NCBI GenBank assembly: GCA_947172415.1
Contig: OX359190.1
Span: 4,216,001-4,280,000, forward strand
Reading direction: 5' to 3'
DNA length: 64,000 bases
Source of the DNA: Chondrosia reniformis
Lineage: Eukaryota; Porifera; Demospongiae; Chondrillida; Chondrillidae
The notes under the pieces: generated by a model
Database searches by the model: none
What the model was told of the DNA's origin: nothing
What the model saw: only the letters and a program-made list of their open reading frames with translations
Made by a program: the position numbers and the translations under genes
Shown: in pieces, positions 1-64,000 of the stretch
Numbering within the stretch: the first letter of the stretch is position 1
Layout: each line of letters starts with the position of its first letter

Positions 1-1083
1 ATCTAGTAGACATTCAATTAAAAACATTTAAAACAATTGGTGTAACTGCTAGCCGAGCATCAGTAGATACAACATGAGCCATGTTCTCATACCGAGCTAG
101 CTCGGAGGAGAGTACTATCTAGTAGATTTTAAATTAAATACAATTAAAACAATTGGTGTAACTGCTGGCCCAGCATCAGAAGATACAACATGAGCCATGT
201 TCTCATACTGAGCTAGCTAGGAGGAGAGGACTATGCAGTAGACATTCAATTAAATTAAATTTAAACAATTGGTGTAACTGCTAGCCGAGCATAAGTAGAT
301 ACAACATAAGCCATGTTCTCATACTGATCTAGCTTGGATAAGAGTACTATATATGCAGTAGACATTCAATTAAATAAAATTTTAACAATTGGTGTAACTG
401 CTGGCCCAGCATCAGTAGATACAACATGAGCCATGTTCTCATACTGAGCTAGCTTGGAGTAGAGTACTATGCAGTAGACATTCACTTAAATACAATTGAA
501 ACGATTGCTGTAACTGCTAACCGAGCATCAGTAGATACAACATGAGCCTTGTTCTCATACTGAACTAGCTAGGAGGAGAGTCCTATCTAGTAGACATTAA
601 ATTAAATATAATTCTAATAATTGGTGTAACTGCTAGCCGAGCATCAGTAGATACATCATGAGCCATGTTCTCATACTGAGCTATCTTGGATGAGAGTACT
701 ATGCAGTAGACATTCACTTAAATACAATTAAAACGATTGGTGTAACATCTAACTGAGCATCAGTAGATACAACTTGAGCCATGTTCTCATACTGAACTAG
801 CTAGGAGGAGAGTACTATGCAGTAGACATTCAATTAAATACAATTAAAACGATTGCTGTAACTGCTAACCGAGCATCAGTAGATACAACATGAGCCATGT
901 TCTTACACTGACCTAGCTTGGAGGAGAGTACTTTGCAGTAGACATTCACTTAAATACAATTAAAACAATTGGTGTAACTGCTAACCGATAATCAGTAGAT
1001 ACAACATGAGCTATGTTGTCATACTGAGTTAGCTTGGAGGAGAGTACTATCTAGTAGACATTCAATTAAATACAATTAAAACT
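1..1083. repeat. ~117-bp satellite array, left block
   Basis: About nine head-to-tail copies of a ~117-bp unit are visible. The anchor ATTGGTGTAACTGCTAGCC recurs near 38, 155, 270, 388, 620 and 970. Each unit also holds ACATGAGCCATGTTCTCATA and a GAGCTAGCT palindrome. Copies differ by scattered substitutions. The array runs off the left edge of the window and is split from the right block by a Penelope-like insertion. No coding function is expected; short ORFs inside it are chance. Confidence 0.95.
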
Positions 1084-1128
1084 ATTGGTGTAACTTTGAA
1101 GATCTCTGTGTGGCTAGGTGTATTCATG

Positions 1129-1418
1129 CTTCAGAATCTGGAACTGCACTAGCCAAGGGATTGGGACAGATGTCGCTTGTCAATGATTACCAAACGTTTC
1201 CACCCAATCTCGGGTCTTCATCAGTGGTAGTGAGATTACAGGGCATGGTGACTTATATATCGGTAGGGGGAGGGGCAGGTGAGATGGCTGTGGGCGGGAA
1301 AATAATGGGCAGGAAGCTGGGAGTGTGGGTGGTCACGTGAGGTATATTTTATGCAGTAAGATAAAAACAAACAGTGCAGTAAGTAAGGAATAAATAGTGA
1401 AAGTGTGTGACTGGATGG
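1129..1418 (+). repeat. left arm of PLE inverted terminal repeat
   Basis: Near-identical reverse complement of 3117-3405, from CTTCAGAATCTGGAACTGCA to CTGGATGG. The hammerhead-like core carried on the right arm is also here in reverse, but the last base pair of stem II is broken (GGGTG instead of GGGTC). A 76-codon ORF in this arm is only the mirror of one on the other arm. Confidence 0.9.
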
Positions 1419-3092
1419 ATGGATGAATCAGTCATCATTGCCCCAGCTGACAAGGGGAATGTGACAGTTGTAATGGAATGTAAAGACTATGATGGAAAGG
1501 TCAGGGCCCTGCTTGCTGATACGGACACGTACAAAAGACTAACAAGGGACCCTACATTGGCCCAGGAGAGGAAGATGAACGCTCTACTTCTGCCATTGAT
1601 GAGATCTGGGGCCATTTCTGAGCGGCTCTATCAACGGCTGAGGAGCTCTGCTGGAAAGGTTCCCCTCCTCTATGGACTTCCGAAGGTGCACAAGACAGGG
1701 ATCCCCCTCCGGCCAATAGTGTCATTCGTCAACTCCCCCACCTACGCTTTATCAAAGCACCTGGTCTCCATTCTGGCTCCATTGGTTGGTAAGTCCCAGT
1801 CACATGTTCGTAACTCAACAGAGTTTGCCTCTTTCATCACAGGACAGACCATACCCCAGGAGATGACTATGGTGTCCTTTGATGTAGTGTCACTTTTTAC
1901 CAAAGTGCCAACGGACCTAGCCATCAGGGTGGCGTGTCAACGCCTCGCTGAGGACCCATCACTACCAGAGCGGTCGGCATTATCACTTGATGAGGTTGTC
2001 AGTCTCCTGAAGTTTTGCCTGGATGCCACATACCTAGCATACAGAGGAGAGGTGTACCAGCAGGTCTATGGTACGGCAATGGGCTCCCCAGTTTCTGTCA
2101 CTGTGGCCAATCTGGTTATGGAAGATGTGGAACAAAGGGCACTCAACACCTGTGCATCCCCACCTGCATTCTGGAAACGTTACGTGGACTACACCTTCAC
2201 GGGGTTACCCAGAGGGCAGATCCAACAGTTCCATGACCACCTCAATTCTATTGAACCAACCATCAAGTTCACAATTGAGATGGAACAGGAGGGATCACTC
2301 CCATTCCTAGACACCAGGGTGACTCGAAACGGTGATGGCTCACTGACCACCACAGTCTTCAGAAAGAAGACCCACTCAGACCGGTACCTGGACTTTGACT
2401 CCCACCATCCTCTAGTGCACAAAGTGGCAGTGGCTCGGACACTACTCACCCGGGCAGATCGTATCTGCGAGAGTGCCCCAGACAGAGATGTTGAGAAGAG
2501 ACGGATCACTGAAGCCCTCAACAGCAATGGTTATCCCACTGCACTGGTGAAGAAGACCTGGCACCCGACACCCCACTCCACTCCTCCTCTTGAACTGGAC
2601 ACTCCCAAAGCCGTGGTGGTCATCCCTTACGTTAAGCATCTGTCAGAATCCATCCGGCGCATACTCTCCCCGCTGAAGATCCGTACCTGCTTCAGACCAC
2701 ACCGGACTCTGAGACAGGCACTGGTCAATTTGAAGGACCGGGTCCCTCTCCAGCAGAAGGCAGGGGTGATCTACAGGATCCCCTGCAACGGTTGCCCCAG
2801 AGTGTATGTAGGCCAGACTGGCAGAACACTGGCCCAACGGCTGAAGGAATACAAACGGGCTCTAGTGAGTGGACACCTGGCACAGTCGGCAGTGGCAGAG
2901 CATGCTGCACAGGAGTCGCACGACATTGACTGGAAGGGTGGCACAGTGATGGATGTTCAGCAGCAATATCACCAGAGATGCCTGCTGGAATCGTGGCACA
3001 TCCGATCTGAATTGAATACAATGAATAGAGATGAAGGCAACCTCCCCCCAGTTTATGACCTCCTCGTCCGCCAGCCTCGATCCTCAGACTAG
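1407..3092 (+). pseudogene. Penelope-like reverse transcriptase/GIY-YIG endonuclease, truncated and catalytically altered
   Basis: 561 codons. The N-terminal third of the usual PLE protein is missing: the ORF opens at PADKGNVTVVM, normally well inside the RT. Visible RT motifs are PLLYGLPKVHK, PLRPIVSF, MVSFDVVSLF (first catalytic Asp) and AMGSPVS. The motif that should read YVDD reads YVDY (residues 259-262), so a single G-to-T change at 2190 removes the second metal-binding Asp. The C-terminal GIY-YIG nuclease starts at GVIYRIPC (about residue 452) and continues with YVGQTGRTL. The first codons come from the inverted repeat, so the start is an artefact of the 5' truncation. The copy is therefore probably dead as an RT although the frame is open. 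Confidence 0.9.
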
Positions 3093-3116
3093 TCAAGCCC
3101 CACCCACCCCTTGACC

Positions 3117-3405
3117 CATCCAGTCACACACTTTCACTATTTATTCCTTACTTGCTGCACTGTTTGTTTTTATCTCACTGCATAAAATATACCTCACGTG
3201 ACCACCCACACTCCCAGCTTCCTGCCCATTATTTTCCCGCCCACAGCCATCTCACCTGCCCCTCCCCCTACCGATATATAAGTCACCATGCCCTGTAATC
3301 TCACTACCACTGATGAAGACCCGAGATTGGGTCGAAACGTTTGGTAATCATTGACAAGCGACATCTGTCCCAATCCCTTGGCTAGTGCAGTTCCAGATTC
3401 TGAAG
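3117..3405 (-). repeat. right arm of PLE inverted repeat (3' terminal segment)
   Basis: Reverse complement of 1129-1418. In the element this is the region 3' of the ORF and probably the PLE long terminal segment. It carries the better-preserved hammerhead-like core at 3310-3338. Confidence 0.88.
3300..3350 (+). ncRNA. candidate hammerhead ribozyme motif in PLE end
   Basis: The sequence shows CTGATGA (3310-3316), one extra A, GACCC (3318-3322), a six-base loop, GGGTC (3329-3333), GAAA (3334-3337) and CGTTTGGTA. This matches the hammerhead core plus a 5-bp stem II and a possible two-pair stem III closing on GTA. Hammerheads are established components of PLE terminal segments. Weak points are the extra A after CTGATGA and the absence of convincing stem I pairing next to the core. 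It may act only as a dimer or be inactive. Confidence 0.5.
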
Positions 3406-3407
3406 CA

Positions 3408-5341
3408 ATTGGTGTAACTGCTAGCCGAGCATCAGTAGATACAACATGAGCCATGTTCTCATACTGAGCTAGCCCGGAGGAGAGTACTATGTAGTAGATT
3501 TTAAATTAAATACAATTAAACCAATTGGTGTAACTCCTAGCCGAGCCTCAGTAGATACAATATGAGTCATGTTCTCCTACTGAGCTAGCTTGGAGGATAG
3601 TTCTATGCAGTAGACATTATCTTAAATACAACTGAAACAAATGGTGTAACTTCTAGCCGGGCATCAGTAGATACAACATGAGCCATGTTCTCATACCGCG
3701 CTAGCTCGGAGGAAAGTACTATGAAGTAGACATTCACTTAAATACAATTAAAACAATTGGTGTAACTACTAGCCGAGCATTAGTGGATACATCATGAGCC
3801 ATGTTCTCATACCGACCTAGCATGGAGGAGAGTACTATGCAGTAGAGATTCACTTAAATACAAGTAAAACAATTGGTGTAACTGCTATCCGAGAATCAGT
3901 AGATACAACATAAGCCATGTTGTCATACGGAGCTAGCTTGGAGGATAGTTCTATGCATTAGACATTATCTTAAATACAACTAAAACAAATGGTGTAACTT
4001 CTAGCCGAGCATCAGTAGATACAACGTGAGCCATGTTCTCATACCGCGCTAGCTCGGAGGAAAGTACTATGAAGTAGACATTCACTTAAATACAATTAAA
4101 ACAATGGGTGTAATTGCTAGCCGAGCATTAGTGGATACATCATGAGCCATGTTCTCATACCGACCTAGCATGGAGGAGAGTACTATGCAGTAGAGATTCA
4201 CTTAAATACAAGTAAAACAATTGGTGTAACTGCTATCCGAGCATCAGTAGATACAACATGAGCCATGTTGTCATACGGAGCTAGCTAGGAGGAGAGTACT
4301 ATCTAGTAGACATTCAATTAAATACAATTAAAACAAATAGTTTAACTGCCAGCCGAGCATCAGTAGATACAACATGAGCCATGTTCTCATACTGAGCTAG
4401 CTTGGAGTAGAGTACTATGCAGTAGACATTCACTTAAATACAATTAAAACGATTGCTGTAACTGCTAACTGAGCATCAGTAGATACAACTTGAGCCATGT
4501 TCTCATACTGAACTAGCTAGGAGGAGAGTACTATGCAGTAGACATTCAATTAAATAAAATTATAACAATTGATGTAACTGCTGGCCCAGTATCAGTAGAT
4601 ACAACATGAGCAATGTTCTCATACTGAGCTAGTTTGGAGGAGAGTACTCTGCAGTAGACATTCACGTATATACAATTAAAACAATTGGTGTAACTGCTAA
4701 CCGATAATCAGTAGATACAACATGAGCCATGTTGTCATACTGAGTTAGCTTGGAGGAGAGTACTATCTAGTAGACATTCAATTAAATACAATTAAAACAA
4801 TTGGTGTAACTGCTAGCCGAGCATCAGTAGATACAACATGAGCCATGTTCTCACACTGAGCTAGCTCGGAGGAGAGTACTATCTAGTAGACATTCAATTA
4901 AATACATTTAAAACAATTGGTGTAACTGCTAGCTGAGCATCACTAGATACGATATGAGTCATGTTCTCCTACTGAGCTAGCTTGGAGGATAGTTCTATGT
5001 AGTAGACATTATCTTAAATACAACTAAAACAAATGGTGTAACTTCTAGCCGAGCATCAGTAGATACAACATGAGCCATGTTCTCATACCGCGCTAGCTCG
5101 GAGGAGAGTACTATGAAGTAGACATTCACTTAAATACAATTAAAACAATTGGTGTAACTGCTAGCCGAGCATTAGTGGATACATCATGAGCCATGTTCTC
5201 ATACCGACCTAGCATGCAGGAAAGTACTATGCAGTAGAGATTCACTTAAATACAAGTAAAACAATTGGTGTAACTGCTATCCGAGAATCAGTAGATACAA
5301 CATAAGCCATGTTGTCATACGGAGCTAGCTTGGAGGAGAGT
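3408..5341. repeat. ~117-bp satellite array, right block, with trimeric higher-order units
   Basis: About 16.5 copies of the same unit as 1-1083. Three subtypes occur in fixed order: a unit with GACATTATCTTAAATACAAC, a unit with GCATTAGTGGATACATCATG, and a unit with AGAGATTCACTTAAATACAA. This triplet starts near 3592, 3944 and 4984. The block ends abruptly at about 5341, where piggyBac coding sequence starts. Confidence 0.93.
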
Positions 5342-6762
5342 ACAGTGCCATCCTTATTCTTTCTTACTACTGTGGCTGAGGAGGATGGGTCCGTAAGTGT
5401 ATTAACAAAGGGAACACATTTCTTGTCCATCCACAATAGGCACTGTACATCTGTGCCATTTGGTGTCTGGACAATTACAGAATGGCTTTTTCTCCAAGAC
5501 ATAGTGTCCTTCAATTCTTTAACGTTTAAATCTTTTGGCCACTGCTTCCTTTTTGTTTGTGTTGTAGCGACACAGTAGGTGTTGTGAGAAGACAAGAAAG
5601 ATAATAATTCTACACTAGAAAAATAATTGTCAAAGAAGAGGTTGTAATTCCTGTCTAAAAAGGGCTGAGCAAGTGTTTTTACCACTTGCCCACCAAGACC
5701 GTATTCTGGGGAACTACCCTGTGCACCAGTGTACACCTGAAAATTAGAAATGTAGCCATTTGCAGAGTCACACAGGGTCCACACTTTGAAGCCCCTTTTT
5801 GTGGGCTTCAATGGAATGTACTGCTTCAGGCTACTCCGCCCTTTGAAAGCCACCATGGCTTCATCTATGCTACAATTCTGACTAGGGTTGTATGTGTGAA
5901 GGCAATTTTGGTTAACTATTTTAAGTAATGGGCGTACTTTATGAAGACGATCAAAACCAGGCTGGTCCCTACCTACTGCAGTGGTGTTGTCGTTTATGTG
6001 GAGGCTGCTATGTATAGCTCGAAATCTTTTATACGACATGCCAGCAGTTATTCCTAGTACACCTAAAAGAGGATCAGTAGACCAGTAGTCTTCTAAAGAT
6101 GGCAATTGGTGTATTCCCATAGCAATTAACATGCCAAGGAATAGACCAAGTTCCTCTTCATTAGTGTTGTACCATTTGTAACTGTCACTGGGAGGTTTTT
6201 GGGAGGCATATAGATTGGTCTGCTGAGCAATATTTGCAATAGTCTGCTTTCCAAATATCAGACTAAAGTAATGTAAAGGTGTTGAATTTAGAGGTTGACC
6301 TGTAGCAGCACCTACTTGCTGTGTGAATTGGCGACTGTTGCTGGATAACGGAATTTGGGCCAAAGGTGCAGCATTATGGGATGTGGATGGGATTGCACTG
6401 GTATCTTCGTCAGCAATAGAAGAAGTATCTGCAGTGAGCAGCCGAGACTGAGGATTAGCAGAATGGTGAATTGGTGTAGATGTTGATTGACATTGGTGGT
6501 CATTGTTTGCTTGTGGGGACTGAGGGCATAACAAAGTGTCTTGGTTAGAGCCTGTGGATATATTGGCAGTGAAATCACATTGCTGTGCTTCCTCAAGTGC
6601 ATCTAATTCAGTACTTCTAGCAATGAAGTGATCTAGTGGTTCATCATCCTCACTGTCCATACAGCTCAAATCAGATTTCTCCCAGTCAGAATCATTGTCA
6701 TCAACATCCAGTTCTCTAACCATACCACTGACATTTAGCTTTTTGTTACTCTTCACTGACAT
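5242..6762 (-). pseudogene. piggyBac-type transposase, C-terminus replaced by satellite
   Basis: 506 codons. An acidic Ser/Asp-rich N-terminus (about 1-160) is typical of piggyBac proteins. The DDE_Tnp_1_7 core follows, with LGLFLGMLIAMGIHQLPSLE, CSIDEAMVAFKG (Asp 300), LFFDNYFSS (Asp 378) and LLWMDKKCV (Asp 446), so all three catalytic Asp are present. From about residue 474 the reading frame enters the satellite, and the last ~33 residues translate repeat DNA. The missing part would hold the rest of the core and the C-terminal Cys-rich zinc domain. The ATG at 6762 fits the acidic start. The enzyme would cut TTAA sites, but this copy lacks its 3' part and second TIR. Confidence 0.92.
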
Positions 6763-7109
6763 TCTGAGCTACAGTCATGCATGATACATGTATATTGTTA
6801 TTCAGTTAGTTTATTTATTAAAATTTACCTCAATTTCGATTGGAAATACTACAGAAACGTCTTCTATGGTGAAAGAGGTAAGTTTATAAGACTTTCGAGG
6901 TATAAAACAAGTCAATCGTGTTCTAAATATAGAAAAATTGCCGCCAAAATCTTCCTTTTACGAAGGATTATAACGAACGTTTACGAAGGTCTTTTATCAA
7001 AAGGTTTGTATACTTACACAGCTTTTTTATTCCTCTTTCGTTTGCCGTATATACCGTAAACATAAGTGTCTTTTAAAGCCGTCAAAAAACGTTTTCCGTA
7101 GGAGGTATT

Positions 7110-7183
7110 ACTCGCGCCAGAAAAGTGGCTCGTGACAGCCAAGGGCATTGCGAAAGTGCCTCACGCGAAACGCAAAGGGTTAA
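7110..7183 (-). repeat. piggyBac 5' terminal inverted repeat at a TTAA site
   Basis: On the minus strand, TTAA (7183-7180) is followed by CCCTTTGCGTTTCGCGTGAG. This is a C-rich start directly at TTAA, as in piggyBac termini. It lies about 420 bp upstream of the transposase ATG at 6762 and so marks the 5' end. The partner TIR is not found because the satellite replaces the other end. The 6763-7110 stretch between is AT-rich leader. Confidence 0.65.
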
Positions 7184-8125
7184 ACAGTGTCTATGGATGT
7201 GCTACACAAACATTCAATAGGTGAATTGAAGTGAGAATATCAATCGCATATAGGAATCAGTTCAGGTGAGTAATCAAGTGTACAATTGTACAGTTATGTA
7301 ACCTAGTCTGTGTGTTATCCATTGTCAAATGGACTTCTTGACTGTGCCCCAAACACTACTCAAGGTCCTGTAATGGATTGGATGCTGAGCCCAGTGAAGA
7401 AGTACATTTTGGAAATGTCATCTTTCTCCCAGTTGTTTAGTTATACTTTAAGTAAACCTGATTATAGAATCAGTTCAGGTGGAAGTAGTTCCAAGCATAG
7501 CATGCTGATGTTTGAACCTTGGTATTTCTGAAACTTCATATTGTCTTCTGTACCTATCTATTGTGACCAACACTATCGAAAGTCCAGCTTGGATTTTAGT
7601 GTTGATTTCAGTTAATAGGTTTATTGGGCAACTAAAAGCATTGAGAGATTTCTAGGCTTTGTTATGTAATTTGTAGCACCCAAAGTCTATATTCTTAGCA
7701 TAAGAGGATGGATTGACTATATGAAATGTATTTTCATGGCAAGGTTTGTGCAGTGTTGATCTCATTGAATTGAGTTGATTTTACTTTGAAGACTAAGCAA
7801 CAAGCAAAGAGGGATAGCTAGATTTTTCTATAGTCCTTCATGCACCCTCATTACCAGAAATTAGTCAAAAATGTACTGATGGATGCCATGCATTTTAGCA
7901 TGACAATAAGATGGATTGTACATGGGCTGGGGTGAATGTTGAAATACAACAACAAATTTGTAGGGACATCATCAAATTACGTATACATATAAAAGAAGTA
8001 TTTTTGAACATCTTTTATCTTTTGTAAAGTTGTGGCTTTGAAAAAAGCCGTTTCTGTTTCTTTAATATATTATTAATACTTGTATGAAATGTAAGTTAGT
8101 GTATTGCAATGGTCTAATAGTCTTT
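7184..8125. other. AT-rich non-coding stretch
   Basis: No domain, RNA gene or repeat family of this window is recognised. The longest ORF (7310-7531, plus) has no recognisable motif. This is the 3' flank of the small spliced gene on the minus strand. Confidence 0.5.
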
Positions 8126-8909
8126 CTAATGGTAGTTATAGTTACGTGTAAGAAGATGTAGCAACAGCCTGCCTGGTGAGGGTGGTGGTACAGGCTGTGG
8201 TATCAATGCTGTTGGTGGAGCAGGGGCTTCTACTTTGGCTGCTTCCACTTTAGCCTTCTCTTTTTTCCTCATTCTTCTTTCCTTCCGCAACATCTCCCTC
8301 TAAATATATTGTATCAACATGAATATAATACAGACTTTGTATCATTATATACACTTACCACTTTTTCTTCATTTTTTTGTTTCTCATTTATCTACATGAA
8401 AGAATAACGAAAAACATTAATCAACAGGAATACAATGTCATATGTTGTACCTCCTCCATATGCCGTACCTCTTCCATATGCCGTACCTGGACTTCTTTCA
8501 GCTGCAAAGCAGAAACATTGATTACATTGAAGAAAAGCTGGACATTCCACATTTTTACTATTATTAACATTGCTGTTACTTACATTTCGATTATTCTGCC
8601 AGCACAGCAGTGCCACAACTATCATTAGTTGTGTGATGGCCTATGTACATAGTGGAGATATTGATAGTAACTTGCACTGTACCATGTGCACTTTTACACA
8701 TATAGCAAACAGTATATTTAATGCACTTACTATTCTTGCCATCCATTCGCCTGTAAAAAAAAGGAGCACCAAAGCCCCTATTATCAACGTGTAAAGAGCC
8801 TATGTGCAGTGTGGATGTATACCAAATAGATGGTAGATTTGGCGAATTACATACAGTCTAACTCACCAAGTAACCCGACGCTAGGAATATGGCTGTCGTG
8901 TTCACTGCA
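8126..8909 (-). CDS. spliced minus-strand gene fragment with micro-exons, Lys/Glu-rich
   Basis: Six exons can be chained in one frame using AG acceptors and GT donors on the minus strand: 8909-8867, 8750-8731 (20 bp), 8595-8584 (12 bp), 8501-8451, 8391-8359 and 8299-8126, with TAG at 8126. The chain reads SEHDSHIPSVGLLGEWMARI, then NNRN, then two copies of VRHMEE, then a Lys/Glu-rich helix (REMLRKERRMRKKEKAKVEA) and a Pro-rich tail. The frame stays open across five junctions, which is unlikely by chance. The 5' end is not found; exons upstream of 8909 may exist. No family is recognised. The charged repeat looks like a coiled coil. Confidence 0.55.
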
Positions 8910-9354
8910 CTAAGCACCTCTACTCTCAATGCCATTTCTTTCGTTGGTAAATGTTGGTAAAAACCATGGAAACGATGGTAAGCAGTTGCGCGCGTTGTAT
9001 GCGGTCATTATTGCTATGGAAATTGTTAATCGTTCCGAGCTCAAAGATCGGCAATGAGTGTTCTCTTTACGAAATTGACGCTGTTCATGAATTCTCCTAG
9101 TCTGACACACAGGAATTCATCCTATTTGCACTGTGTGTGATATTTAGCTGCCATACAGCGAAAAGAGTGCTTTTCAGTACTAAATCGGTGACGGGAGACG
9201 TCGCTGAGGTAAGTAATTTATTTTCTCTAATTGGTGTTAGTATGTATGAGCTGTGTAAACAGTTGTTGGGCTGATATTCATATATAGCTAGCCGAATGAG
9301 TTGTCATATTTGTTCAAAACTATTCTCTGGCAATTAGCTATAAAATATGAAATA
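8910..9354. other. possible 5' flank of the spliced gene
   Basis: GC content is slightly higher around 8930-9080, with several CG dinucleotides, unlike the AT-rich surroundings. This could be the promoter or 5' UTR of the minus-strand gene. No clear motif is seen. Confidence 0.25.
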
Positions 9355-9640
9355 CCGTATAGTCCAAAAGCTTATATAGTTTTTTAGTTATGGCTGACGA
9401 AGAAGAAGAAGAATATGAAGAAGACGAAAATGGGAATTTTTAAAGTTTATTATTTCGCCAGCAGGACATATTCGCTTGCTTTTAAGGTCTATTTAGAGTA
9501 TGTATATTGTATATTTAGCTATACATAGCCTTATTTTGTCGATTTTCGGCCTATTTCGGGATTTCGCTCCTATACCAATGTATGGGGAAAACGAAAAAAA
9601 CCGTGTCATCCCTACATAGGGAGTACTACCGTACTCCCTG
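9355..9640 (+). mobile_element. F1 hairpin MITE, solo right end
   Basis: Matches the right end of the full F1 copy at 43557-45164: an AGTCCAAAAGC segment, a GAAGAAGAAG-rich tract, then CCCTACATAGGGAGTAC and a terminal GTACTCCCTGA followed by TA. GGGAGTAC/GTACTCCC forms a short terminal hairpin. Only this end is present. On the plus strand it holds a 17-codon acidic micro-ORF starting MADEEEEEYEED (9390). Confidence 0.8.
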
Positions 9641-10152
9641 ATAATGCTTGCATAACAAAACACTCTATATACATGATTATCTTGCAAGTTATTGTTGGCA
9701 AAATGTTTGTTGGTAAGTTGACATAAGCAACATTAATATATTGTACACAATTATAGTATGTCTACTTGGTCTTCACATATTGATTTCTTTCATGTCTGTG
9801 TATAGAGTATCATGAAATTGATTGGAAAGTTCCTTCCAACTGAAAATGTGTAGTCATCGCTCTAAAAGATGTAAACATTGTATGAAACATAACCCCGTAA
9901 GTCATGCACATTGTACACTGTGGTACACTGTTTAGTCCTACTAAGGCCTGCAATTAAAAAAGCAATAGGTCTATTGGCTGTTGCTACCTTTATATTCTTT
10001 GAAATATACACACTTCAAGCTTGACTAGTAGCTAACTGTAAAGACCAACCTAGTGCTTTTGTTCAAACATGCTATGGTACTGCTTTGCATAATCCAACGC
10101 AATACTCTATCGATGCAAATCAAGAAAATTTAAACCGTTTGGTTTGCCGTGA
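9641..10152. other. AT-rich region upstream of Helitron ORF
   Basis: No gene or repeat family is recognised. It may contain the Helitron 5' end, but no diagnostic terminus could be picked out. Confidence 0.4.
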
Positions 10153-10194
10153 GTATGCAGACTAAAGACAACATATGTTAGCTACCGAAAACGA

Positions 10195-11595
10195 TTGCAT
10201 ACCCATTTTCTTTATATTTCAAAAAGTCGCTTTCATCGACTTTCATGTCTGGCTTTGCTTCTACTGTTACTCCTCTTATGTGGAGATGTTGAAGTCAATC
10301 CAGGCCCTACCACCAGTAAAGAAAGGCAGGCTAATAAAGAATTGGATGCAGGTTTAATTCAAGATACCTCCAAAGAACAACAAAAGCGAGAAGACACCTA
10401 TAAACAGTTAAGCTCCATAGAATCTAGTGGTAAACAAAGTATGCAAAGTTATTGCATCTCAATTGAATCACCCTTGCCAATTGAAATTGAACAGCAGTAC
10501 ACAATGGACATTGACAAGCACCGACAGGCAAAGAAAAGATTACCAATTAATGAGACAGAAAAACGTGAGCAGCAGTTAAGCAAAAATAGGACTTTGTCTC
10601 GAGCAAGATTCACAGCTGAAAAAAGTGAGCAACGACAACAGAGACTTCTGAGATCACGTGTTAATCAGGCTAGAAGACTGAAGGAGGAAGATGAGACAGC
10701 AAGGCAAGCACGATTGGAAATCTTGAAATTTAGTGCCAGGCAAAAACTTAAGAACGAAGATGACAAAGCAAGGCAAATGCGTTTGGAAGTCTTAAAGTTT
10801 AATGCCAGCCACAGACTGAATAAGGAAAATGAGACAGCAAGGCAAGCACGATTGCAAGTCTTAAAGTGTAATACCAGCCAGAGACTGAAGAACGAAGATA
10901 AGACAGCAAGGCAAGCACGGTTGCAAGTCTTAAAGTGTAATGCCAGCCAGAGACTGAAGAACGAAGGTAAGACAGCAAGGCAAGCACGATTGCAAGTCTT
11001 AAAGTGTAATGCCAGCCAGAGAGTGAAGAAGGAAGATGAGACAGCAAGGCAAGCACGATTGGAAGCCATTAGACGAAATTACAGAGAAAAAGTGGACAAA
11101 GAGGATGAGGCAAGCCGTGACAAAAGACTTCAGACTAAAGCAATGAATGTTCGACGGTACCGTGCCAAACAAAGTCTTGCACAAAAGGAAAATTACCGCG
11201 AGAAGGCAAGGATGAGGATGCAAACCATTCGCGGGAAACAAGCTACTTTAGCTGCTATGCAAGAACCATCCAGAAGGAAAGATGAAAAATTACAATTAAC
11301 TGATGACAATGAGGAAAGCACAAAGACAGATGGTGTGAAAATTCCTGACCCATCAATATCGGTGAATTCTATGGACACTAAGCAGTTGATCAAGGCAGAC
11401 ATCACCGAGAAGAAAAGAAAACATTCAGTACATCACAACAAACTACCTGAGCAAACAGAGCGAAGTTCAGAAAAGTGGCCTGTGAAGGCCCTTCTTGTGT
11501 ATGAACATCGTGTCATAAACTGTGCTATCAAATGCACGGAAAATTCTCAAAAGATGGCAATGAGTTTGTTGATTTTATTAAGTTGGAATCTCTAG
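10195..11595 (+). pseudogene. Helitron N-terminal segment: hydrophobic leader, 2A peptide and 23-residue repeats
   Basis: The frame begins without an ATG (TTG at 10195; open from 10153). An ATG at 10175 lies in the neighbouring frame, so an N-terminal frameshift or an upstream exon is likely. A run of eight Leu leads into CGDVEVNPGP (10279-10308), a match to the 2A consensus D-x-E-x-N-P-G-P, at which the ribosome skips a peptide bond between Gly and Pro. Further on come about six copies of a 23-residue unit containing TARQARLQVLK (10690-11100, 69-bp period), then a basic Tyr/Arg-rich stretch. Upstream hydrophobicity suggests a signal-like leader released by 2A. The frame shifts to the next segment at about 11540. 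Confidence 0.85.
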
Positions 11596-12563
11596 TGGAC
11601 GAAAAAACCTTGTTTTGCACCAGATGTATATCCTCTTTGAAGAAAAGAGAGATTCCAGGTAATGCTTTGGATAATAACATGCGAGTCTCTGCAGTCCCCA
11701 AGGAGTTGCAAGGACTCAACAGCTTAGAGGAACACTTAATTTCACGTGTTTCTCCTTTTATGAAGCTGGTAGTGCTACCACGTGGACGCCAGAGGGCAAT
11801 TAGGGATCAGGTCATCAACTTCCCCACCCCCATGACCAACATGGTAGACCAACTGCCACGTCCAGCTGAGGATACTGATATTGTATACGTGCAGCGTCCC
11901 AGTGAGTCAGAATGTGTGCCAGAGAGAGCAACTTCAGCCACAAGGACATACTACTGCTGTTGTTATAGAAACGTAATGCTAGCTTTGAATTGGCTGAAGG
12001 AAAATAATCCCATCTTCCATTATGTTAAGGTGGTTGACCCATCTGAGAAACAGTTTTCAGAGGAAGGTGACGAATGTCAGGCAGACCATGTTGAGGAGTC
12101 GGGTGTTGTGAGGAGCAACACATTGATACCTGACATACCCGTGTCCAAACTCATCCAGGATGGAGTATTTCCTGTTCATCAGTTGGAAAGAATTTCCTCA
12201 GCACCTGTGAGTGTTTTCAATGAACCTCAACTGGAGCTAATGGCATTCCCAACTTTGTATCCCAATGGAAGAAATGGTTTTGGAACACATAGGAATGCCA
12301 AACTCTCTCCCCTGGACTACTTTCAAACCCGTGTCATGAGTAGTGATGCTAGATGGGCACGGCATCCATCTTACCTCTTTTGGGCTTGTAATATTGTAGA
12401 AGCATACAAGCTGCAAAGTAGCATTTCTATTGCTCTATGTCTGAGGAATCCAGTAACTCAGAATATGAACACCAATAAAGACAAAGATAAACATGAAGAA
12501 AGCAAGGAACATTATCTCACAACTGAAGGGATCATCGGCAAAAGAAAATCCAGATGTACGTGA
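11532..12563 (+). pseudogene. Helitron DUF6570 and Helitron-like N domain
   Basis: Opens with FCTRCISSLKKREIPGNA and LNSLEEHLISRVSPFMKLVV, the DUF6570 pattern found N-terminal to Rep in animal Helitrons. It then has LELMAFPTLYPNGRNGFG and FQTRVMSSDARWARHPSYLF, the start of the Helitron-like N domain. The frame ends at a TGA at 12561. The homologous reading continues in another frame at 12580 (MRDIRGAAAY, a stop, then QSANIHLFTMLRSLGPP). Start and end are therefore products of frameshifts, not real boundaries. Confidence 0.85.
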
Positions 12564-12579
12564 AAACTGCTACAGTTTC

Positions 12580-13500
12580 ATGAGGGATATTCGTGGTGCT
12601 GCAGCCTACTAGCAGTCAGCAAATATCCATCTGTTCACAATGTTGCGTTCCCTTGGACCTCCAACATTCTTCATCACATTCAGTGCAGATGACCATCACT
12701 GGAAAGATCTCATGGTGGTTTTAGCCAACTGCAGTGGACGGAACCTGACTGAGGAGCAGGTGGACCTACTAACTGATGAAGAGAGGAGAGACTTTATGGC
12801 CAGTAATCCTGTGGTTACTGCTCGCCATTTCGCGTCGCTTCCAATGTCTGGTGAAAGAAGTCATTAAAGGTTCAGGAAAGCCAATTGGAGAAGTGATTGA
12901 TTTCTTCTGGAGAATTGAGTTTCAGTTGCGAGGATCACCACATGTTCATTCCTTGTGGTGGATTAAAGATGCTCCAGACTTGGACACCAAGGAACGTAGC
13001 CAGTCAGCTCCTGAGTTCATTGATAGGTACATATCCGTTCAAGTCCCAGATGAGGGCTGTGGAAAGGATGAACTCAGATCAACCATCCTTCGGGTCCAGC
13101 AGCACAAGCATACTACTACTTGCCAGAAGACCAGCAAAAAGAAGAAAGAGTGTTGTTTCGACTTTCCCAGACCTTTGTCATGTGAAACACGCCTGAAGAA
13201 CAATAACGATGTAGGAAACAAGTCACGCTTTTACCTTCTTTAGCGGAACAAAGGGGAAGAAAATATCAATGCTTACAACATTCATCTGCTCCTTGCATGG
13301 CAGGCCAATATGGACATACAGTTAATTGGATCAGTTTATGGTACTGCATCGTACATTTGTTCTTACATGTGCAAGGGAGAAAGTGAAGAAGTGAAGAAGG
13401 CCATCAGAGATGCTCTCAACACTATACCTGCTAATGCTTCAATTTGCAAAAAAACTATCCAAAGTAGGCATTATTATGCTGTCACATCGAGAGCTTAGTG
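12580..13500 (+). pseudogene. Helitron Rep nuclease (HUH and two-Tyr) fragments
   Basis: Two frames combine: 12640-12867 with SLGPPTFFITFSADD, and 12776-13243 continuing with FFWRIEFQLRGSPHVHSLWW, the HUH metal-binding motif (H-V-H). After a stop at 13243 the frame continues to YGTASYICSYMCKGE (about 13337-13380), which carries the paired catalytic Tyr spaced Y-x3-Y followed by Lys. These residues nick DNA and hold the 5' end during rolling-circle transfer. All key residues are visible but the reading frame is broken three times. Confidence 0.85.
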
Positions 13501-14291
13501 CCCAAGAGGCTGCCTACAGACTTTGCAATTTGCCACAGAAGGAGTCGACTAGGAAAGTTGTGTTTGTTAACACCGTCAGAATTGAAAAACGAACACGACT
13601 TCTCAAGAGCCGAGCTGAACTATTTGAACTGGGAGATCACGACACTGCCATCTTTCAACCAGGTTTGTTTGATAGGTATGGTGCAAGGCCAAAGGGAGAT
13701 GACTTTGAAGAAATGACTCTGGCTTACTTTTCTGTGTGGTATGATACTACACCAAGGGAAGACAGTCGTAAAAGAGACGACTATACAGGACCTGGACGGC
13801 AATCACAACCTCGATACAAGTTGCAAGACAATATGGGTTGGATCAAGTTAAGGACCAAACAGGCATGTCTACGTACTCCGGTGATGACGCCCTCAAGCCA
13901 TGGTGATGACTACTACTATAGTCTCATGTTACTGTACATTCCATGGAGGCAAGAAAAGGCTGACTTGCTCCAAAACCCTGAAACCGCCGTGGCTGCTTTC
14001 ATTGCTTGTGAAAGTGAACTTAAAGTCCTCAATGCTCAACATGAAGCATTTGCAGAGGAAGTACAGCGAGCAGTGCAACAGCTACAGGCTGTAAAGGATG
14101 CCGCATACATGGATCTTGTGGCTCCTAATGTGCAACACGGAGAAAGAGAAGATGCCAAGCATCCAACGGAGGAGGCTGATGGAGGACTGTACAATGGAGA
14201 AAATTTTATATCACAAGAGAATATGGAAGACTTGGCAGATGTAGCACCTACATTGCTGGAGGATTATGATGCCAGTGGTGCCATCTCTTGA
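13410..14291 (+). pseudogene. Helitron Rep-helicase linker region
   Basis: Begins at RELSAQEAAYRLCNLP, the conserved Helitron block after the Tyr motif, and runs through FVNTVRIEKRTRLLKSRAEL and a long charged linker. It then has LRTPVMTPSSHGDDYYYSLM, the usual lead-in to the helicase half. The first ~25 residues belong to a shadow frame; homology starts near 13485. It ends at a TGA at 14289, beyond which helicase sequence follows in the same direction (SRLTKKAFRELILSLNAKQR). Confidence 0.8.
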
Positions 14292-15170
14292 TCTCGCCTC
14301 ACCAAGAAAGCATTTAGGGAGCTCATTCTGAGCCTAAATGCAAAACAGAGAGAGGCATTCGAGATTGTTGTCAGGTATACGGCAGAACTACATAAATACC
14401 ATATGGGAACAGTATCATCTCCTCCAGAATGCTTCCACCTGTTCATTACAGGTGGGGCTGGAACAGGAAAATCACACTTGATCCATGCCATCAGGGAGCA
14501 TATAGAAAGATCAGTGCAGGGAAGCAAGGATTTCCATGGATGCATGGTCATGGCACCTACAGGAGTGGCTGCTTTTAACATCAATGGACTCACTATTCAT
14601 CGAGCACTGAGTCTGCAAGTGGAACATGGAAGGTCAGCGCATCAGTTGCATTTGAGTCCTTTGGCTCTCAATGAACTTTGACGACTTTGGAAAGGAGTTC
14701 ACACTATCATTGTAGACGAAATCAGCATGGTTTCTCATGAGGTACTCCTAGCTGTTAACCAAAGGCTTTGTGAGATCTTTGCTACGGATGATATTTTTGG
14801 AGGAGTTAATGTTATTGCTGTTGGGGATTTGTACCAACTGTCCCCTGTAAATGGACATAATATATTCAGCAGTGCAAAGGTGCAATCAAGGAGGCTTGCA
14901 TCCCATTTGTGGAAAGACTTCTTCAGTATGATATAATTGGAAGATAACATACGACAGCACAATGATAAGTCTTTCTCATCACTGCTGAATAGAATTCGAA
15001 TAGGAGACCACACTCAGGAAGACATTGCCATCCTAGCAACTCGCAAGACATCCAACAATCAAGTGGATCTTTCGGCCTAACCATTTCGCAATGAACTTAG
15101 ACTGTTCCCTCGGGTTTCTGACTGTGACCTCTATAATGACCAGGAGCTGCACAAACTGACTTCTGCAACA
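14292..15170 (+). pseudogene. Helitron PIF1-type helicase, N-terminal half
   Basis: The Walker A loop GGAGTGKSHLI lies at 14451-14482, followed by VMAPTGVAAFNINGLTIHRA. Walker B TIIVDEISMVS is near 14705 and VIAVGDLYQLSPV near 14815. Stops at about 14680, 14934 and 15078 interrupt the frame. In an intact Helitron this 5'-3' helicase unwinds the donor strand. Translation resumes downstream in the long 15171-16850 frame without a gap in homology. Confidence 0.85.
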
Positions 15171-16850
15171 GTGCAGTTGTTTGAAGCATCACATGTGATT
15201 TTGGAGAGTCACAGATGCACACATGGGGCAGTATCCTATGAGCATATACGAGAAGAACTCATTCCCAATGATGACAAAGAGTGTGGTGGCTTACCAAGGC
15301 GTTTGAAACTGGCTGTAGGGTCGGAAATTATGTTGAGAAGAAACATAAAATGTGGAGATGGACTTGTGAATGGTGCTCGAGGTATCATAGTAGGATTTAA
15401 ATGGCCAGGAAACGTAAAAAATCAACCAAGCCCAGGTGCACTACCTGAGTATGTTCCTATCAAATTTCATGATCCTCGAGTTGGACAACTAAACAAAGTT
15501 CCAATTGAAAATGGACACCAGGAAGTGGTTCCAATTGAACCAATGTCAGTCAGGTTCTATGGACGACAGGGTACTGTGCTTCAGAGAACACAGTTACCTC
15601 TCATTCTTTGTTGGGCTGCTACTCTACACAAGGTTCAAGGTCTGTCATTAGATGCAGCTGTGCTGGACCTGGGAGAAAAAGTGTTCGAACCAGGGATGGC
15701 ATATGTGGCCTTGAGTAGTGTTAGGACTCTAGATGGTGTGGCTCTATCAAGCTTTGAACCACAGAAGGTCAAGGCTAACAAACGAGTGCATGCAGAAATG
15801 GCCAGGTTACGGAAGAGAAGTGGTTCACATGATACATCAGACAATGAGTCACAAACATCCCACCTCTTGGTGCACAGTAGTTCCTCTCTATCCAACAAAC
15901 CCAATCAACCAATGACCAGTTCCGTTCCTGTCGTTGCTACACCAGTACCCTCAGTGCAGAGGAATTCTTCTCCACCCATCCAAACCAACTCGCCAACCAA
16001 ATCAGCCGCAGGTACACACATGCCTTTGGTGCAGAATAATTCTTCTTTAATAATCCAACCCAAGCCCCCAATCCTATCTGTTCCCCATGTTGCTTCACCA
16101 GTACTGTCACTTCAAGAAGAGTTAGAAACTATGGTGAACTGTGAAAATCCGGCTACTGATTTAATCAGCAATTGGGCAAAGTGTCATGAGGGTGATATTA
16201 CAGCTACTTTGATAGAAGTAAATCAGCCATCCCGTGCAATTCTCAGCAGCTTCCACAGTATAGATGTTGGCATGAGGGAAAAACTTTTACCTGCCTTTAG
16301 ATTGTTTTATGTTCCAGTGTACACTACAGGAAGTGGAAACTGCATGTACAACATGATTTCATTAACCCTTACTGGAACAGAGCAGTGCATGTCTCACTTG
16401 AGGTTGCTGACTGCCTACAGCCTCATTACACATAGAGAATATATGTTTGAAGTCATTCAACCAACTGCAAGAATTCTTCTACCCTTAAATGAACGAAGTG
16501 CAGCTTCAGTTTTTAAGGAAGAAGAAATTCAGTGGTTGGACCTCGTTCGCAATTCACTACAAAACGGATGCTGGGGGAATCAATTTCATTTACACGCCCT
16601 CTCTATTGCTTTGGAGAGGTCAATTTGCTTGTATGGAGTTATGCGTAACAGAACGGTTCAACATCAAGGCAGGCAGCTGCAACGCATTGATGTGACTACT
16701 TCAGCAGCTGAATTACAGAACCTCTTTGATGCTAAAGACAAGCGACTGAACAACAGCATTATTTACCATCCAAATGTGGAAAAATATTCCCCACTTTTAG
16801 GATTCTTTGATGCAAGCCACTTCACTGCTATTTTACCAGCAAATGCATAA
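15171..16850 (+). pseudogene. Helitron helicase C-terminal half plus OTU cysteine-protease domain
   Basis: 559 open codons. The first ~220 finish the PIF1 helicase: LKLAVGSEIMLRRNIKCGDG, ARGIIVGF, CWAATLHKVQGLSLDAAVLD and VALSSVRTLDG. A Ser/Pro-rich linker (about 225-320) follows. The last ~200 residues resemble an OTU protease: TGSGNCMYNMISLTLTG supplies the Cys in a G-x-G-N-C setting, and DASHFTAILP supplies the late His. The Asp usually at G-D-G-N-C is Ser here. OTU fusions are known in Helitrons of invertebrates and fish. Their role in transposition is not settled. No stop falls inside, but the segment has no start of its own. Confidence 0.85.
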
Positions 16851-17830
16851 CGTAACTCTACAGAATTTTCTCCATTCACCACCTTTGCCTCCCTCTGGAC
16901 TCCTGAGGAATGATATCTAGAGTGTGTATTTCAATAACTATCTAACTATTTATGACAATCTTTGGAAGTGACATACGCTAATGGTACATGCAAATATGGC
17001 TAGCTGCCAAAGCGTGATGTATATGGCAGTGGGGGGAAGACCTTTTATCATGACATTGATATTGGCAAAAGAGAGAGACCCAGATTGTGTTAGACTAGCA
17101 ATTTTGAGCAGTCATATTTTTAAGAATCTCACTTAACTTTAATTGACATTTAACAAAATAAACTTTTTTTGTTTGGTTTCTATTACAAATAGCATAATGA
17201 TGATCCAGTGATGACTATATATACATAAATTAGTATTACAAGGTCAACAGAAAAAGTAATTTACAAAATTGTATATAACAAATCTCTCTATTATAATATA
17301 ATGAATAATTGAAACTATTTGTTTTGGATTACGTACACAAATATGAATTTAACATTATACCGTTTTAATAATTAATAGACGATTGTATAACAAAAAACAA
17401 GAGATATTTCGGTATGAATTTAAATTTTACATAATAGATAGGTATACACATAGTTAATGCATTGGTATAATTATTTATTTAATCGCTATATGGATAATTG
17501 TATAATATATGTATTATTGCATATTATATGTGTGTTTATATGTATGTGTGTTTATATAGTATATGTGTAATTATATTGTATATATTTGCACATGCATATG
17601 CATGTCTTTTACACATTTTCATGTGACTGATACATGCCTTTGTAAAGTATGTGTGTAGTAGCTGACACTCTCCTGCACAATTTAGCAGGATAATAGGTGT
17701 AAGAGCTAATACTTATAATAGAATAAGTAAGAACTGTTCATGAATGTATTAGCATTCTACAAACTTAGACATAATCTTCATGTTTGTGCAACTTTTGCAC
17801 ACTATATTAGTGAGTACTTTATACTCACTT
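16851..17830. other. very AT-rich non-coding stretch
   Basis: Low-complexity AT-rich sequence with (TA)n and TGTATATG-type tracts at 17440-17590. The Helitron 3' end should lie here, but no convincing hairpin plus CTRR was identified. Confidence 0.5.
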
Positions 17831-17851
17831 GGTCAAACTAACTGTGTTTGG

Positions 17852-18058
17852 TTACAGTACATTGATTCTAATTTTACAGTTTCCTTTAATGCAGGCACTT
17901 CCAAGACATGCACTAAACATGTCACACTGGCTACCACAGCCATCTGTACATCCTCCATTACATCCAGGGCTGGTAACATGCTTACAGCCATCCACTTGCC
18001 CCTCGAAAGCAAACACCTCCCTGTGGGATGCATTCATGCCTACCTCCGCGTGGTGCAT
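17852..18058 (-). CDS. Cys-rich exon-like ORF, unknown
   Basis: A 68-codon minus-strand frame with nine Cys in its second half, including CNGGCTDGCGSQC and CLGSACIKGNC. The spacing resembles disulfide-rich extracellular domains of animals. No signal peptide or flanking exon was traced and no family is assigned. It could be a lone exon of a secreted-protein gene or chance. Confidence 0.25.
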   Translation of the reverse strand: MHHAEVGMNASHREVFAFEGQVDGCKHVTSPGCNGGCTDGCGSQCDMFSACLGSACIKGNCKIRINVL

Positions 18059-18130
18059 CCTGGGATCACTCTAGCTATTAAGGTGCTGCTAAATGGCATG
18101 AGTAAAGGTGACATCATCTATGAAATATGC

Positions 18131-18196
18131 CAAGTAGTTCGAGTTTGCATAGGGGCGCTAGGTGCCCCCACGAGTTTTTTAAACTCGAACTACTTG
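18131..18196. mobile_element. solo 5' hairpin of F2 MITE
   Basis: A 66-bp palindrome: CAAGTAGTTCGAGTTT pairs with AAACTCGAACTACTTG, with an inner GGGGC/GCCCC stem. The same structure forms the 5' end of F2 copies at 47406 and 56990, yet here it stands alone without the ~300-bp body. Confidence 0.75.
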
Positions 18197-18197
18197 T

Positions 18198-18790
18198 TTT
18201 TTCTCATGCGTCCCATCTTAACTTCTTTTAAACCTGATTTTATCAATCCTACAACCTCTTGGTACCTTTTATCAAGTTCACCCTGGATAATGGATGACAC
18301 CTCAAAACCTACTGCACGAGTTTTTATCCTATCCTCTTCTCCTTCCAGGACAAGCTCATTTCTTTTTCCCTTCTCCCAAAAGCCCTTTCTCTCCACCCAA
18401 TCTGAAGGCCCTTCAGGTTTCAAGTTCCACATAATGAGAGAGTGATCACATACCCTTCGAACCTCCCCATGTAATCTCATCTCGTTCAGACAATTGGACA
18501 TCGTAATCACCTGGAAATCCTCTACCCTCTCCATCTCCTCCTCCGATACTATGCAGTAGTCAACTAGTGAACACCCCTTAGCTGATATACAGGTGTAGTT
18601 ATCTATGCCCATCCTACCATTCACTATGTATAGACCAGAATTTTGTAGAAAGTCCATTAACGCATCCCCTTGGGGTTTCTAACTTCATCAATTATCGCCC
18701 TATTCGAGATATCCTCCCCTATCCCTTTCACCATTTCTCCACAACGGGCATTGCAGTCTCCACATATCACCATTGTGTCGAAAGGGCTTT
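18198..18790 (-). pseudogene. APE-type endonuclease fragment of a non-LTR retrotransposon
   Basis: The minus strand encodes VICGDCNARCG (18775-18745), then after a one-base deletion at about 18660 the frame GLYIVNGRMG, CSLVDYCIV and VCDHSLIMWNL. These match the exonuclease-endonuclease-phosphatase fold of LINE ORF2 proteins: the central Asp/Asn block and the C-terminal Asp-His pair. The enzyme would nick target DNA for target-primed reverse transcription. The RT half is absent; the fragment ends at the F2 hairpin at 18196. Its first half is also missing upstream of 18790. Confidence 0.75.
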
Positions 18791-19500
18791 TCGTTTCAAA
18801 GTAGGAACGTTATAGAGCGGCCATTTCAAGATGACATCTTATTCTAAATTTGCCAACTTACCTGGTGTAAGGTATTAATTAATGGGTGTATTAGATCTAG
18901 AAGAAGAAGTACTAAGAAAGCTTCACAATTTACAAATGAAATTATAAATCACTGGTAAGAAGATTGAAATTTAATTTGGATTTCTTGTTTACTGTACTAA
19001 CTTTGGAATTTTAAATTTCTTCTTATAATTTAACATCTGCATCTGCAGCTGATGGCAATCATCCACACTTCTTCCCAGAGGTATATATGTAAACTTTTAA
19101 AGTATATTGTTCTGATATCTGTTGTGAGTTTTCAAAACAATTCAATTGTAGGCCTAGGAAAACACATGCAGTTGCAGATTGCTTTTTAAAGTTGCTGTGT
19201 AAAGGCTTTTTATATTTAAACATGGCACAAAATACCTTTATGTACACTTTACGATGCTTGTTTATAGATAAAAATCTAAGATTCCTATATCTCATTTACC
19301 ATTTCTTCATCTAGTTTCCTGAAAATCTACCTTAAGAATTTCAACAGGGAATAATGAGATCACTTTCTTACTGTTACACTGTAGAAGAAGGTATCAGAAC
19401 TCTTCTCTCCTATGGCTGTGTTCTACATGGCAATGATCATCACCAGCATCTAAATATGGAACATTAGTTATTAAAAAGGTGCTACGATATATGATCATCT
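18791..19500. other. non-coding stretch
   Basis: AT-rich; no gene or repeat family of this window recognised. The ORF at 19059-19295 (minus) has no features. Confidence 0.4.
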
Positions 19501-19504
19501 AGAA

Positions 19505-20640
19505 GCACAACAGAGTACTCTTACTATAGCATTCCATGACTTGAAGAAGTCTGTTGAAGAATTATATATTCAGGCCAACATGTATCAATCCAAAGAAGTC
19601 AATCTAAAATTAGCCCTTACCTACTATCAAAAAGTGGTGGATATGCTTGAGCAACTAAATGCGCAACGCCATGTTCATTTTGATCACACATCCACCAAGT
19701 CAGTATCCAACTGTCCACCTGATATATTGTCTTCACAGAGATACCTAGTGTCCAGGGCTAGGGATTACCTAAGTGAACTGGATAATGATACTGAATTTCA
19801 GACATTCATAACGACTAGTAAGCCAACATTTTTGTCCCTTTTTTATTCCCTGGAGCTAAGAATTCACCCAAACTCAACTAGTGGTGTGAGTTATGTAGAA
19901 AGCATTTCTATCAATGGAGAACCCACCTCTGAAGAAATAGATGGGCTAAAGCAGTCATGCAGACTTGTGCTTGCCTATCAGAAATGATTGCAGCAGTACC
20001 TTTTGCAACTGAATAGTCTCAAAGGTTTGGACACTGTGAGAATGCCAACTACAGCATCAGATCCTCTCAATGCAATTGAATCAATGCAAATGGCAGACTT
20101 TGAAGAGACCTATATTGAGGAATTACAAATGCTTAGAGAAGAAAAGCCAGAGTAACGACAATCTTGTTTTTTATTCAAATTTATCGTATTAATGATTATA
20201 AGTAAATCTGAAGAATTGCACACAATGTAACAGTACTATTTAAGTTTTTTGTGTGCATCACAGTCTATATGCATGATATGCATGTGGTGGCATAATTCTC
20301 ATAATAATTACAGATTTACATGAGGGAGAAGAAAGAGAAAAGACTAACTCGGTGATAAAAAGTCCGAGAGATTTGGACCTTCTTCACCAAGAGAAACTCT
20401 TGGAAGCACAATCACTGAAAAGAAGCAAACACAAGGACAGAAAGTTATAGATCAGCTTTTTGATTGCTTAAGTGCAATATGACAGAGTTTACCACTCTTC
20501 CTTCGATAGAATGTATGTATATATGCCTGTTTTAATTTAGAGGAAAGAGAGCAAACCTTACAGATACAGTATGATGAGCTTTATCTTAATTAGGAGGATC
20601 ACAAAGAATCACTAAAGTATGTCGACAATATGTATAAATG
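19505..20640 (+). pseudogene. coiled-coil gene remnant, several exon-like pieces
   Basis: A frame starting behind a CTAG acceptor (about 19504) reads FHDLKKSVEELYIQANMYQS and LALTYYQKVVDMLEQL, both strongly helical. It continues to a TGA at 19985 and onward to about 20155. Further charged helical pieces follow at 20320-20440 (SPRDLDLLHQEKLLEAQSLK) and 20541-20620 (LEERERTLQIQYDELYLN, then a stop). Together they look like a decayed coiled-coil protein gene with introns. No family is recognised. No in-frame ATG is near the start, so the 5' exons are missing or elsewhere. Confidence 0.35.
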
Positions 20641-20649
20641 TATTAAGTG

Positions 20650-21357
20650 CAGTTTACAGAATATATGTTGTAAGGTAATACAGGATATACGTACATAGTA
20701 AGGTAATACAGATAGGTAATGGTTCACTATTATATATTACTGATAAATCATGAAAAGTGCATGGATGTTATCAAGGACCTCAACCAAACTAGTCATTCAT
20801 TACTTGTTGCTTATGAAACATTATCAAGACAGCTACAACAAAAACAGGATACTCTGGGAAGTAGGAATTAGAATTTATTTATCATCTGCTGCAACTATGC
20901 TACATATTGCATGGGAATTGTTCACACAGTCACTAATGAACTCAAAATAATCATTTTCCTGCTCTACACAAAACTGCACCTTATCTTATTTAATATAATC
21001 TTTTATTGTATTGCAATTCACCTAATGCACAATAAGTAGGATAAGTTTTAAGACTTCAGCATGCATGCCGGTGTAAAACTTGATTAATATCTAATATTTG
21101 ACTTAAAAGAAGAATTTATCCATGTACCTGTACAAATTTCAAGTACTATATCCCACACAATCTCCTCTCTTTTCATCCTTGATCCATTTGGTTCTAACAA
21201 TTCAGATTTGTACATAACAGCTGACTTTTGGTAGGAATCTACCTTGAGTGTTTTCTGTGAAATGCCCACATAATGGACCTTGGCCAACTATACTTTTGGC
21301 TAGAGAAAATAATGAATATATGTATATGGCATATACGTGTATGACATCTATATATGA
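20650..21357. other. AT-rich stretch, nothing recognised
   Basis: No domain, RNA gene or repeat family is visible; the small ORFs lack motifs. Confidence 0.4.
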
Positions 21358-22083
21358 GAACAATAAAAATTTTCTACAAAAATAGTGAAGATGTAGGGAT
21401 GGCAGAAAAGCATAGAAACAAGAAAGGGACGTTACACAGTAAAGCATTAACTATATATGCATGAATCATGCAACACCCTTTGCTTGTAGGATTTATGCAT
21501 AGCTAATGCTTCACTGTGTAACATCCCTTTCTTGTTTCTGTGCTTTTTGTGTCATGCCTACATCGTCACTATGTTTGTAGAAAAGATTTATTTTTCTCTA
21601 GTTTCGGTACTTTTTATGGAGCATAAGTTAGGAATTCTAAACCCATTTTGGTTTCACAACCTTCGACTGAATATGACATCATTAAAATGGTAAATTTATT
21701 GAGGTTTTGACTCTGGGGCCATGAAAACCTTCACACTCAATAAAAGGTTATTGCTCTGGCTTCTACAAAAGAACACAGCTCGGAAAATTTAGAGTATTTT
21801 TGCTTAAGAAGTAGTCCGAAGGCTAATTTCTTTTTTTAGTTTCAGCGGGTGAAGAAGATGAAGAAAACAAAAATGGGAAATTTTGAAGTTCGTTCATTTG
21901 CCAGCGGGACACTGTTACTGCCTTAAAGGCCAGTTTATAGCATGGCTGGTATATGTTTAACTGTATATAGCCTTGTTTAGGCAATTTTCAGCCTATTTCG
22001 GAATTTCACTCGTATGCAAATGTATATGGAAAATGAAACAACCAGTACCATCCCTACATAGAGAGTACTACTGTACTCTCTGA
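21358..22083 (+). mobile_element. F1 MITE, central hairpin plus right end
   Basis: Starts with TTTTCTACAAAAATAGTGAA, then the central palindrome (GGGACGTTACACAGT... with its complement, 21368-21590). The family interior follows, to GAGAGTACTACTGTACTCTC and TGATA at 22083. The left third of the element is missing. The central arms resemble GTAGGGATGGCACAAAAAGC in other copies. Confidence 0.8.
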
Positions 22084-22204
22084 TATACCTGGCCATGGAC
22101 ATCACCATCCCCAAGCACCCATACTATATCATTTTCCTGGGGATATTGCAATATTGGCACCTGTTGCTGAGTTGTCAGATGACTCTTGCCTTTGTTAAAA
22201 GCAA

Positions 22205-22915
22205 TTATAACAATGACAGTTTTCATGGCCCCAGAGTCAAGACCTCAAAAAATTTGCCATTTTAATGACAAAGTGGTTTAAAATACAACGAATTCCTAGC
22301 TTATGCTCCATAAAAAGTACAGACACTAGAGTCCAATAAAAATTTTCTACAAAAATAGTGAAGATGTAGGGATGGCACAAAAAGCATAGAAACAAGAAAG
22401 AGATGTTACACAGTGAAGCATTAGCTATGCATGAATCCTACAAGTAAGGGTGTTGTATGATTCATGCATATATAGCTAATGCTTCACTGTGTACCATCCC
22501 TTTCTTGTTTCTATGCTTTTTGGGCCATCCCTACATCTTCACTATTTTTGTAGGAAATTTTTAATGTTCTCTATATGATATAATTTTGATTGTTTGACCT
22601 ACTACGAATGGTGTATAAGACTTAAAGCTGGACACATCTTCCTTACTAGCCTTCGCCAACAGAATGACAAAAGCTTCCTGTATGGTGCCATATACCAATG
22701 TACATGGGCAGAATAAGAGTAGACACTATGCAAAGTGTTGCCACATGTAGGGATATGTTGTAACACCCTTGGTTGAATGATTTATGCACAGCTAATGCTT
22801 CACTGTGTAACATCCCTTCCTTGTTTCTGTACTTTTTGTGCATCCCTACATCTTTTAATTTTTTGTAGAAAAGGTTTATTGTTCTCTAGTTTCTGGACAT
22901 TTTATAGAGCACAAG
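22205..22915 (+). mobile_element. F1 MITE fragments (interior, central hairpin and a half hairpin)
   Basis: 22205-22338 holds the interior segment (GGCCCCAGAGTCAAGACCTC), and 22338-22565 the central hairpin (arms containing AAAGAGATGTTACACAGTGA). 22785-22915 is a second partial arm ending in the interior. Termini are absent, so this is a rearranged or tandem-truncated copy. Confidence 0.7.
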
Positions 22916-23032
22916 CTGACATATAATTTAAGGTTAACCTCCATGCATACCCTATAATTAAGTTTACATTAATTTGCATATTGAATGTTTAATAACAAAC
23001 TTTGTGGCTTCCAAATGATTCAGATTAAAAAA

Positions 23033-23410
23033 CAAGTATTTCGAGTTTGCCGCCCCCGAATTAACTCGAACTATTGGCCGCATCGTTGGGATTTAATATG
23101 TATATATTCATAATACTAACGATTGAGGACGCTTAAGTGTCCTGAACTTTATAAATAACGATGAAAAAGCTTCGTTAACTAAAGCTTCCTGAACGCCGCC
23201 ATTTGCAAAAACAATGTATTGACGTATAAATTAAGTGTAACAATAGTTACATATGAACTCGTATTATACATGTATCGACGTATAAAATAAGTGTTATAAT
23301 AGTTGCGTATGAACCCGTATTATATATATATATATCTTTCCGTAACATGAAGCCGTACAACGTAATTGGCAAATGAAAACAATATAAGGGGCTGCCTCTG
23401 GCAGCCCCTA
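23033..23410 (+). mobile_element. F2 MITE copy
   Basis: The 5' hairpin is partly decayed (CAAGTATTTCGAG ... CTCGAACTATTGG). The body holds GAGGACGCTTAAGTGTCCTG and AAAGCTTCGTTAACTAAAGC. The 3' end is the hairpin GGGGCTGCC-TCT-GGCAGCCCC followed by TAAAAAA. Matches 47406-47771 and the reverse of 56576-56990. Confidence 0.8.
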
Positions 23411-23587
23411 AAAAACGAACCTAAGTGCAGTGTACTGCCATTTGTATAGTCAATGCAGTTTAACATTAGCCAAGGATAGTGAAAGTTGCACGATGTTCAT
23501 GGTGTCCCTGTAAGATATATATACTTGGCTTCAAATGTTGGACTCTTAAATAAAGGAATTTTTCTTCATTTCATGAAACTTCATTAA

Positions 23588-24346
23588 TCAGGGAGTACGG
23601 TAGTACTCCCTATGTAGGGATGACACGTTTTTTTTCGTTTTCCCCATATATTGGTATAGGAGCGAAATCCCGAAATAGGCCGAAAATCGACAAAACAAGG
23701 CTATGTATAGCTAAATATACAATATACATACACTAAATAGACCTTAAAAGCAAGCGAATATGTCCCGCTGGCGAAATAATAAACTTTAAAAATTCCCATT
23801 TTCGTCTTCTTCATATTCTTCTTCTTCTTCTTATTCTTCGTCAGCCATAACTAAAAAACTATGTAAGCTTTTGGACTAATTGTTACACGAAACTACTACA
23901 AATTTTCCGAGCTGTATTCTTTTGTAGAAGCGAGAGCGATAACGCTATTATTGAGCATGGCGGTTTTCATGACCCTAGAGTCAAGGCCTCAATAAAGTCG
24001 CCATTTTAATGACGTCATAATCAGTCGAAGATTGCGAAACCAAAATGATTTTAATTATACGAATCTAATTCCTAGCCCATGCTCCATAAAAAGTACAGAA
24101 ACTAGAAATATTAAAAATTTTCTACAAAAATAGTGAAGATGTAGGGATGGCATAAAAAGTAGAGAAACAAGAAAGGGATGTTACACAGTGAAGCATTAGC
24201 TATACATGAATCCTACAAGCAAGGGTGTTGTATGATTCATGCACAGCTAATGCTTCACTGTGTAACATCCCTTTCTTGTTTCTCTACTTTTTATGCCATC
24301 CCTACATCTTCACTATTTTTGTAGAAAATTTTTAATATTTCTAGTT
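23588..24346 (+). mobile_element. F1 MITE, left end plus central hairpin
   Basis: Begins TCAGGGAGTACGGTAGTAC, has the CTTCTTCTTC tract and the reverse of the acidic micro-ORF, then interior, then the full central hairpin (24110-24340). Ends at CTAGTTAATGG, where Helitron-like coding DNA on the minus strand starts. The right half is missing. Confidence 0.8.
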
Positions 24347-24590
24347 AATGGTGTAAGACCAAAACCCGAACACATCTTCCTTACTAGGTTTTACCAACAT
24401 GGTACTGCTTGCACTGTCTGCAGTTTCAATGACTTGTTGCATAACCTCATTAATACTTGTGTCAGTAACATCTTTGTAAAGCCAATTTATTTCTCTTACT
24501 TTTTGAATAGCAGCCTTGACTGCACTCACATCAACTATGCTACACCAAATGATCTTCTTCTCTGAGGGTATTACATTGACCATGATGTTA
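24192..24590 (-). repeat. left arm of ~400-bp inverted duplication
   Basis: Reverse complement of 27731-28128. Both arms encode the same 80 residues from MVNVIPSEKKIIWCSIVDVS to VFGFWSYTIN, so the duplication is recent relative to the decay around it. The arm combines a Helitron-like N-terminal segment with half of an F1 central hairpin. Confidence 0.85.
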
Positions 24591-25800
24591 TATGCACAAA
24601 TGTAGGCACATGGATACCCCTTTTGAAAAAGGTTGTGTATTTGAGGAACAGAACATTTTTACCAACATCGTCAACTCTGGGAAATTTAGTAAAAGAATAC
24701 CCACATCTACCAGCCAGAGAAGACAGATCACCACCAAAGAAAAAGCTATTTCAAGTGCAAACATGAAAGATATCATTTGCTATACTTGCAGGTGATATAG
24801 GTATAACACCTTGAAGGTATCAGTATATCTTAATTCTTCCTATGACTCTCTCTACATGAATGCATAATTCAGCAATCCTTCTAGTTTCAGTAACTTCAGC
24901 TAATGTGGGCTGCTTGTGTTGTCTAAGGAATGGTGGAATGTTCAGGGTCACACCTTTTTACTCCAAAAGGTCATTTATGTCAAACCCCCGATCAGCCATG
25001 ACATCATCACCTTCTAGTAAACCCCTTCGATCAGAAACCCTTCCTCCCCATAATTCTCAAACTAAGGAGATAACTCCTCCAGGAGTAATACCCACTAAAA
25101 CTTTAAAAGTGTTATCATTTTTATAATTTGTAAAAGTTTCTGATTGACTTGCAATTGAAAATGGTTGCTGTATATGGATTTCAGTGCAATCTATAATAAC
25201 TCACGTATCAGGGTACCTAGCAAAACTAGGATGGTAAATACTGTCTAACCAAACTTTGAGATGGCCAAGGAAACATTTGCCTTAATTCAATGGATAGAAA
25301 TTCGATCCAGGCAGTAAACAATCTTGACATGGTACCCACAGAAACACCAAATCTGTCTGCAAGATCCACCAATAAAAATCCTAAGCGTAGTCACAATAGA
25401 ACAGCTAGGAACTGCTCAGTTATATTAAATTTTTTCTTTCTCACATTCTTTTGTTGCTTAATTTCCCTTGCCATTGTATAGCCCTGCTAGCTTTAGGTCC
25501 AAAGTACAACAGTAATGCCTTAAAAACTGAATAATTTGGCAGACCGGTATAAAATTTAGTTTTGTCATCATCTCCATCCATAAGGGTCAAAACTGTTGAA
25601 CTGTTAGAGACTGAAGAGTTGGTCAACATTCTAGAAGATTGGTTAAAATCTAGCACTTTTTGTTTTAAGGACTGCAATTCCTTTAAGAGGCGAACAATGT
25701 CTTCTAAAACGCTGTCATTAAGAAGCTCTTCCCTTTTACCTCTAGACTCAATGCTGTCTTCACGACAATCAAGCCAAGTCCAGTTGTGGCTTGAGGATTC
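24591..25800 (-). pseudogene. DDE_Tnp_4-type (IS4EU/Harbinger-related) transposase relic
   Basis: Reading down the minus strand: a coiled-coil N-terminus (LKELQSLKQKVLDF, about 25680) and DDKTKFYTGLPNYSVFKALL (about 25560). Then come VIIDCTEIHIQQ (about 25200, catalytic Asp), GVISLVWELWGGRVSD (about 25080), DVMADRGFDI (about 25005, second Asp) and RIAELCIHVERVIGRIK (about 24870, the late Glu helix). This order is that of the DDE superfamily endonuclease PF13359. Several stops and frameshifts separate the blocks, so it is dead. The 25441-25899 frame extends past the gene into antisense of the 2A leader, so the true N-terminus lies near 25800. Confidence 0.75.
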
Positions 25801-25804
25801 AACT

Positions 25805-25981
25805 ATGTCCCCAGTCGTTTTTAGTTTGTTTCTGCTGCTTGGAGGAGATATAGAATCTAATCCAGGTCCTTTGAAGGAACGGCTTAAGAAACAAGCCAAG
25901 AACCAAACGTATGTGTTGCAAAGAGAAGAAATATTGGAGAAGCGATGGCTTGGTTATGCAGAGAGTGCCGAACCAAAATGA
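25805..25981 (+). pseudogene. second 2A leader: short hydrophobic N-terminus with DIESNPGP
   Basis: An ATG at 25805 opens MSPVVFSLFLLLGGDIESNP, followed by GP (to 25870), so the 2A motif sits only 22 residues from the start, behind a hydrophobic stretch. The frame goes on with basic sequence (LKERLKKQAKNQTYV) to a TGA at 25979. The layout equals that of the Helitron leader at 10195. Downstream basic repeats and DUF6570 sequence show it is the start of a second Helitron-like polyprotein. A longer open frame upstream of the ATG is antisense to the transposase and probably not coding. Confidence 0.8.
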
Positions 25982-26042
25982 CAAGCATCCAAAGTAAGCT
26001 AAGAACTATGTTAAGTAAACTACTCTGCTAATTCTGAAGCTA

Positions 26043-27980
26043 AGGAAGGCTCCAGCTAAAGCACATTACACTGTCAATCCAGCAGCAAAGAAAGCTGTGG
26101 CTAAAGCACGTTATGCTGTCAATCCAGAAGCAAAGAAAGCTGCAGATAGAACAAGGTACAAATGGAACCGAGGTGTCAAAAAAGCAGTCACAAGAGCAAA
26201 TTATGCTAAAAGACGATGGATGAAAATACCTGCATCAACAGGAAATTATGAGCAGAAAAGTAGCATGTGAAATCTATTTTAGAGATAAATATGCTTTGAA
26301 ATAACCAAAGGCATATGCTAGGCAGCAGTATGTAGCTGATTTGCAGAAAAAAACTATTTTCAAAGCCCTCCTTGAGGTGTTTATTAAGGAAAGGCTTTAA
26401 GCAAAGTAATAAATGAAACCACTGCAAGGAAATTGTCAAAACGTGTCTTGACAAAAACAGTTTGCAGAATCACAGCAAGAAGACTGCTTGTCAGGATTTT
26501 CAAGAAGCGCAGAGAAAGAGTGGGACAGTTGCTGAAGTGTGTTCGGGTGGTAAATTCTTTTGAACTGTCATCATTTAATATTTGGAAGAAAGGTGGCACA
26601 TGGTTTTGTCAGAGCCATTTCTTTATGATACCACTTACATGCCAATAAAGCAAAACAAAGCCACACCAGTGAATGAGTACGGACGATGCTGCACTGCTGA
26701 TGAAGTGGGTGATAGAGACAAGATTACAATGCGTCCCAAAAAGTGGAAGAGTGCAAGGTACCCACAGATGAAGAGATCAGTTTCATTGTTGCAACAAAGG
26801 AATTTAAAAAAATCCATGCAAGAGCTTAGAAATGGACTTGAGTCTATAGACAAGGGATGTCAGCATGGACACTATACAGATTGGTGCTCTGCAGCCAAAT
26901 TTGCCAGTCAAGTTGATGAGCAAGAGCAGCTCCATGAGCTGCTAGAGCACCCATTTACTTGTGCCATCGGAATGTGCCGTAGTCTGCTTAGAACCCTCAG
27001 TGCTGTTTCCACTCACAATTCACGACTGCAAAGGTTCCTAGTCTTGCTATATACGGCAAGAAACCACCATCACCAAATTTATGCCATTGATGTGGCACTC
27101 CGTTGAGTGTGAATCATCTCAGGAGAACTTGGCAGCAGGTCTTCCTAGTCTGGAACCCTTGCTTCAAGTAAAGCATGCCACTCTGATTGCTCAACTTGAG
27201 AAGGTGGTTGATGATGATCCAGAGTATGCATGCTGCTGTTGTGAGCATTTCTACCAGCGAAACAATGTCACAAGCATGAAGAAGAGTGCCTTAAAGGTTG
27301 TGCCCAAGGTCTGGCAGAAATTACAGAAGCACGCACTTGAGCAGAACAAAGAAACTGAAATGGATTCTTTTGTATGTGTGCCAATACTGTCGACCATTCT
27401 GAATGACAACAAGGTGCCTTCATGCTGTATTCTGAATGGTTGATCACTGAGCCTATGCCGGCTGAACTGGCTAAATTGGATGCTTTGAACCGACAGCTGA
27501 TTCTACAAGCAAAAGCATTTCAGACAATTGCACGGTTAGGCACATACACAGCCAAAGTGCCTATTTATAATTAATTGAAAGCTTGTAAGGGGACCATGTT
27601 CTTTCTTCCTCTACCTTCGAAAAAAAAACTTTGCAAACATTGGAAAAAGTAAAGACTGTCAACCAAGAGAGCAATTCACCTAGCAGAAAACTCACCAAGA
27701 TCCACATGTGCCATTATCTGACCATGAATTGTACATCATGGTCAATGTAATACCCTCAGAGAAGAAGATCATTTGGTGTAGCATAGTTGATGTGAGTGCA
27801 GTCAAGGCTGCTATTCAAAAAGTAAGAGAAATAAATTGGCTTTACAAAGATGTTACTGACACAAGTATTAATGAGGTTATGCAACAAGTCATTGAAACTG
27901 CAGACAGTGCAAGCAGTACCATGTTGGTAAAACCTAGTAAGGAAGATGTGTTCGGGTTTTGGTCTTACACCATTAACTAG
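26043..27980 (+). pseudogene. second Helitron-like N-terminal polyprotein: basic repeats, Cys-rich block, DUF6570
   Basis: Decayed but ordered coding pieces. Basic repeats AKAHYTVNPAAKKAVAKARY lie at 26050-26160. The frame 26582-27106 contains KQNKATPVNEYGRCCTADEV and DKGCQHGHYTDWC. The frame 27081-27443 contains EYACCCCEHFYQRNN and NDNKVPSCCILNG. Then come LITEPMPAELAKLDALNRQL and FQTIARLGTYTAKVPIYN (27440-27570), matching DUF6570. The 27708-27980 frame ends VFGFWSYTIN. Rep and helicase parts are absent: the sequence runs into half of an F1 hairpin at 27981. At least six frame breaks are seen. Confidence 0.7.
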
Positions 27981-28128
27981 AAATATTAAAAATTTTCTAC
28001 AAAAATAGTGAAGATATAGGGATGGCATAAAAAGTAGAGAAACAAGAAAGGGATGTTACACAGTGAAGCATTAGCTGTGCATGAATCATACAACACCCTT
28101 GCTTGTAGGATTCATGTATAGCTAATGC
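27731..28128 (+). repeat. right arm of ~400-bp inverted duplication
   Basis: Mirror of 24192-24590. Includes the end of the Helitron-like frame and 150 bp of an F1 central hairpin, which stops in mid-arm at TAGCTAATGCT, unlike the complete hairpin on the left. Confidence 0.85.
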
Positions 28129-28138
28129 TAAGCCTTGG

Positions 28139-28262
28139 AAGAAGGTTATCAATGGAAAGGCCACTATAATTACGGATGACATCAAAGGTTTTGAAGAAAG
28201 TTTCCCTCGAGAAGAACTGGCTATCTCCAGAATGTTGTCGAGAGCTGAAAACTCTTTATGAT
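28139..28262 (+). CDS. exon-like frame, unknown
   Basis: Reads KPWKKVINGKATIITDDIKG and FPREELAISRMLSRAENSL, then TGA TAA. It directly follows the truncated F1 hairpin. The sequence looks like real coding DNA (charged, no stop), but neither family nor partner exons are certain. Confidence 0.3.
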
Positions 28263-28384
28263 AATTAAGTTTTTAGTCTTTAATAATAATACAAATTCTT
28301 TTCATTAACTGTTATACATATCTTAACTGTACATGCAACTTTCATATTGCTTACCTTTTTACAATATGTACTTACTTTTAATTT

Positions 28385-28740
28385 CACAGGTCTGTTAAAA
28401 TACTCCATTTCACAGGGCTGTTAAAATACTCCATTTTACAGGGCTGTAAAACAGCTATATAGCATTTCACAGGGCCGTGAAAATGCTATATTACATTTCA
28501 CAGGGCCGTGAAAATGCTTTATAAATTACATAGGGCTGTATATTACATTTCACAGGGCTGTTAACTTTACAGCAAGCATTTCACAGGGTGACATAAAACA
28601 GGGCCGTGAAATCAGAAAAGTATAGGGCTGTGAATTTTAAAAAATAACTGGGAAACCCGGTGAAATTTAACAGCCTTGTCACCATGTGAAATTTTAAATT
28701 TCACAGGCTGTTAAATTTCACAGCAATTTCACATGTTTGG
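28385..28740. repeat. cluster of TTTCACAGGGCYGTGAAA palindromes
   Basis: Roughly ten short copies or half-copies of a near-perfect palindrome, TTTCACAGGGCCGTGAAA, some with ATG or TAAAATACTCC appended. They are irregularly spaced by 5-30 bp. Later copies shift to CAGGCTGTTAAATTTCACAG. The spacing and the palindromic unit differ from the satellite and from both MITE families. Confidence 0.75.
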
Positions 28741-28833
28741 AAATGGTAGTGGTGCATGAAGCCCATATCTATGTGCATGCAAGTGTGAATGCTGCATTAC
28801 TAACCTTTAATATGTCTTTATATAATAATAGAA

Positions 28834-29660
28834 AGCAGTTCGGAGAGTGCATGATGATTTCCCAGGTGAAAAGAAGTTTACAACTGAATTAAGGTAAAAG
28901 CAGCGTAATGGTTATGCATACAGGTTTATATCCTAAGCCCAGACATATTCCTTCAACAATTTCTCCTATACATTATTTGTCAATGAGTATATATAGCTTC
29001 TTATATCCTGAAAATGTACAAGCAAAAAAAGAAAATCATAGATGAAGTCAAACTTATATGCCAGAGGAAACAATGCATCTAGTCAATCGCAAGTACTCCC
29101 TCAGCTGTTAATAAATATACAATCATTATATGTAAAATAATTAACTTCATATATCCTATCCCATTTATTTAAGTTGCAGTAAAAAGGTTATTTAAAAATC
29201 TTAAGAGACTTGAACAACAGAGTGGAAAGAACAAAATCTTCGTCTCAGGATTGCTAAAAGACGACAGAGAAGACAAAGAGTAACTATTTCTAAAATAGGA
29301 TATATGCTATTATGTTTACCTCAACCTATACCTAAGAAACTGGAAAGTAGAGCATCAGAGGTTAAAGATGATGAGCGAGAAACGTTTCTGGACATCAAGG
29401 CAGAACACACAACTGAAGAATCTGACCTGGAATATCCAGAAACAGCAATAGTGTTACACAAACACCATTCATACAGAACTGCAATACCAGCTATATTCAC
29501 ATTCAACGAAAAGACTTACCTACATAATAGAGACCAATGCATTCCTGTCAGAACTTGACAAGAAGTATGAAGATAGTCTAAAGAAGAAGGCACATAGGGC
29601 ACAAAAAAGATATCCACATCAACTCCTCCAGAGGGAACTGCAGAGTGGATTATAAGAAAC
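28834..29660 (+). pseudogene. putative multi-exon gene remnant, unknown
   Basis: An exon-like piece at 28834-28893 (AVRRVHDDFPGEKKFTTELR, then GTAAAA) has AG before it. A Lys/Arg-rich piece lies near 29220-29280 (KNLRLRIAKRRQRRQR). A frame at 29304-29558 reads SEVKDDERETFLDIKAEH and HKHHSYRTAIPAIFTFNE, and beyond it AFLSELDKKYEDSLKKKA. The last block resembles C-terminal segments of repetitive invertebrate TE proteins, but I cannot name the family. Frame breaks between the pieces suggest a decayed or spliced gene. Confidence 0.35.
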
Positions 29661-29937
29661 TTGTAAATCACAGGTATATAGCTAAGTAGCTAAGTAGCTA
29701 GCTGTATATACTGGTAGTCTTCATCACCATTCAACATCTATTTTCTTTCACAAAGATCTCTGCAAGAACACTAATGAGAGACTAATTTTGGTTTATATCA
29801 ATTGACTGTTTTTTATTGAAACTGTAACTGAGAATATCATTGTAAATCCATTTTAATTCAATAAAAGGAAGTATAACTTTGTCAAAAAAGAGGTCCATCA
29901 CAAGCCAGCTGCATAGAGGTGTGGAATGTAATGTATA

Positions 29938-30201
29938 TTATCTAGTCCATAAGGAAAGGGGTGTTATTTCAGACCTATCGTCAATTATATTCATAATCCA
30001 TCTCACCTTGTGGTTGAAACTATTGTAAATAATGCAAACTATAGAAAACCTTTGCAAATTCAGTAACTCTTCCAAAGTGTGCATTTCATCAAACATGTAG
30101 TTTTCAAAATTGCAAATGTTTGGCTTTGCTTGTAAAGCATAGCAGTTTCCACACTTGCAAACTAGTACTTTTCTTGCAATGTTAGTAATCACATTCCACA
30201 A
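29938..30201 (-). CDS. unassigned ORF with C-x-C-G-x-C motif
   Basis: 88 codons with VCKCGNCYALQAKPNICNF near the start. The C-x-C-G-x-C spacing recalls the zinc-binding P2X7 C-terminal-type domain found in many invertebrate repeat proteins, but the later conserved Cys and Tyr/Arg-Trp blocks are not evident. Treated as unknown. It lies immediately 3' of a gag relic on the same strand. Confidence 0.25.
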   Translation of the reverse strand: MWNVITNIARKVLVCKCGNCYALQAKPNICNFENYMFDEMHTLEELLNLQRFSIVCIIYNSFNHKVRWIMNIIDDRSEITPLSLWTR

Positions 30202-30599
30202 TTAAGTTGATCTCTGAGAGCTTCCTCTAAATGGTCACCAAACTGGCAGTTTCTGGCTGTACTCTTTAACTCTACAATGTATGTGGCACAAGACTCCCCT
30301 GGTACCTACATTCGGCGGTAAAAACAGAATCTCTCAGCAATAATCACTGGCTGAGGCTCATAGTGCTGTTTTAGCACCTTCCTCAATTCCTCATATGACT
30401 TACTGGCTGGCTTCTCGGGCTCCAAAATGTTTCTGAGCACTCCATAAGCCTTACTACCTATTAGACTAAGAAAAACGGCTACTTACTTCTCATTTGCTAT
30501 GGTATTGGCGTCCATGAAGAGCTGAACTTGCTCCAGATAAGCTGTTACCAACTCTACCTCACCATCAAACTCCTGAATTGTTCCAATAGTTGCTGCCAT
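30195..30599 (-). pseudogene. retrotransposon gag relic
   Basis: From an ATG at 30599: MAATIGTIQEFDGEVELVTA, YLEQVQLFMDAN, a TAA, VAVFLSLIGSKAYGVLRN, KSYEELRKVLKQHYEP, AERFCFYRR, a second stop, then NCQFGDHLEEALRDQLNCG. This is the Gag capsid-type pattern of Ty3/Gypsy elements and parallels the gag of the Gypsy copy at 34865-35422. Two stops and no pol downstream show a dead fragment of another copy or family. Confidence 0.75.
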
Positions 30600-31241
30600 A
30601 ATGATAAATATTCCCATACAATCCCGTCGCCAGATGTGATACCATGGTGCTATATCCAACTTAAACACTAACAAACTGTACACAATAATTTCCTCAACAA
30701 CAAAGTTACACTCAACAGCAAAACTAACACTGACTATAAATAGATACATAGGGCTTTTTAAATAGGAAAAGTCACATGCATCATTACATCATAGTAAATT
30801 AATGTCAGAGGTAAAGGTTATCACAGGACTGTTCCTGGTTAGCCACTTTTTGAATGCTGTAGAGGGTGTAGAGCATCGAAACATGTAGCGGCATTTAAAA
30901 AAGCGTGCATGAATAGCTACAAATAACCAAAAATCACGTCATTGATTTATGAGGTATTGCTTGATACTGTATAGCGGGACATTTTGGATTGGTGCAAATT
31001 TACGTGTATTTCGTATGATGGCTCGCCATACTAAAATAATTACTACAAAACGTTTTGCATTCGAAATTTAAATCACGTCAAATTTTAAATGCGGGCAATC
31101 TCCCACGTGATACGTCAATAGAACGATGGCATTGTACCGGTACTTGCAGCCTTTGGGCACGTGCGCCGTTCCAGACCCCAGTGGACCCCTGTCCGCACAT
31201 TAGCCCTGCAGCGATTAAAGATGCCAATGAAGATGTGAGAA

Positions 31242-31745
31242 TTGCGTCACCAGGAGCAGAAAGACGAGGGGAAATATGCCAATTTCATACCAGAACAAAA
31301 GGGATCCATCAGCGAGTATGCCTCGCTGCACGGCAACCAGGCAGCTATTCATCATTTTTCAAAGCAGTTAGGAGTTGAAATGAAGCTTACTTTGGTACAG
31401 ACTTGGAAAGGAAAGTATCTGGCCAAAATCTGCAGCAAGCGGAAAGATACCAAACAGATGAAGAAGAGGGCAGCCTTGTGAACTTTGTGGTTGGCTATGC
31501 CTCCATTGGCTATACAAAGTAAATGAAAAATGTCCTGACAATTGCTCAATAGATTGTCAATACCCACAAAGGTAGTTGTGAAGTACAGCTCACAAAGGGA
31601 TGGTGAGAAAAATTTCATAAACGCCATCCAGAGATATCTCAGGTAAGCCAAACCTCTTTCTTATGGACGTGCTGTAGCAAATAATCGGGAAGTCTTTGAG
31701 AAATATTTCGACCTACTTGAAGAAATTAATAAAGATAATAGTTTG
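31242..31745 (+). pseudogene. pogo/Tigger-like transposase, N-terminal part (split by Gypsy)
   Basis: Frame without ATG reading KYANFIPEQKGSISEYASLH and GNQAAIHHFSKQLGVE, a psq-type helix-turn-helix used to bind TIRs. It then has VQTWKGKYLAKICSKRK. After several frame breaks comes GRAVANNREVFEKYFDLLEE and INKDNSL just before the Gypsy target duplication GTTTG (31741-31745). The gene resumes at 35666. Removing the Gypsy element and one GTTTG continues the frame into FNCDETG with one TAA in between. Confidence 0.75.
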
Positions 31746-31877
31746 TGAAATAATTTCGTAGTATATACCGCGAGTACTCGCCCAGAAGACATGTTGCAAA
31801 ACAATCATCTACTTTGACAATAATGAATCAAAACTATAATCACAATACAGTGCAGACACATACAAGATAAAATATTA
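31746..31877 (-). repeat. Gypsy 3' LTR, internally deleted
   Basis: About 130 bp matching 35446-35577 (TTTCGTAGTATATACCGCGA ... CAGACACATACAAGA). The remaining ~85 bp of the opposite LTR, up to CTACTACA, are absent here, so this LTR has lost one side. Confidence 0.8.
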
Positions 31878-31929
31878 CCGTAGCTTCTAGCAAAAAGCAA
31901 ATCATTAACCTCAAAGGTGCATTCTTGAG

Positions 31930-32770
31930 CCTTTTTATCATGACTATTGTTTTTGTTGTTGTATCCATTTCTGCACCTGACGTGTAAAATCAGGTAACAT
32001 TTTGGAAAGTGGTGAGCGGATTAGATGACCAAACATTAGCTCAGCTGGGGCTACCCCAGTTGTCACATATGGCATGATCCTGCAATGAAACAGGAATCTG
32101 GAGAGTCTTGTCTGAAGTCAACCTTCCGTCATCTTGGATAGCTCATGCTTCACAGTTTGAACTGCCCTCTCAGTAAGTCCATTTGTTGCTGGATGATAGG
32201 GTGAAGATGTAACAAGCCTTATTCCATTCCTCTTAATAAACTGCTCAAATTCGGCAGTGGTAAAGCACGTGCCATTATCAGATACTAAAGTCTGTGGCAA
32301 TGCAGATCTTAATTTCTCTGTGGTGACCAACGATGTACTGGATTTACCGATATGAACCTCCTGCCATTTGGTGTGTGCATCGCTGATTACCAGAAGCATG
32401 TGGTTCAGAAAATGTCCTGCGTAGTCGAAATGAACTCTGGACCAAGGAGTTCTTGGCCAATCCCAGGGATGTAACGGTGCCTTTGGTGGTGCATTGCGAT
32501 CTTGCTGACATAACTTGCATGTCTGCACTGCACCCTCGATATCCTCATCCATTCTGGGTCACCAAACAAATTGTCTTGCCAGACTCTTCATTCTGGATGT
32601 CCCTGGATGGGTGTCATGTAACTCCTGCAAAACTCGAGCTCTCAAATGAGGCAGCATGACCTCTCTCCCTCCCCACAAAATGTAACCATCCTCCAAGCTT
32701 AGCTCTAATTTCCTGGCGTGGTATGATCGCAGTTCCTTTCTACTACCATCTTTTCCTGAGGACCACCCAG
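31930..32770 (-). pseudogene. Gypsy integrase
   Basis: Minus-strand reading: the zinc-binding H-H-C-C part is at 32660-32505 (LQELHDTHPGTSRMKSL, then CKLCQQ). The DDE core follows with VHFDYAGHF (Asp), LVSDNGTCFTTAEFEQF (Asp) and SSPYHPATNGLTERAVQ (Glu). All three acidic residues are present. A stop (32553, in the FVW-PRM region) separates the zinc finger from the open frame 32118-32552. The enzyme joins cDNA to host DNA and makes the 5-bp target duplication seen at the ends. Confidence 0.88.
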
Positions 32771-32780
32771 TTTGGACTAA

Positions 32781-33344
32781 TTACTTTACTTTTGCTAAAG
32801 TTGGATCTCTGGCTGTGCTCAGACGGAGTTGTTCTGCAGACATTGGAAGCGATGATAAATACTCCAAGAGTAACATAGTTTCAGATGGTACTGGAACTTC
32901 ATTAGGTGCTTCAGGCAATGGTAGACGACTCAGTGCATCTGCATTGGTTTGTTTCCTACCTGGACTGTAACTAACAGTGTAATTATAAGTACTGAGTAAA
33001 ACAGCCAATTTCTGAATTCTAGCTGAAGCCATGACTGGTGTCACCTTTGACTCACTGAATATCCTCAGTAGTGGTTTATGGTCAAAGCATATTGTGAAAA
33101 TTCGACCAAATACATATTGGTGGAATTTCTTAAAGCCAAAGATGATGGCTAGGGCCTCCTTATCTAACTGAGAGTAGTTCTTCTCAGCTGGTACCAAAGA
33201 TATGGATGCAAAAGTTATAGGCTGATCCTTTCCTTCTTCAGTGATGTACAATAAGACTTCTCCCACTCCATATGGAGAAGCATCACTTGACAGCAAGAGT
33301 GGAAGCTTATGATTGTAATGTACCAGCAATCCTGGAGACTGCAA
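32781..33344 (-). pseudogene. Gypsy RNase H domain
   Basis: 188 codons: LLLSSDASPYGVGEVLL (first catalytic Asp), FASISLVPAEKNYSQLDKEA (Glu of the ENYSQ-x-KEAL block), FTICFDHKPLLRIF (Asp) and GRKQTNADALSRLPLP (late Asp). This is the standard Ty3/Gypsy RNase H order between RT and integrase. The domain is open, while its flanks carry stops. Confidence 0.88.
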
Positions 33345-33374
33345 TAGAGTTTTAACCCTTGAAAAAGCTTACTC

Positions 33375-34469
33375 TTAGGCTGCTTCCCATACCCATTTTG
33401 AGTCCTTTTGTAGAAGCTGATACAATGGGGCCAAAATATCTGCTAAATTTGGCAAAAACCTGCTATAGTAATTAGCTATGCCAAGAAAAGCATGCGGTTC
33501 TCCTACATTTATAGGTGCAGGAGCCTTAGCAATGGCCTTTACTTTAGACTCAGATAGCTGCAGCCCCTGCTTGGAAATACGATGGCCTAGATACTCCACT
33601 TCTGTCAAAAAAGGAGCATTTTTCTTCTTCAATCTCATTCCTGCCTTATTAAACCTGTCTAGGTTCCTGAGGTGGTCTGTCAAGTTAGCACCTGTAACTA
33701 AAATGTCATCCATGTAAACGCAGACATTAGGGATACCTTGCGTCAGGGACTCCATCTGAGGGACTCCTCTGAAACATTGCAAGGGCTGAGGCTACCCCAA
33801 AAGAAGACATTTTTCCTGAAATAGTCCCCGGTGTGTGTTCACACTGACATATTGCTGTGACCCCTCCTCTAATGTAACTTGCTGATAGGCATGGGAGAGG
33901 TCCAGCTTGGTGAAAGTTTCTCCTCCTGGCAGAGACGCAAACAGTTTGTCAATCCTGGGCAGTGGATAAACTTCCAACTTGGCAGCTTTATCAATGGCAA
34001 GTATATAGTCCCCACAAATTCTCACAGACCCATCTTTCTTCTGTATAGGGACAATGGAAGCCGCCCAGTCTTAATATGTAACTGGGACTAATACCTCATC
34101 CTTAAGTAACCGATCTAACTCATTGGAAAAGTTTTCCTGGATTTCCAGAGGAACTGGGCGGTCCTTAAAAAATCTAGGTTGGCTCTCCGGTGGAACATGC
34201 AACTTGGCCTCAGTTACTTTTAAGTGCCCTGGAGCAAATACTTTCTCATGACGTACCAGAATCTCTTGAAGACAAGTGGAGTGCTCCCTCATGACATTCA
34301 GGAATTTTGGCCAATCAAGTTTCAATTCCGTAAGCCAATTCCAACCCAACAAGCTAGGACCTGACCCCTTTACTACCAAGAAAGGTAAAACAGCATGTTG
34401 GTTAAGAACCTCTACACTCATCATCAGACTTCCCGGCACTGGTATGGTCTGACCTGTGTAAGTCTTCAA
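33375..34469 (-). pseudogene. Gypsy reverse transcriptase
   Basis: Three frames join: 34469-34071 (LLGWNWLTELKLDWPKF, FKDRPVPLEIQENF), 34025-33792 (RICGDYILAIDKAAKLEVYP, FTKLDLSHAYQQ with the first Asp), and 33782-33375 (IPNVCVYMDDILVTG with the Asp pair; YLGHRISKQGLQLSESKVKA; FLGIANYYSRFLPNLADI). Stops at 34071 and 33792 and a missing stretch around the LPFG block show decay. The catalytic Asp residues themselves are intact. Confidence 0.9.
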
Positions 34470-34496
34470 ACCTGTCCCATTCGCTGGTTTGAGATA

Positions 34497-34751
34497 TTAC
34501 AGATTCGTACCAAGGAGACGAAGGGTGTCCTCACTAATTATTGAGACTGCTGCTCCTGATTCAATCTCCATGACCACTGCTTTGCTTGCTATTACTAGCT
34601 CTTTTACAATGGGGGGTGAAGATGACTGTCTTAACGAGTGTATTTTGACCGAAATTCTGGTTATTGGTCCATTGCACTCATGTGTGCCACCTCCCGCTAT
34701 CGATCTGGTTCCCCTGACAACTTTTGCTCCTAGTGCACCATCCTCTGACAC
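34497..34751 (-). pseudogene. Gypsy aspartic protease
   Basis: The 84-codon frame contains VVMEIESGAAVSIISEDTLR, where the active-site triplet D-S/T-G has become E-S-G, so the catalytic Asp is replaced by Glu. Placement between gag and RT is canonical. This alone would block Gag-Pol processing. Confidence 0.8.
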
Positions 34752-34789
34752 GCCTTTGCTATACGTCCCCTTTTACCTCAACTATGGCA

Positions 34790-35422
34790 TGTTTCATTCT
34801 TAAATCTGCATTTAGACGGGTGATGCTTGCCCTTACAGCGATAACAGATGGTACCGTTCGGTGTCTATATGTGGCTAACAGCTGAAATTGGGTCCTTGAT
34901 GGACTGAAGATCCTGAGCATCCTTTGAAGCTAATTCCATAGCTTGAGAAATGTCGGGAGTCTTCCTAAAGGTACATTTATGCTCTGCCAACAGCCTATGC
35001 TGTACCCTAGTGTCAGCAATTCTGCAAACTAGTCTATCTCCCAACATTTTATTGAGAGTGTCCTTGAAATCACAATGCTCTGCTATCTTCTGTAGCTCTA
35101 CCACATAAGTGTAAATCGATTCGCCAACTTGCTGATGTCGGGAGTTAAATTTGAAGCGTTGGATAATCACTGACCATTTTGGGTTAGTATAATCCCGTAA
35201 CTGTTTGATTATGTCTTGCAGTCCACGACTGTGACCTTCTGTGGTGCCACAAGACTCCTGATTAAGGCATACGTACTTGCTCCACAGCAGACGGGCACGT
35301 TTCTTGCCTTCCGTGGTTATCTCATTAGCCAAAAAATACTGCTCTACGCGTTCTACGTAAACTGTCCACTCCTCAGAATCAGAATGAAATTCTCCTATGG
35401 AACCATGGGTCACTGTAGCCAT
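34790..35422 (-). pseudogene. Gypsy gag with zinc knuckle
   Basis: ATG at 35422: MATVTHGSIGEFHSDSEEWT, YVERVEQYFLANEI, VIIQRFKFNSRHQQVGESIY, DTLNKMLGDRLVCRI. A TAG at about 34865 interrupts it, then CYRCKGKHHPSKC forms a C-x2-C-x4-H-x4-C nucleic-acid-binding knuckle. It packages the element RNA. The start lies about 24 bp beyond the internal edge of the 5' LTR. Confidence 0.85.
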
Positions 35423-35445
35423 GACACTGTATGCCCCGTCAACAA

Positions 35446-35660
35446 TCTAATAATTTCGTAGTAAATACCGCGAGGACTCGCCTAGAAGACACGTCACAAA
35501 ACAATGATCTACTTTGACAATAATGAACCACAACTATGATCATAATACAGTGCAGACACATACAAGACAAAATAAATGCAGAGTCAGCTGATACATTCAA
35601 CAAGTACACAAAACACTTAGCTAAGGTCACACACACTACCCTACATGTCAGTCTACTACA
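35446..35660 (-). repeat. Gypsy 5' LTR
   Basis: About 215 bp ending CTACTACA on the plus strand, next to GTTTG. The inner 130 bp match the other LTR with few differences. The terminal TG on the inner side is mutated (TCTAATAATTTCG instead of TGAAATAATTTCG). Confidence 0.8.
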
Positions 35661-35665
35661 GTTTG

Positions 35666-35944
35666 ACACATCGCCCTTATTAAATTTTCAATTGTGATGA
35701 GACAGGGATGGCACTAACTCACAAGCTGCCCAAAGTCGTGGCAGGTGTAGGTCAAAAGCATCCCTATGCTGTCACATCAGGTGATAGATCACAAATCACT
35801 GTGATGGCCTGTGCAAGTGCCAGTGGGTACAGCATTCCACCAATGGTGATCTTTGAGAGAAAACATCTGCAGCTTGAAATGACCACAGGTGAAGTTCCAG
35901 ACACCTTTTATGGCTTGTCTGACGGTGGGTGGATAAAAGCTTAA
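35666..35944 (+). pseudogene. pogo/Tigger-like transposase, DDE_1 part (right of Gypsy)
   Basis: Resumes the gene cut at 31745: FNCDETGMALTHKLPKVVAG with the catalytic Asp, then AVTSGDRSQITVMACASASG and SIPPMVIFERKHLQ, GLSDGGWIKA, then TAA. The rest of the DDE_1 core (second Asp, LLQPLDVGVFGP block) is missing. Further weak coding-like sequence to about 36120 is not assignable. Confidence 0.8.
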
Positions 35945-38040
35945 AGAATTTCCAATATCCCTGAGGAAGCAAGAAATGTCGGCGATCGTCAGATCAAAGC
36001 TTCCATCTCAATGAATCCACCCGATATTCTTTCAAACCAAGGAGGCAATGAGTCTAATTCTTCCCCAGACGTTTTAGTTGGTCTGTCATCTGAAAGAAAC
36101 TGGCCTGGATAAAGATTTCGTTCAGATACAGCCTTGAAAATGTCTATAATACGTTTACACTCACAAACGGAAACTAGTACCCCTCAATCAAGGGCAAGTG
36201 GAAGTAGTGAAGAAAATATATACTTCTAGATCTGCACAGGAGAATAGCACAGTGACAACTACTTTAGAGGGAGGTGAAGATAGCTTACTGCTACCACATG
36301 ATCCGGTAACTACTTCAGATATGGAATCAGAGTTTGAAGTTAGTATTTAAAACAGCTTCACCAATAAATATATTATATACATACATGAATGAATGCATAC
36401 AAATGATCCATATAAGCAGTTGGCATTCTTGTTCGTAGATCTGCCTCTGTGAATAGCTATAATATACTATAAATGTATACAAGCACAATCCTCTAAGGAC
36501 TTTAATGGCATGCATACAATTAAAATATAGCTAAACACTTAAAGACTGGATTATACCATCTCATCCTCACTGCAACACCAACTATATGGCAACAAATGTA
36601 CCACATCCGAACTTGATACTTGTGTATGTGACAGTGTGGGCAGTGCGGCCTGGTAGCCTTAAGTGGCGAGGGCTTAATGCGCCCAGAGAGTCGGGCTATG
36701 AACCTGGGCGAACGGGCTGGTAGCCTTAAATGGCAATAGTTTATACATCTCCAGGTATAGCCGTGTCCCTTAGCCAATGTCATTCGTTAAACTGTAAAAC
36801 AAGAAATTCATGCGGCACTAAAATTGTGCAGTTTAGACACATATCCTTTTCAAAATAATAAAATCACGCTATAAAATTCATGCGGTTTCGTAGGTATTAA
36901 TTTCAGTTTTCATTAACTCAGTAATTTGTAAATGATGCTTCAATAAGCATGAACTTGTCAATGAGTTATCAATACTGGTAACTATAAACTGTATGAGTAA
37001 ATTTAAGTGTATGTGGCTACATCATCTTCCTCAGTCTGTTGGAGTTGACCAATGCTGCCTGGATCAGAAATAGCTTCAACAATTCCAGCCTAAATAAAAC
37101 TGTTCTTCCTAATATCAGTGGTTGATTTACGAGTACACATGCACATGCGTAATAAATTACATGCGTAATAAATTACAGTTTGTCACATGGGTTTCATGCT
37201 TTTTTGATTGATTTAATGGATGTTTGAATTCATTCGATGTTAGTTTTAAAGTAAACTAAAAAGGGTTAATACTAATCAAAAAATGTTAAATGAATTCGGA
37301 CGACAGTTAAATCAATTCAAACGTCTGTTAAACCAATAGAAAAAGCGCTAAACCAATATGAAAAAACTGTATTATTGCACAGGAAAGTTGTGTTCAAATT
37401 CAGGCGTTTTGGTGTGTGATTCGCACGAATAAGCATGAATAAGATGCATGCATAAATTTCTTGTTCTATGGTAGCATTATTGTATCAAAGCTTTGGGCGT
37501 TTTAAAAATAAAAATGGTACCTTATTCATGCTCATTTATTCTTTGAAAGTGTATTTTACTTTTACCTTTTCCCTCCAAAATCTAAATCACCTTTTTCATC
37601 TTCAATTATATTGCTGCTGGCTCAGCCAGCTTAGGCAAATGTTTAACAGATATACTAGGCAATAGGTGTAATATTTACAAAATGGCACTAGTGATTACAG
37701 TAAATTGGGGTAATTACATACAAACTGTTAGTCAATTTGCGCAGATCGCTGTGTCACCTTACCTTAACCTATAACTTTGAAATCTTTGTCATAAAAGGAC
37801 TAAAAACCGAAGAAGTTATACACCGCTTTTCTTGTTGAAATCTTATACAGTGGAGTAATTATAAGCCCAATAAGATAATTGTTAAAAATGGAACAGGGGT
37901 AATTCCGGACGATCAAGAAATGAGTTCAGACAAAGATTTCAGGTAAGTTTTAATCACATACGAAAGCAAAATAAAGCTTTAACTGTTTGATAATTAGGCT
38001 AAACAGAGTTATAATACATGCAGTGCAGTAACATGTTAAT
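35945..38040. other. no gene recognised
   Basis: AT-rich; small ORFs without motifs. Around 36640-36740 two imperfect ~25-bp copies of CTGGTAGCCTTAARTGGC occur in a locally GC-richer patch. 37240-37370 has short repeated phrases (TTAAACCAAT, AAATGAATTC). Function unknown. Confidence 0.4.
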
Positions 38041-38047
38041 GTTGATC

Positions 38048-38743
38048 TCTAAGTCAGTGTTTAAGGAAAGTAGGGCAAAACCAATATTCTTCTGAATCAG
38101 TGACTGCTTCTAAGTTGATGCAGAAGTAGTGATACCATCTCCAGCAACTGCTGCACCCAACCCAATCATCTGTCTCGTCATTATTGTACTCTTTCTTGCA
38201 CCCTTGACAGTGGTTGATATCTTACTTAGTTTTATGTTGTTGCTTCTTAGTGTTGGTCTTCTGCTTCATTTTACTTTTGTCCCACTCTTTTAGCGTCTCC
38301 ATTATGTCATCATTTGTTAGTGCTTCTCTATATAACCTTGGTTTAATAGGTTTAAATTAAGGTTTAGTTGCATTTTTCTTGTTGGAACCAATTATTTAGG
38401 CCTCCTTAAAGTATTCTCTTAGCTCAAGAAGCCGTGGTTCTTCTGGCTCGTGCAGCTGTGTGGGTATTTTACTAATTCTTTGTTTAATGGATATAGACCT
38501 GTTGCCCGAAATGCTGATATTAAATGCTGAGCAGTAAATGCTCTGTCATAAAGTCTGCAAAGAAGCTTTGGAAAGTATTCTTATCAATAATGGATGATGA
38601 TGATTCTAGCTGTAGAACATTTTTCCAAGCTTTTTCAATGGACCTAAAACACCTACATCTAATGGTTGCAGTAGATGTGTGGCATTTGGTGACAGGCATT
38701 GGAGTATGACTCCTTCTGCTCTGGCACATTCAATTAGTGGTAT
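38048..38743 (-). pseudogene. pogo/Tigger-like transposase, C-terminal part with PHD finger
   Basis: Minus strand from the EnSpm edge: IPLIECARAEGVILQCLSPN, THLLQPLDVGVLGPLKKAW, IIDKNTFQSFFADFMTE and AFRATGLYPLN, the end of a DDE_1 core. Further down come HCQGCKKEY, DWVGCSSCWRWYHYFC and SEEYWFCPTF (about 38170-38050), a PHD-type zinc finger as found at the C-terminus of several pogo-like transposases. A frameshift at about 38640 and stops break the gene. The N-terminal side continues at 43283 beyond the EnSpm insertion. Confidence 0.75.
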
Positions 38744-39216
38744 CCCATGAAAAAGAGTGTTACATGTAGCAGGTCTGTCAGCTGCAGTTAATTCTGTCAT
38801 AGACAGAAATGTTTCATAACTGTAGGAAACATGTTACAGCTCTGAAACAGTTCTCTGACAGTACTGTAAAAAGCTTTTGAATTAACAACTAATACTTTGA
38901 TTAAAAGTGTTAATTTAACTGCAGCATACAGACCTGCCACAGTAATGATTTTTAAAGGCTAGTTAGCATGTATTCAACAGGCCTGCCACAGTCATATCTG
39001 CAGTTTACAGTCATGGGACAGCTATCTATATATGTCAGCTACAATCATGTGACTGCTGTACAGCTACAGTCATGTTAGCACTCTGCACATATTGTACATA
39101 TATTGCAGTCAGTGATTACTATATAATACATTATCATGATACATAAAAGACAAAAGTAGATATCAGGTCCTAAAAATATTATATTATAAAATAAAATAAA
39201 AATGATCTGTTGTTCT

Positions 39217-40011
39217 TCACTGTATGACTTCATCTTCTTCATTATCATTACATGATGGCTGGCTACCTTGGTCTAAAGTCTTTAGTTTCCTCCTTTTTTC
39301 AGCACATACATCGTTTACAATCTTTGTGATGGCTTCCTCTGTTATTTCACTTACGTTTTTATAAAGCAGTAAAATGAAATCTGAAGAGTAGTATAGGATT
39401 AGGATAAAAGAGCACATCATGATATATTAGCTAGCAATATACAGATAGCTGCAAACCTTTGCATGCTCCAAGCTTGTTAGGATCAACAGCAACAAAAGCT
39501 GAGCCTTTCTTTCCTTTGGCAGAATGATCAGCCAGATATTCCACATCAAAAACTGTCTGTAGGAGTTTCCTAAAGCAGTACTTCCAGCTGTGGTTTTTGG
39601 ACAGTAGGTGTAATGTCTTGGCTGCATTCCTTCCAATGTGGATGCCAGAACCTTTTGAAATCTCCACCAGATCCAGTTGTGAGCTAGTAGTGGTCCCTTG
39701 ACTACTTCGTTCATTAGTTAATTCTTGTACTGTTTTTCCAGATTAAAAACCTTTTCAGTTAGCATATCAATTGTTGCAGTGAGTTTTAAGTATTGAGTGT
39801 AGTTAAGGGACCATCCTAATCGATCTGGTGACTGCATGTGGTTCAATGGCATTGTTGTAAGAGTACTTCTCTGATACAGGTCTTGGTTTCTTGGGTGGAC
39901 TTGGGGTGGTTGCATAGGTGGGGAGGTGAACTGGTAGCCATTGTAGGTTTGCCCAGTGTTTGTTATTGGTAGGTATCCTGCCAAATTGAAGCTGTTCTCA
40001 TTAGGTGTCAC
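39217..40011 (-). pseudogene. BEN-domain protein inside the EnSpm-like element
   Basis: Minus-strand frame 40011-39718: a Pro/Gln/Tyr-rich N-terminus and a short coiled coil (TATIDMLTEKVFNLEKQ). One missing base at about 39733 shifts to the frame QELTNERSSQG, LVEISKGSGIHIGRNAAKTL, LLQTVFDVEYLADHSAKGKK, AFVAVDPNKLGACKGL. This matches the four-helix BEN domain (protein-DNA and chromatin contacts). After an apparent intron or break, VSEITEEAITKIVNDVCAEK closes it (39360-39217). No ATG marks the start; the frame remains open upstream into antisense of the transposase. It may be an accessory DNA-binding factor of the transposon or a captured host fragment. Confidence 0.65.
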
Positions 40012-40335
40012 TACAGATGATACCTGGATATTTCTCTCTGTCTCAGACCCTAAGCCAAATTGCGATAGTGAATGTTCCGATTGTGGTGAGAAGTTTGCAA
40101 ATGCTCCATACTTCCTACTACTTCCTCTTGAAGCTCAAATACAGCGAAAATTTGACCAGAAAAAATTTGAAAAAAGGGAGTTAATTGCACTGAGCTGTGC
40201 AAAGGCTAGGATGATAAGCAAAAGTATTCACTGGAAGATATTACGCCTAACCAGCCAAGGGACCGAAGTCCTATTAAAAATGGCAACCAGTGATCGCCTC
40301 CCAGTCATCCAAGATGGAAAAAAATTCATCAAAGA

Positions 40336-40380
40336 ACCACAGACAGCTGTTTCGCCCTCATTTGGGCTCATCAGTGTGGT
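40336..40380 (-). ncRNA. hammerhead ribozyme type I (complete, minus strand)
   Basis: Read on the minus strand: stem I ACCACA (40380-40375), CTGATGA (40374-40368), stem II GCCC-AAATGA-GGGC (40367-40354), GAAA (40353-40350), stem III C-AGCT-G closed by A-U (to 40343), cleavage site GTC (between 40342 and 40341), stem I TGTGGT (40341-40336). All universally conserved core bases and all three helices are present. The very short stem III is typical of retrozyme and PLE hammerheads. Confidence 0.9.
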
Positions 40381-40945
40381 ACACTTCAATGATGGCGAGT
40401 TGGATGACCGTCTTCACTTATTAATCAGCCACAAGTGAAACACTTGTGGTTTCATAATAAGCAAAGATAGAGGGCTGCAGTCTAAGCGAGACCGAGTGCT
40501 CACAATGAAAAAAGGGAGTTAATTGCACTGAGCTGTGCAAGGCTAGGATGATAAGCAAAAGTATTCACTGGAAGATATTACGCCAAACCAGCCAAGGGAC
40601 CGAAGTCTAAGAAACAGCTGTCTGTGGTTCTTTGATGAATTTTTTTCCATCTTGGATGACTGCGAGGCGATCACTGGTTGCCATTTTTAATAGGACTTCG
40701 GTCCCCCAGCCAAGATTAGACTTCGGTTCCTTGGCTGGTTTGGCGTAATATCTTCCAGTGAATACTTTTGCTTATCATCCTAGCCTTGCACAGCTCAGTG
40801 CAATTAACTCCCTTTTTTCATTGTGAGCACTCGGTCTCGCTTAGATTGCAGCCCTCCATCTTTGCTTATTATGAAACCACAAGTGTTTCACTTGTGGCTG
40901 ATTAATAAGTGAAGACGGTCATCCAACTCACCATCATTGAAGTGT

Positions 40946-40990
40946 ACCACACTGATGAGCCCAAATGAAGGCGAAACAGCTGTCTGTGGT
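40946..40990 (+). ncRNA. hammerhead ribozyme type I (plus strand, one stem II mismatch)
   Basis: ACCACA (40946-40951), CTGATGA (40952-40958), GCCC-AAATGA-AGGC with one C-A mismatch in stem II, GAAA (40973-40976), stem III with AGCT loop, GTC cleavage after 40984, TGTGGT (40985-40990). A second 3' half core (GAAACAGCTGTC) lies at 40611-40622 and marks the preceding unit junction. Confidence 0.88.
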
Positions 40991-42954
40991 TCTTTGATGA
41001 ATTTTTTTCCATCTTGGATGACTGGGAGGCGATCACTGGTTGCCATTTTTAATAGGACTTCGGTCCCCCAGCCAAGATTAGACTTCGGTTCCTTGGCTGG
41101 TTTGGCGTAATATCTTCCAGTGAATACTTTTTGCTTAACAGAAAAAATTTGTTTCTAACTTAGAGTATCGCTTTGAAAGATCTGTACACAGGGATTCATC
41201 AACTATTCAGGATATTTATGATGGATCAGTATATAAACGTTTAAGTGAAAATGAAGGCCCTCTTTCCTGCCCAAATAACCTTTCACTTACCGTGAATACT
41301 GATGGCGTAAAAATATTCAATTCTTCCAAGAGGTCCTTTTGGCCTGTTTATTTCATCATAAATGAGTTACCTCCTAAAATGCGATTTCGTCTGGAAAATA
41401 TGCTCATAGGAGGTGTCTGGTGTAGTTTTCAAAAGCCATTCATGTCGCTGTTTTTAAAAAGAATTTGTGAAGCTTTGAAGAATTTATGCCTTTTTGGAAT
41501 GCAAGTCCACTCACCACACTTCTCCAGTCCCTTCACAAGCAAAATAATGTTACTTTCTGGCACCTTTGATTTGCCTGCCAGAGCATCTGTACTAAACATG
41601 AAGCAATTTAATGCTTTTTATGCCTGTGTGAAGTGTACCCAACCAGGAAAGACCTATCATAGTGGTCCAAGAGCACATTCACATGTTTGGCCGTTCATCA
41701 AGAGTGATCCTACTGGACCAAAAAGAACTCATCAGCAGTTCATTGCCAATGGCATAGAAGCTTCCAGGTCTCACAATCACATCGCAGGAATTGTAGGTAT
41801 AACTCCACTTGCAATGGTTCACAGTTACAATGTGATTCAAGGAACAGCTATAGACCACATGCATGGAATATTCCTGGGAGTTATTAGGAACCTTCTCTCA
41901 TTATGGTTTCAATCTGACCACCACAAGGAACCTTATTATCTTGGTAAGAGTACCAACATCATCAGTCAACTACTCCTGTCCTCCAAGCCTCCATGTGAAT
42001 TTAGTCGGTGCCCCCGATCAATTAGTGAAAGGAAGGACTGGAAGGCTTCTGAGTATAGAATGTTCCTGCTCTATTACACGCCTATCCTAGAAGGTATCCT
42101 ACCATCAGTCTATTTTGAACATTTGGAGCTTTCAGTTCAAGCTATTTATATTCTGCTTAGTATGAATATTTCAGAGAATCAGATAACAGCAGCTGAGAGA
42201 TTTCTCACCAATTTTGTGCATAGATATGCAAATTTGTATGGCGAGCAGCATATGAACATGAATGTGCATAACCTCCTCCACTATGCTGATAGTGTCAGAG
42301 AGTTAGGTCCATTATGGACCACCTCATTGTTCCCGTTTGAGAGCTTTAATGGGCAAGTTCGTCGCTTCATCCATGGCACAAGAGGGATTGGAGAACAGGC
42401 AATCCAGTGTGTTCAGATAATGCAAAAAAATATCAAAGGGAAAAAGTGGAAGGAAATGAAACGATAATTTTGGGAGCAACTTTAGTGCATGAAATGACCA
42501 AAGATGAACAAGATGTAATCAAAGTTGTGCACTGCGATTGGAGTACTGCAACATGGGTTAAATTCTCAAGAATATGTCACAAAAATGTTAGTTATCATAG
42601 TGAATCATGGAATCAATCATCACATCATGATAATACTGTAGCCATGTATGCAACCAATCAGCAGAACATTAACTTTGGTCGCATAGTATCATTCATCCTT
42701 CAACATGGTCAACAGCCATCAAAAACATATGTAATGATCAGACCATTTACATTACAGACATCAGTTTTTTCTTCTATTACTCATATACATCGTATTTCAA
42801 CTGATGTACAAACTCTACATTGCATTCCAGTTTCTTCTATTTTAGCTAAATGTAGGGTCATTACTAACTGTAATCACAATTTTGTAGCCATTCCACTAGT
42901 TCACTTTGATGGCGACTAATATCAGCTTTATTCATTATAGGTACATTATTATAA

Positions 42955-43260
42955 TTATTTTGATCTGTGGCAGAACTGTAATTTCCAGGCATGTAAATTG
43001 ACAGTTGATCGACAGTTGTGTAACTACGTGATAACAAGATGTGGCAAGTTTTAAATCTGTGGCAGACCTGTAATTTTCAGGCATGTAAATTGACAGTTGA
43101 ATGACAGTTGTGTGACAATGTGATAACAATGTGATAACTAAATTAATGAAAATTTCAGGTCTGAGCCCTAACTGCTAAACAACTGATAAATAAACAGTTG
43201 TTAAACAGTCATGCAACAGTCATATTAACTGTTAAGCAGTTGTGCCACAGTTCTGTAGCA
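42955..43260. repeat. subterminal repeats of the EnSpm-like element
   Basis: A ~85-bp segment (TGTGGCAGAACTGTAATTTC ... GTGATAACAA) occurs at 42962 and again at 43060. Shorter CAGTCATG/CAGTTGTG words follow. Similar CTGCCACAGT words lie at 38935-39070 near the other end. CACTA elements typically carry transposase-binding subterminal repeats. Confidence 0.6.
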
Positions 43261-43282
43261 GGCAAACATTTTTTCACGGGAT

Positions 43283-43345
43283 GCTAAGACGGGAATAATG
43301 GCCATCGAAGAACAGCATAACATAGTTTCTGGGCATCTTTGCTTA
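43283..43345 (-). pseudogene. pogo-like transposase fragment right of EnSpm
   Basis: Minus-strand frame KMPRNYVMLFFDGHYSRLS contains the D-G-H motif of DDE_1 (second catalytic Asp). It joins IPLIECARAEG at 38743 once the EnSpm element is removed. Upstream (43346-43550) stops accumulate and no further homology is seen. Confidence 0.7.
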
Positions 43346-43556
43346 CTTTCACCATTCAACGAGTTCGAAAATTGCTTGATTACTTAGACATCCAATGAAA
43401 TTACACCACACCCACTCTACCTGTATGTAGGTGTCCACACAGGTAATTGTATAACACATAGTCAGCCTAGTTTAATCATCTAAATATCATGTGTCTCATG
43501 TCTCAAATGTACAGAAAATACAGCTAAAGATGTTAAGGCTCTTTAGTCCCAACATA

Positions 43557-45164
43557 TCAGGGAGTACGGTAGTACTCCCTATGTAGGGATGAAGCGTTTT
43601 TTTCGTTTTCCCCATACATCGGTATAAGAGCAAAATCTCGAAATAGGCCCAAAATTGGCAAAATAAAGCTGTGTATAGCTAAATATACAATATACATACT
43701 GTAAATAGACCTTAAAGGCAAGCGAATATGTCCCGCAGGCGAAATAATAAACTTTAAAAATGCCAATTTTCGTCTTCTTCATCTTCTTCTTCTTCGTCAG
43801 CCATAACTGAACAAACTAAATAAGCTTTTGGACTAATTGTTAAACGAAATTATTGCAAATTTTCCAAGCTGTATTCTCTTATAGAAGCGACAGCGATAAC
43901 GCTATTATTGAGTATGACGGTTTTCATGGCCCCAGAGTCAAGGCCTCAATAATTTTACCATTTTAATGATGTCATATTCAGTCGAACATTGCAAAACCAA
44001 AATGGGTTTTAATACAATCAAATTCCTAGCTTATGCTCCATACAAAGTACAGAAACTAGAGAAAAATAAATATTTTCTACAAAAATAGTGAAGATGTAGG
44101 GATGGCACAAAAAGCAGAGAAACAAGAAAGGGATGTTACACAGTGAAGCATTAGCTATGCATGAATCCTACAAGCAAGGGTGTTGTATGATTCATGCATA
44201 TATAGCTAATGCTTCACTGTGTAACATCCCTTTCTTGTTTATATATGTGCTTTTTGTGCCATCCCTACATCTTCACTATTTTTGTAGAAAAGTTTTATTT
44301 TTCTTTAGTTTAATATTATAATGACCAGACTACGTAAACATAAAACAGATAAATAAGGCAAATCTGTATGCTACAACTGTGCATATGAACCCCTTTTATA
44401 TATAAGAGAACAATAAAAATTTTCTTCAAAATAGTAAAGATGTAGGGATGGCACAAAAAGCAGAGAAACAAGAAAGGGATGTTACACAGTGAAGCATTAG
44501 CTATATATGCATGAATCATACAACACCCTTGCTTGTAGGATTCATGCATAGCTAATGCTTCACTGTGTAACATCCCTTTCTTGTTTCTCGGCTTTTTGTG
44601 CCATCCCTACATCTTTACTATTTTGAAGAAAATTTTTATTGTTCTCTAGTTTCTGTGCTTTTTATGGAGCATAAGCTAGGAATTTGTTGTATTTTAAACC
44701 ACTTTGGTTTTGCAATGTTCGACTGAATATGACATCATTAAAATGGCGAATTTATTGAGGTCTTGACTCTGGGGCCATGAAAACTGTCATACTCAATAAT
44801 AGCGTTATCGCTCTCGCTTCTACAAAAGAATACAGCTCGGAAAATTTAGAGTATTTTCGCTTAAGAAGTAGTCCGAAGGCTTATTTCGTTTTTTAGTTAC
44901 AGCGGGCGAAGAAGATGAAGAAGAAGATGAAGAAGATGAAGAAGAAGAAAACGAAAATAGGAGATTTCAAAGTTCGTTCATTTGCCAACGATACACAGTC
45001 GCTTGCCTTCAAGGCAAATTTATAGCAGGGCTGTTCTATATTTATCTCTACATAGTCTCGTTTCGGCGATTTTCAGTCTAATTCGGAATTTCGCTCCTAT
45101 ACCAATGTATGGGGAAAACGAAACAACCAGTACCATCCCTACATAGAGAGTACTACCGTACTCT
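43557..45164. mobile_element. full-length F1 hairpin MITE (1.6 kb)
   Basis: The left end TCAGGGAGTACGGTAGTAC and the right end, its inverse (GTACTCTCTGA), are both bounded by TA. Outer ~260 bp form an imperfect TIR with a pyrimidine-rich CTTCTTCTTC tract. The interior has two copies of the long central palindrome (44090-44290 and 44440-44630), with GGGATGTTACACAGTGAAGC arms. No coding capacity beyond chance ORFs in the palindromes. The mobilising transposase is unknown; TA flanks suggest a TA-targeting superfamily. Confidence 0.85.
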
Positions 45165-45170
45165 CTGATA

Positions 45171-45256
45171 TATATATCTTTCCGTAACATGAAGCCATAC
45201 AACGTAATCGGCAAATGAAAACAATGTAAGGGGCTGACTGTGGCAGCCCCTAAAAA
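45171..45256 (+). mobile_element. F2 MITE, 3' end fragment
   Basis: Matches the last ~85 bp of F2: CCGTAACATGAAGCCATACA ... GGGGCTGAC/GTGGCAGCCCC, then TAAAAA. It abuts the F1 right end at TATATA, so one element may have used the other as target. Confidence 0.75.
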
Positions 45257-45902
45257 TTGTAAAATTGTGACTAATTTTAGGTACGAAGTTGTTCATGATG
45301 GAATCCTCCTTGCCCAATCGTTATACAGAGTATATATATATAAGCAATTATCATAGGTATCATGAATAACTGCTTAAGGGTGTATAAGCTTTGAAGTCGA
45401 CCAAACTTCCAAGATTTTAACGATTTTAATTCAATTAATTTGACTACTTCAAATTCATACGTTAAATTAAGTCGGTTCCTTTTGGCGGTTTGAATACTTT
45501 ATAGGAAAAGGGCCCTAAGGGTGAATTTTCTGATTAGCGAGTAGGGTTCAAATAGCAAAAATGTTGAAAATTTTTATTTTTTGTTTTACGCATATAAAGA
45601 CACGTTCACCTAGGCACTATTTTTTGGTGCCTTGTGGAATGTCAGAGACACCTTTAAAAGTGGCCATTTTATCATAATTGGATGACGTCATTTAGATGGC
45701 CGCACATCGTGGGAGAATATTAAAAAAGTATTACAATTATCTGGTCTCCAATAAAGATAAGGTAAGTTACTAACTGCGTTGTATTCTATTATCTATACAG
45801 ATTAAAATCTATATTTTGTGTCACTTTCACTTACAATAGCAATTGTTATGTACTAGACTGAGATAGACCCTGAAAATACTGGTTTACTTTTGCACAGAAT
45901 AC

Positions 45903-48170
45903 ATGGCAGAGAGCATTAACCGCCGCTACAGTACTATTTTAACTTCAAGCACTCCCGCTGAACTATTATTAGCATACAGAGAGGATGAGGAAGATTTCTT
46001 TGGGTCAGAATTTGAAAATGAGACTCTTGACATCAATAAGCAGCTGGACTCAGATCTAGAGGAATTAGGGGGTAGTGATTCAGAAGAACCTACTGAAGAT
46101 ATTATTTCGACATTCACTGAGACAACACTGACTTAATCATCCAAGATGCTGATACTGAGAAACAGGTTATTAAAGAACACTTTGAAAATGGCTGTGGCTG
46201 TGCTAATAACTGTTTCAGCCAATTTACAGTTGATGAGGTCTGCCTCATTAGATTAAAAATGTGTGAGTTCGACAAGTCTGAGAAGGAAATGCTCCTCATT
46301 GGAAAACTTCAGGTTCTTGGAAGAAGTAAAGATTCAGTCAATCGTGCCAGAAGTACCACTGCTTCAAACGACGAGTAACTTTTGAGTACGCTTATGATAA
46401 TCGCTATATCTGCAAGCAAGCATTCTATTTTTTGGATGTGATAGGCGAAAAGGTACTCAAAAACCTTCAACAACATATGAAGGAGCAAGGAATCGTACCC
46501 CGTGATCATGGTAACAAAGGCCGCCTGCCTCATAATGCTTTCTCTTTTGATACTACAAAGGCAGTTGTGGACTACATCATAAACTATGCCACCTACTTTG
46601 GACTTCCACAACCAGCTGCACGAAGAGGAAGGGCACAAAAAGCTCCAGTGTACCTCCCTGCCAGTGAGGGATATGACAAAGTTAACAGTAAGTATCTTGA
46701 GTCTTGTGTTGCATCAGGCAAAACAACTGTCAAGTATCATTCATTCCGTTTAATCTGGCTACAGTGTGTACCCCACATTAAGTTCATGACACCTCGTACA
46801 GATGTTTGTAACACTTGTGAAACTTACCGCATGCAAATCACACATGCTACTAGAGAGGTAGACAAATTATCTCTAAGTCAGCAATTCAAAGACCATGTTG
46901 TTAAAGCACAAGTAGAACGACAGTATTATCTTGATTGTATGCAAAGAGCTGAAAAAAGCATAAGCTCAGAAGTAAGCCCTTCACACTGCCACTATACAAT
47001 TGATTTTGCACAGCAATTGCAAATTCCCTACCATGCCCGACAGGTTGGACCTATCTATTTTAAGTCACCTCTTAAAGTCCAACTCTTTGGAATTTGTAAT
47101 GATGGGAAACGAAACAGGTCAATTACCTATTCAGTGAATCAAAGTCTATTGGGCCCAATGGTTCCAAGGCTCATGGTCCTAATGCTGTGATTTCTATGCT
47201 TCACCATTTTTTTGAGGTCCATGGAGTTCATAAAGAGGTTTGTCATATTCATGCAGACAATTGCGTTGGTCAGATCAAAAACCGATACACCGTGGGTTAC
47301 TTACTCTGGAGGGTTCTTAAAGGGCTTCACAGAAGCATTGTTCTTTCTTTCATGAATGTTGGCAATACTCGTTGTATGGTCGACAGTAATTTTTGCCTCA
47401 TAAAACAAGTAGTTCGAGTTTAAAAACTCGTGGGGCTGCTGCCCCCGAATTTACTCAAACTACTTGGCCGTATCGTTCGGCTTTGACATACTATTCTTAA
47501 TCCTAACAATTGAGGACGCTTAAGTGTCCTGAAAATTATAAATGGTGACAGAAAAGCTTCGTTAACTAAAGCTTCCTGAACGCTGCCATTTGCAAAAACG
47601 ATGTATTGACGTTTAAATTAAGTGTTATAATAGTTGCGTATGAACTTGTATTATATATATATTTATATATATACAGTGCAAGTTACAATATATATATCCG
47701 TAACATGAAGCCATACATAAATCACGTTATGAAAACAATAGAGGGGGCTGCCATAGGCAGCCCCTAAAAAACTCTACTGCCAAATTGACATTGATACAGT
47801 CAGCCAAATTCCTCACATTGTCCACCGTTCATCCAACACAAATCTACCACAATTGTATGAATGGCAATGGAGGGAGTGGGACACTTGGCTCAATCAGTAT
47901 TTTACCCCAATTAAAGGAATCCGTAACATACAGCATCTCCGCATCACAGCTGAAGAGGAAGGAAAGGTTTTCTTCAAGCCAGCATGTGACAGTGTGGAAG
48001 AAAAGGAGATATCAATCCTCAAAAGAGAAGTCACTGTTGCAGATATCCAATCTGCAGGTTTGCCACAGGTCTTAAAACCTGAGGGATTGACTAGAGAACG
48101 GCAACAGTATCTCTACTCAAACATACGCGAACCACCTTACCAAGATATTACATGCCCGAAGCCAGACTAA
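45903..48170 (+). pseudogene. DUF7869-type putative transposase
   Basis: ATG at 45903: MAESINRRYSTILTSSTPAE, an acidic N-terminus. Then a TAA (46134) and the Cys-rich block GCGCANNCFSQFTVDEVCL. After another stop come YICKQAFYFLDVIGEKVL and KAPVYLPASEGYDKVNSKYL, TDVCNTCETYRMQI, HYTIDFAQQLQIPYHARQVG (Asp) and FKSPLKVQLFGICNDG. After a frameshift at about 47170 come HIHADNCVGQIKNRYTVGYL (Asp) and GNTRCMVDSNFCLIKQ. F2 interrupts here. The end resumes at 47772 with QIDIDTVSQIPHIVHR and finishes at 48168. Asp-containing HADN and DFAQQ blocks suggest an RNase H-like DDE fold. The frame is broken at least four times. Confidence 0.75.
47406..47771 (+). mobile_element. complete F2 MITE inserted in the DUF7869 gene
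   Basis: 5' hairpin CAAGTAGTTCGAGTTT ... AACTACTTG with inner GGGGC/GCCCC; body; 3' hairpin GGGGGCTGCC-ATA-GGCAGCCCC, then TAAAAAA. Host flanks are A-rich (ATAAAA before, AAAA after), consistent with an A-run target. The body holds GAGGACGCTTAAGTGTCCTG. Confidence 0.88.
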
Positions 48171-48345
48171 CAACTGTTGTACACATTACCATTGTTGTCT
48201 AAGACATTATCAAACAGCAACTGAACTTGTTACTACACTTACATATTTATATAATTGCATTTTTCAGTTTGTATTGTTTAAGTGCTGTTTCTCAAAATGC
48301 TTTTATTTGTACTTTTAATTTCTAGAGGATACTGTGGCTAGTATA

Positions 48346-49092
48346 TCAGAGAGTACAGTAGTACTCTCTATGTAGGGATGGTACTGGTTGTTTCGTTTTC
48401 CCCATACATTGGTATAGGAGCGAAATTCCGAATTAGGCTGAAAATCGCCGAAACGAGACTATGTAGAGTTAAATATAGAACAGCCATGCTATAAATTGGC
48501 CTTGAAGGCAAGCGACCGTGTATTGTTGGCAAATGAACGAACTTTGAAATCTCCCATTTTCGTTTTCTTCTTCTTCATCTTCTTCGCCCGCTGTAACTAA
48601 AAAACAAAATAAGCCTTCGGACTACTTCTTAAGTGAAAGTACTCTAAATTTTCCGAGCTGTAGTCTTTAGTAGAAGCGAGAGCGATAACGCTATTATTGA
48701 GTATGACAGTTTTCATGGCCCCAGAGCAAGACCTCAATAAATTCGCCATTTTAATGACGTCATATTCAGTCGTGAATTGCAAAACCAAAGTGGTTTAAAA
48801 TACAACAAATTCCTAGCTTATGCTCCTTAAAAAGTACAGAAACTAGAGAACAATAAAAATTTTCTACAAAAATAGTGAAGATGTAGGGATGGCACAAAAA
48901 GCAGAGAAACAAGAAAGGGATGTTACACAGTGAAGCATTAGCTATGCATGAATCCTACAAGCAAGGGTGTTGTATGATTCATGCATATATAGCTAATGCT
49001 TCACTGTGTAACATCCCTTTCTTGTTTCTCTGCTTTTTGTGCCATCCCTACATCTTCACAATTTTTGTAGAAAATTTTTATTGTTCTCTAGT
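48346..49092 (+). mobile_element. F1 MITE, left end plus central hairpin
   Basis: TATCAGAGAGTACAGTAGTA at the left, then CTTCTTCTTC tract, interior and full central palindrome (48860-49075), ending at TTCTCTAGTT. The right half is missing, as in the 23588 copy. Confidence 0.82.
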
Positions 49093-49254
49093 TAATATTT
49101 AGTTGATGTTTGTGTATTGCACAGTCAGTAGGTTTCCTGAAGTATCGAAAAAATGAAAGAACTGTAAAAGAACGATTTTTTAGTTTTCACCCTAAGGGCC
49201 CTTTTCCTATAAAACGGCCCATTTAATGGTCAATTTTTTTGTGTATGTATAGTA

Positions 49255-49636
49255 TCGCAGAGGTAGAGCTCCAAGATCAGAGAGGTGGATGTTTGGAATG
49301 CGTGATACTTCACACGAGCCAGCCCTTGGATATATGCAGTTGGTGTCAGATAGGACTGCAAGAACACTGCTACCGATAATCTAGTCATATGTCCGACTTG
49401 GTACTGTTATTACTTCTGATGAGTGGAGGGCATACTATCAAGTGGCACAGCTACTGAATGTAGCAAGGCACGGGACAGTCAATCATAGTGTCACTGTTGT
49501 TGATCCTACAACTGGGGACCACACCCAGAATATTGAGTCTCACTGGTGTAGATTGAAGGCCAGATTTAAGACAATGAGGAGTGTTTCTGAATTGCAGTTA
49601 CCCTCCTACCTTGATGAATTAACTTGGACGGAATGA
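49255..49636 (+). pseudogene. Merlin/ISXO2-like (DDE_Tnp_IS1595) transposase fragment
   Basis: Frame from about 49255: YRRGRAPRSERWMFGM, a stop near 49381, then SYVRLGTVITSDEWRAYYQV (Asp), HSVTVVDPTTGDHTQNIESH and WCRLKARFKTMR (late Glu helix), and YLDELTWTE with TGA. This is the C-terminal two thirds of an ISXO2-like domain. The N-terminal zinc-binding part is missing. The DUF7869 element ends 45 bp upstream, so it may have inserted into this gene. Confidence 0.8.
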
Positions 49637-49639
49637 CAA

Positions 49640-50320
49640 GGACAGACGAAAAAAGACACATTTACTACCATAATTAGTTACTTTGCATCTCAATACCCCT
49701 TCCCTAACTTCTTTTTTAGCACATTTTTGTAGTCTTTAGATCAATACTTTAATAGCATTGCATACAGTACATTGACTTGCCATTTCATAAAAAAAAATGT
49801 ACATCAAACGCGTCCTTGAAAAAAGTATGCAAACAAATATTAGGATGCTAGCTAAAGCTGACGATGTCACTTGTGTCACCATCGCAATTGAAAAGCAGGT
49901 GAAAGTGGCCACATTAGAATAACCTTGTCTAGTCCCTACTGATCAATTATGATGGTTACATTAGATCACTTCAACAGTAATAACAGTCAGTACACTTTAC
50001 TGTCTGATTCTTAAGAGGCAGTACTAATGACAGAGACTAGCTCCACCCAACAAAGTTATAAATTGCTATAATAATAACATATTGTTTACAAACAAACCAA
50101 GTAACATAGAGGCTGGAAAGTGCAAGAACAGGGATCAAAGTAGACAGCGGATTTATTTGAGTAATTAAGCGATGGGGTAAGAGGCAGATTTTATGTGGTG
50201 CTAACCCACAACTACGCCTCCAATCAAGCAGTAATATCCCTAGTACTGGCTCGTACTGTGGGAAACAGTTCTATTGCCTTTCAACACAATCTCTGAGAGC
50301 TTCACAGTCAGGAATGGCTT
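49640..50320. other. no gene recognised
   Basis: AT-rich sequence without recognised coding or repeat content. It precedes the DUF6729-type fragment. Confidence 0.4.
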
Positions 50321-50324
50321 CGAA

Positions 50325-50794
50325 AGCAACCTCTATATTTGACTGACTGTCAGAGGCACCAGAAGAGTCTACAGACCAAGAAACTCCCCCAGCCATTATA
50401 TCAAGAGACAAATAATTTTCCAAATTTCCCTACACCAAGTTGGTTCCTTTCTAACTATGTTCATGATGTGTGGTCTAGACTACCATTTCTAATGGCAATG
50501 GTAACTTCAACATTCGGCACCATTCTTAAGATAGATTCCACAAAGAAAGTTTGCAAAAAGCTTCGGGGTTCATCAGCAGGGTCAGCAGGTTGGGCTACAA
50601 ATATAGGCAACGAAAGAGGAGAAATTCTTCAATGTGCATCAGAGGGAATTGCAGATCTGCAGCAGGTGGCAGATTGCCTAATGGATAGATATGAGAAAGG
50701 TGGGCAGCCAGCTCCTATTCACCTATACACAGACAGAGATTGTTGCTCTCAGCAAGGTTCTTGCGACTATTCCACAAGGAGGGAAACAAAATGA
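50325..50794 (+). pseudogene. DUF6729-associated TE protein fragment
   Basis: The frame reads PTPSWFLSNYVHDVWSRLPF, TFGTILKIDSTKKVCKKL, AGWATNIGNERGEILQCASE, LQQVADCLMDRYEKGGQ and APIHLYTDRDCC, a pattern shared by large repetitive proteins of marine invertebrates that also carry DUF6729. KIDSTKK and YTDRDCC hold Asp residues typical of an RNase H-like core (inference). No ATG is near the beginning. An F1 fragment cuts the 3' side at about 50795. Confidence 0.55.
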
Positions 50795-50795
50795 A

Positions 50796-51170
50796 ATTAG
50801 CCTTCAGACTACTTCTTAATGGAAAAGATTCTAAATTTTCAAAGCTGTATTCCTTTAGAGGAGCGACAGCGATAACATTATTGAGCATGACAGTTTTCGT
50901 GGCCCAAGAGTCAAGGCTTCAATAAATCTGCCATGTCAATGACGTCAGAATCAGTCGAAGCCAAAATGGTTTTAAGTATACAAATCTAATTCCTAGCTCA
51001 TGCTCCATAAATAGTACAGAAACTAGAAATATTAAAATTTTTATGCAAAAATAAGGTGTTGTATGATTCATGCACAGCTAATGCCTCACTGTGTAACATC
51101 CCTTGCTTGTTTCTGTACTTTTTGTGCCATCCCTACTTCTTCACTATATTTGTAGAAAATGTTTAGTATA
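50796..51170 (+). mobile_element. F1 MITE interior fragment with half central hairpin
   Basis: TTAGCCTTCAGACTACTTCT through GTGGCCCAAGAGTCAAGGC to a single arm CTAATGCCTCACTGTGTAAC and CTACTTCTTCACTATATTTG. Both termini are absent. Confidence 0.7.
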
Positions 51171-51521
51171 GTACATTTTGTGGCCACTACTTCTTGTTTG
51201 AAAGAATAGGCAGACGAAGCAAAGCAATCATTCTTTTCATATGATTCCCAAAGTAAGTGGCCTGAAAGATTAAAATAGCCCACTTTGTGTAACTTTAGGC
51301 ACGAAAGTTTCAGCCTTGTAGCACCATATTACAAGGCCGGACGTTGTATTCATGTTGTGACTCTACCTTTTAAGACTATTCAGCTTTCTTTGTTATTATT
51401 ACTTTAATAGAGCATATTCATTGTAACCGCCCCCTGGCCGGAAGCCGGAAGATCAAAAGGTCGACAGTTAACGGTACAATATTAATAAATACGATTAAAT
51501 CTATATTTTTGAAAATTAGCT

Positions 51522-52723
51522 ATGGATGCAAAGAGCTGGACAGTTGAAGGGTCGAAAATGTATTTAAAGAAGCACGATTTGCCTATTAGTGGAACAAAAC
51601 AGGAGCTTTTAGTCTGTGTTTCCGATTTTTTAGAGATAAAAGAACTCGAAGAACTTGTGCCTTTTACTGACCTTAAATTGCCTGTAGCACCTAGACTAGA
51701 AGACTTACCAGAGAACGGGTAGCAAAGTGATTTGTTTCCTGACATATCCAAGAACAATGTGATGTTGTACCTTCGAAACTTCGGTAGTTATACGAAAAAT
51801 TACGGCAATGGTGTTCAATTATGTCAATTTAATCACTTATTTGCTATACAATCAACTAGGAAGAATAATGGCGAGGTGGTTGTTCACGCTAAATGCCGTC
51901 CTTCTATGAGGTTTTTATCAACTTGCAGTTTTTATAAACATGCAAGGCACTGGTACAAAGTCACCAGCCTCTATACTGGTAGGAGCTATTTGTTCATGTC
52001 CTGCAGGAGAGTAATAAAGTTGTGTGCATGTTGCTGCCTTACTACTTACTCTGGTTGAGATAAGTCCTACTGCCTGCACCAGCTTACAATGTGTTTGGTC
52101 TCACCCAGCCTGCACAAGTGGAAGGCAAACAAAAGCTAGTAGTTTGGATTTTGGAGTGACATGGGGATATTACCAATATAATGGTCCCAAACTGAATGTA
52201 TCGGCTTTATTGGACTCCCTAAGTGAGGCAAACATTCATGATTCTGCAGCACTAGTATATCACCATAATGAAGAAGGAAGAGTCACTAGGGCAACAACTA
52301 CGATGCAACACCAAGAGAAAACTTCTGGCCAGTATACCTAGCTTCTTTAATCCCTTGACAAGACTACAAAATTTGCAAAAACAGCCATCTGAGTCTACCA
52401 GGTTCATTGTAGAGGTCAAATGTCCTTACAAACATCAGGATGACATGATCAGAGAGGCCTGCAGTGATAAGGACTTTGGCTTGCTGATTACTGAGAGTTG
52501 TATTCAACTTCAAAGAAGTCATAATTACTATTTTCAAGTTCTAGGCCAATTAGCAGTCACAGGTGCCAACTACTGTCACTTTCTTGTTTGGACTTTGCAA
52601 GATAGGCATTTAGAGAAGATACCCTTTGATGCAGAATTGTGGACAACCATGCTAAAGAAATTGAAGGATTTCTATCATTTACACTTAGGTCCTGCAGTAA
52701 TCAGTAGACTTGCCAATCAGTAA
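51522..52723 (+). pseudogene. SAP - SWIM - YqaJ nuclease protein, frameshifted
   Basis: ATG at 51522 starts a SAP-like DNA-binding helix pair (WTVEGSKMYLKKHDLPISGT, KQELLVCV). A TAG at 51720 follows. Then come YLRNFGSYTKNYGNGVQLCQ and VVVHAKCRPSMR, then in another frame CSCPAGE, two stops, SCVHVAALLLTLVEI, which supplies the C-x-C...C-x-H SWIM zinc finger. Then CTSLQCVWSHPACTSGRQTK, and finally FIVEVKCPYKHQDDMIREAC and HNYYFQVLGQLAVTGANYCH, the YqaJ/lambda-exonuclease-like fold with its E-x-K pair (EVK). The upstream catalytic Asp segment (LGASPDG-type) is not found. Repetitive in marine invertebrates; role unknown, possibly TE-borne. Confidence 0.75.
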
Positions 52724-52849
52724 CAATTTTAAATAACATATTTCAATATGATAGAATAACCAAAAAATTGTTAGTTGTTTTTGTAAGTTGACCAAAGCAC
52801 ATGAAATAATAACCATGTCATCTAAAAGCTGTTTATTAGATGGATTTGG

Positions 52850-53110
52850 CCAAGTTTGCTGAAATATCTTGAAATTTTTCTTCAGTTTTATGGCATTCTC
52901 TACCCTATGGCATCTCTACCCTAATCATCACACATGCTACAGCTCTAGACTTCATGGCCTCTTGTGATGTTAACTTCTTTTGGCCTCGTAGAAAAGAGGG
53001 TATAGTTAAAAAACTCTTTCCTCGATAGTAGAGCTGTGAAACCACGATCTACTAAAATTCTTTGGCCACGTTTAAGATAATCCAGAAATCCTGAATTCTC
53101 TACCTACTAT
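52850..53110 (-). pseudogene. DDE_Tnp_4 transposase fragment
   Basis: Minus strand: LKRGQRILVDRGFTALLSRK, where VDRGF matches the second Asp block of PF13359 (compare ADRGF at 25005). It is followed by degraded sequence with stops corresponding to the helix with the late Glu. Everything else of the gene is missing or unrecognisable. Confidence 0.6.
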
Positions 53111-53279
53111 TTAATGTCAAACTTTCGAGGAATACTCTGGAGTACTTCCAGTTCTTTTCTAAGTAGCAGGATGTTGCCTCTTAACTGTAGTCCTCCAGCC
53201 TTTCATCAGGATCTGTTTGTGTACTGCAAGAAACTGTTGTTACAACTTTAACAGCAACCTCAGTTTTTTTTTAAAAAAT

Positions 53280-53560
53280 ACCTCATCAGAGTCAGAGATG
53301 GAATGATCTTCAGGGTTGGTCGGCACCCACACTCAAAATGGATTATGATGTTAGAGCTGCTGATGTGGACCGTTACAATCGGACAAAAAAGGTTGTGTCC
53401 TGCTCCTGAACCTGATTCAGAAATTATTGACTGCAGTCCACCTATGTTATCACCATGTGTACCATCAGATTCCTGTGATGATGAGTCAAGTCATGACATC
53501 TCCTTTTCATTGTCACATCCAACTCCTGAATCAATAAATGAATCAGATACATCTTTTTAA
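53280..53560 (+). CDS. acidic Ser/Pro-rich ORF, unknown
   Basis: Reads CPAPEPDSEIIDCSPPMLSP and DSCDDESSHDISFSLSHPTP, then TAA at 53558. Looks like the low-complexity tail of a protein. No family recognised; an exon 5' side is not seen. Confidence 0.25.
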
Positions 53561-54700
53561 TCAGATACAGAATTAGATTCTCCAGTGGCCTAATATAAAC
53601 CCTATACAATCATATATACTATGGGTGTCTTTGTATGTCTATGTAGGTGTATGCATATAATTCAGTGCCTACATTTATATGCTTGTAAACTTACCCCGAA
53701 AACCTGTCATTAAGGGGTCGATGTCCATATTCAAGAAGTTGACACCCATACAACCTGGGTTATTTGTTTTGGAGGGTGGCACGGGACCAGGCAGACATCT
53801 CTAATTAATTATTCTTTAACACTTAGCCATGTATCCTCTACATCTCTATATTACATGCGTGAGCCTATATGTGAGCCTTTTAATTGGCTTGGGTGGCAAA
53901 ACATAACAGATCTGTATACCCTGCTGGACTGTTATGGCCAAGCCTATAGGTATATTAACTGAGGATATATCCTGATTATATATTGAACCCGGCAATCTGG
54001 CACAAATATCATATAGCAACATTTTAGTTAAAACTGGTCCCGTGCCTTTCACACTGACAGTAGTCAGTGGTGACTTATATACATAGATAAACATAATACG
54101 ACAAAAGGTACATATAACAACATAATGATGAATCTGGATTATAGAGGGGGGTGGGGGTAAAATTGACACAGGAGCTGTTTCTTTGTTGCGAGCCAAGAGT
54201 GGAGGAGCACGCGGTAATTAATGCTTTCCACAAACGTAATCTAGCTTGGCGTCTCTTAAGCTAGACATATAACTAACTGATTTCATAGTTTGCTTCGCCA
54301 CAAGTCAAATACGACTAAATTAACACTTAACCTATATGCGCATCGCTGGCTGGACAGGCACTGCCCCACCTGGTCCCTCTAACTCTGTTTATGTAAACAT
54401 TAACGTCACTATACATCTTTTCAATCAGATACAGAATATACACAATCTCTAGAAATGAATAATACTTAATTAAGAGAGGAAGTATCACAACCGAAGAGCC
54501 GTAGGGATGTGATAACTGTGGAATCTTACATAAATACAATGACCTTGTTAAATTTTACACAGGCTTGCCAAACTGGACAATTTTTAATGCAGTTTTGACA
54601 CTTCTTCCCCATCTCTGCAAGAAGGGCCCAAAAGTAAGCTTACTGTGTTTCAGATGTTGGTAATGTTCTTCTATATGATGAATGCATTGGCTACAGATTT
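53561..54700. other. no gene recognised
   Basis: Unassigned. The minus ORF 53846-54196 has no motif. GGCACGGGACCAGGC near 53778 and ACTGGTCCCGTGCC near 54030 form an inverted pair (GGCACGGGACCAG) about 250 bp apart, which may mark a small unidentified element. Confidence 0.35.
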
Positions 54701-54905
54701 GGTGTACATATATTTACCCAGCTCTCCTGTGGTTGATGGTGGCCAGCGACCCATTGGTTAAGATGGCCCCTCCCACTGGAAATGGGCTGGGGTTTGATTG
54801 TCAGTTTATTCTGATAAGAGAATCCACCACCAAATAAAAAATGGAAACTAATTATTTATCTGGTAGTTAGTTTAAGAGGGAGAACATGGAGGAGGCATTG
54901 CTGTG

Positions 54906-54977
54906 GATGTTGTAGCTCAGTGGCAGAGCAACTGGTGGTCATAACCAGCTGTCCTGGGTTCAATTCCCAGCAATTGC
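54906..54977 (+). pseudogene. tRNA-like sequence, probable SINE head
   Basis: 72 nt fold like a tRNA: an A box TAGCTCAGTGGC, a 5-bp anticodon stem CTGGT/ACCAG, and a T arm CTGGG-TTCAATT-CCCAG with B box GGTTCAATTCC. The acceptor stem pairs only partly (two mismatches) and the anticodon loop lacks U33. It is therefore not a working tRNA gene but a tRNA-derived SINE promoter or decayed copy. Pol III boxes A and B are well kept. Confidence 0.6.
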
Positions 54978-55101
54978 TTCTTTCGTGTTTTTCCCTCCTA
55001 TTGATGTTGACTGATTATACTTGTGGTTTGATTATCACTTTGATTATTCATAGAACATTTCATTAAGTTTTAGGTGTGATGAGCATCAAGCTATCTCATC
55101 T

Positions 55102-55355
55102 TAGCTTATTTCCTTGTTTAGTTACAGCGGGCAAAGAAGATGAAGAAGAAAACAAAATGGGATATTTCAATGTTCGTTCATTTGCTAGTAGAACACGGTC
55201 GCTTGCCTTAAAGGCCAGTTTATAGCATGGCTGGTCTAATTTTACCTAAATATAGCATTTTTCGGCGGTTTTCAGCCTATTTCGGATACAAATGTATTAG
55301 GAAAACAGTACAACCGGTACCATCCCTACATAGAGAGTACTGCCATACTCTCTGA
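55102..55355 (+). mobile_element. F1 MITE, solo right end
   Basis: GTTACAGCGGGCAAAGAAGA, interior, then CATAGAGAGTACTGCCATAC and TCTCTGA followed by TA. Parallel to 9355-9640, but of the GTTACAGCGGGC subtype. Confidence 0.8.
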
Positions 55356-55429
55356 TATTAACATAATAAACCCATGCAACTATATGACTTGCATGGTCAG
55401 TGTATAAACAACAAATAATACTAAAAGGT

Positions 55430-56386
55430 AAGTATGGCACACCTCTAGCAGACGAAGCAAGCCATGCACACTTCTCAGAAGTACAAGAGTCTTTGCCTGT
55501 ACTGGATCAAGCCTGTGCTGCTTGTATTAAACAGGACATAACAGCAGGAACATGCGAGCAAATCTCGCCAAGTCTGCAAGAGATTAATTGCATGACAAGC
55601 ATGCATGCAGTAACAAGGAATGCATTATATAATAAACTAACCCAACCCAACATGTACAGTGAGATATATCTCTCCATCTTGCATGCATACAACCCATATA
55701 GAAGTAGTGGTGGTTCTGCCATTCTCTGGGAATGCTTTACCTAATTATTAACACATGCAGTCCTGTGCGTATACATGCAGGAATGGGATACAGAAGCCTG
55801 ATAGATGCTGAAGCTATTACCATTCCCTTGACAAGCCAACAATCACCTTCATCATATTTGAACACATGAGCCCTTAAGTCCTGCACCCAGCCAGCCTTGA
55901 CAAAACTATTTGCACCAAGCATTCCTTTCCAACCCTATATATAGCAAATTATATGGCTATAAAAGTCAAGGCACTCTATACAGCTGCAGCTGTTCTGCTC
56001 TCATATGAGCTCATCAGTACAGTATACCTTGGCATCTATATAGCTTGTTATAATATAAATTACTAATAAAAAAGTTATGCACATAATCTATGATTCCTTC
56101 TAGAATCTATAAACTCATGACAGAGATTAAATATATGTAGATAATAAATAGTAACAACACATATACAACTTACTTTTATCTACTCTTTAGTGTACACACT
56201 AGGCGTTCCAACCATGTATAAGAACTTGTCATTCCATACTACATTTGGCACACTACAAGGGTCTGCTACCCACTGCTCCTCCGGTATAGCGTATATATGG
56301 ATCTGACACTGCAATCCTACTACAGTCACCTTATATCTGTATCTTGCTTTGGATTCTGTTGATAAACCATTGAAGTAGTCAGACAC
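55430..56386 (-). pseudogene. second SWIM-domain gene, multi-exon, N-terminal half
   Basis: Exons on the minus strand. 56386-56180: MSDYFNGLSTESKARYRYKV, PSVYTKE. About 55920-55815: LGANSFVKAGWVQDLRAHVF. About 55640-55590: CYCMHACHA. About 55573-55430, after a CTCTTGCAG acceptor: LGEICSHVPAVMSCLIQAAQ, a stop, DSCTSEKCAWLASSARGVPY. The last two give the C-x2-C/C-x-H SWIM finger and the CTS-x-x-C-x-W block that follows it in this repetitive family. The YqaJ part is missing. This family differs at its N-terminus (no SAP) from the 51522 gene. Intron placement supports a eukaryotic transcript; the stop indicates decay. Confidence 0.55.
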
Positions 56387-56575
56387 TTGGTCTATGGAGC
56401 ATATAATTCAGGTATATCCTATTAACAGCAGCTGTTCGTTGCCTCGCAAGATGGCTGTGGTGGGTGTTACATAATATTAACGTGACGTCTTTGCACCCTC
56501 TCTATTCTGCAAAAGAACCAATAGGGGAACTAAACCTGAAGAGAGCTTTGGTGAAGATACAGGAGTCTTTTGTTC

Positions 56576-56990
56576 TTTTTGGGGGCTGCCGCAGGCAACC
56601 CCTTATATTGTTTTCATTTGCCGATTACGTTGTACGGCTTCATGTTACGGAAAGATATATATATATATATATATATCTATATATATAGTACGGGTTCATA
56701 CGCAACTGTTATAACACTTATTTTATACGTCGATATATGTATAATACGAGTTCATACGCAACTATTGTAACACTTAATTTATACGTCAATACATGGTTTT
56801 ACAAATGGCGGGGTTCAGGAAGCTTTAGTTAACGAAGCTTTTCCATCGTTATTTATAAATTTCAGGAGACTTAAGCGTCCTCAATCGTTAGTATTACGAA
56901 TATATATATTAAATCCCAACGATGCGGCCAAGTAGTTTGAGTTAATTCAGGGGACGGCAGCCCCACGAGTTTTTAAACTCGAAATACTTG
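56576..56990 (-). mobile_element. F2 MITE copy (reverse)
   Basis: Reverse orientation: the 3' hairpin (GGGGGCTGCC-GCA-GGCAACCCC) is at the left end, and the 5' hairpin (GGGGACGGCAGCCCC inside AACTCGAAATACTTG) at the right end. A (TA)n tract at 56658-56688 lies in the body. Longest F2 copy here. Confidence 0.85.
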
Positions 56991-57900
56991 TACCCTTCTT
57001 TCATCTTCTTCTCCACTAGGTCAGACAGCCGTTTCCAGGAATTCAACCCTTCATTATTGATCCTAGGAGTCTTTATCTTTTTTAATTGACATCTTCAGTG
57101 AATCCTTGGCTCTCAATGCTAAATCTAGGGGCCTTATATTCACTATTTTGGTGCCAAACGTTAACTAAGACACATGATAAAATTAAATTTTATGAAAGAA
57201 ATGTAAGCATAGAATTCTATGTAAAAGAAGTTACAATCATATAATAAAAGTATATAATCAAAGTTATACAGAGGAGATTATAAAAAACGCAAAATTACAA
57301 TAATTGTCAAGATGGTGGCTAAAAAATAACAGCAATATTTTTTAGCCAAGTACAAGCTGGAAGAAATGGTGGTCGCCAAATACTTTAAAAGATATAGGAA
57401 ATGTTCCTCACTGTTTCTTCAGAGCGATCAATTAAAACGTAGAAGATATCCACTCTTAAAAATCGTACAGTATAAGCTCAGGAGGCGGTACGTGGGACTA
57501 AACATTAAACTATTGTGTCAAAACTCTCTTGTTACTCACCTAAAGCTAATAGAACGGCCCTTATAGAAACATAAACAGCCTGCGTATTAAGGTCATTATA
57601 CGAAGGATTCTTGAGAATGCTCTAAGTTTAGTACGAAGAAAGTTTAAATACAGTATATTAATGATTTTATGATGAGTTAACTAAAGCTTCGTAAAGTGGA
57701 TAGCTAGACTCTCCACTGCAGTCTTTAAGCCTAATGAATTCCTCCGGTACCCCTATTGAAGACAAATTGAAGGTTACTGTTTGTACTACATAGACCTTTG
57801 TCAAAATGACATCACAAAACGTCATCAGTCACATGATAAATGTCACTGTTGGCAAAAAGTGTTGGCAAGTGTATAATCGTATAGTGTATAGTGTATAATA
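56991..57900. other. no gene recognised
   Basis: AT-rich. ORF 57366-57566 is basic but without a recognised motif. GAGTTAACTAAAGCTTCG near 57675 resembles a word in F2 and may be a fragment of it. Confidence 0.35.
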
Positions 57901-57911
57901 TATGTGCGAAG

Positions 57912-58302
57912 ATGGACCATGTTCGAGCGATGTTGGACCTTGAATCCGCTACAAATGAAACAGAGTAGAGTTATTGAAAGCGTTGAAACAGCTAACGATA
58001 AAATTAATAAAGGAGCTTTGCCGGGAAATGTCGCTGAAGCTCTCAGGGAACAAGGCAGAACTGTTCGGTCGCCTGTTTATTTACCGGGCTCATTCTTTTG
58101 TAGACAACCGTGACGGCGAAGACCCGGCAGCATCTTGGCAGGATCGTTGGGCTGTGCTAGGATACCATCTTTTGGACAGATCACCATTTGGAAGGAAGAT
58201 CTTTCTTACCTGCACGACTTCCAGGTGGATAAGAAGTTTAATGTAGACCTTTTTAAATTTGCTGTCTATGCTTTCCTGAAGCATAGAATTGTTTCAATCA
58301 CA
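57912..58302 (+). pseudogene. SAP-domain protein N-terminus, frameshifted
   Basis: ATG at 57912: MDHVRAMLDLESATNETE, then a 2-bp frame slip (57967). Then LLKALKQLTIKLIKELCREM and LKLSGNKAELFGRLFIYRAH: the last part matches the SAP helix-turn-helix (L-x-x-SG-x-K-x-EL-x-x-R). ILTC/KDLSYLHDFQVDKKFNV follows after a second slip, then FKFAVYAFLKH. SAP motifs bind scaffold DNA. The remainder of the protein is not found. Probably one more repeated gene fragment. Confidence 0.55.
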
Positions 58303-58319
58303 TGAGACTGGTCTAGGTA

Positions 58320-58650
58320 CCTAACATATTTTTAAGTAGAGACAAAGTTAGTAAAAGAGGAACATATTAAAATAATTTTATATATTTTAGTTTTGGTTTC
58401 TTAATCATAGTTATAACTACAACCATTATGACTGAGTGTTTTTGAAGCTAAGCCTACTGTATACCCATGGTATATCAGCAAATTAATTACAATCGAAACT
58501 CATAAAGAATCTCTGGGGCTAAATTAAAAAATTCTTTATGTCCAAAATTGACTATATGCATGTCAAAGTAAATCTGCCAACAAGATCCAGAAACGAATAT
58601 TCTTGTTGCACGCTACCTTGAATCATCGGAAGAGTGCCTCATCGACATCT
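58320..58650. other. no gene recognised
   Basis: AT-rich; nothing identifiable between the SAP fragment and the LINE 5' region. Confidence 0.4.
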
Positions 58651-58956
58651 GGATGCTTCACTGCTCGAAATCGCTTTCGAGGATCAATGGTTTGTTGTTC
58701 CTGGTTGCTGAGACTGCTGTCACGAATTTTCAGTATTGTGGAGAGTGTATAGGCTATCATGTCATGGGAATTGGAGGCTGCAGTTCCGAGCTGAAAAGAG
58801 GATGGGTATTGTCCAGTTCAACCCCCCGACGGAGCAGGGTGCTTAGTCCTTCATGTGGCATCCTGTGGCTAAATCAGCCTCCCTGCCAGCATGGGCTAAC
58901 CCCCGTCTGGTAGTTTCACTGAGTTACGTTGCACCATGAGCCCTTCTTAGGTCCCC

Positions 58957-59370
58957 GTGTTGTGCCAATCAGCCTTCTGGACGGAGGAAATGGCTAGGGC
59001 ATTAATTGATTGCTATGAGCGATCTCAACCCCAAAGAGGTGGCTATCTGAAGCATTTAGAGCAGGAATGGCTGAGCAAATACCCACATTTGCCTCAGACC
59101 AGTCGAACCCTTGCCTGCCAAGCCAAAAGGAACTCGGCAGGAGACGGAGTACTGCAAGTAACAGATAGGTGAGATTTAGAATTGGTTAATGATGCACCGC
59201 AAGGTGCCTCTAGAAGGAGAAGGATCCAAGGGGTGATCTGGAACCTTCAGAGAGATAACATCCTCATGGAGCTCTACCGAGAAAGTAAGCCCATGGAAAA
59301 GGGGTATGCCGAGCAGTTGTCCAGGCTTGGAATGCTGCAATGCCAGACCATAAAACCACAAAGGTACCGC
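58957..59370 (+). pseudogene. LINE ORF N-terminus, Myb/SANT-like
   Basis: FWTEEMARALIDCYERSQ and GGYLKHLEQEWLSKYPHLPQ resemble a Myb-like helical repeat with conserved Trp and Leu. A TGA at 59170 follows, then APQGASRRRRIQGVIWNL and KGYAEQLSRLGMLQ. R2-type elements use N-terminal Myb and zinc-finger modules to pick their target. The first in-frame ATG is 58990. Confidence 0.6.
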
Positions 59371-60495
59371 TAACTGCGAGGGTTGGTAGAATCCGAAGAG
59401 GTCAAGGTCTTTTGAGACTAAACCTTGTGGAATCTGACTCTTGTGGTGTAGCCACTCTAACTGAGACTGTGGAAGAAGGTGTGCGAGTCCAGGTACAGGA
59501 GGAGCTCCACGAAGTTCAAGTTGGGGCTGAACAAAATAGTGAGCTGCCTACAAGCCCTGTTGAAACTCCCACACATGATCCTACCAGTTCTAGGACAAGT
59601 GGCAATGATCATTTGATGCAACTTTTAGGCAAAGCAAAAGATGTCTGTCTCCGAAAGAAACCTGGACATTTCTCTGATAGAAAACCCTGTGGGGTGGTGC
59701 GGTTCAACCATGTTAACACAGCACTGCTTCAGGAGTTCAATGATTGGGTGGAGAAAGAGTGCCAGGAAGGCCCTAAGTTGGCCTGGCACCTGAACTGCCT
59801 GGTCTACCTGTTGCTATGGCGGTGTGAGGAAAAAAACAAACGAATCACAGCCATGTAACCAGGGAAGGAAATTGGACAATCAGAAGGGTAGTGAGAGAGA
59901 GGAAGGTCATGTAAGTAACAGGAAGGCCAAGGACCTTAGGTTCAGAAGACTGCTTGCCTGGTTGGATGTGGAATTAGTGCATCAACAGAATAATAATCCT
60001 ATGACCAAACATCAGAAAGTACTCCGAAGGAATCTTAGGAGGGACTTCCATTCATTAAACCTGAATGTGCTGATCAGAGCTCGGGAACAGACACTGGGGA
60101 AACTCAGGGTCTGGACCCTACAAGAGCGAAGATCGGCTGAACGCAGGAAATTACAGAAACAAAACCACTTTTGGAATACACAAAAGAAGTTCAGGATGAA
60201 TGGCAATGTTCCAACCTCCAATGAAGCCCCCTCAATCGAGGTAGTAAGAGACTTTTGGCCAAAGATTGTAGGTAGTGTTGGTAAGGTCAACAATGAAGAC
60301 CCAGGGGTGGAAGAATGGCTAAAGGAAACCAAAAGGAGGGTGGGTAGAACCTCCTCTGAAGGTCCGGATAGCATTGATGAGACCAAACTGAGGAAAGCCT
60401 TGAAAAAGGCAAAAAGCTGGTCTGCCCTGGCTAGGACGGAATCCACACGTTTTGGTGGAAAGCACTCCTCTCTGTACAGTCTGCCTTGGTAGATA
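59360..60495 (+). pseudogene. LINE ORF linker and RT thumb-side N-region
   Basis: Two overlapping frames. 59340-59858 has VEEGVRVQVQEELHEVQVGA and PKLAWHLNCLVYLLLWRCEE. 59824-60492 has RRLLAWLDVELVHQQNNNPM, NVLIRAREQTLGKLRVWTLQ, VVRDFWPKIVG and WSALARTESTRFGGKHS. The last blocks are the conserved lead-in to the RT of this LINE type. A frameshift links the two. Confidence 0.75.
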
Positions 60496-60504
60496 CTACA
60501 GAGG

Positions 60505-61797
60505 GTGGTGAGTGGAGATCTGTCAGTCCCAGATTGGCTTACAAGGGGTCGTACTCTACTCATCCCCAAAAAGGGTGACTCAAAAAGTGCAGTCAACTAC
60601 CGACCTATTGCGTGCCTCAACACAATGTACAAGGCTGTCACAGCATACATTGCATCAGAACTACTCACTTATACCTACATTAATGATCTTTTGCCTATGC
60701 CCCAAAGGGCCATGAGGAAAGGGAGGTGGGGCTGTGTGGACTGTCTACTGCTGGTTCAAACAATCGGTCTAGATGCCAAAATTATGGGCAAGCCACTTAG
60801 TTTGCATGGATCGATTATGAGAAGGCATATGACAGAGTCCCTCACAAGTGGGTGATGAAGGTGCTAAAAACCATTAAGTGCACAGGTTGGATCAGGAGGT
60901 CTATAGAGCTCTTCTCCAAACACGGGGTTACTGTGCTTGAGTTGAGGACTGCAGGGAAGGTGGTTAGGAGCACCCCTGTTAAATATAACAGGGACTCTTC
61001 CAAGGGGACTCCTTATTGCCACTCCTCTTTTGTCTGGCCATAGCTCTCTATATCCCAAGTTCTTAACAGAACCAAGGGATATACCCTCTGGCATAATGGG
61101 GAAAGGAACACCATGTCACACTTGTTGTACATGGATGACCTTAAGATATATGCTGGAGGGCCCGATAAACTCAGGGAAGCAATGGAATGTGTAGAGAAAA
61201 CCTTAAATGTCATTGGCATGAGTGAGAAAGTGTGGAACAGCTCACATGCAAAAGGGGAAAGTTCTGGCTGGCCCAGACAACCCTGAACGCAGTGAAGAAT
61301 CCATAAGGAGCCTTGAAAAGGGTATTACTTATAAGTACCTAGGGCTAGAACAACTGTTTGAGGTAGATGACAGCAAGGTCAAAGCTTGCTTGATCAACGA
61401 ATTGAGGAGGAGACTCCACAAAGTGTGGGGCTCTCACCTCAATGGTAAGAATGCTGCAGAAGCCTCTAACATGTTGTGTGCCACTCTATTGAGATACTCC
61501 TACCCAGTTTTGAGGTGGACTCAAAGTGAGCTTTCAAAACTGGACCGAATGGTGAGAAAGATCATGAGAAAGTACCAGTGTCATCACTATAACTCTGCCA
61601 TTGAGAGAGTGAACTTGCCTCGCTCTCAAGGTGGTAGAGGGCTCTGTAGTTTTCCTTTGGATCATGACAGGGCTGTTGTGAATCTGGCAATATACCTCCA
61701 TACTGCCAAAGATCCACTCACAGCTGTTGTGGTTAAACACCAAAAGTGGCTGGAGTGCTCAAAGCAGAGGAGGACTGTCTTAAAAGAAAAAAATTGA
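60505..61797 (+). pseudogene. LINE reverse transcriptase
   Basis: LTRGRTLLIPKKGD and AVNYRPIACLNTMYKAVTAY (60540-60650). After a frameshift, AWIDYEKAYDRVPHKW (60803-60850, first catalytic Asp). Then RGLFQGD-like sequence interrupted by a frameshift near 61000, YMDDLKIYAGG (61130-61160, Asp pair) and RSLEKGITYKYLGLEQLFEV with LLRYSYPVLRWTQSELSKLD (frame 61222-61797). Catalytic residues are all present, but four or more frame breaks occur. Confidence 0.85.
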
Positions 61798-62049
61798 TAC
61801 TGGGAAGCCACGGCATAGAACTAGAACCAGAAATGTGGCTGAAGACAGATCCCTCACAAAAGAGTGTAGGAGAAGGGAGGAGAGTGGCACGTGAGCTCCG
61901 GGAGTCTCAGACTGAAAGGTTAAAAAGTAACCTAGCCGAAACGTCTCACCAGTGCTCATACCACAGACAAGTCACAAATAGTGAGTCTTATGAGTGGCTT
62001 CCTTAGGGGAGACTTAGACCTCAAACTGAGGCTCTGATTCTGGTAGCCC

Positions 62050-62459
62050 AAGATGACGTGCTGCACACTAGGTGGTACTAAAATAGGATTCTGAGGAATT
62101 GTAGCCTCCTAATGTGCAGAGAATGTGACAAGGCTATGGAAACAGTCAAACACATACTAAACATGTGTGAGCCCAAGGGATTTTCTCTCTGCAAGGAGAG
62201 GCATGACCGGGCAATACTGATAGTGTTGTGGAGATGGTTGAAAGAATATAGATTCAAGCAGGAAGCGCCCTGGTACAAACTAGAAGCAAAACCAGTCTAT
62301 GAGAATAGGTCTGTCAAAATCTTGTGGGATCCTAGTATCCCTACAGATGAAGAAATGACAGAAAGAAGGCCAGATTTAGTGGTTGAGGATCAGCTACTGC
62401 TGACATGCGATTGGGGTAAAGCTTTTTCTTATAGTAACGATGGTCACCTACACAATTAG
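62050..62459 (+). pseudogene. LINE C-terminal CCHC and restriction-like endonuclease
   Basis: MCRECDKAMETVKHILNMC gives the C-x2-C-x7-H-x4-C knuckle. Then PWYKLEAKPVYENRSVKILW, DPSIPTDEEMTERRPDLVVE and LTCDWGKAFSY follow. RPDLVV and the later Asp fit the REL endonuclease of R2-type LINEs that nicks the target for priming. The final residues NDGHLHN differ from the usual tail, and the end may be truncated. Confidence 0.7.
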
Positions 62460-62490
62460 ATGTAGTCCCTTCTCTTTTACTGTAACATCT

Positions 62491-63040
62491 CTACACCAGT
62501 TGGACAGCCAGATTCTGCCTGGAATTTGATTGAATGTAGCAATTATCAATAATATTTTGTTTAAACTTGTACGGAGGGCCAAGGTAATAGTCATCAAACA
62601 GTTCCTCAAAATCAATGCAATCATTATCATCATCCTCATTTAAATCTTCAGCTTGGGGATTCAACTGGCTCGGAAGGGCAGTAGTGAGAGGATGTCGGAT
62701 CTGGCTGGCTTGGGTGACTGACAAGGACTGTGGTGTCATGTACTGAGCAAATGCAAACCTCTGCTGTTGAAAAGGATAGTGGTATGGTGACTGCAAAGCT
62801 GCTGCAGAGCCATTAGCGGTTGCTGAAATGATTGTCCATGGAAGTCACCATATGGTGTAGGCTGAGGTAAATTGGATGGATGGTTGACATATCCTGAAAC
62901 TGATATGGGTTCATCAGAGGAGGTGGATCAAGTGAAATGTTGGATGGTTGCTGTGAAGTAGCCTGCTGCAGATGCTGTCCCTCATAAATGCTAGTTGCTG
63001 AGTAGGTGGATGACTGTATAATTGCAGTGGCAGCTCACTG
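62491..63040 (-). CDS. Gln/Pro/Ser-rich protein fragment, unknown
   Basis: Minus strand: SQQPSNISLDPPPLMNPYQF and STIHPIYLSLHHM at 62960-62840. Then, after a frame change at about 62815, MQSPYHYPFQQQRFAFAQYM and LNPQAEDLNEDDDNDCIDFE to a TAG at 62491. The composition resembles the N-terminus of the BEN-domain ORF at 40011, but alignment by eye is not convincing. It could be the 5' part of a host or TE gene into which the LINE inserted (LINE 3' end at 62459). Confidence 0.35.
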
Positions 63041-64000
63041 ATTCTTTTTTAGACAAAGGCTGTAATGGGCTAACCCGCTTCAAACTTTGTCAGATGGCTG
63101 CCTCGGATAAGTGACAGGAGGAACACAGAACTTGGTGAGTGAAACTACAGCAATCGAGTTAACAGAAGCGATATGCATGTGTCTAAACAGTGTATCTGAA
63201 ACAGTTTGTTAGGGTAGGGTGTGGTTTAACAGAGGCATTCTATTGTTCTATGTCATTTATTTGTGTAGCTTTCTGTCAGTCATTACATTAAACAGTTTAA
63301 GTCCTTTTTCAGATGCGTTTATATGTGCAAGTCTTTTAAGCGACTCATTACAGTAGAACGCTAAGAAACACCTTAATTTGTAAAAGAGATAAGCTTATCA
63401 CTAGTGTTTGTTACACAGTATCAGTTAACAGAAAACCTAGGCTACGTTACTGTGTAGGATTCTTGCAATGACATACTTTGGTAGAAGTTATTTAAAGTTT
63501 GAAGTCCAAGTAGTGATAGCATGAAAGGTGTTAAGCCTTACTAAAAAGAAAACATTAACGTTTGTCTATTAACAGAATTGCAGATAAGTGAAGGTTTGGA
63601 TTCTATTGCAAATAGTGCTGCTACACCATCTCCTATAATTATCTGTGTTGAAGACATCAATAACATTTACACCTATTATTTGATAATGGAAAAGATAGCA
63701 TTGGTTTCAGGTATATATTTTGAGATTCAGTAAAGCTGTGATGTTATGGTTCTCAGCCCACTACATACGTAATCTGGAGTATGAGAAGACCATTAGTGAA
63801 GTGGCTTTGTTTATTCAAGAGTTTGTCTTTGGTCTTCCAGGTGTTACCATAAAAAAGAGTGCTACTTATCTAATTATCTCGCACATAAAGGATTAAAAAT
63901 CTAGATTAGACTTGCAATATGATTCAACCTAAAAATGAATACTGTGTAATTCAAGTGAAGAGAACAATGTACTGAGAACTTTTATTTAAATACTAGACCA
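63041..64000. other. no gene recognised
   Basis: AT-rich right edge; no ORF above 60 codons and no repeat family of this window identified. Confidence 0.5.

Follow-up and report, generated by a model that had tools for sequence, protein, structure and literature searches.

Head-to-head retrozyme insertions with paired fixed ends in the genome of Chondrosia reniformis and their probable link to Penelope-like elements

Retrozymes in the genome of the sponge Chondrosia reniformis bear a structural fingerprint of Penelope-like elements (PLEs), namely fixed paired ends, two arms arranged head-to-head, and a short tail on only one of the arms. The reading that accounts best for this signature, to which we assign a probability of roughly 0.8, is that PLE machinery copies a circular retrozyme RNA into two first-strand cDNAs, which begin at two sites named A and B. 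The element from which the analysis set out lies in a 64,000-nt stretch of DNA, hereafter the window, and is a metazoan-type non-LTR retrozyme with a 362-nt monomer, type I hammerheads, and no coding capacity. The element itself is an ordinary member of this group; what is new is the signature of its integration. All counts refer to one genome (117,379,552 bases in 15 contigs), and p-values assume independence of copies.

The insertion in the window

The window element is a single precise insertion of 969 bp (40170–41138) with a 13-bp target site duplication, CAGAAAAAATTTG, on either side (40157–40169 and 41139–41151), as found both by direct reading and by a tool. It interrupts a plus-strand tnp2/EnSpm transposase frame (39947–42467; Transposase_21, 3e-10), in which 39947–40169 joins 41152–42467; upon removal of the insert and one copy of the duplication, an open frame of 512 aa is restored, with the tnp2 domain in its right part (41139–42464). 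A genome search with the joined flanks revealed two empty sites, which are 100% identical to the query across the junction and support the left copy of the duplication: C12, matching query bases 186–599 (414 bp, 100%), and C7, matching query bases 186–410 (225 bp, 100%). Query bases 1–187 are located about 1.2 kb away in the C12 and C7 copies, with identities of 99% and 97%, so these copies are unlike the window further upstream. Since the empty copies are identical through the junction, the insertion is precise and probably young. The earlier note, made from the letters alone, had described a 969-bp insertion with a 13-bp duplication inside an EnSpm transposase gene, and the duplicated motif, the joined frame, and the two empty copies bear this out.

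The insertion consists of two opposed arms. The left arm (40170–40610, minus strand) covers 1.2 turns of the 362-nt circle and has its outer 3' end at site B, with the tail, while the right arm (40611–41138, plus strand) covers 1.5 turns and ends at site A, without the tail. The inverted parts 40259–40610 and 40716–41067 are 99% complementary, and a full 362-nt monomer between two cleavage points (40623–40984, plus strand) is the reference for family M. The tail hairpin, TTGCACAGCTCAGTGCAATTAACTCCC, is found in the first turn of the left arm (40176–40202, minus strand), with further copies at 40514–40540 (minus strand) and 40786–40812 (plus strand).

The turns within this insertion are not identical: direct reading showed that 24 nt are missing from the first turn of the left arm, between two TTCG hairpins (GACTTCGGT repeats), and that this turn carries AAA where the second turn of the left arm and the right arm carry AA. 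A 34-base pattern with the AA form has two matches genome-wide, one in each arm of the window element. Of 646 sites compared between the two arms, 11 differ, while the 414-bp flank is identical to that of the empty copy; some of the differences may therefore be due to copying itself or to a second template molecule.

A complete type I hammerhead is present on the minus strand (40336–40380) with an Rfam score of 34.6 bits (cut-off 34, E 6.9e-5), and its cleavage is presumed, from the GUC rule, to occur after position 40342. The plus-strand type I hammerhead at 40946–40990, as judged by its fold, has one broken stem-II pair and scores 30.2 bits, below the cut-off. A 3' half core lies at 40611, with a spacing of 362 bp (40611/40973), and the plus-strand cleavage points are likewise 362 bp apart. 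The assignments of the earlier note were thus upheld for the complete hammerhead, the nearly perfect one, the half core, and the spacing of the two cleavage sites. In the whole genome, at least 73 Rfam hammerhead matches were scored, 51 of them above the cut-off, this list being a lower bound that does not include the window's own hammerhead. Among 14 control genomes, sub-threshold hammerhead matches were found in 11 and matches above the cut-off in none. The hammerheads are presumed to cleave themselves and the monomers to form circular RNA. Searching for a hammerhead motif with an incorrect loop length gave three matches, none at a mapped retrozyme copy of either family described below.

Two families with fixed ends

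Two retrozyme families, M (362 nt) and F (354 nt), were distinguished, which have in common only the hammerhead and a 36-nt piece (BLAST, E below 0.01). Their G+C contents are 44.2% and 45.2%, and the longest stretches without a stop codon correspond to 81 aa in M and 57 aa in F, in agreement with the initial view that the element has a retrozyme layout of tandem turns of a hammerhead-bearing monomer and no coding capacity. A DNA search with the window element gave at least 173 matches, 40 of 1253 candidates having been scored. The tail motif of M, allowing up to three mismatches, occurs 232 times (115 + 117) and that of F 344 times (163 + 181), the reversed control giving zero in both cases; the locations available are the first 100 or so of each among the matches listed.

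Seventy elements were mapped onto the circular reference. The M copies were the top matches of the DNA search with the window element; F and other copies came from the 30 highest-ranking hammerhead matches among the 73, with a few more from the tail search. Loci seen twice (L001–L008, L023, L029, L031, L032, L038, L079, and L081), duplicated segments (L037 and L065), clusters under 150 bp (thereby L085 and L087), and L091–L092, which were fetched later, were left out. Since the query that selected the M copies was itself two-armed, two-armed copies are favoured in the sample, while arm order and the pairing of ends are unaffected.

Two opposed arms were found in 44 of the 70 copies, and in all 44 the minus arm precedes the plus arm; the reverse order was never observed. 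The RNA 5' ends therefore face each other (head-to-head), with no tail-to-tail case. In the subsample selected solely on hammerhead score, two arms were present in 15 of 24 copies. The other 26 copies have one arm according to BLAST; a closer search detected a clear short opposite arm in five of them (p 0.005 or less) and possible ones in two more (p 0.03 and 0.05), the remainder having none. The two-orientation layout, initially called unusual, is instead common; the best explanation is that cDNA synthesis begins at two places on the RNA, rather than that an inverted dimer moves as such.

The outer arm ends fall mostly at two places on the circle: 103 of 114 lie at site A or site B, although the two zones together make up 13.6% of its length. 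In family M, A is located at about q155 (...TTTTGCTTATCAT) and B at about q198 (...CTCCCTTTTTTCAT); in family F, A is at about q140 (...TTAAATGATGATGA) and B at about q196 (...CCCTATTTTTTCCAT). The A-to-B interval, referred to as the tail, is about 43 nt in M and 56 nt in F, as compared with about 31 nt in the PLE copy of the window, and local folding predicts a hairpin between A and B in both families. Although BLAST (E below 0.01) relates M and F only through the hammerhead and the 36-nt piece, the arms of both families terminate at a pair of fixed sites next to a hairpin. Moreover, one end of each kind is as a rule used per insertion: among the 37 two-armed copies in which both ends could be classified, 35 are A/B or B/A, while one is A/A (L039) and one B/B (L011); the other seven of the 44 have an unclassified end. 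In the window element, the left end is B and the right end A. The ends are fixed across many targets, but the sharing of a few bases at the junctions (CAT at or near 45 of 102) means that short pairing with the target may contribute to the choice of start site. At the central junction, microhomology of at least 3 nt was found in 16 of 44 copies against 22% of 600 simulated junctions (p 0.02), which is a weak excess; microhomology of at least 1 nt (22/44 against 47% simulated) and gaps (12/44 against 13%) were also counted.

A target duplication of at least 9 bp surrounds both arms in 30 of the 44 two-armed copies. In 17 of the 30 it is absent elsewhere in the flanks and measures 9–15 bp, with a mode of 12–13 bp. 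The other 13, in which it recurs in the flanks, often as a 13-bp minisatellite, were set apart and may be due to chance, since this minisatellite (~TACTAGTTGTATG) hosts many copies and a 13-bp "duplication" can arise there by repetition. As a control, swapped flank pairs share at least 9 bp in about 4% of cases, whereas the own flanks do so in 39 of 72 mapped elements. Together with the empty sites, these counts, which the earlier note had suggested making, favour its view of a target-primed insertion. The minisatellite is a frequent landing site (flanks of L040, L044, L046, L047, L049, L053, L072, and others); its period equals the usual length of the target duplication, which could be a coincidence or not.

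Several observations on individual loci were made in addition. Five retrozyme tail matches lie on a single strand at C2:6927185–6978846 with a spacing of 12.3–13.8 kb; this array was considered as an autonomous partner with the same tail, but the one unit read proved to be a duplicated host segment that contains a retrozyme and has two frames, of 203 aa and 275 aa. Two tail matches chosen for their variant spelling were again two-armed retrozymes. At C8:2926550–2930200 (L064), a pair of two-armed retrozymes is found about 1 kb apart, and the flank of each matches the pLTR-ORF start of L088, a PLE family whose frames are long and open, over 83 bp (93% identity) in one case and 34 bp (100%) in the other, as if retrozymes landed in PLE ends.

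Template and inserting enzyme

A PLE copy in the window itself displays the same signature. It occupies 1096–3407 and, as read by eye, is flanked by a 12-bp duplication, ATTGGTGTAACT (1084–1095 and 3408–3419), within an array of a 116-bp satellite (1–1095 and 3408–5200) that it interrupts. Its left arm, an inverted pLTR (1096–1418, minus strand), carries a tail of about 31 nt (1096–1126), while its right arm, the pLTR at 3116–3407 (plus strand), has no tail; the inverted parts are 1127–1418 and 3116–3407. The plus-strand frame between them (1401–3092) was named by eye as a reverse transcriptase with a GIY-YIG-like end, and a Pfam search of this frame returned no match. Likewise, a minimal hammerhead-like core recognised by eye at 3310 had no match to the Rfam hammerhead models. 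Two further PLE insertions were read at both ends, one in C14 (A left, B right) and one in C11 (B left, A right), each with about 12–13 bp duplicated as judged by eye, so that all three PLE insertions read at both ends have the tail on one arm only. Among 13 pairs of neighbouring PLE frames within 4 kb, 12 are in (-,+) order, one is (++), and none is (+,-); this count is based on 77 of 78 matches listed (one short fragment was dropped), 77 of 1304 candidates having been scored.

Because PLE insertions of this genome share the two-end signature, the lender of the reverse transcriptase is most likely a PLE. The absence of a long frame in the monomer, and hence of a reverse transcriptase and GIY-YIG frame of its own, means that the retrozyme is not classed as a PLE; it also agrees with the earlier proposal that the enzyme must be borrowed. 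When four PLE stretches (the window PLE and three 5' regions) were compared with the retrozymes, none proved to carry their tail; the best match had E 0.34, and no partner PLE is named. In vitro, Poseidon_Ac, a PLE protein in purified form, cuts the two target strands and extends each of them, starting at two adjacent internal RNA sites, and the interval between them corresponds to the genomic tail (PMC11167929). Adineta PLEs have head-to-head pLTRs, one of them with a tail (PMC3846280).

As to the template, 81 arms extend as far as the hammerhead cleavage point, of which 78 continue for 10 nt or more beyond it and two stop within 6 nt of it; such read-through speaks against cleaved linear monomers, which would end there. 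Arms extend for up to 4.9 turns, and 37 of 103 are 0.85–1.25 turns long. Inner ends fall in the A–B start zone in 46 of 103 cases against 27% expected (p 6e-5). This enrichment and the near-one-turn arms are what a circle with a bound start complex would give. The two arms of an insertion are mutually closest, relative to the best other insertion, in only 5 of 32 cases, which made this comparison uninformative as a test for a single template, and pooled differences were used next. Differences amount to 2.0% between turns of one arm and, pooled over 25 insertions, to 2.7% between the arms of the same insertion, as against a median of 9.0% between different insertions, a value that partly reflects a divergent M subfamily; the closest 5% of pairs differ by 1.7% or less. 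Some arm pairs, including those of L015, L017, L036, and L071, are 8–14% apart. These arm pairs, the closest 5%, and the 5 of 32 weaken the case for a single template. The template would probably have been circular, and both cDNAs may have used one RNA simultaneously.

A linear multimeric transcript as template, which we regard as unlikely, would be enough to explain the multi-turn arms, and in vitro a PLE took unprocessed RNA without the need for ribozyme cleavage (PMC11167929). However, such a transcript should be cut by intact hammerheads, and it leaves aside that arm lengths peak at about one turn and inner ends cluster at the start zone, as if the cDNA met its own start complex. The similarity of the turns of one arm (2.0% against the median of 9.0% between insertions) also argues against it, though recent tandem genomic copies could match equally well.

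As to the enzyme, a LINE of the R2-, L1-, or RTE-like type, rather than a PLE, could in principle have inserted the retrozymes, the inverted arms resulting from ordinary twin priming; we consider this improbable. In L1 twin priming, the 5' part of the element is inverted and placed head-to-head with the rest, one target duplication encloses both parts, the template is a linear poly(A) RNA, the second start is variable, and a minority of insertions are affected. Head-to-head order and a single enclosing duplication are therefore expected under this explanation and are shared with the retrozymes, and the window contains a likely LINE relic, an RVT_1 match at 60493–60852 that scores 23.4 bits against a Pfam cut-off of 29.6. 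Of the relics the earlier note had reported in the window, the PLE copy is that at 1096–3407, and the LINE is likely but below threshold. Unlike the variable second start and poly(A) template of L1, both starts of the retrozymes are fixed (103/114) and A is paired with B (35/37). The very same signature is found in PLE copies of this genome, the elements with which the retrozymes were compared.

Fold-back self-priming on an antisense transcript was suggested in 2013 for PLEs, in which head-to-head copies with palindromic junctions occur (PMC3846280), and could also produce inverted arms. It predicts a common inner end, but only three of the 44 insertions have arms whose inner ends are 10 nt or less apart on the circle, and five have them within 25 nt, against 6.2 expected by chance, which makes this mechanism very doubtful here. 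The head-to-head ends of PLEs were once attributed to such self-priming (PMC3846280), and the unrelated inner ends of the 44 retrozyme insertions give no support to that view. Finally, inversion within an array of satellite DNA, insertion of one copy into another, or an error of assembly can practically be dismissed, since, although some copies lie within a minisatellite or duplicated segments, a single target duplication surrounds both arms, the empty sites are 100% identical, the orientation bias is 44 to 0, and the assembly was built from PacBio reads with a QV of 69.8 (PMC12181767).

Insertion by PLE machinery from two starts on a circular RNA could therefore be pictured as follows. Tandem genomic copies would be transcribed, the hammerheads would cut the transcript into 362-nt monomers, and ligation would yield circles, as in the published cycle. 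A PLE-type enzyme, proposed by analogy with the PLE copies, would cut the two target strands about 13 bp apart and extend each target 3' end on the RNA, one from A (~q155) and the other from B (~q198), with the hairpin tail between them. Each cDNA would cover a part of the circle, a single turn, or several turns before stopping; the two cDNA ends would then meet head to head and be sealed by end joining, and filling in of the staggered cut would generate the target duplication. The observations on which this picture draws are the precise insertion, the fixed A and B ends with one of each per insertion, the head-to-head order, the read-through of the cleavage point, the multi-turn arms, and the same signature in PLE copies.

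One could go further and hypothesise that A, the hairpin, and B form a single start signal read as one unit by the PLE complex, with A serving as the start for one target strand and B for the other on the circular RNA, so that both strands are first-strand cDNA, and that PLEs in general gain their head-to-head pLTRs and one-sided tails by such coordinated rolling-circle insertion with two starts. We would give this extension even odds. If it is true, there would be no separately primed second-strand synthesis across the whole element.

Relation to known retroelements and other features of the window

The metazoan non-LTR retrozymes described by Cervera and de la Pena (2020) have monomers of 170–400 nt with a type I hammerhead each and a G+C content given as below 45% in a legend and below 50% in the text (PMC7229834). 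The elements studied here resemble them in having a type I hammerhead per monomer, in the tandem arrangement of monomers whose 362 and 354 nt lie within that range, in their low G+C and lack of coding capacity, and in co-existing PLEs and target duplications longer than 4 bp, here 9–15 bp in 17 copies (PMC7229834). The head-to-head arms, the fixing of the 3' ends at two sites, and the pairing of A with B have no counterpart in the text consulted; the words "inverted", "head-to-head", "twin", and "opposite" have no occurrence in the main text of that paper. The combination of metazoan retrozymes with PLEs as candidate lenders is already in print (PMC7229834, PMC7761336, PMC11722881), and for the re-entry of retrozymes into DNA, PLEs or LINEs have been named as candidates only (PMC7229834, PMC7761336). 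In the open-access literature searched, no description of retrozymes with two arms, with fixed paired ends, or with PLE tails came to light.

With GIY-YIG PLEs, the retrozymes share head-to-head arms with the tail on one inverted arm (PMC3846280) and, on the reading favoured here, two adjacent internal RNA starts bounding an optional tail and the extension of both target strands (PMC11167929). Unlike PLEs, they encode no protein, are about 0.36 kb long, and have a tail sequence other than that of the four PLE stretches compared. Published PLE duplications are 8–10 bp long (PMC11167929, PMC3846280), as against about 12–13 bp in the PLE copies of this genome, and, relative to the published tail of 30–40 nt (PMC11167929, PMC3846280), that of family M measures about 43 nt and that of family F, at 56 nt, exceeds the range. 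Plant LTR retrozymes are likewise hammerhead-bounded repeats and are expressed as circular RNA, which is also presumed for the present elements; the plant elements differ in their type III hammerheads and 4-bp duplications, in possessing LTRs together with a PBS and a PPT, and in their Ty3/Gypsy lender (PMC7229834, PMC7761336). With its type I hammerhead and 13-bp duplication, the window element does not belong to that group.

The A/B signature is a structural fingerprint that links animal retrozymes to PLE-type insertion and can be checked in other sequenced animals. Moreover, a gene-free RNA of 362 nt offers a much smaller handle on the rules of the enzyme than a PLE itself.

The window contains several other features. 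A 508-aa open frame at 5242–6768 (minus strand) matches DDE_Tnp_1_7 (Pfam: Transposase IS4) with E 4e-75 and is presumably of piggyBac type. By eye, the broken frames at 10153–16850 (plus strand) have the look of a Helitron-type helicase element with an OTU-like part, and those at 32118–35446 (minus strand) look like Gypsy-like pol and gag. A histone 3' UTR stem-loop (35.1 bits) was detected at 8054–8008 on the minus strand, and a tRNA match (42.4 bits) at 54906–54978 on the plus strand.
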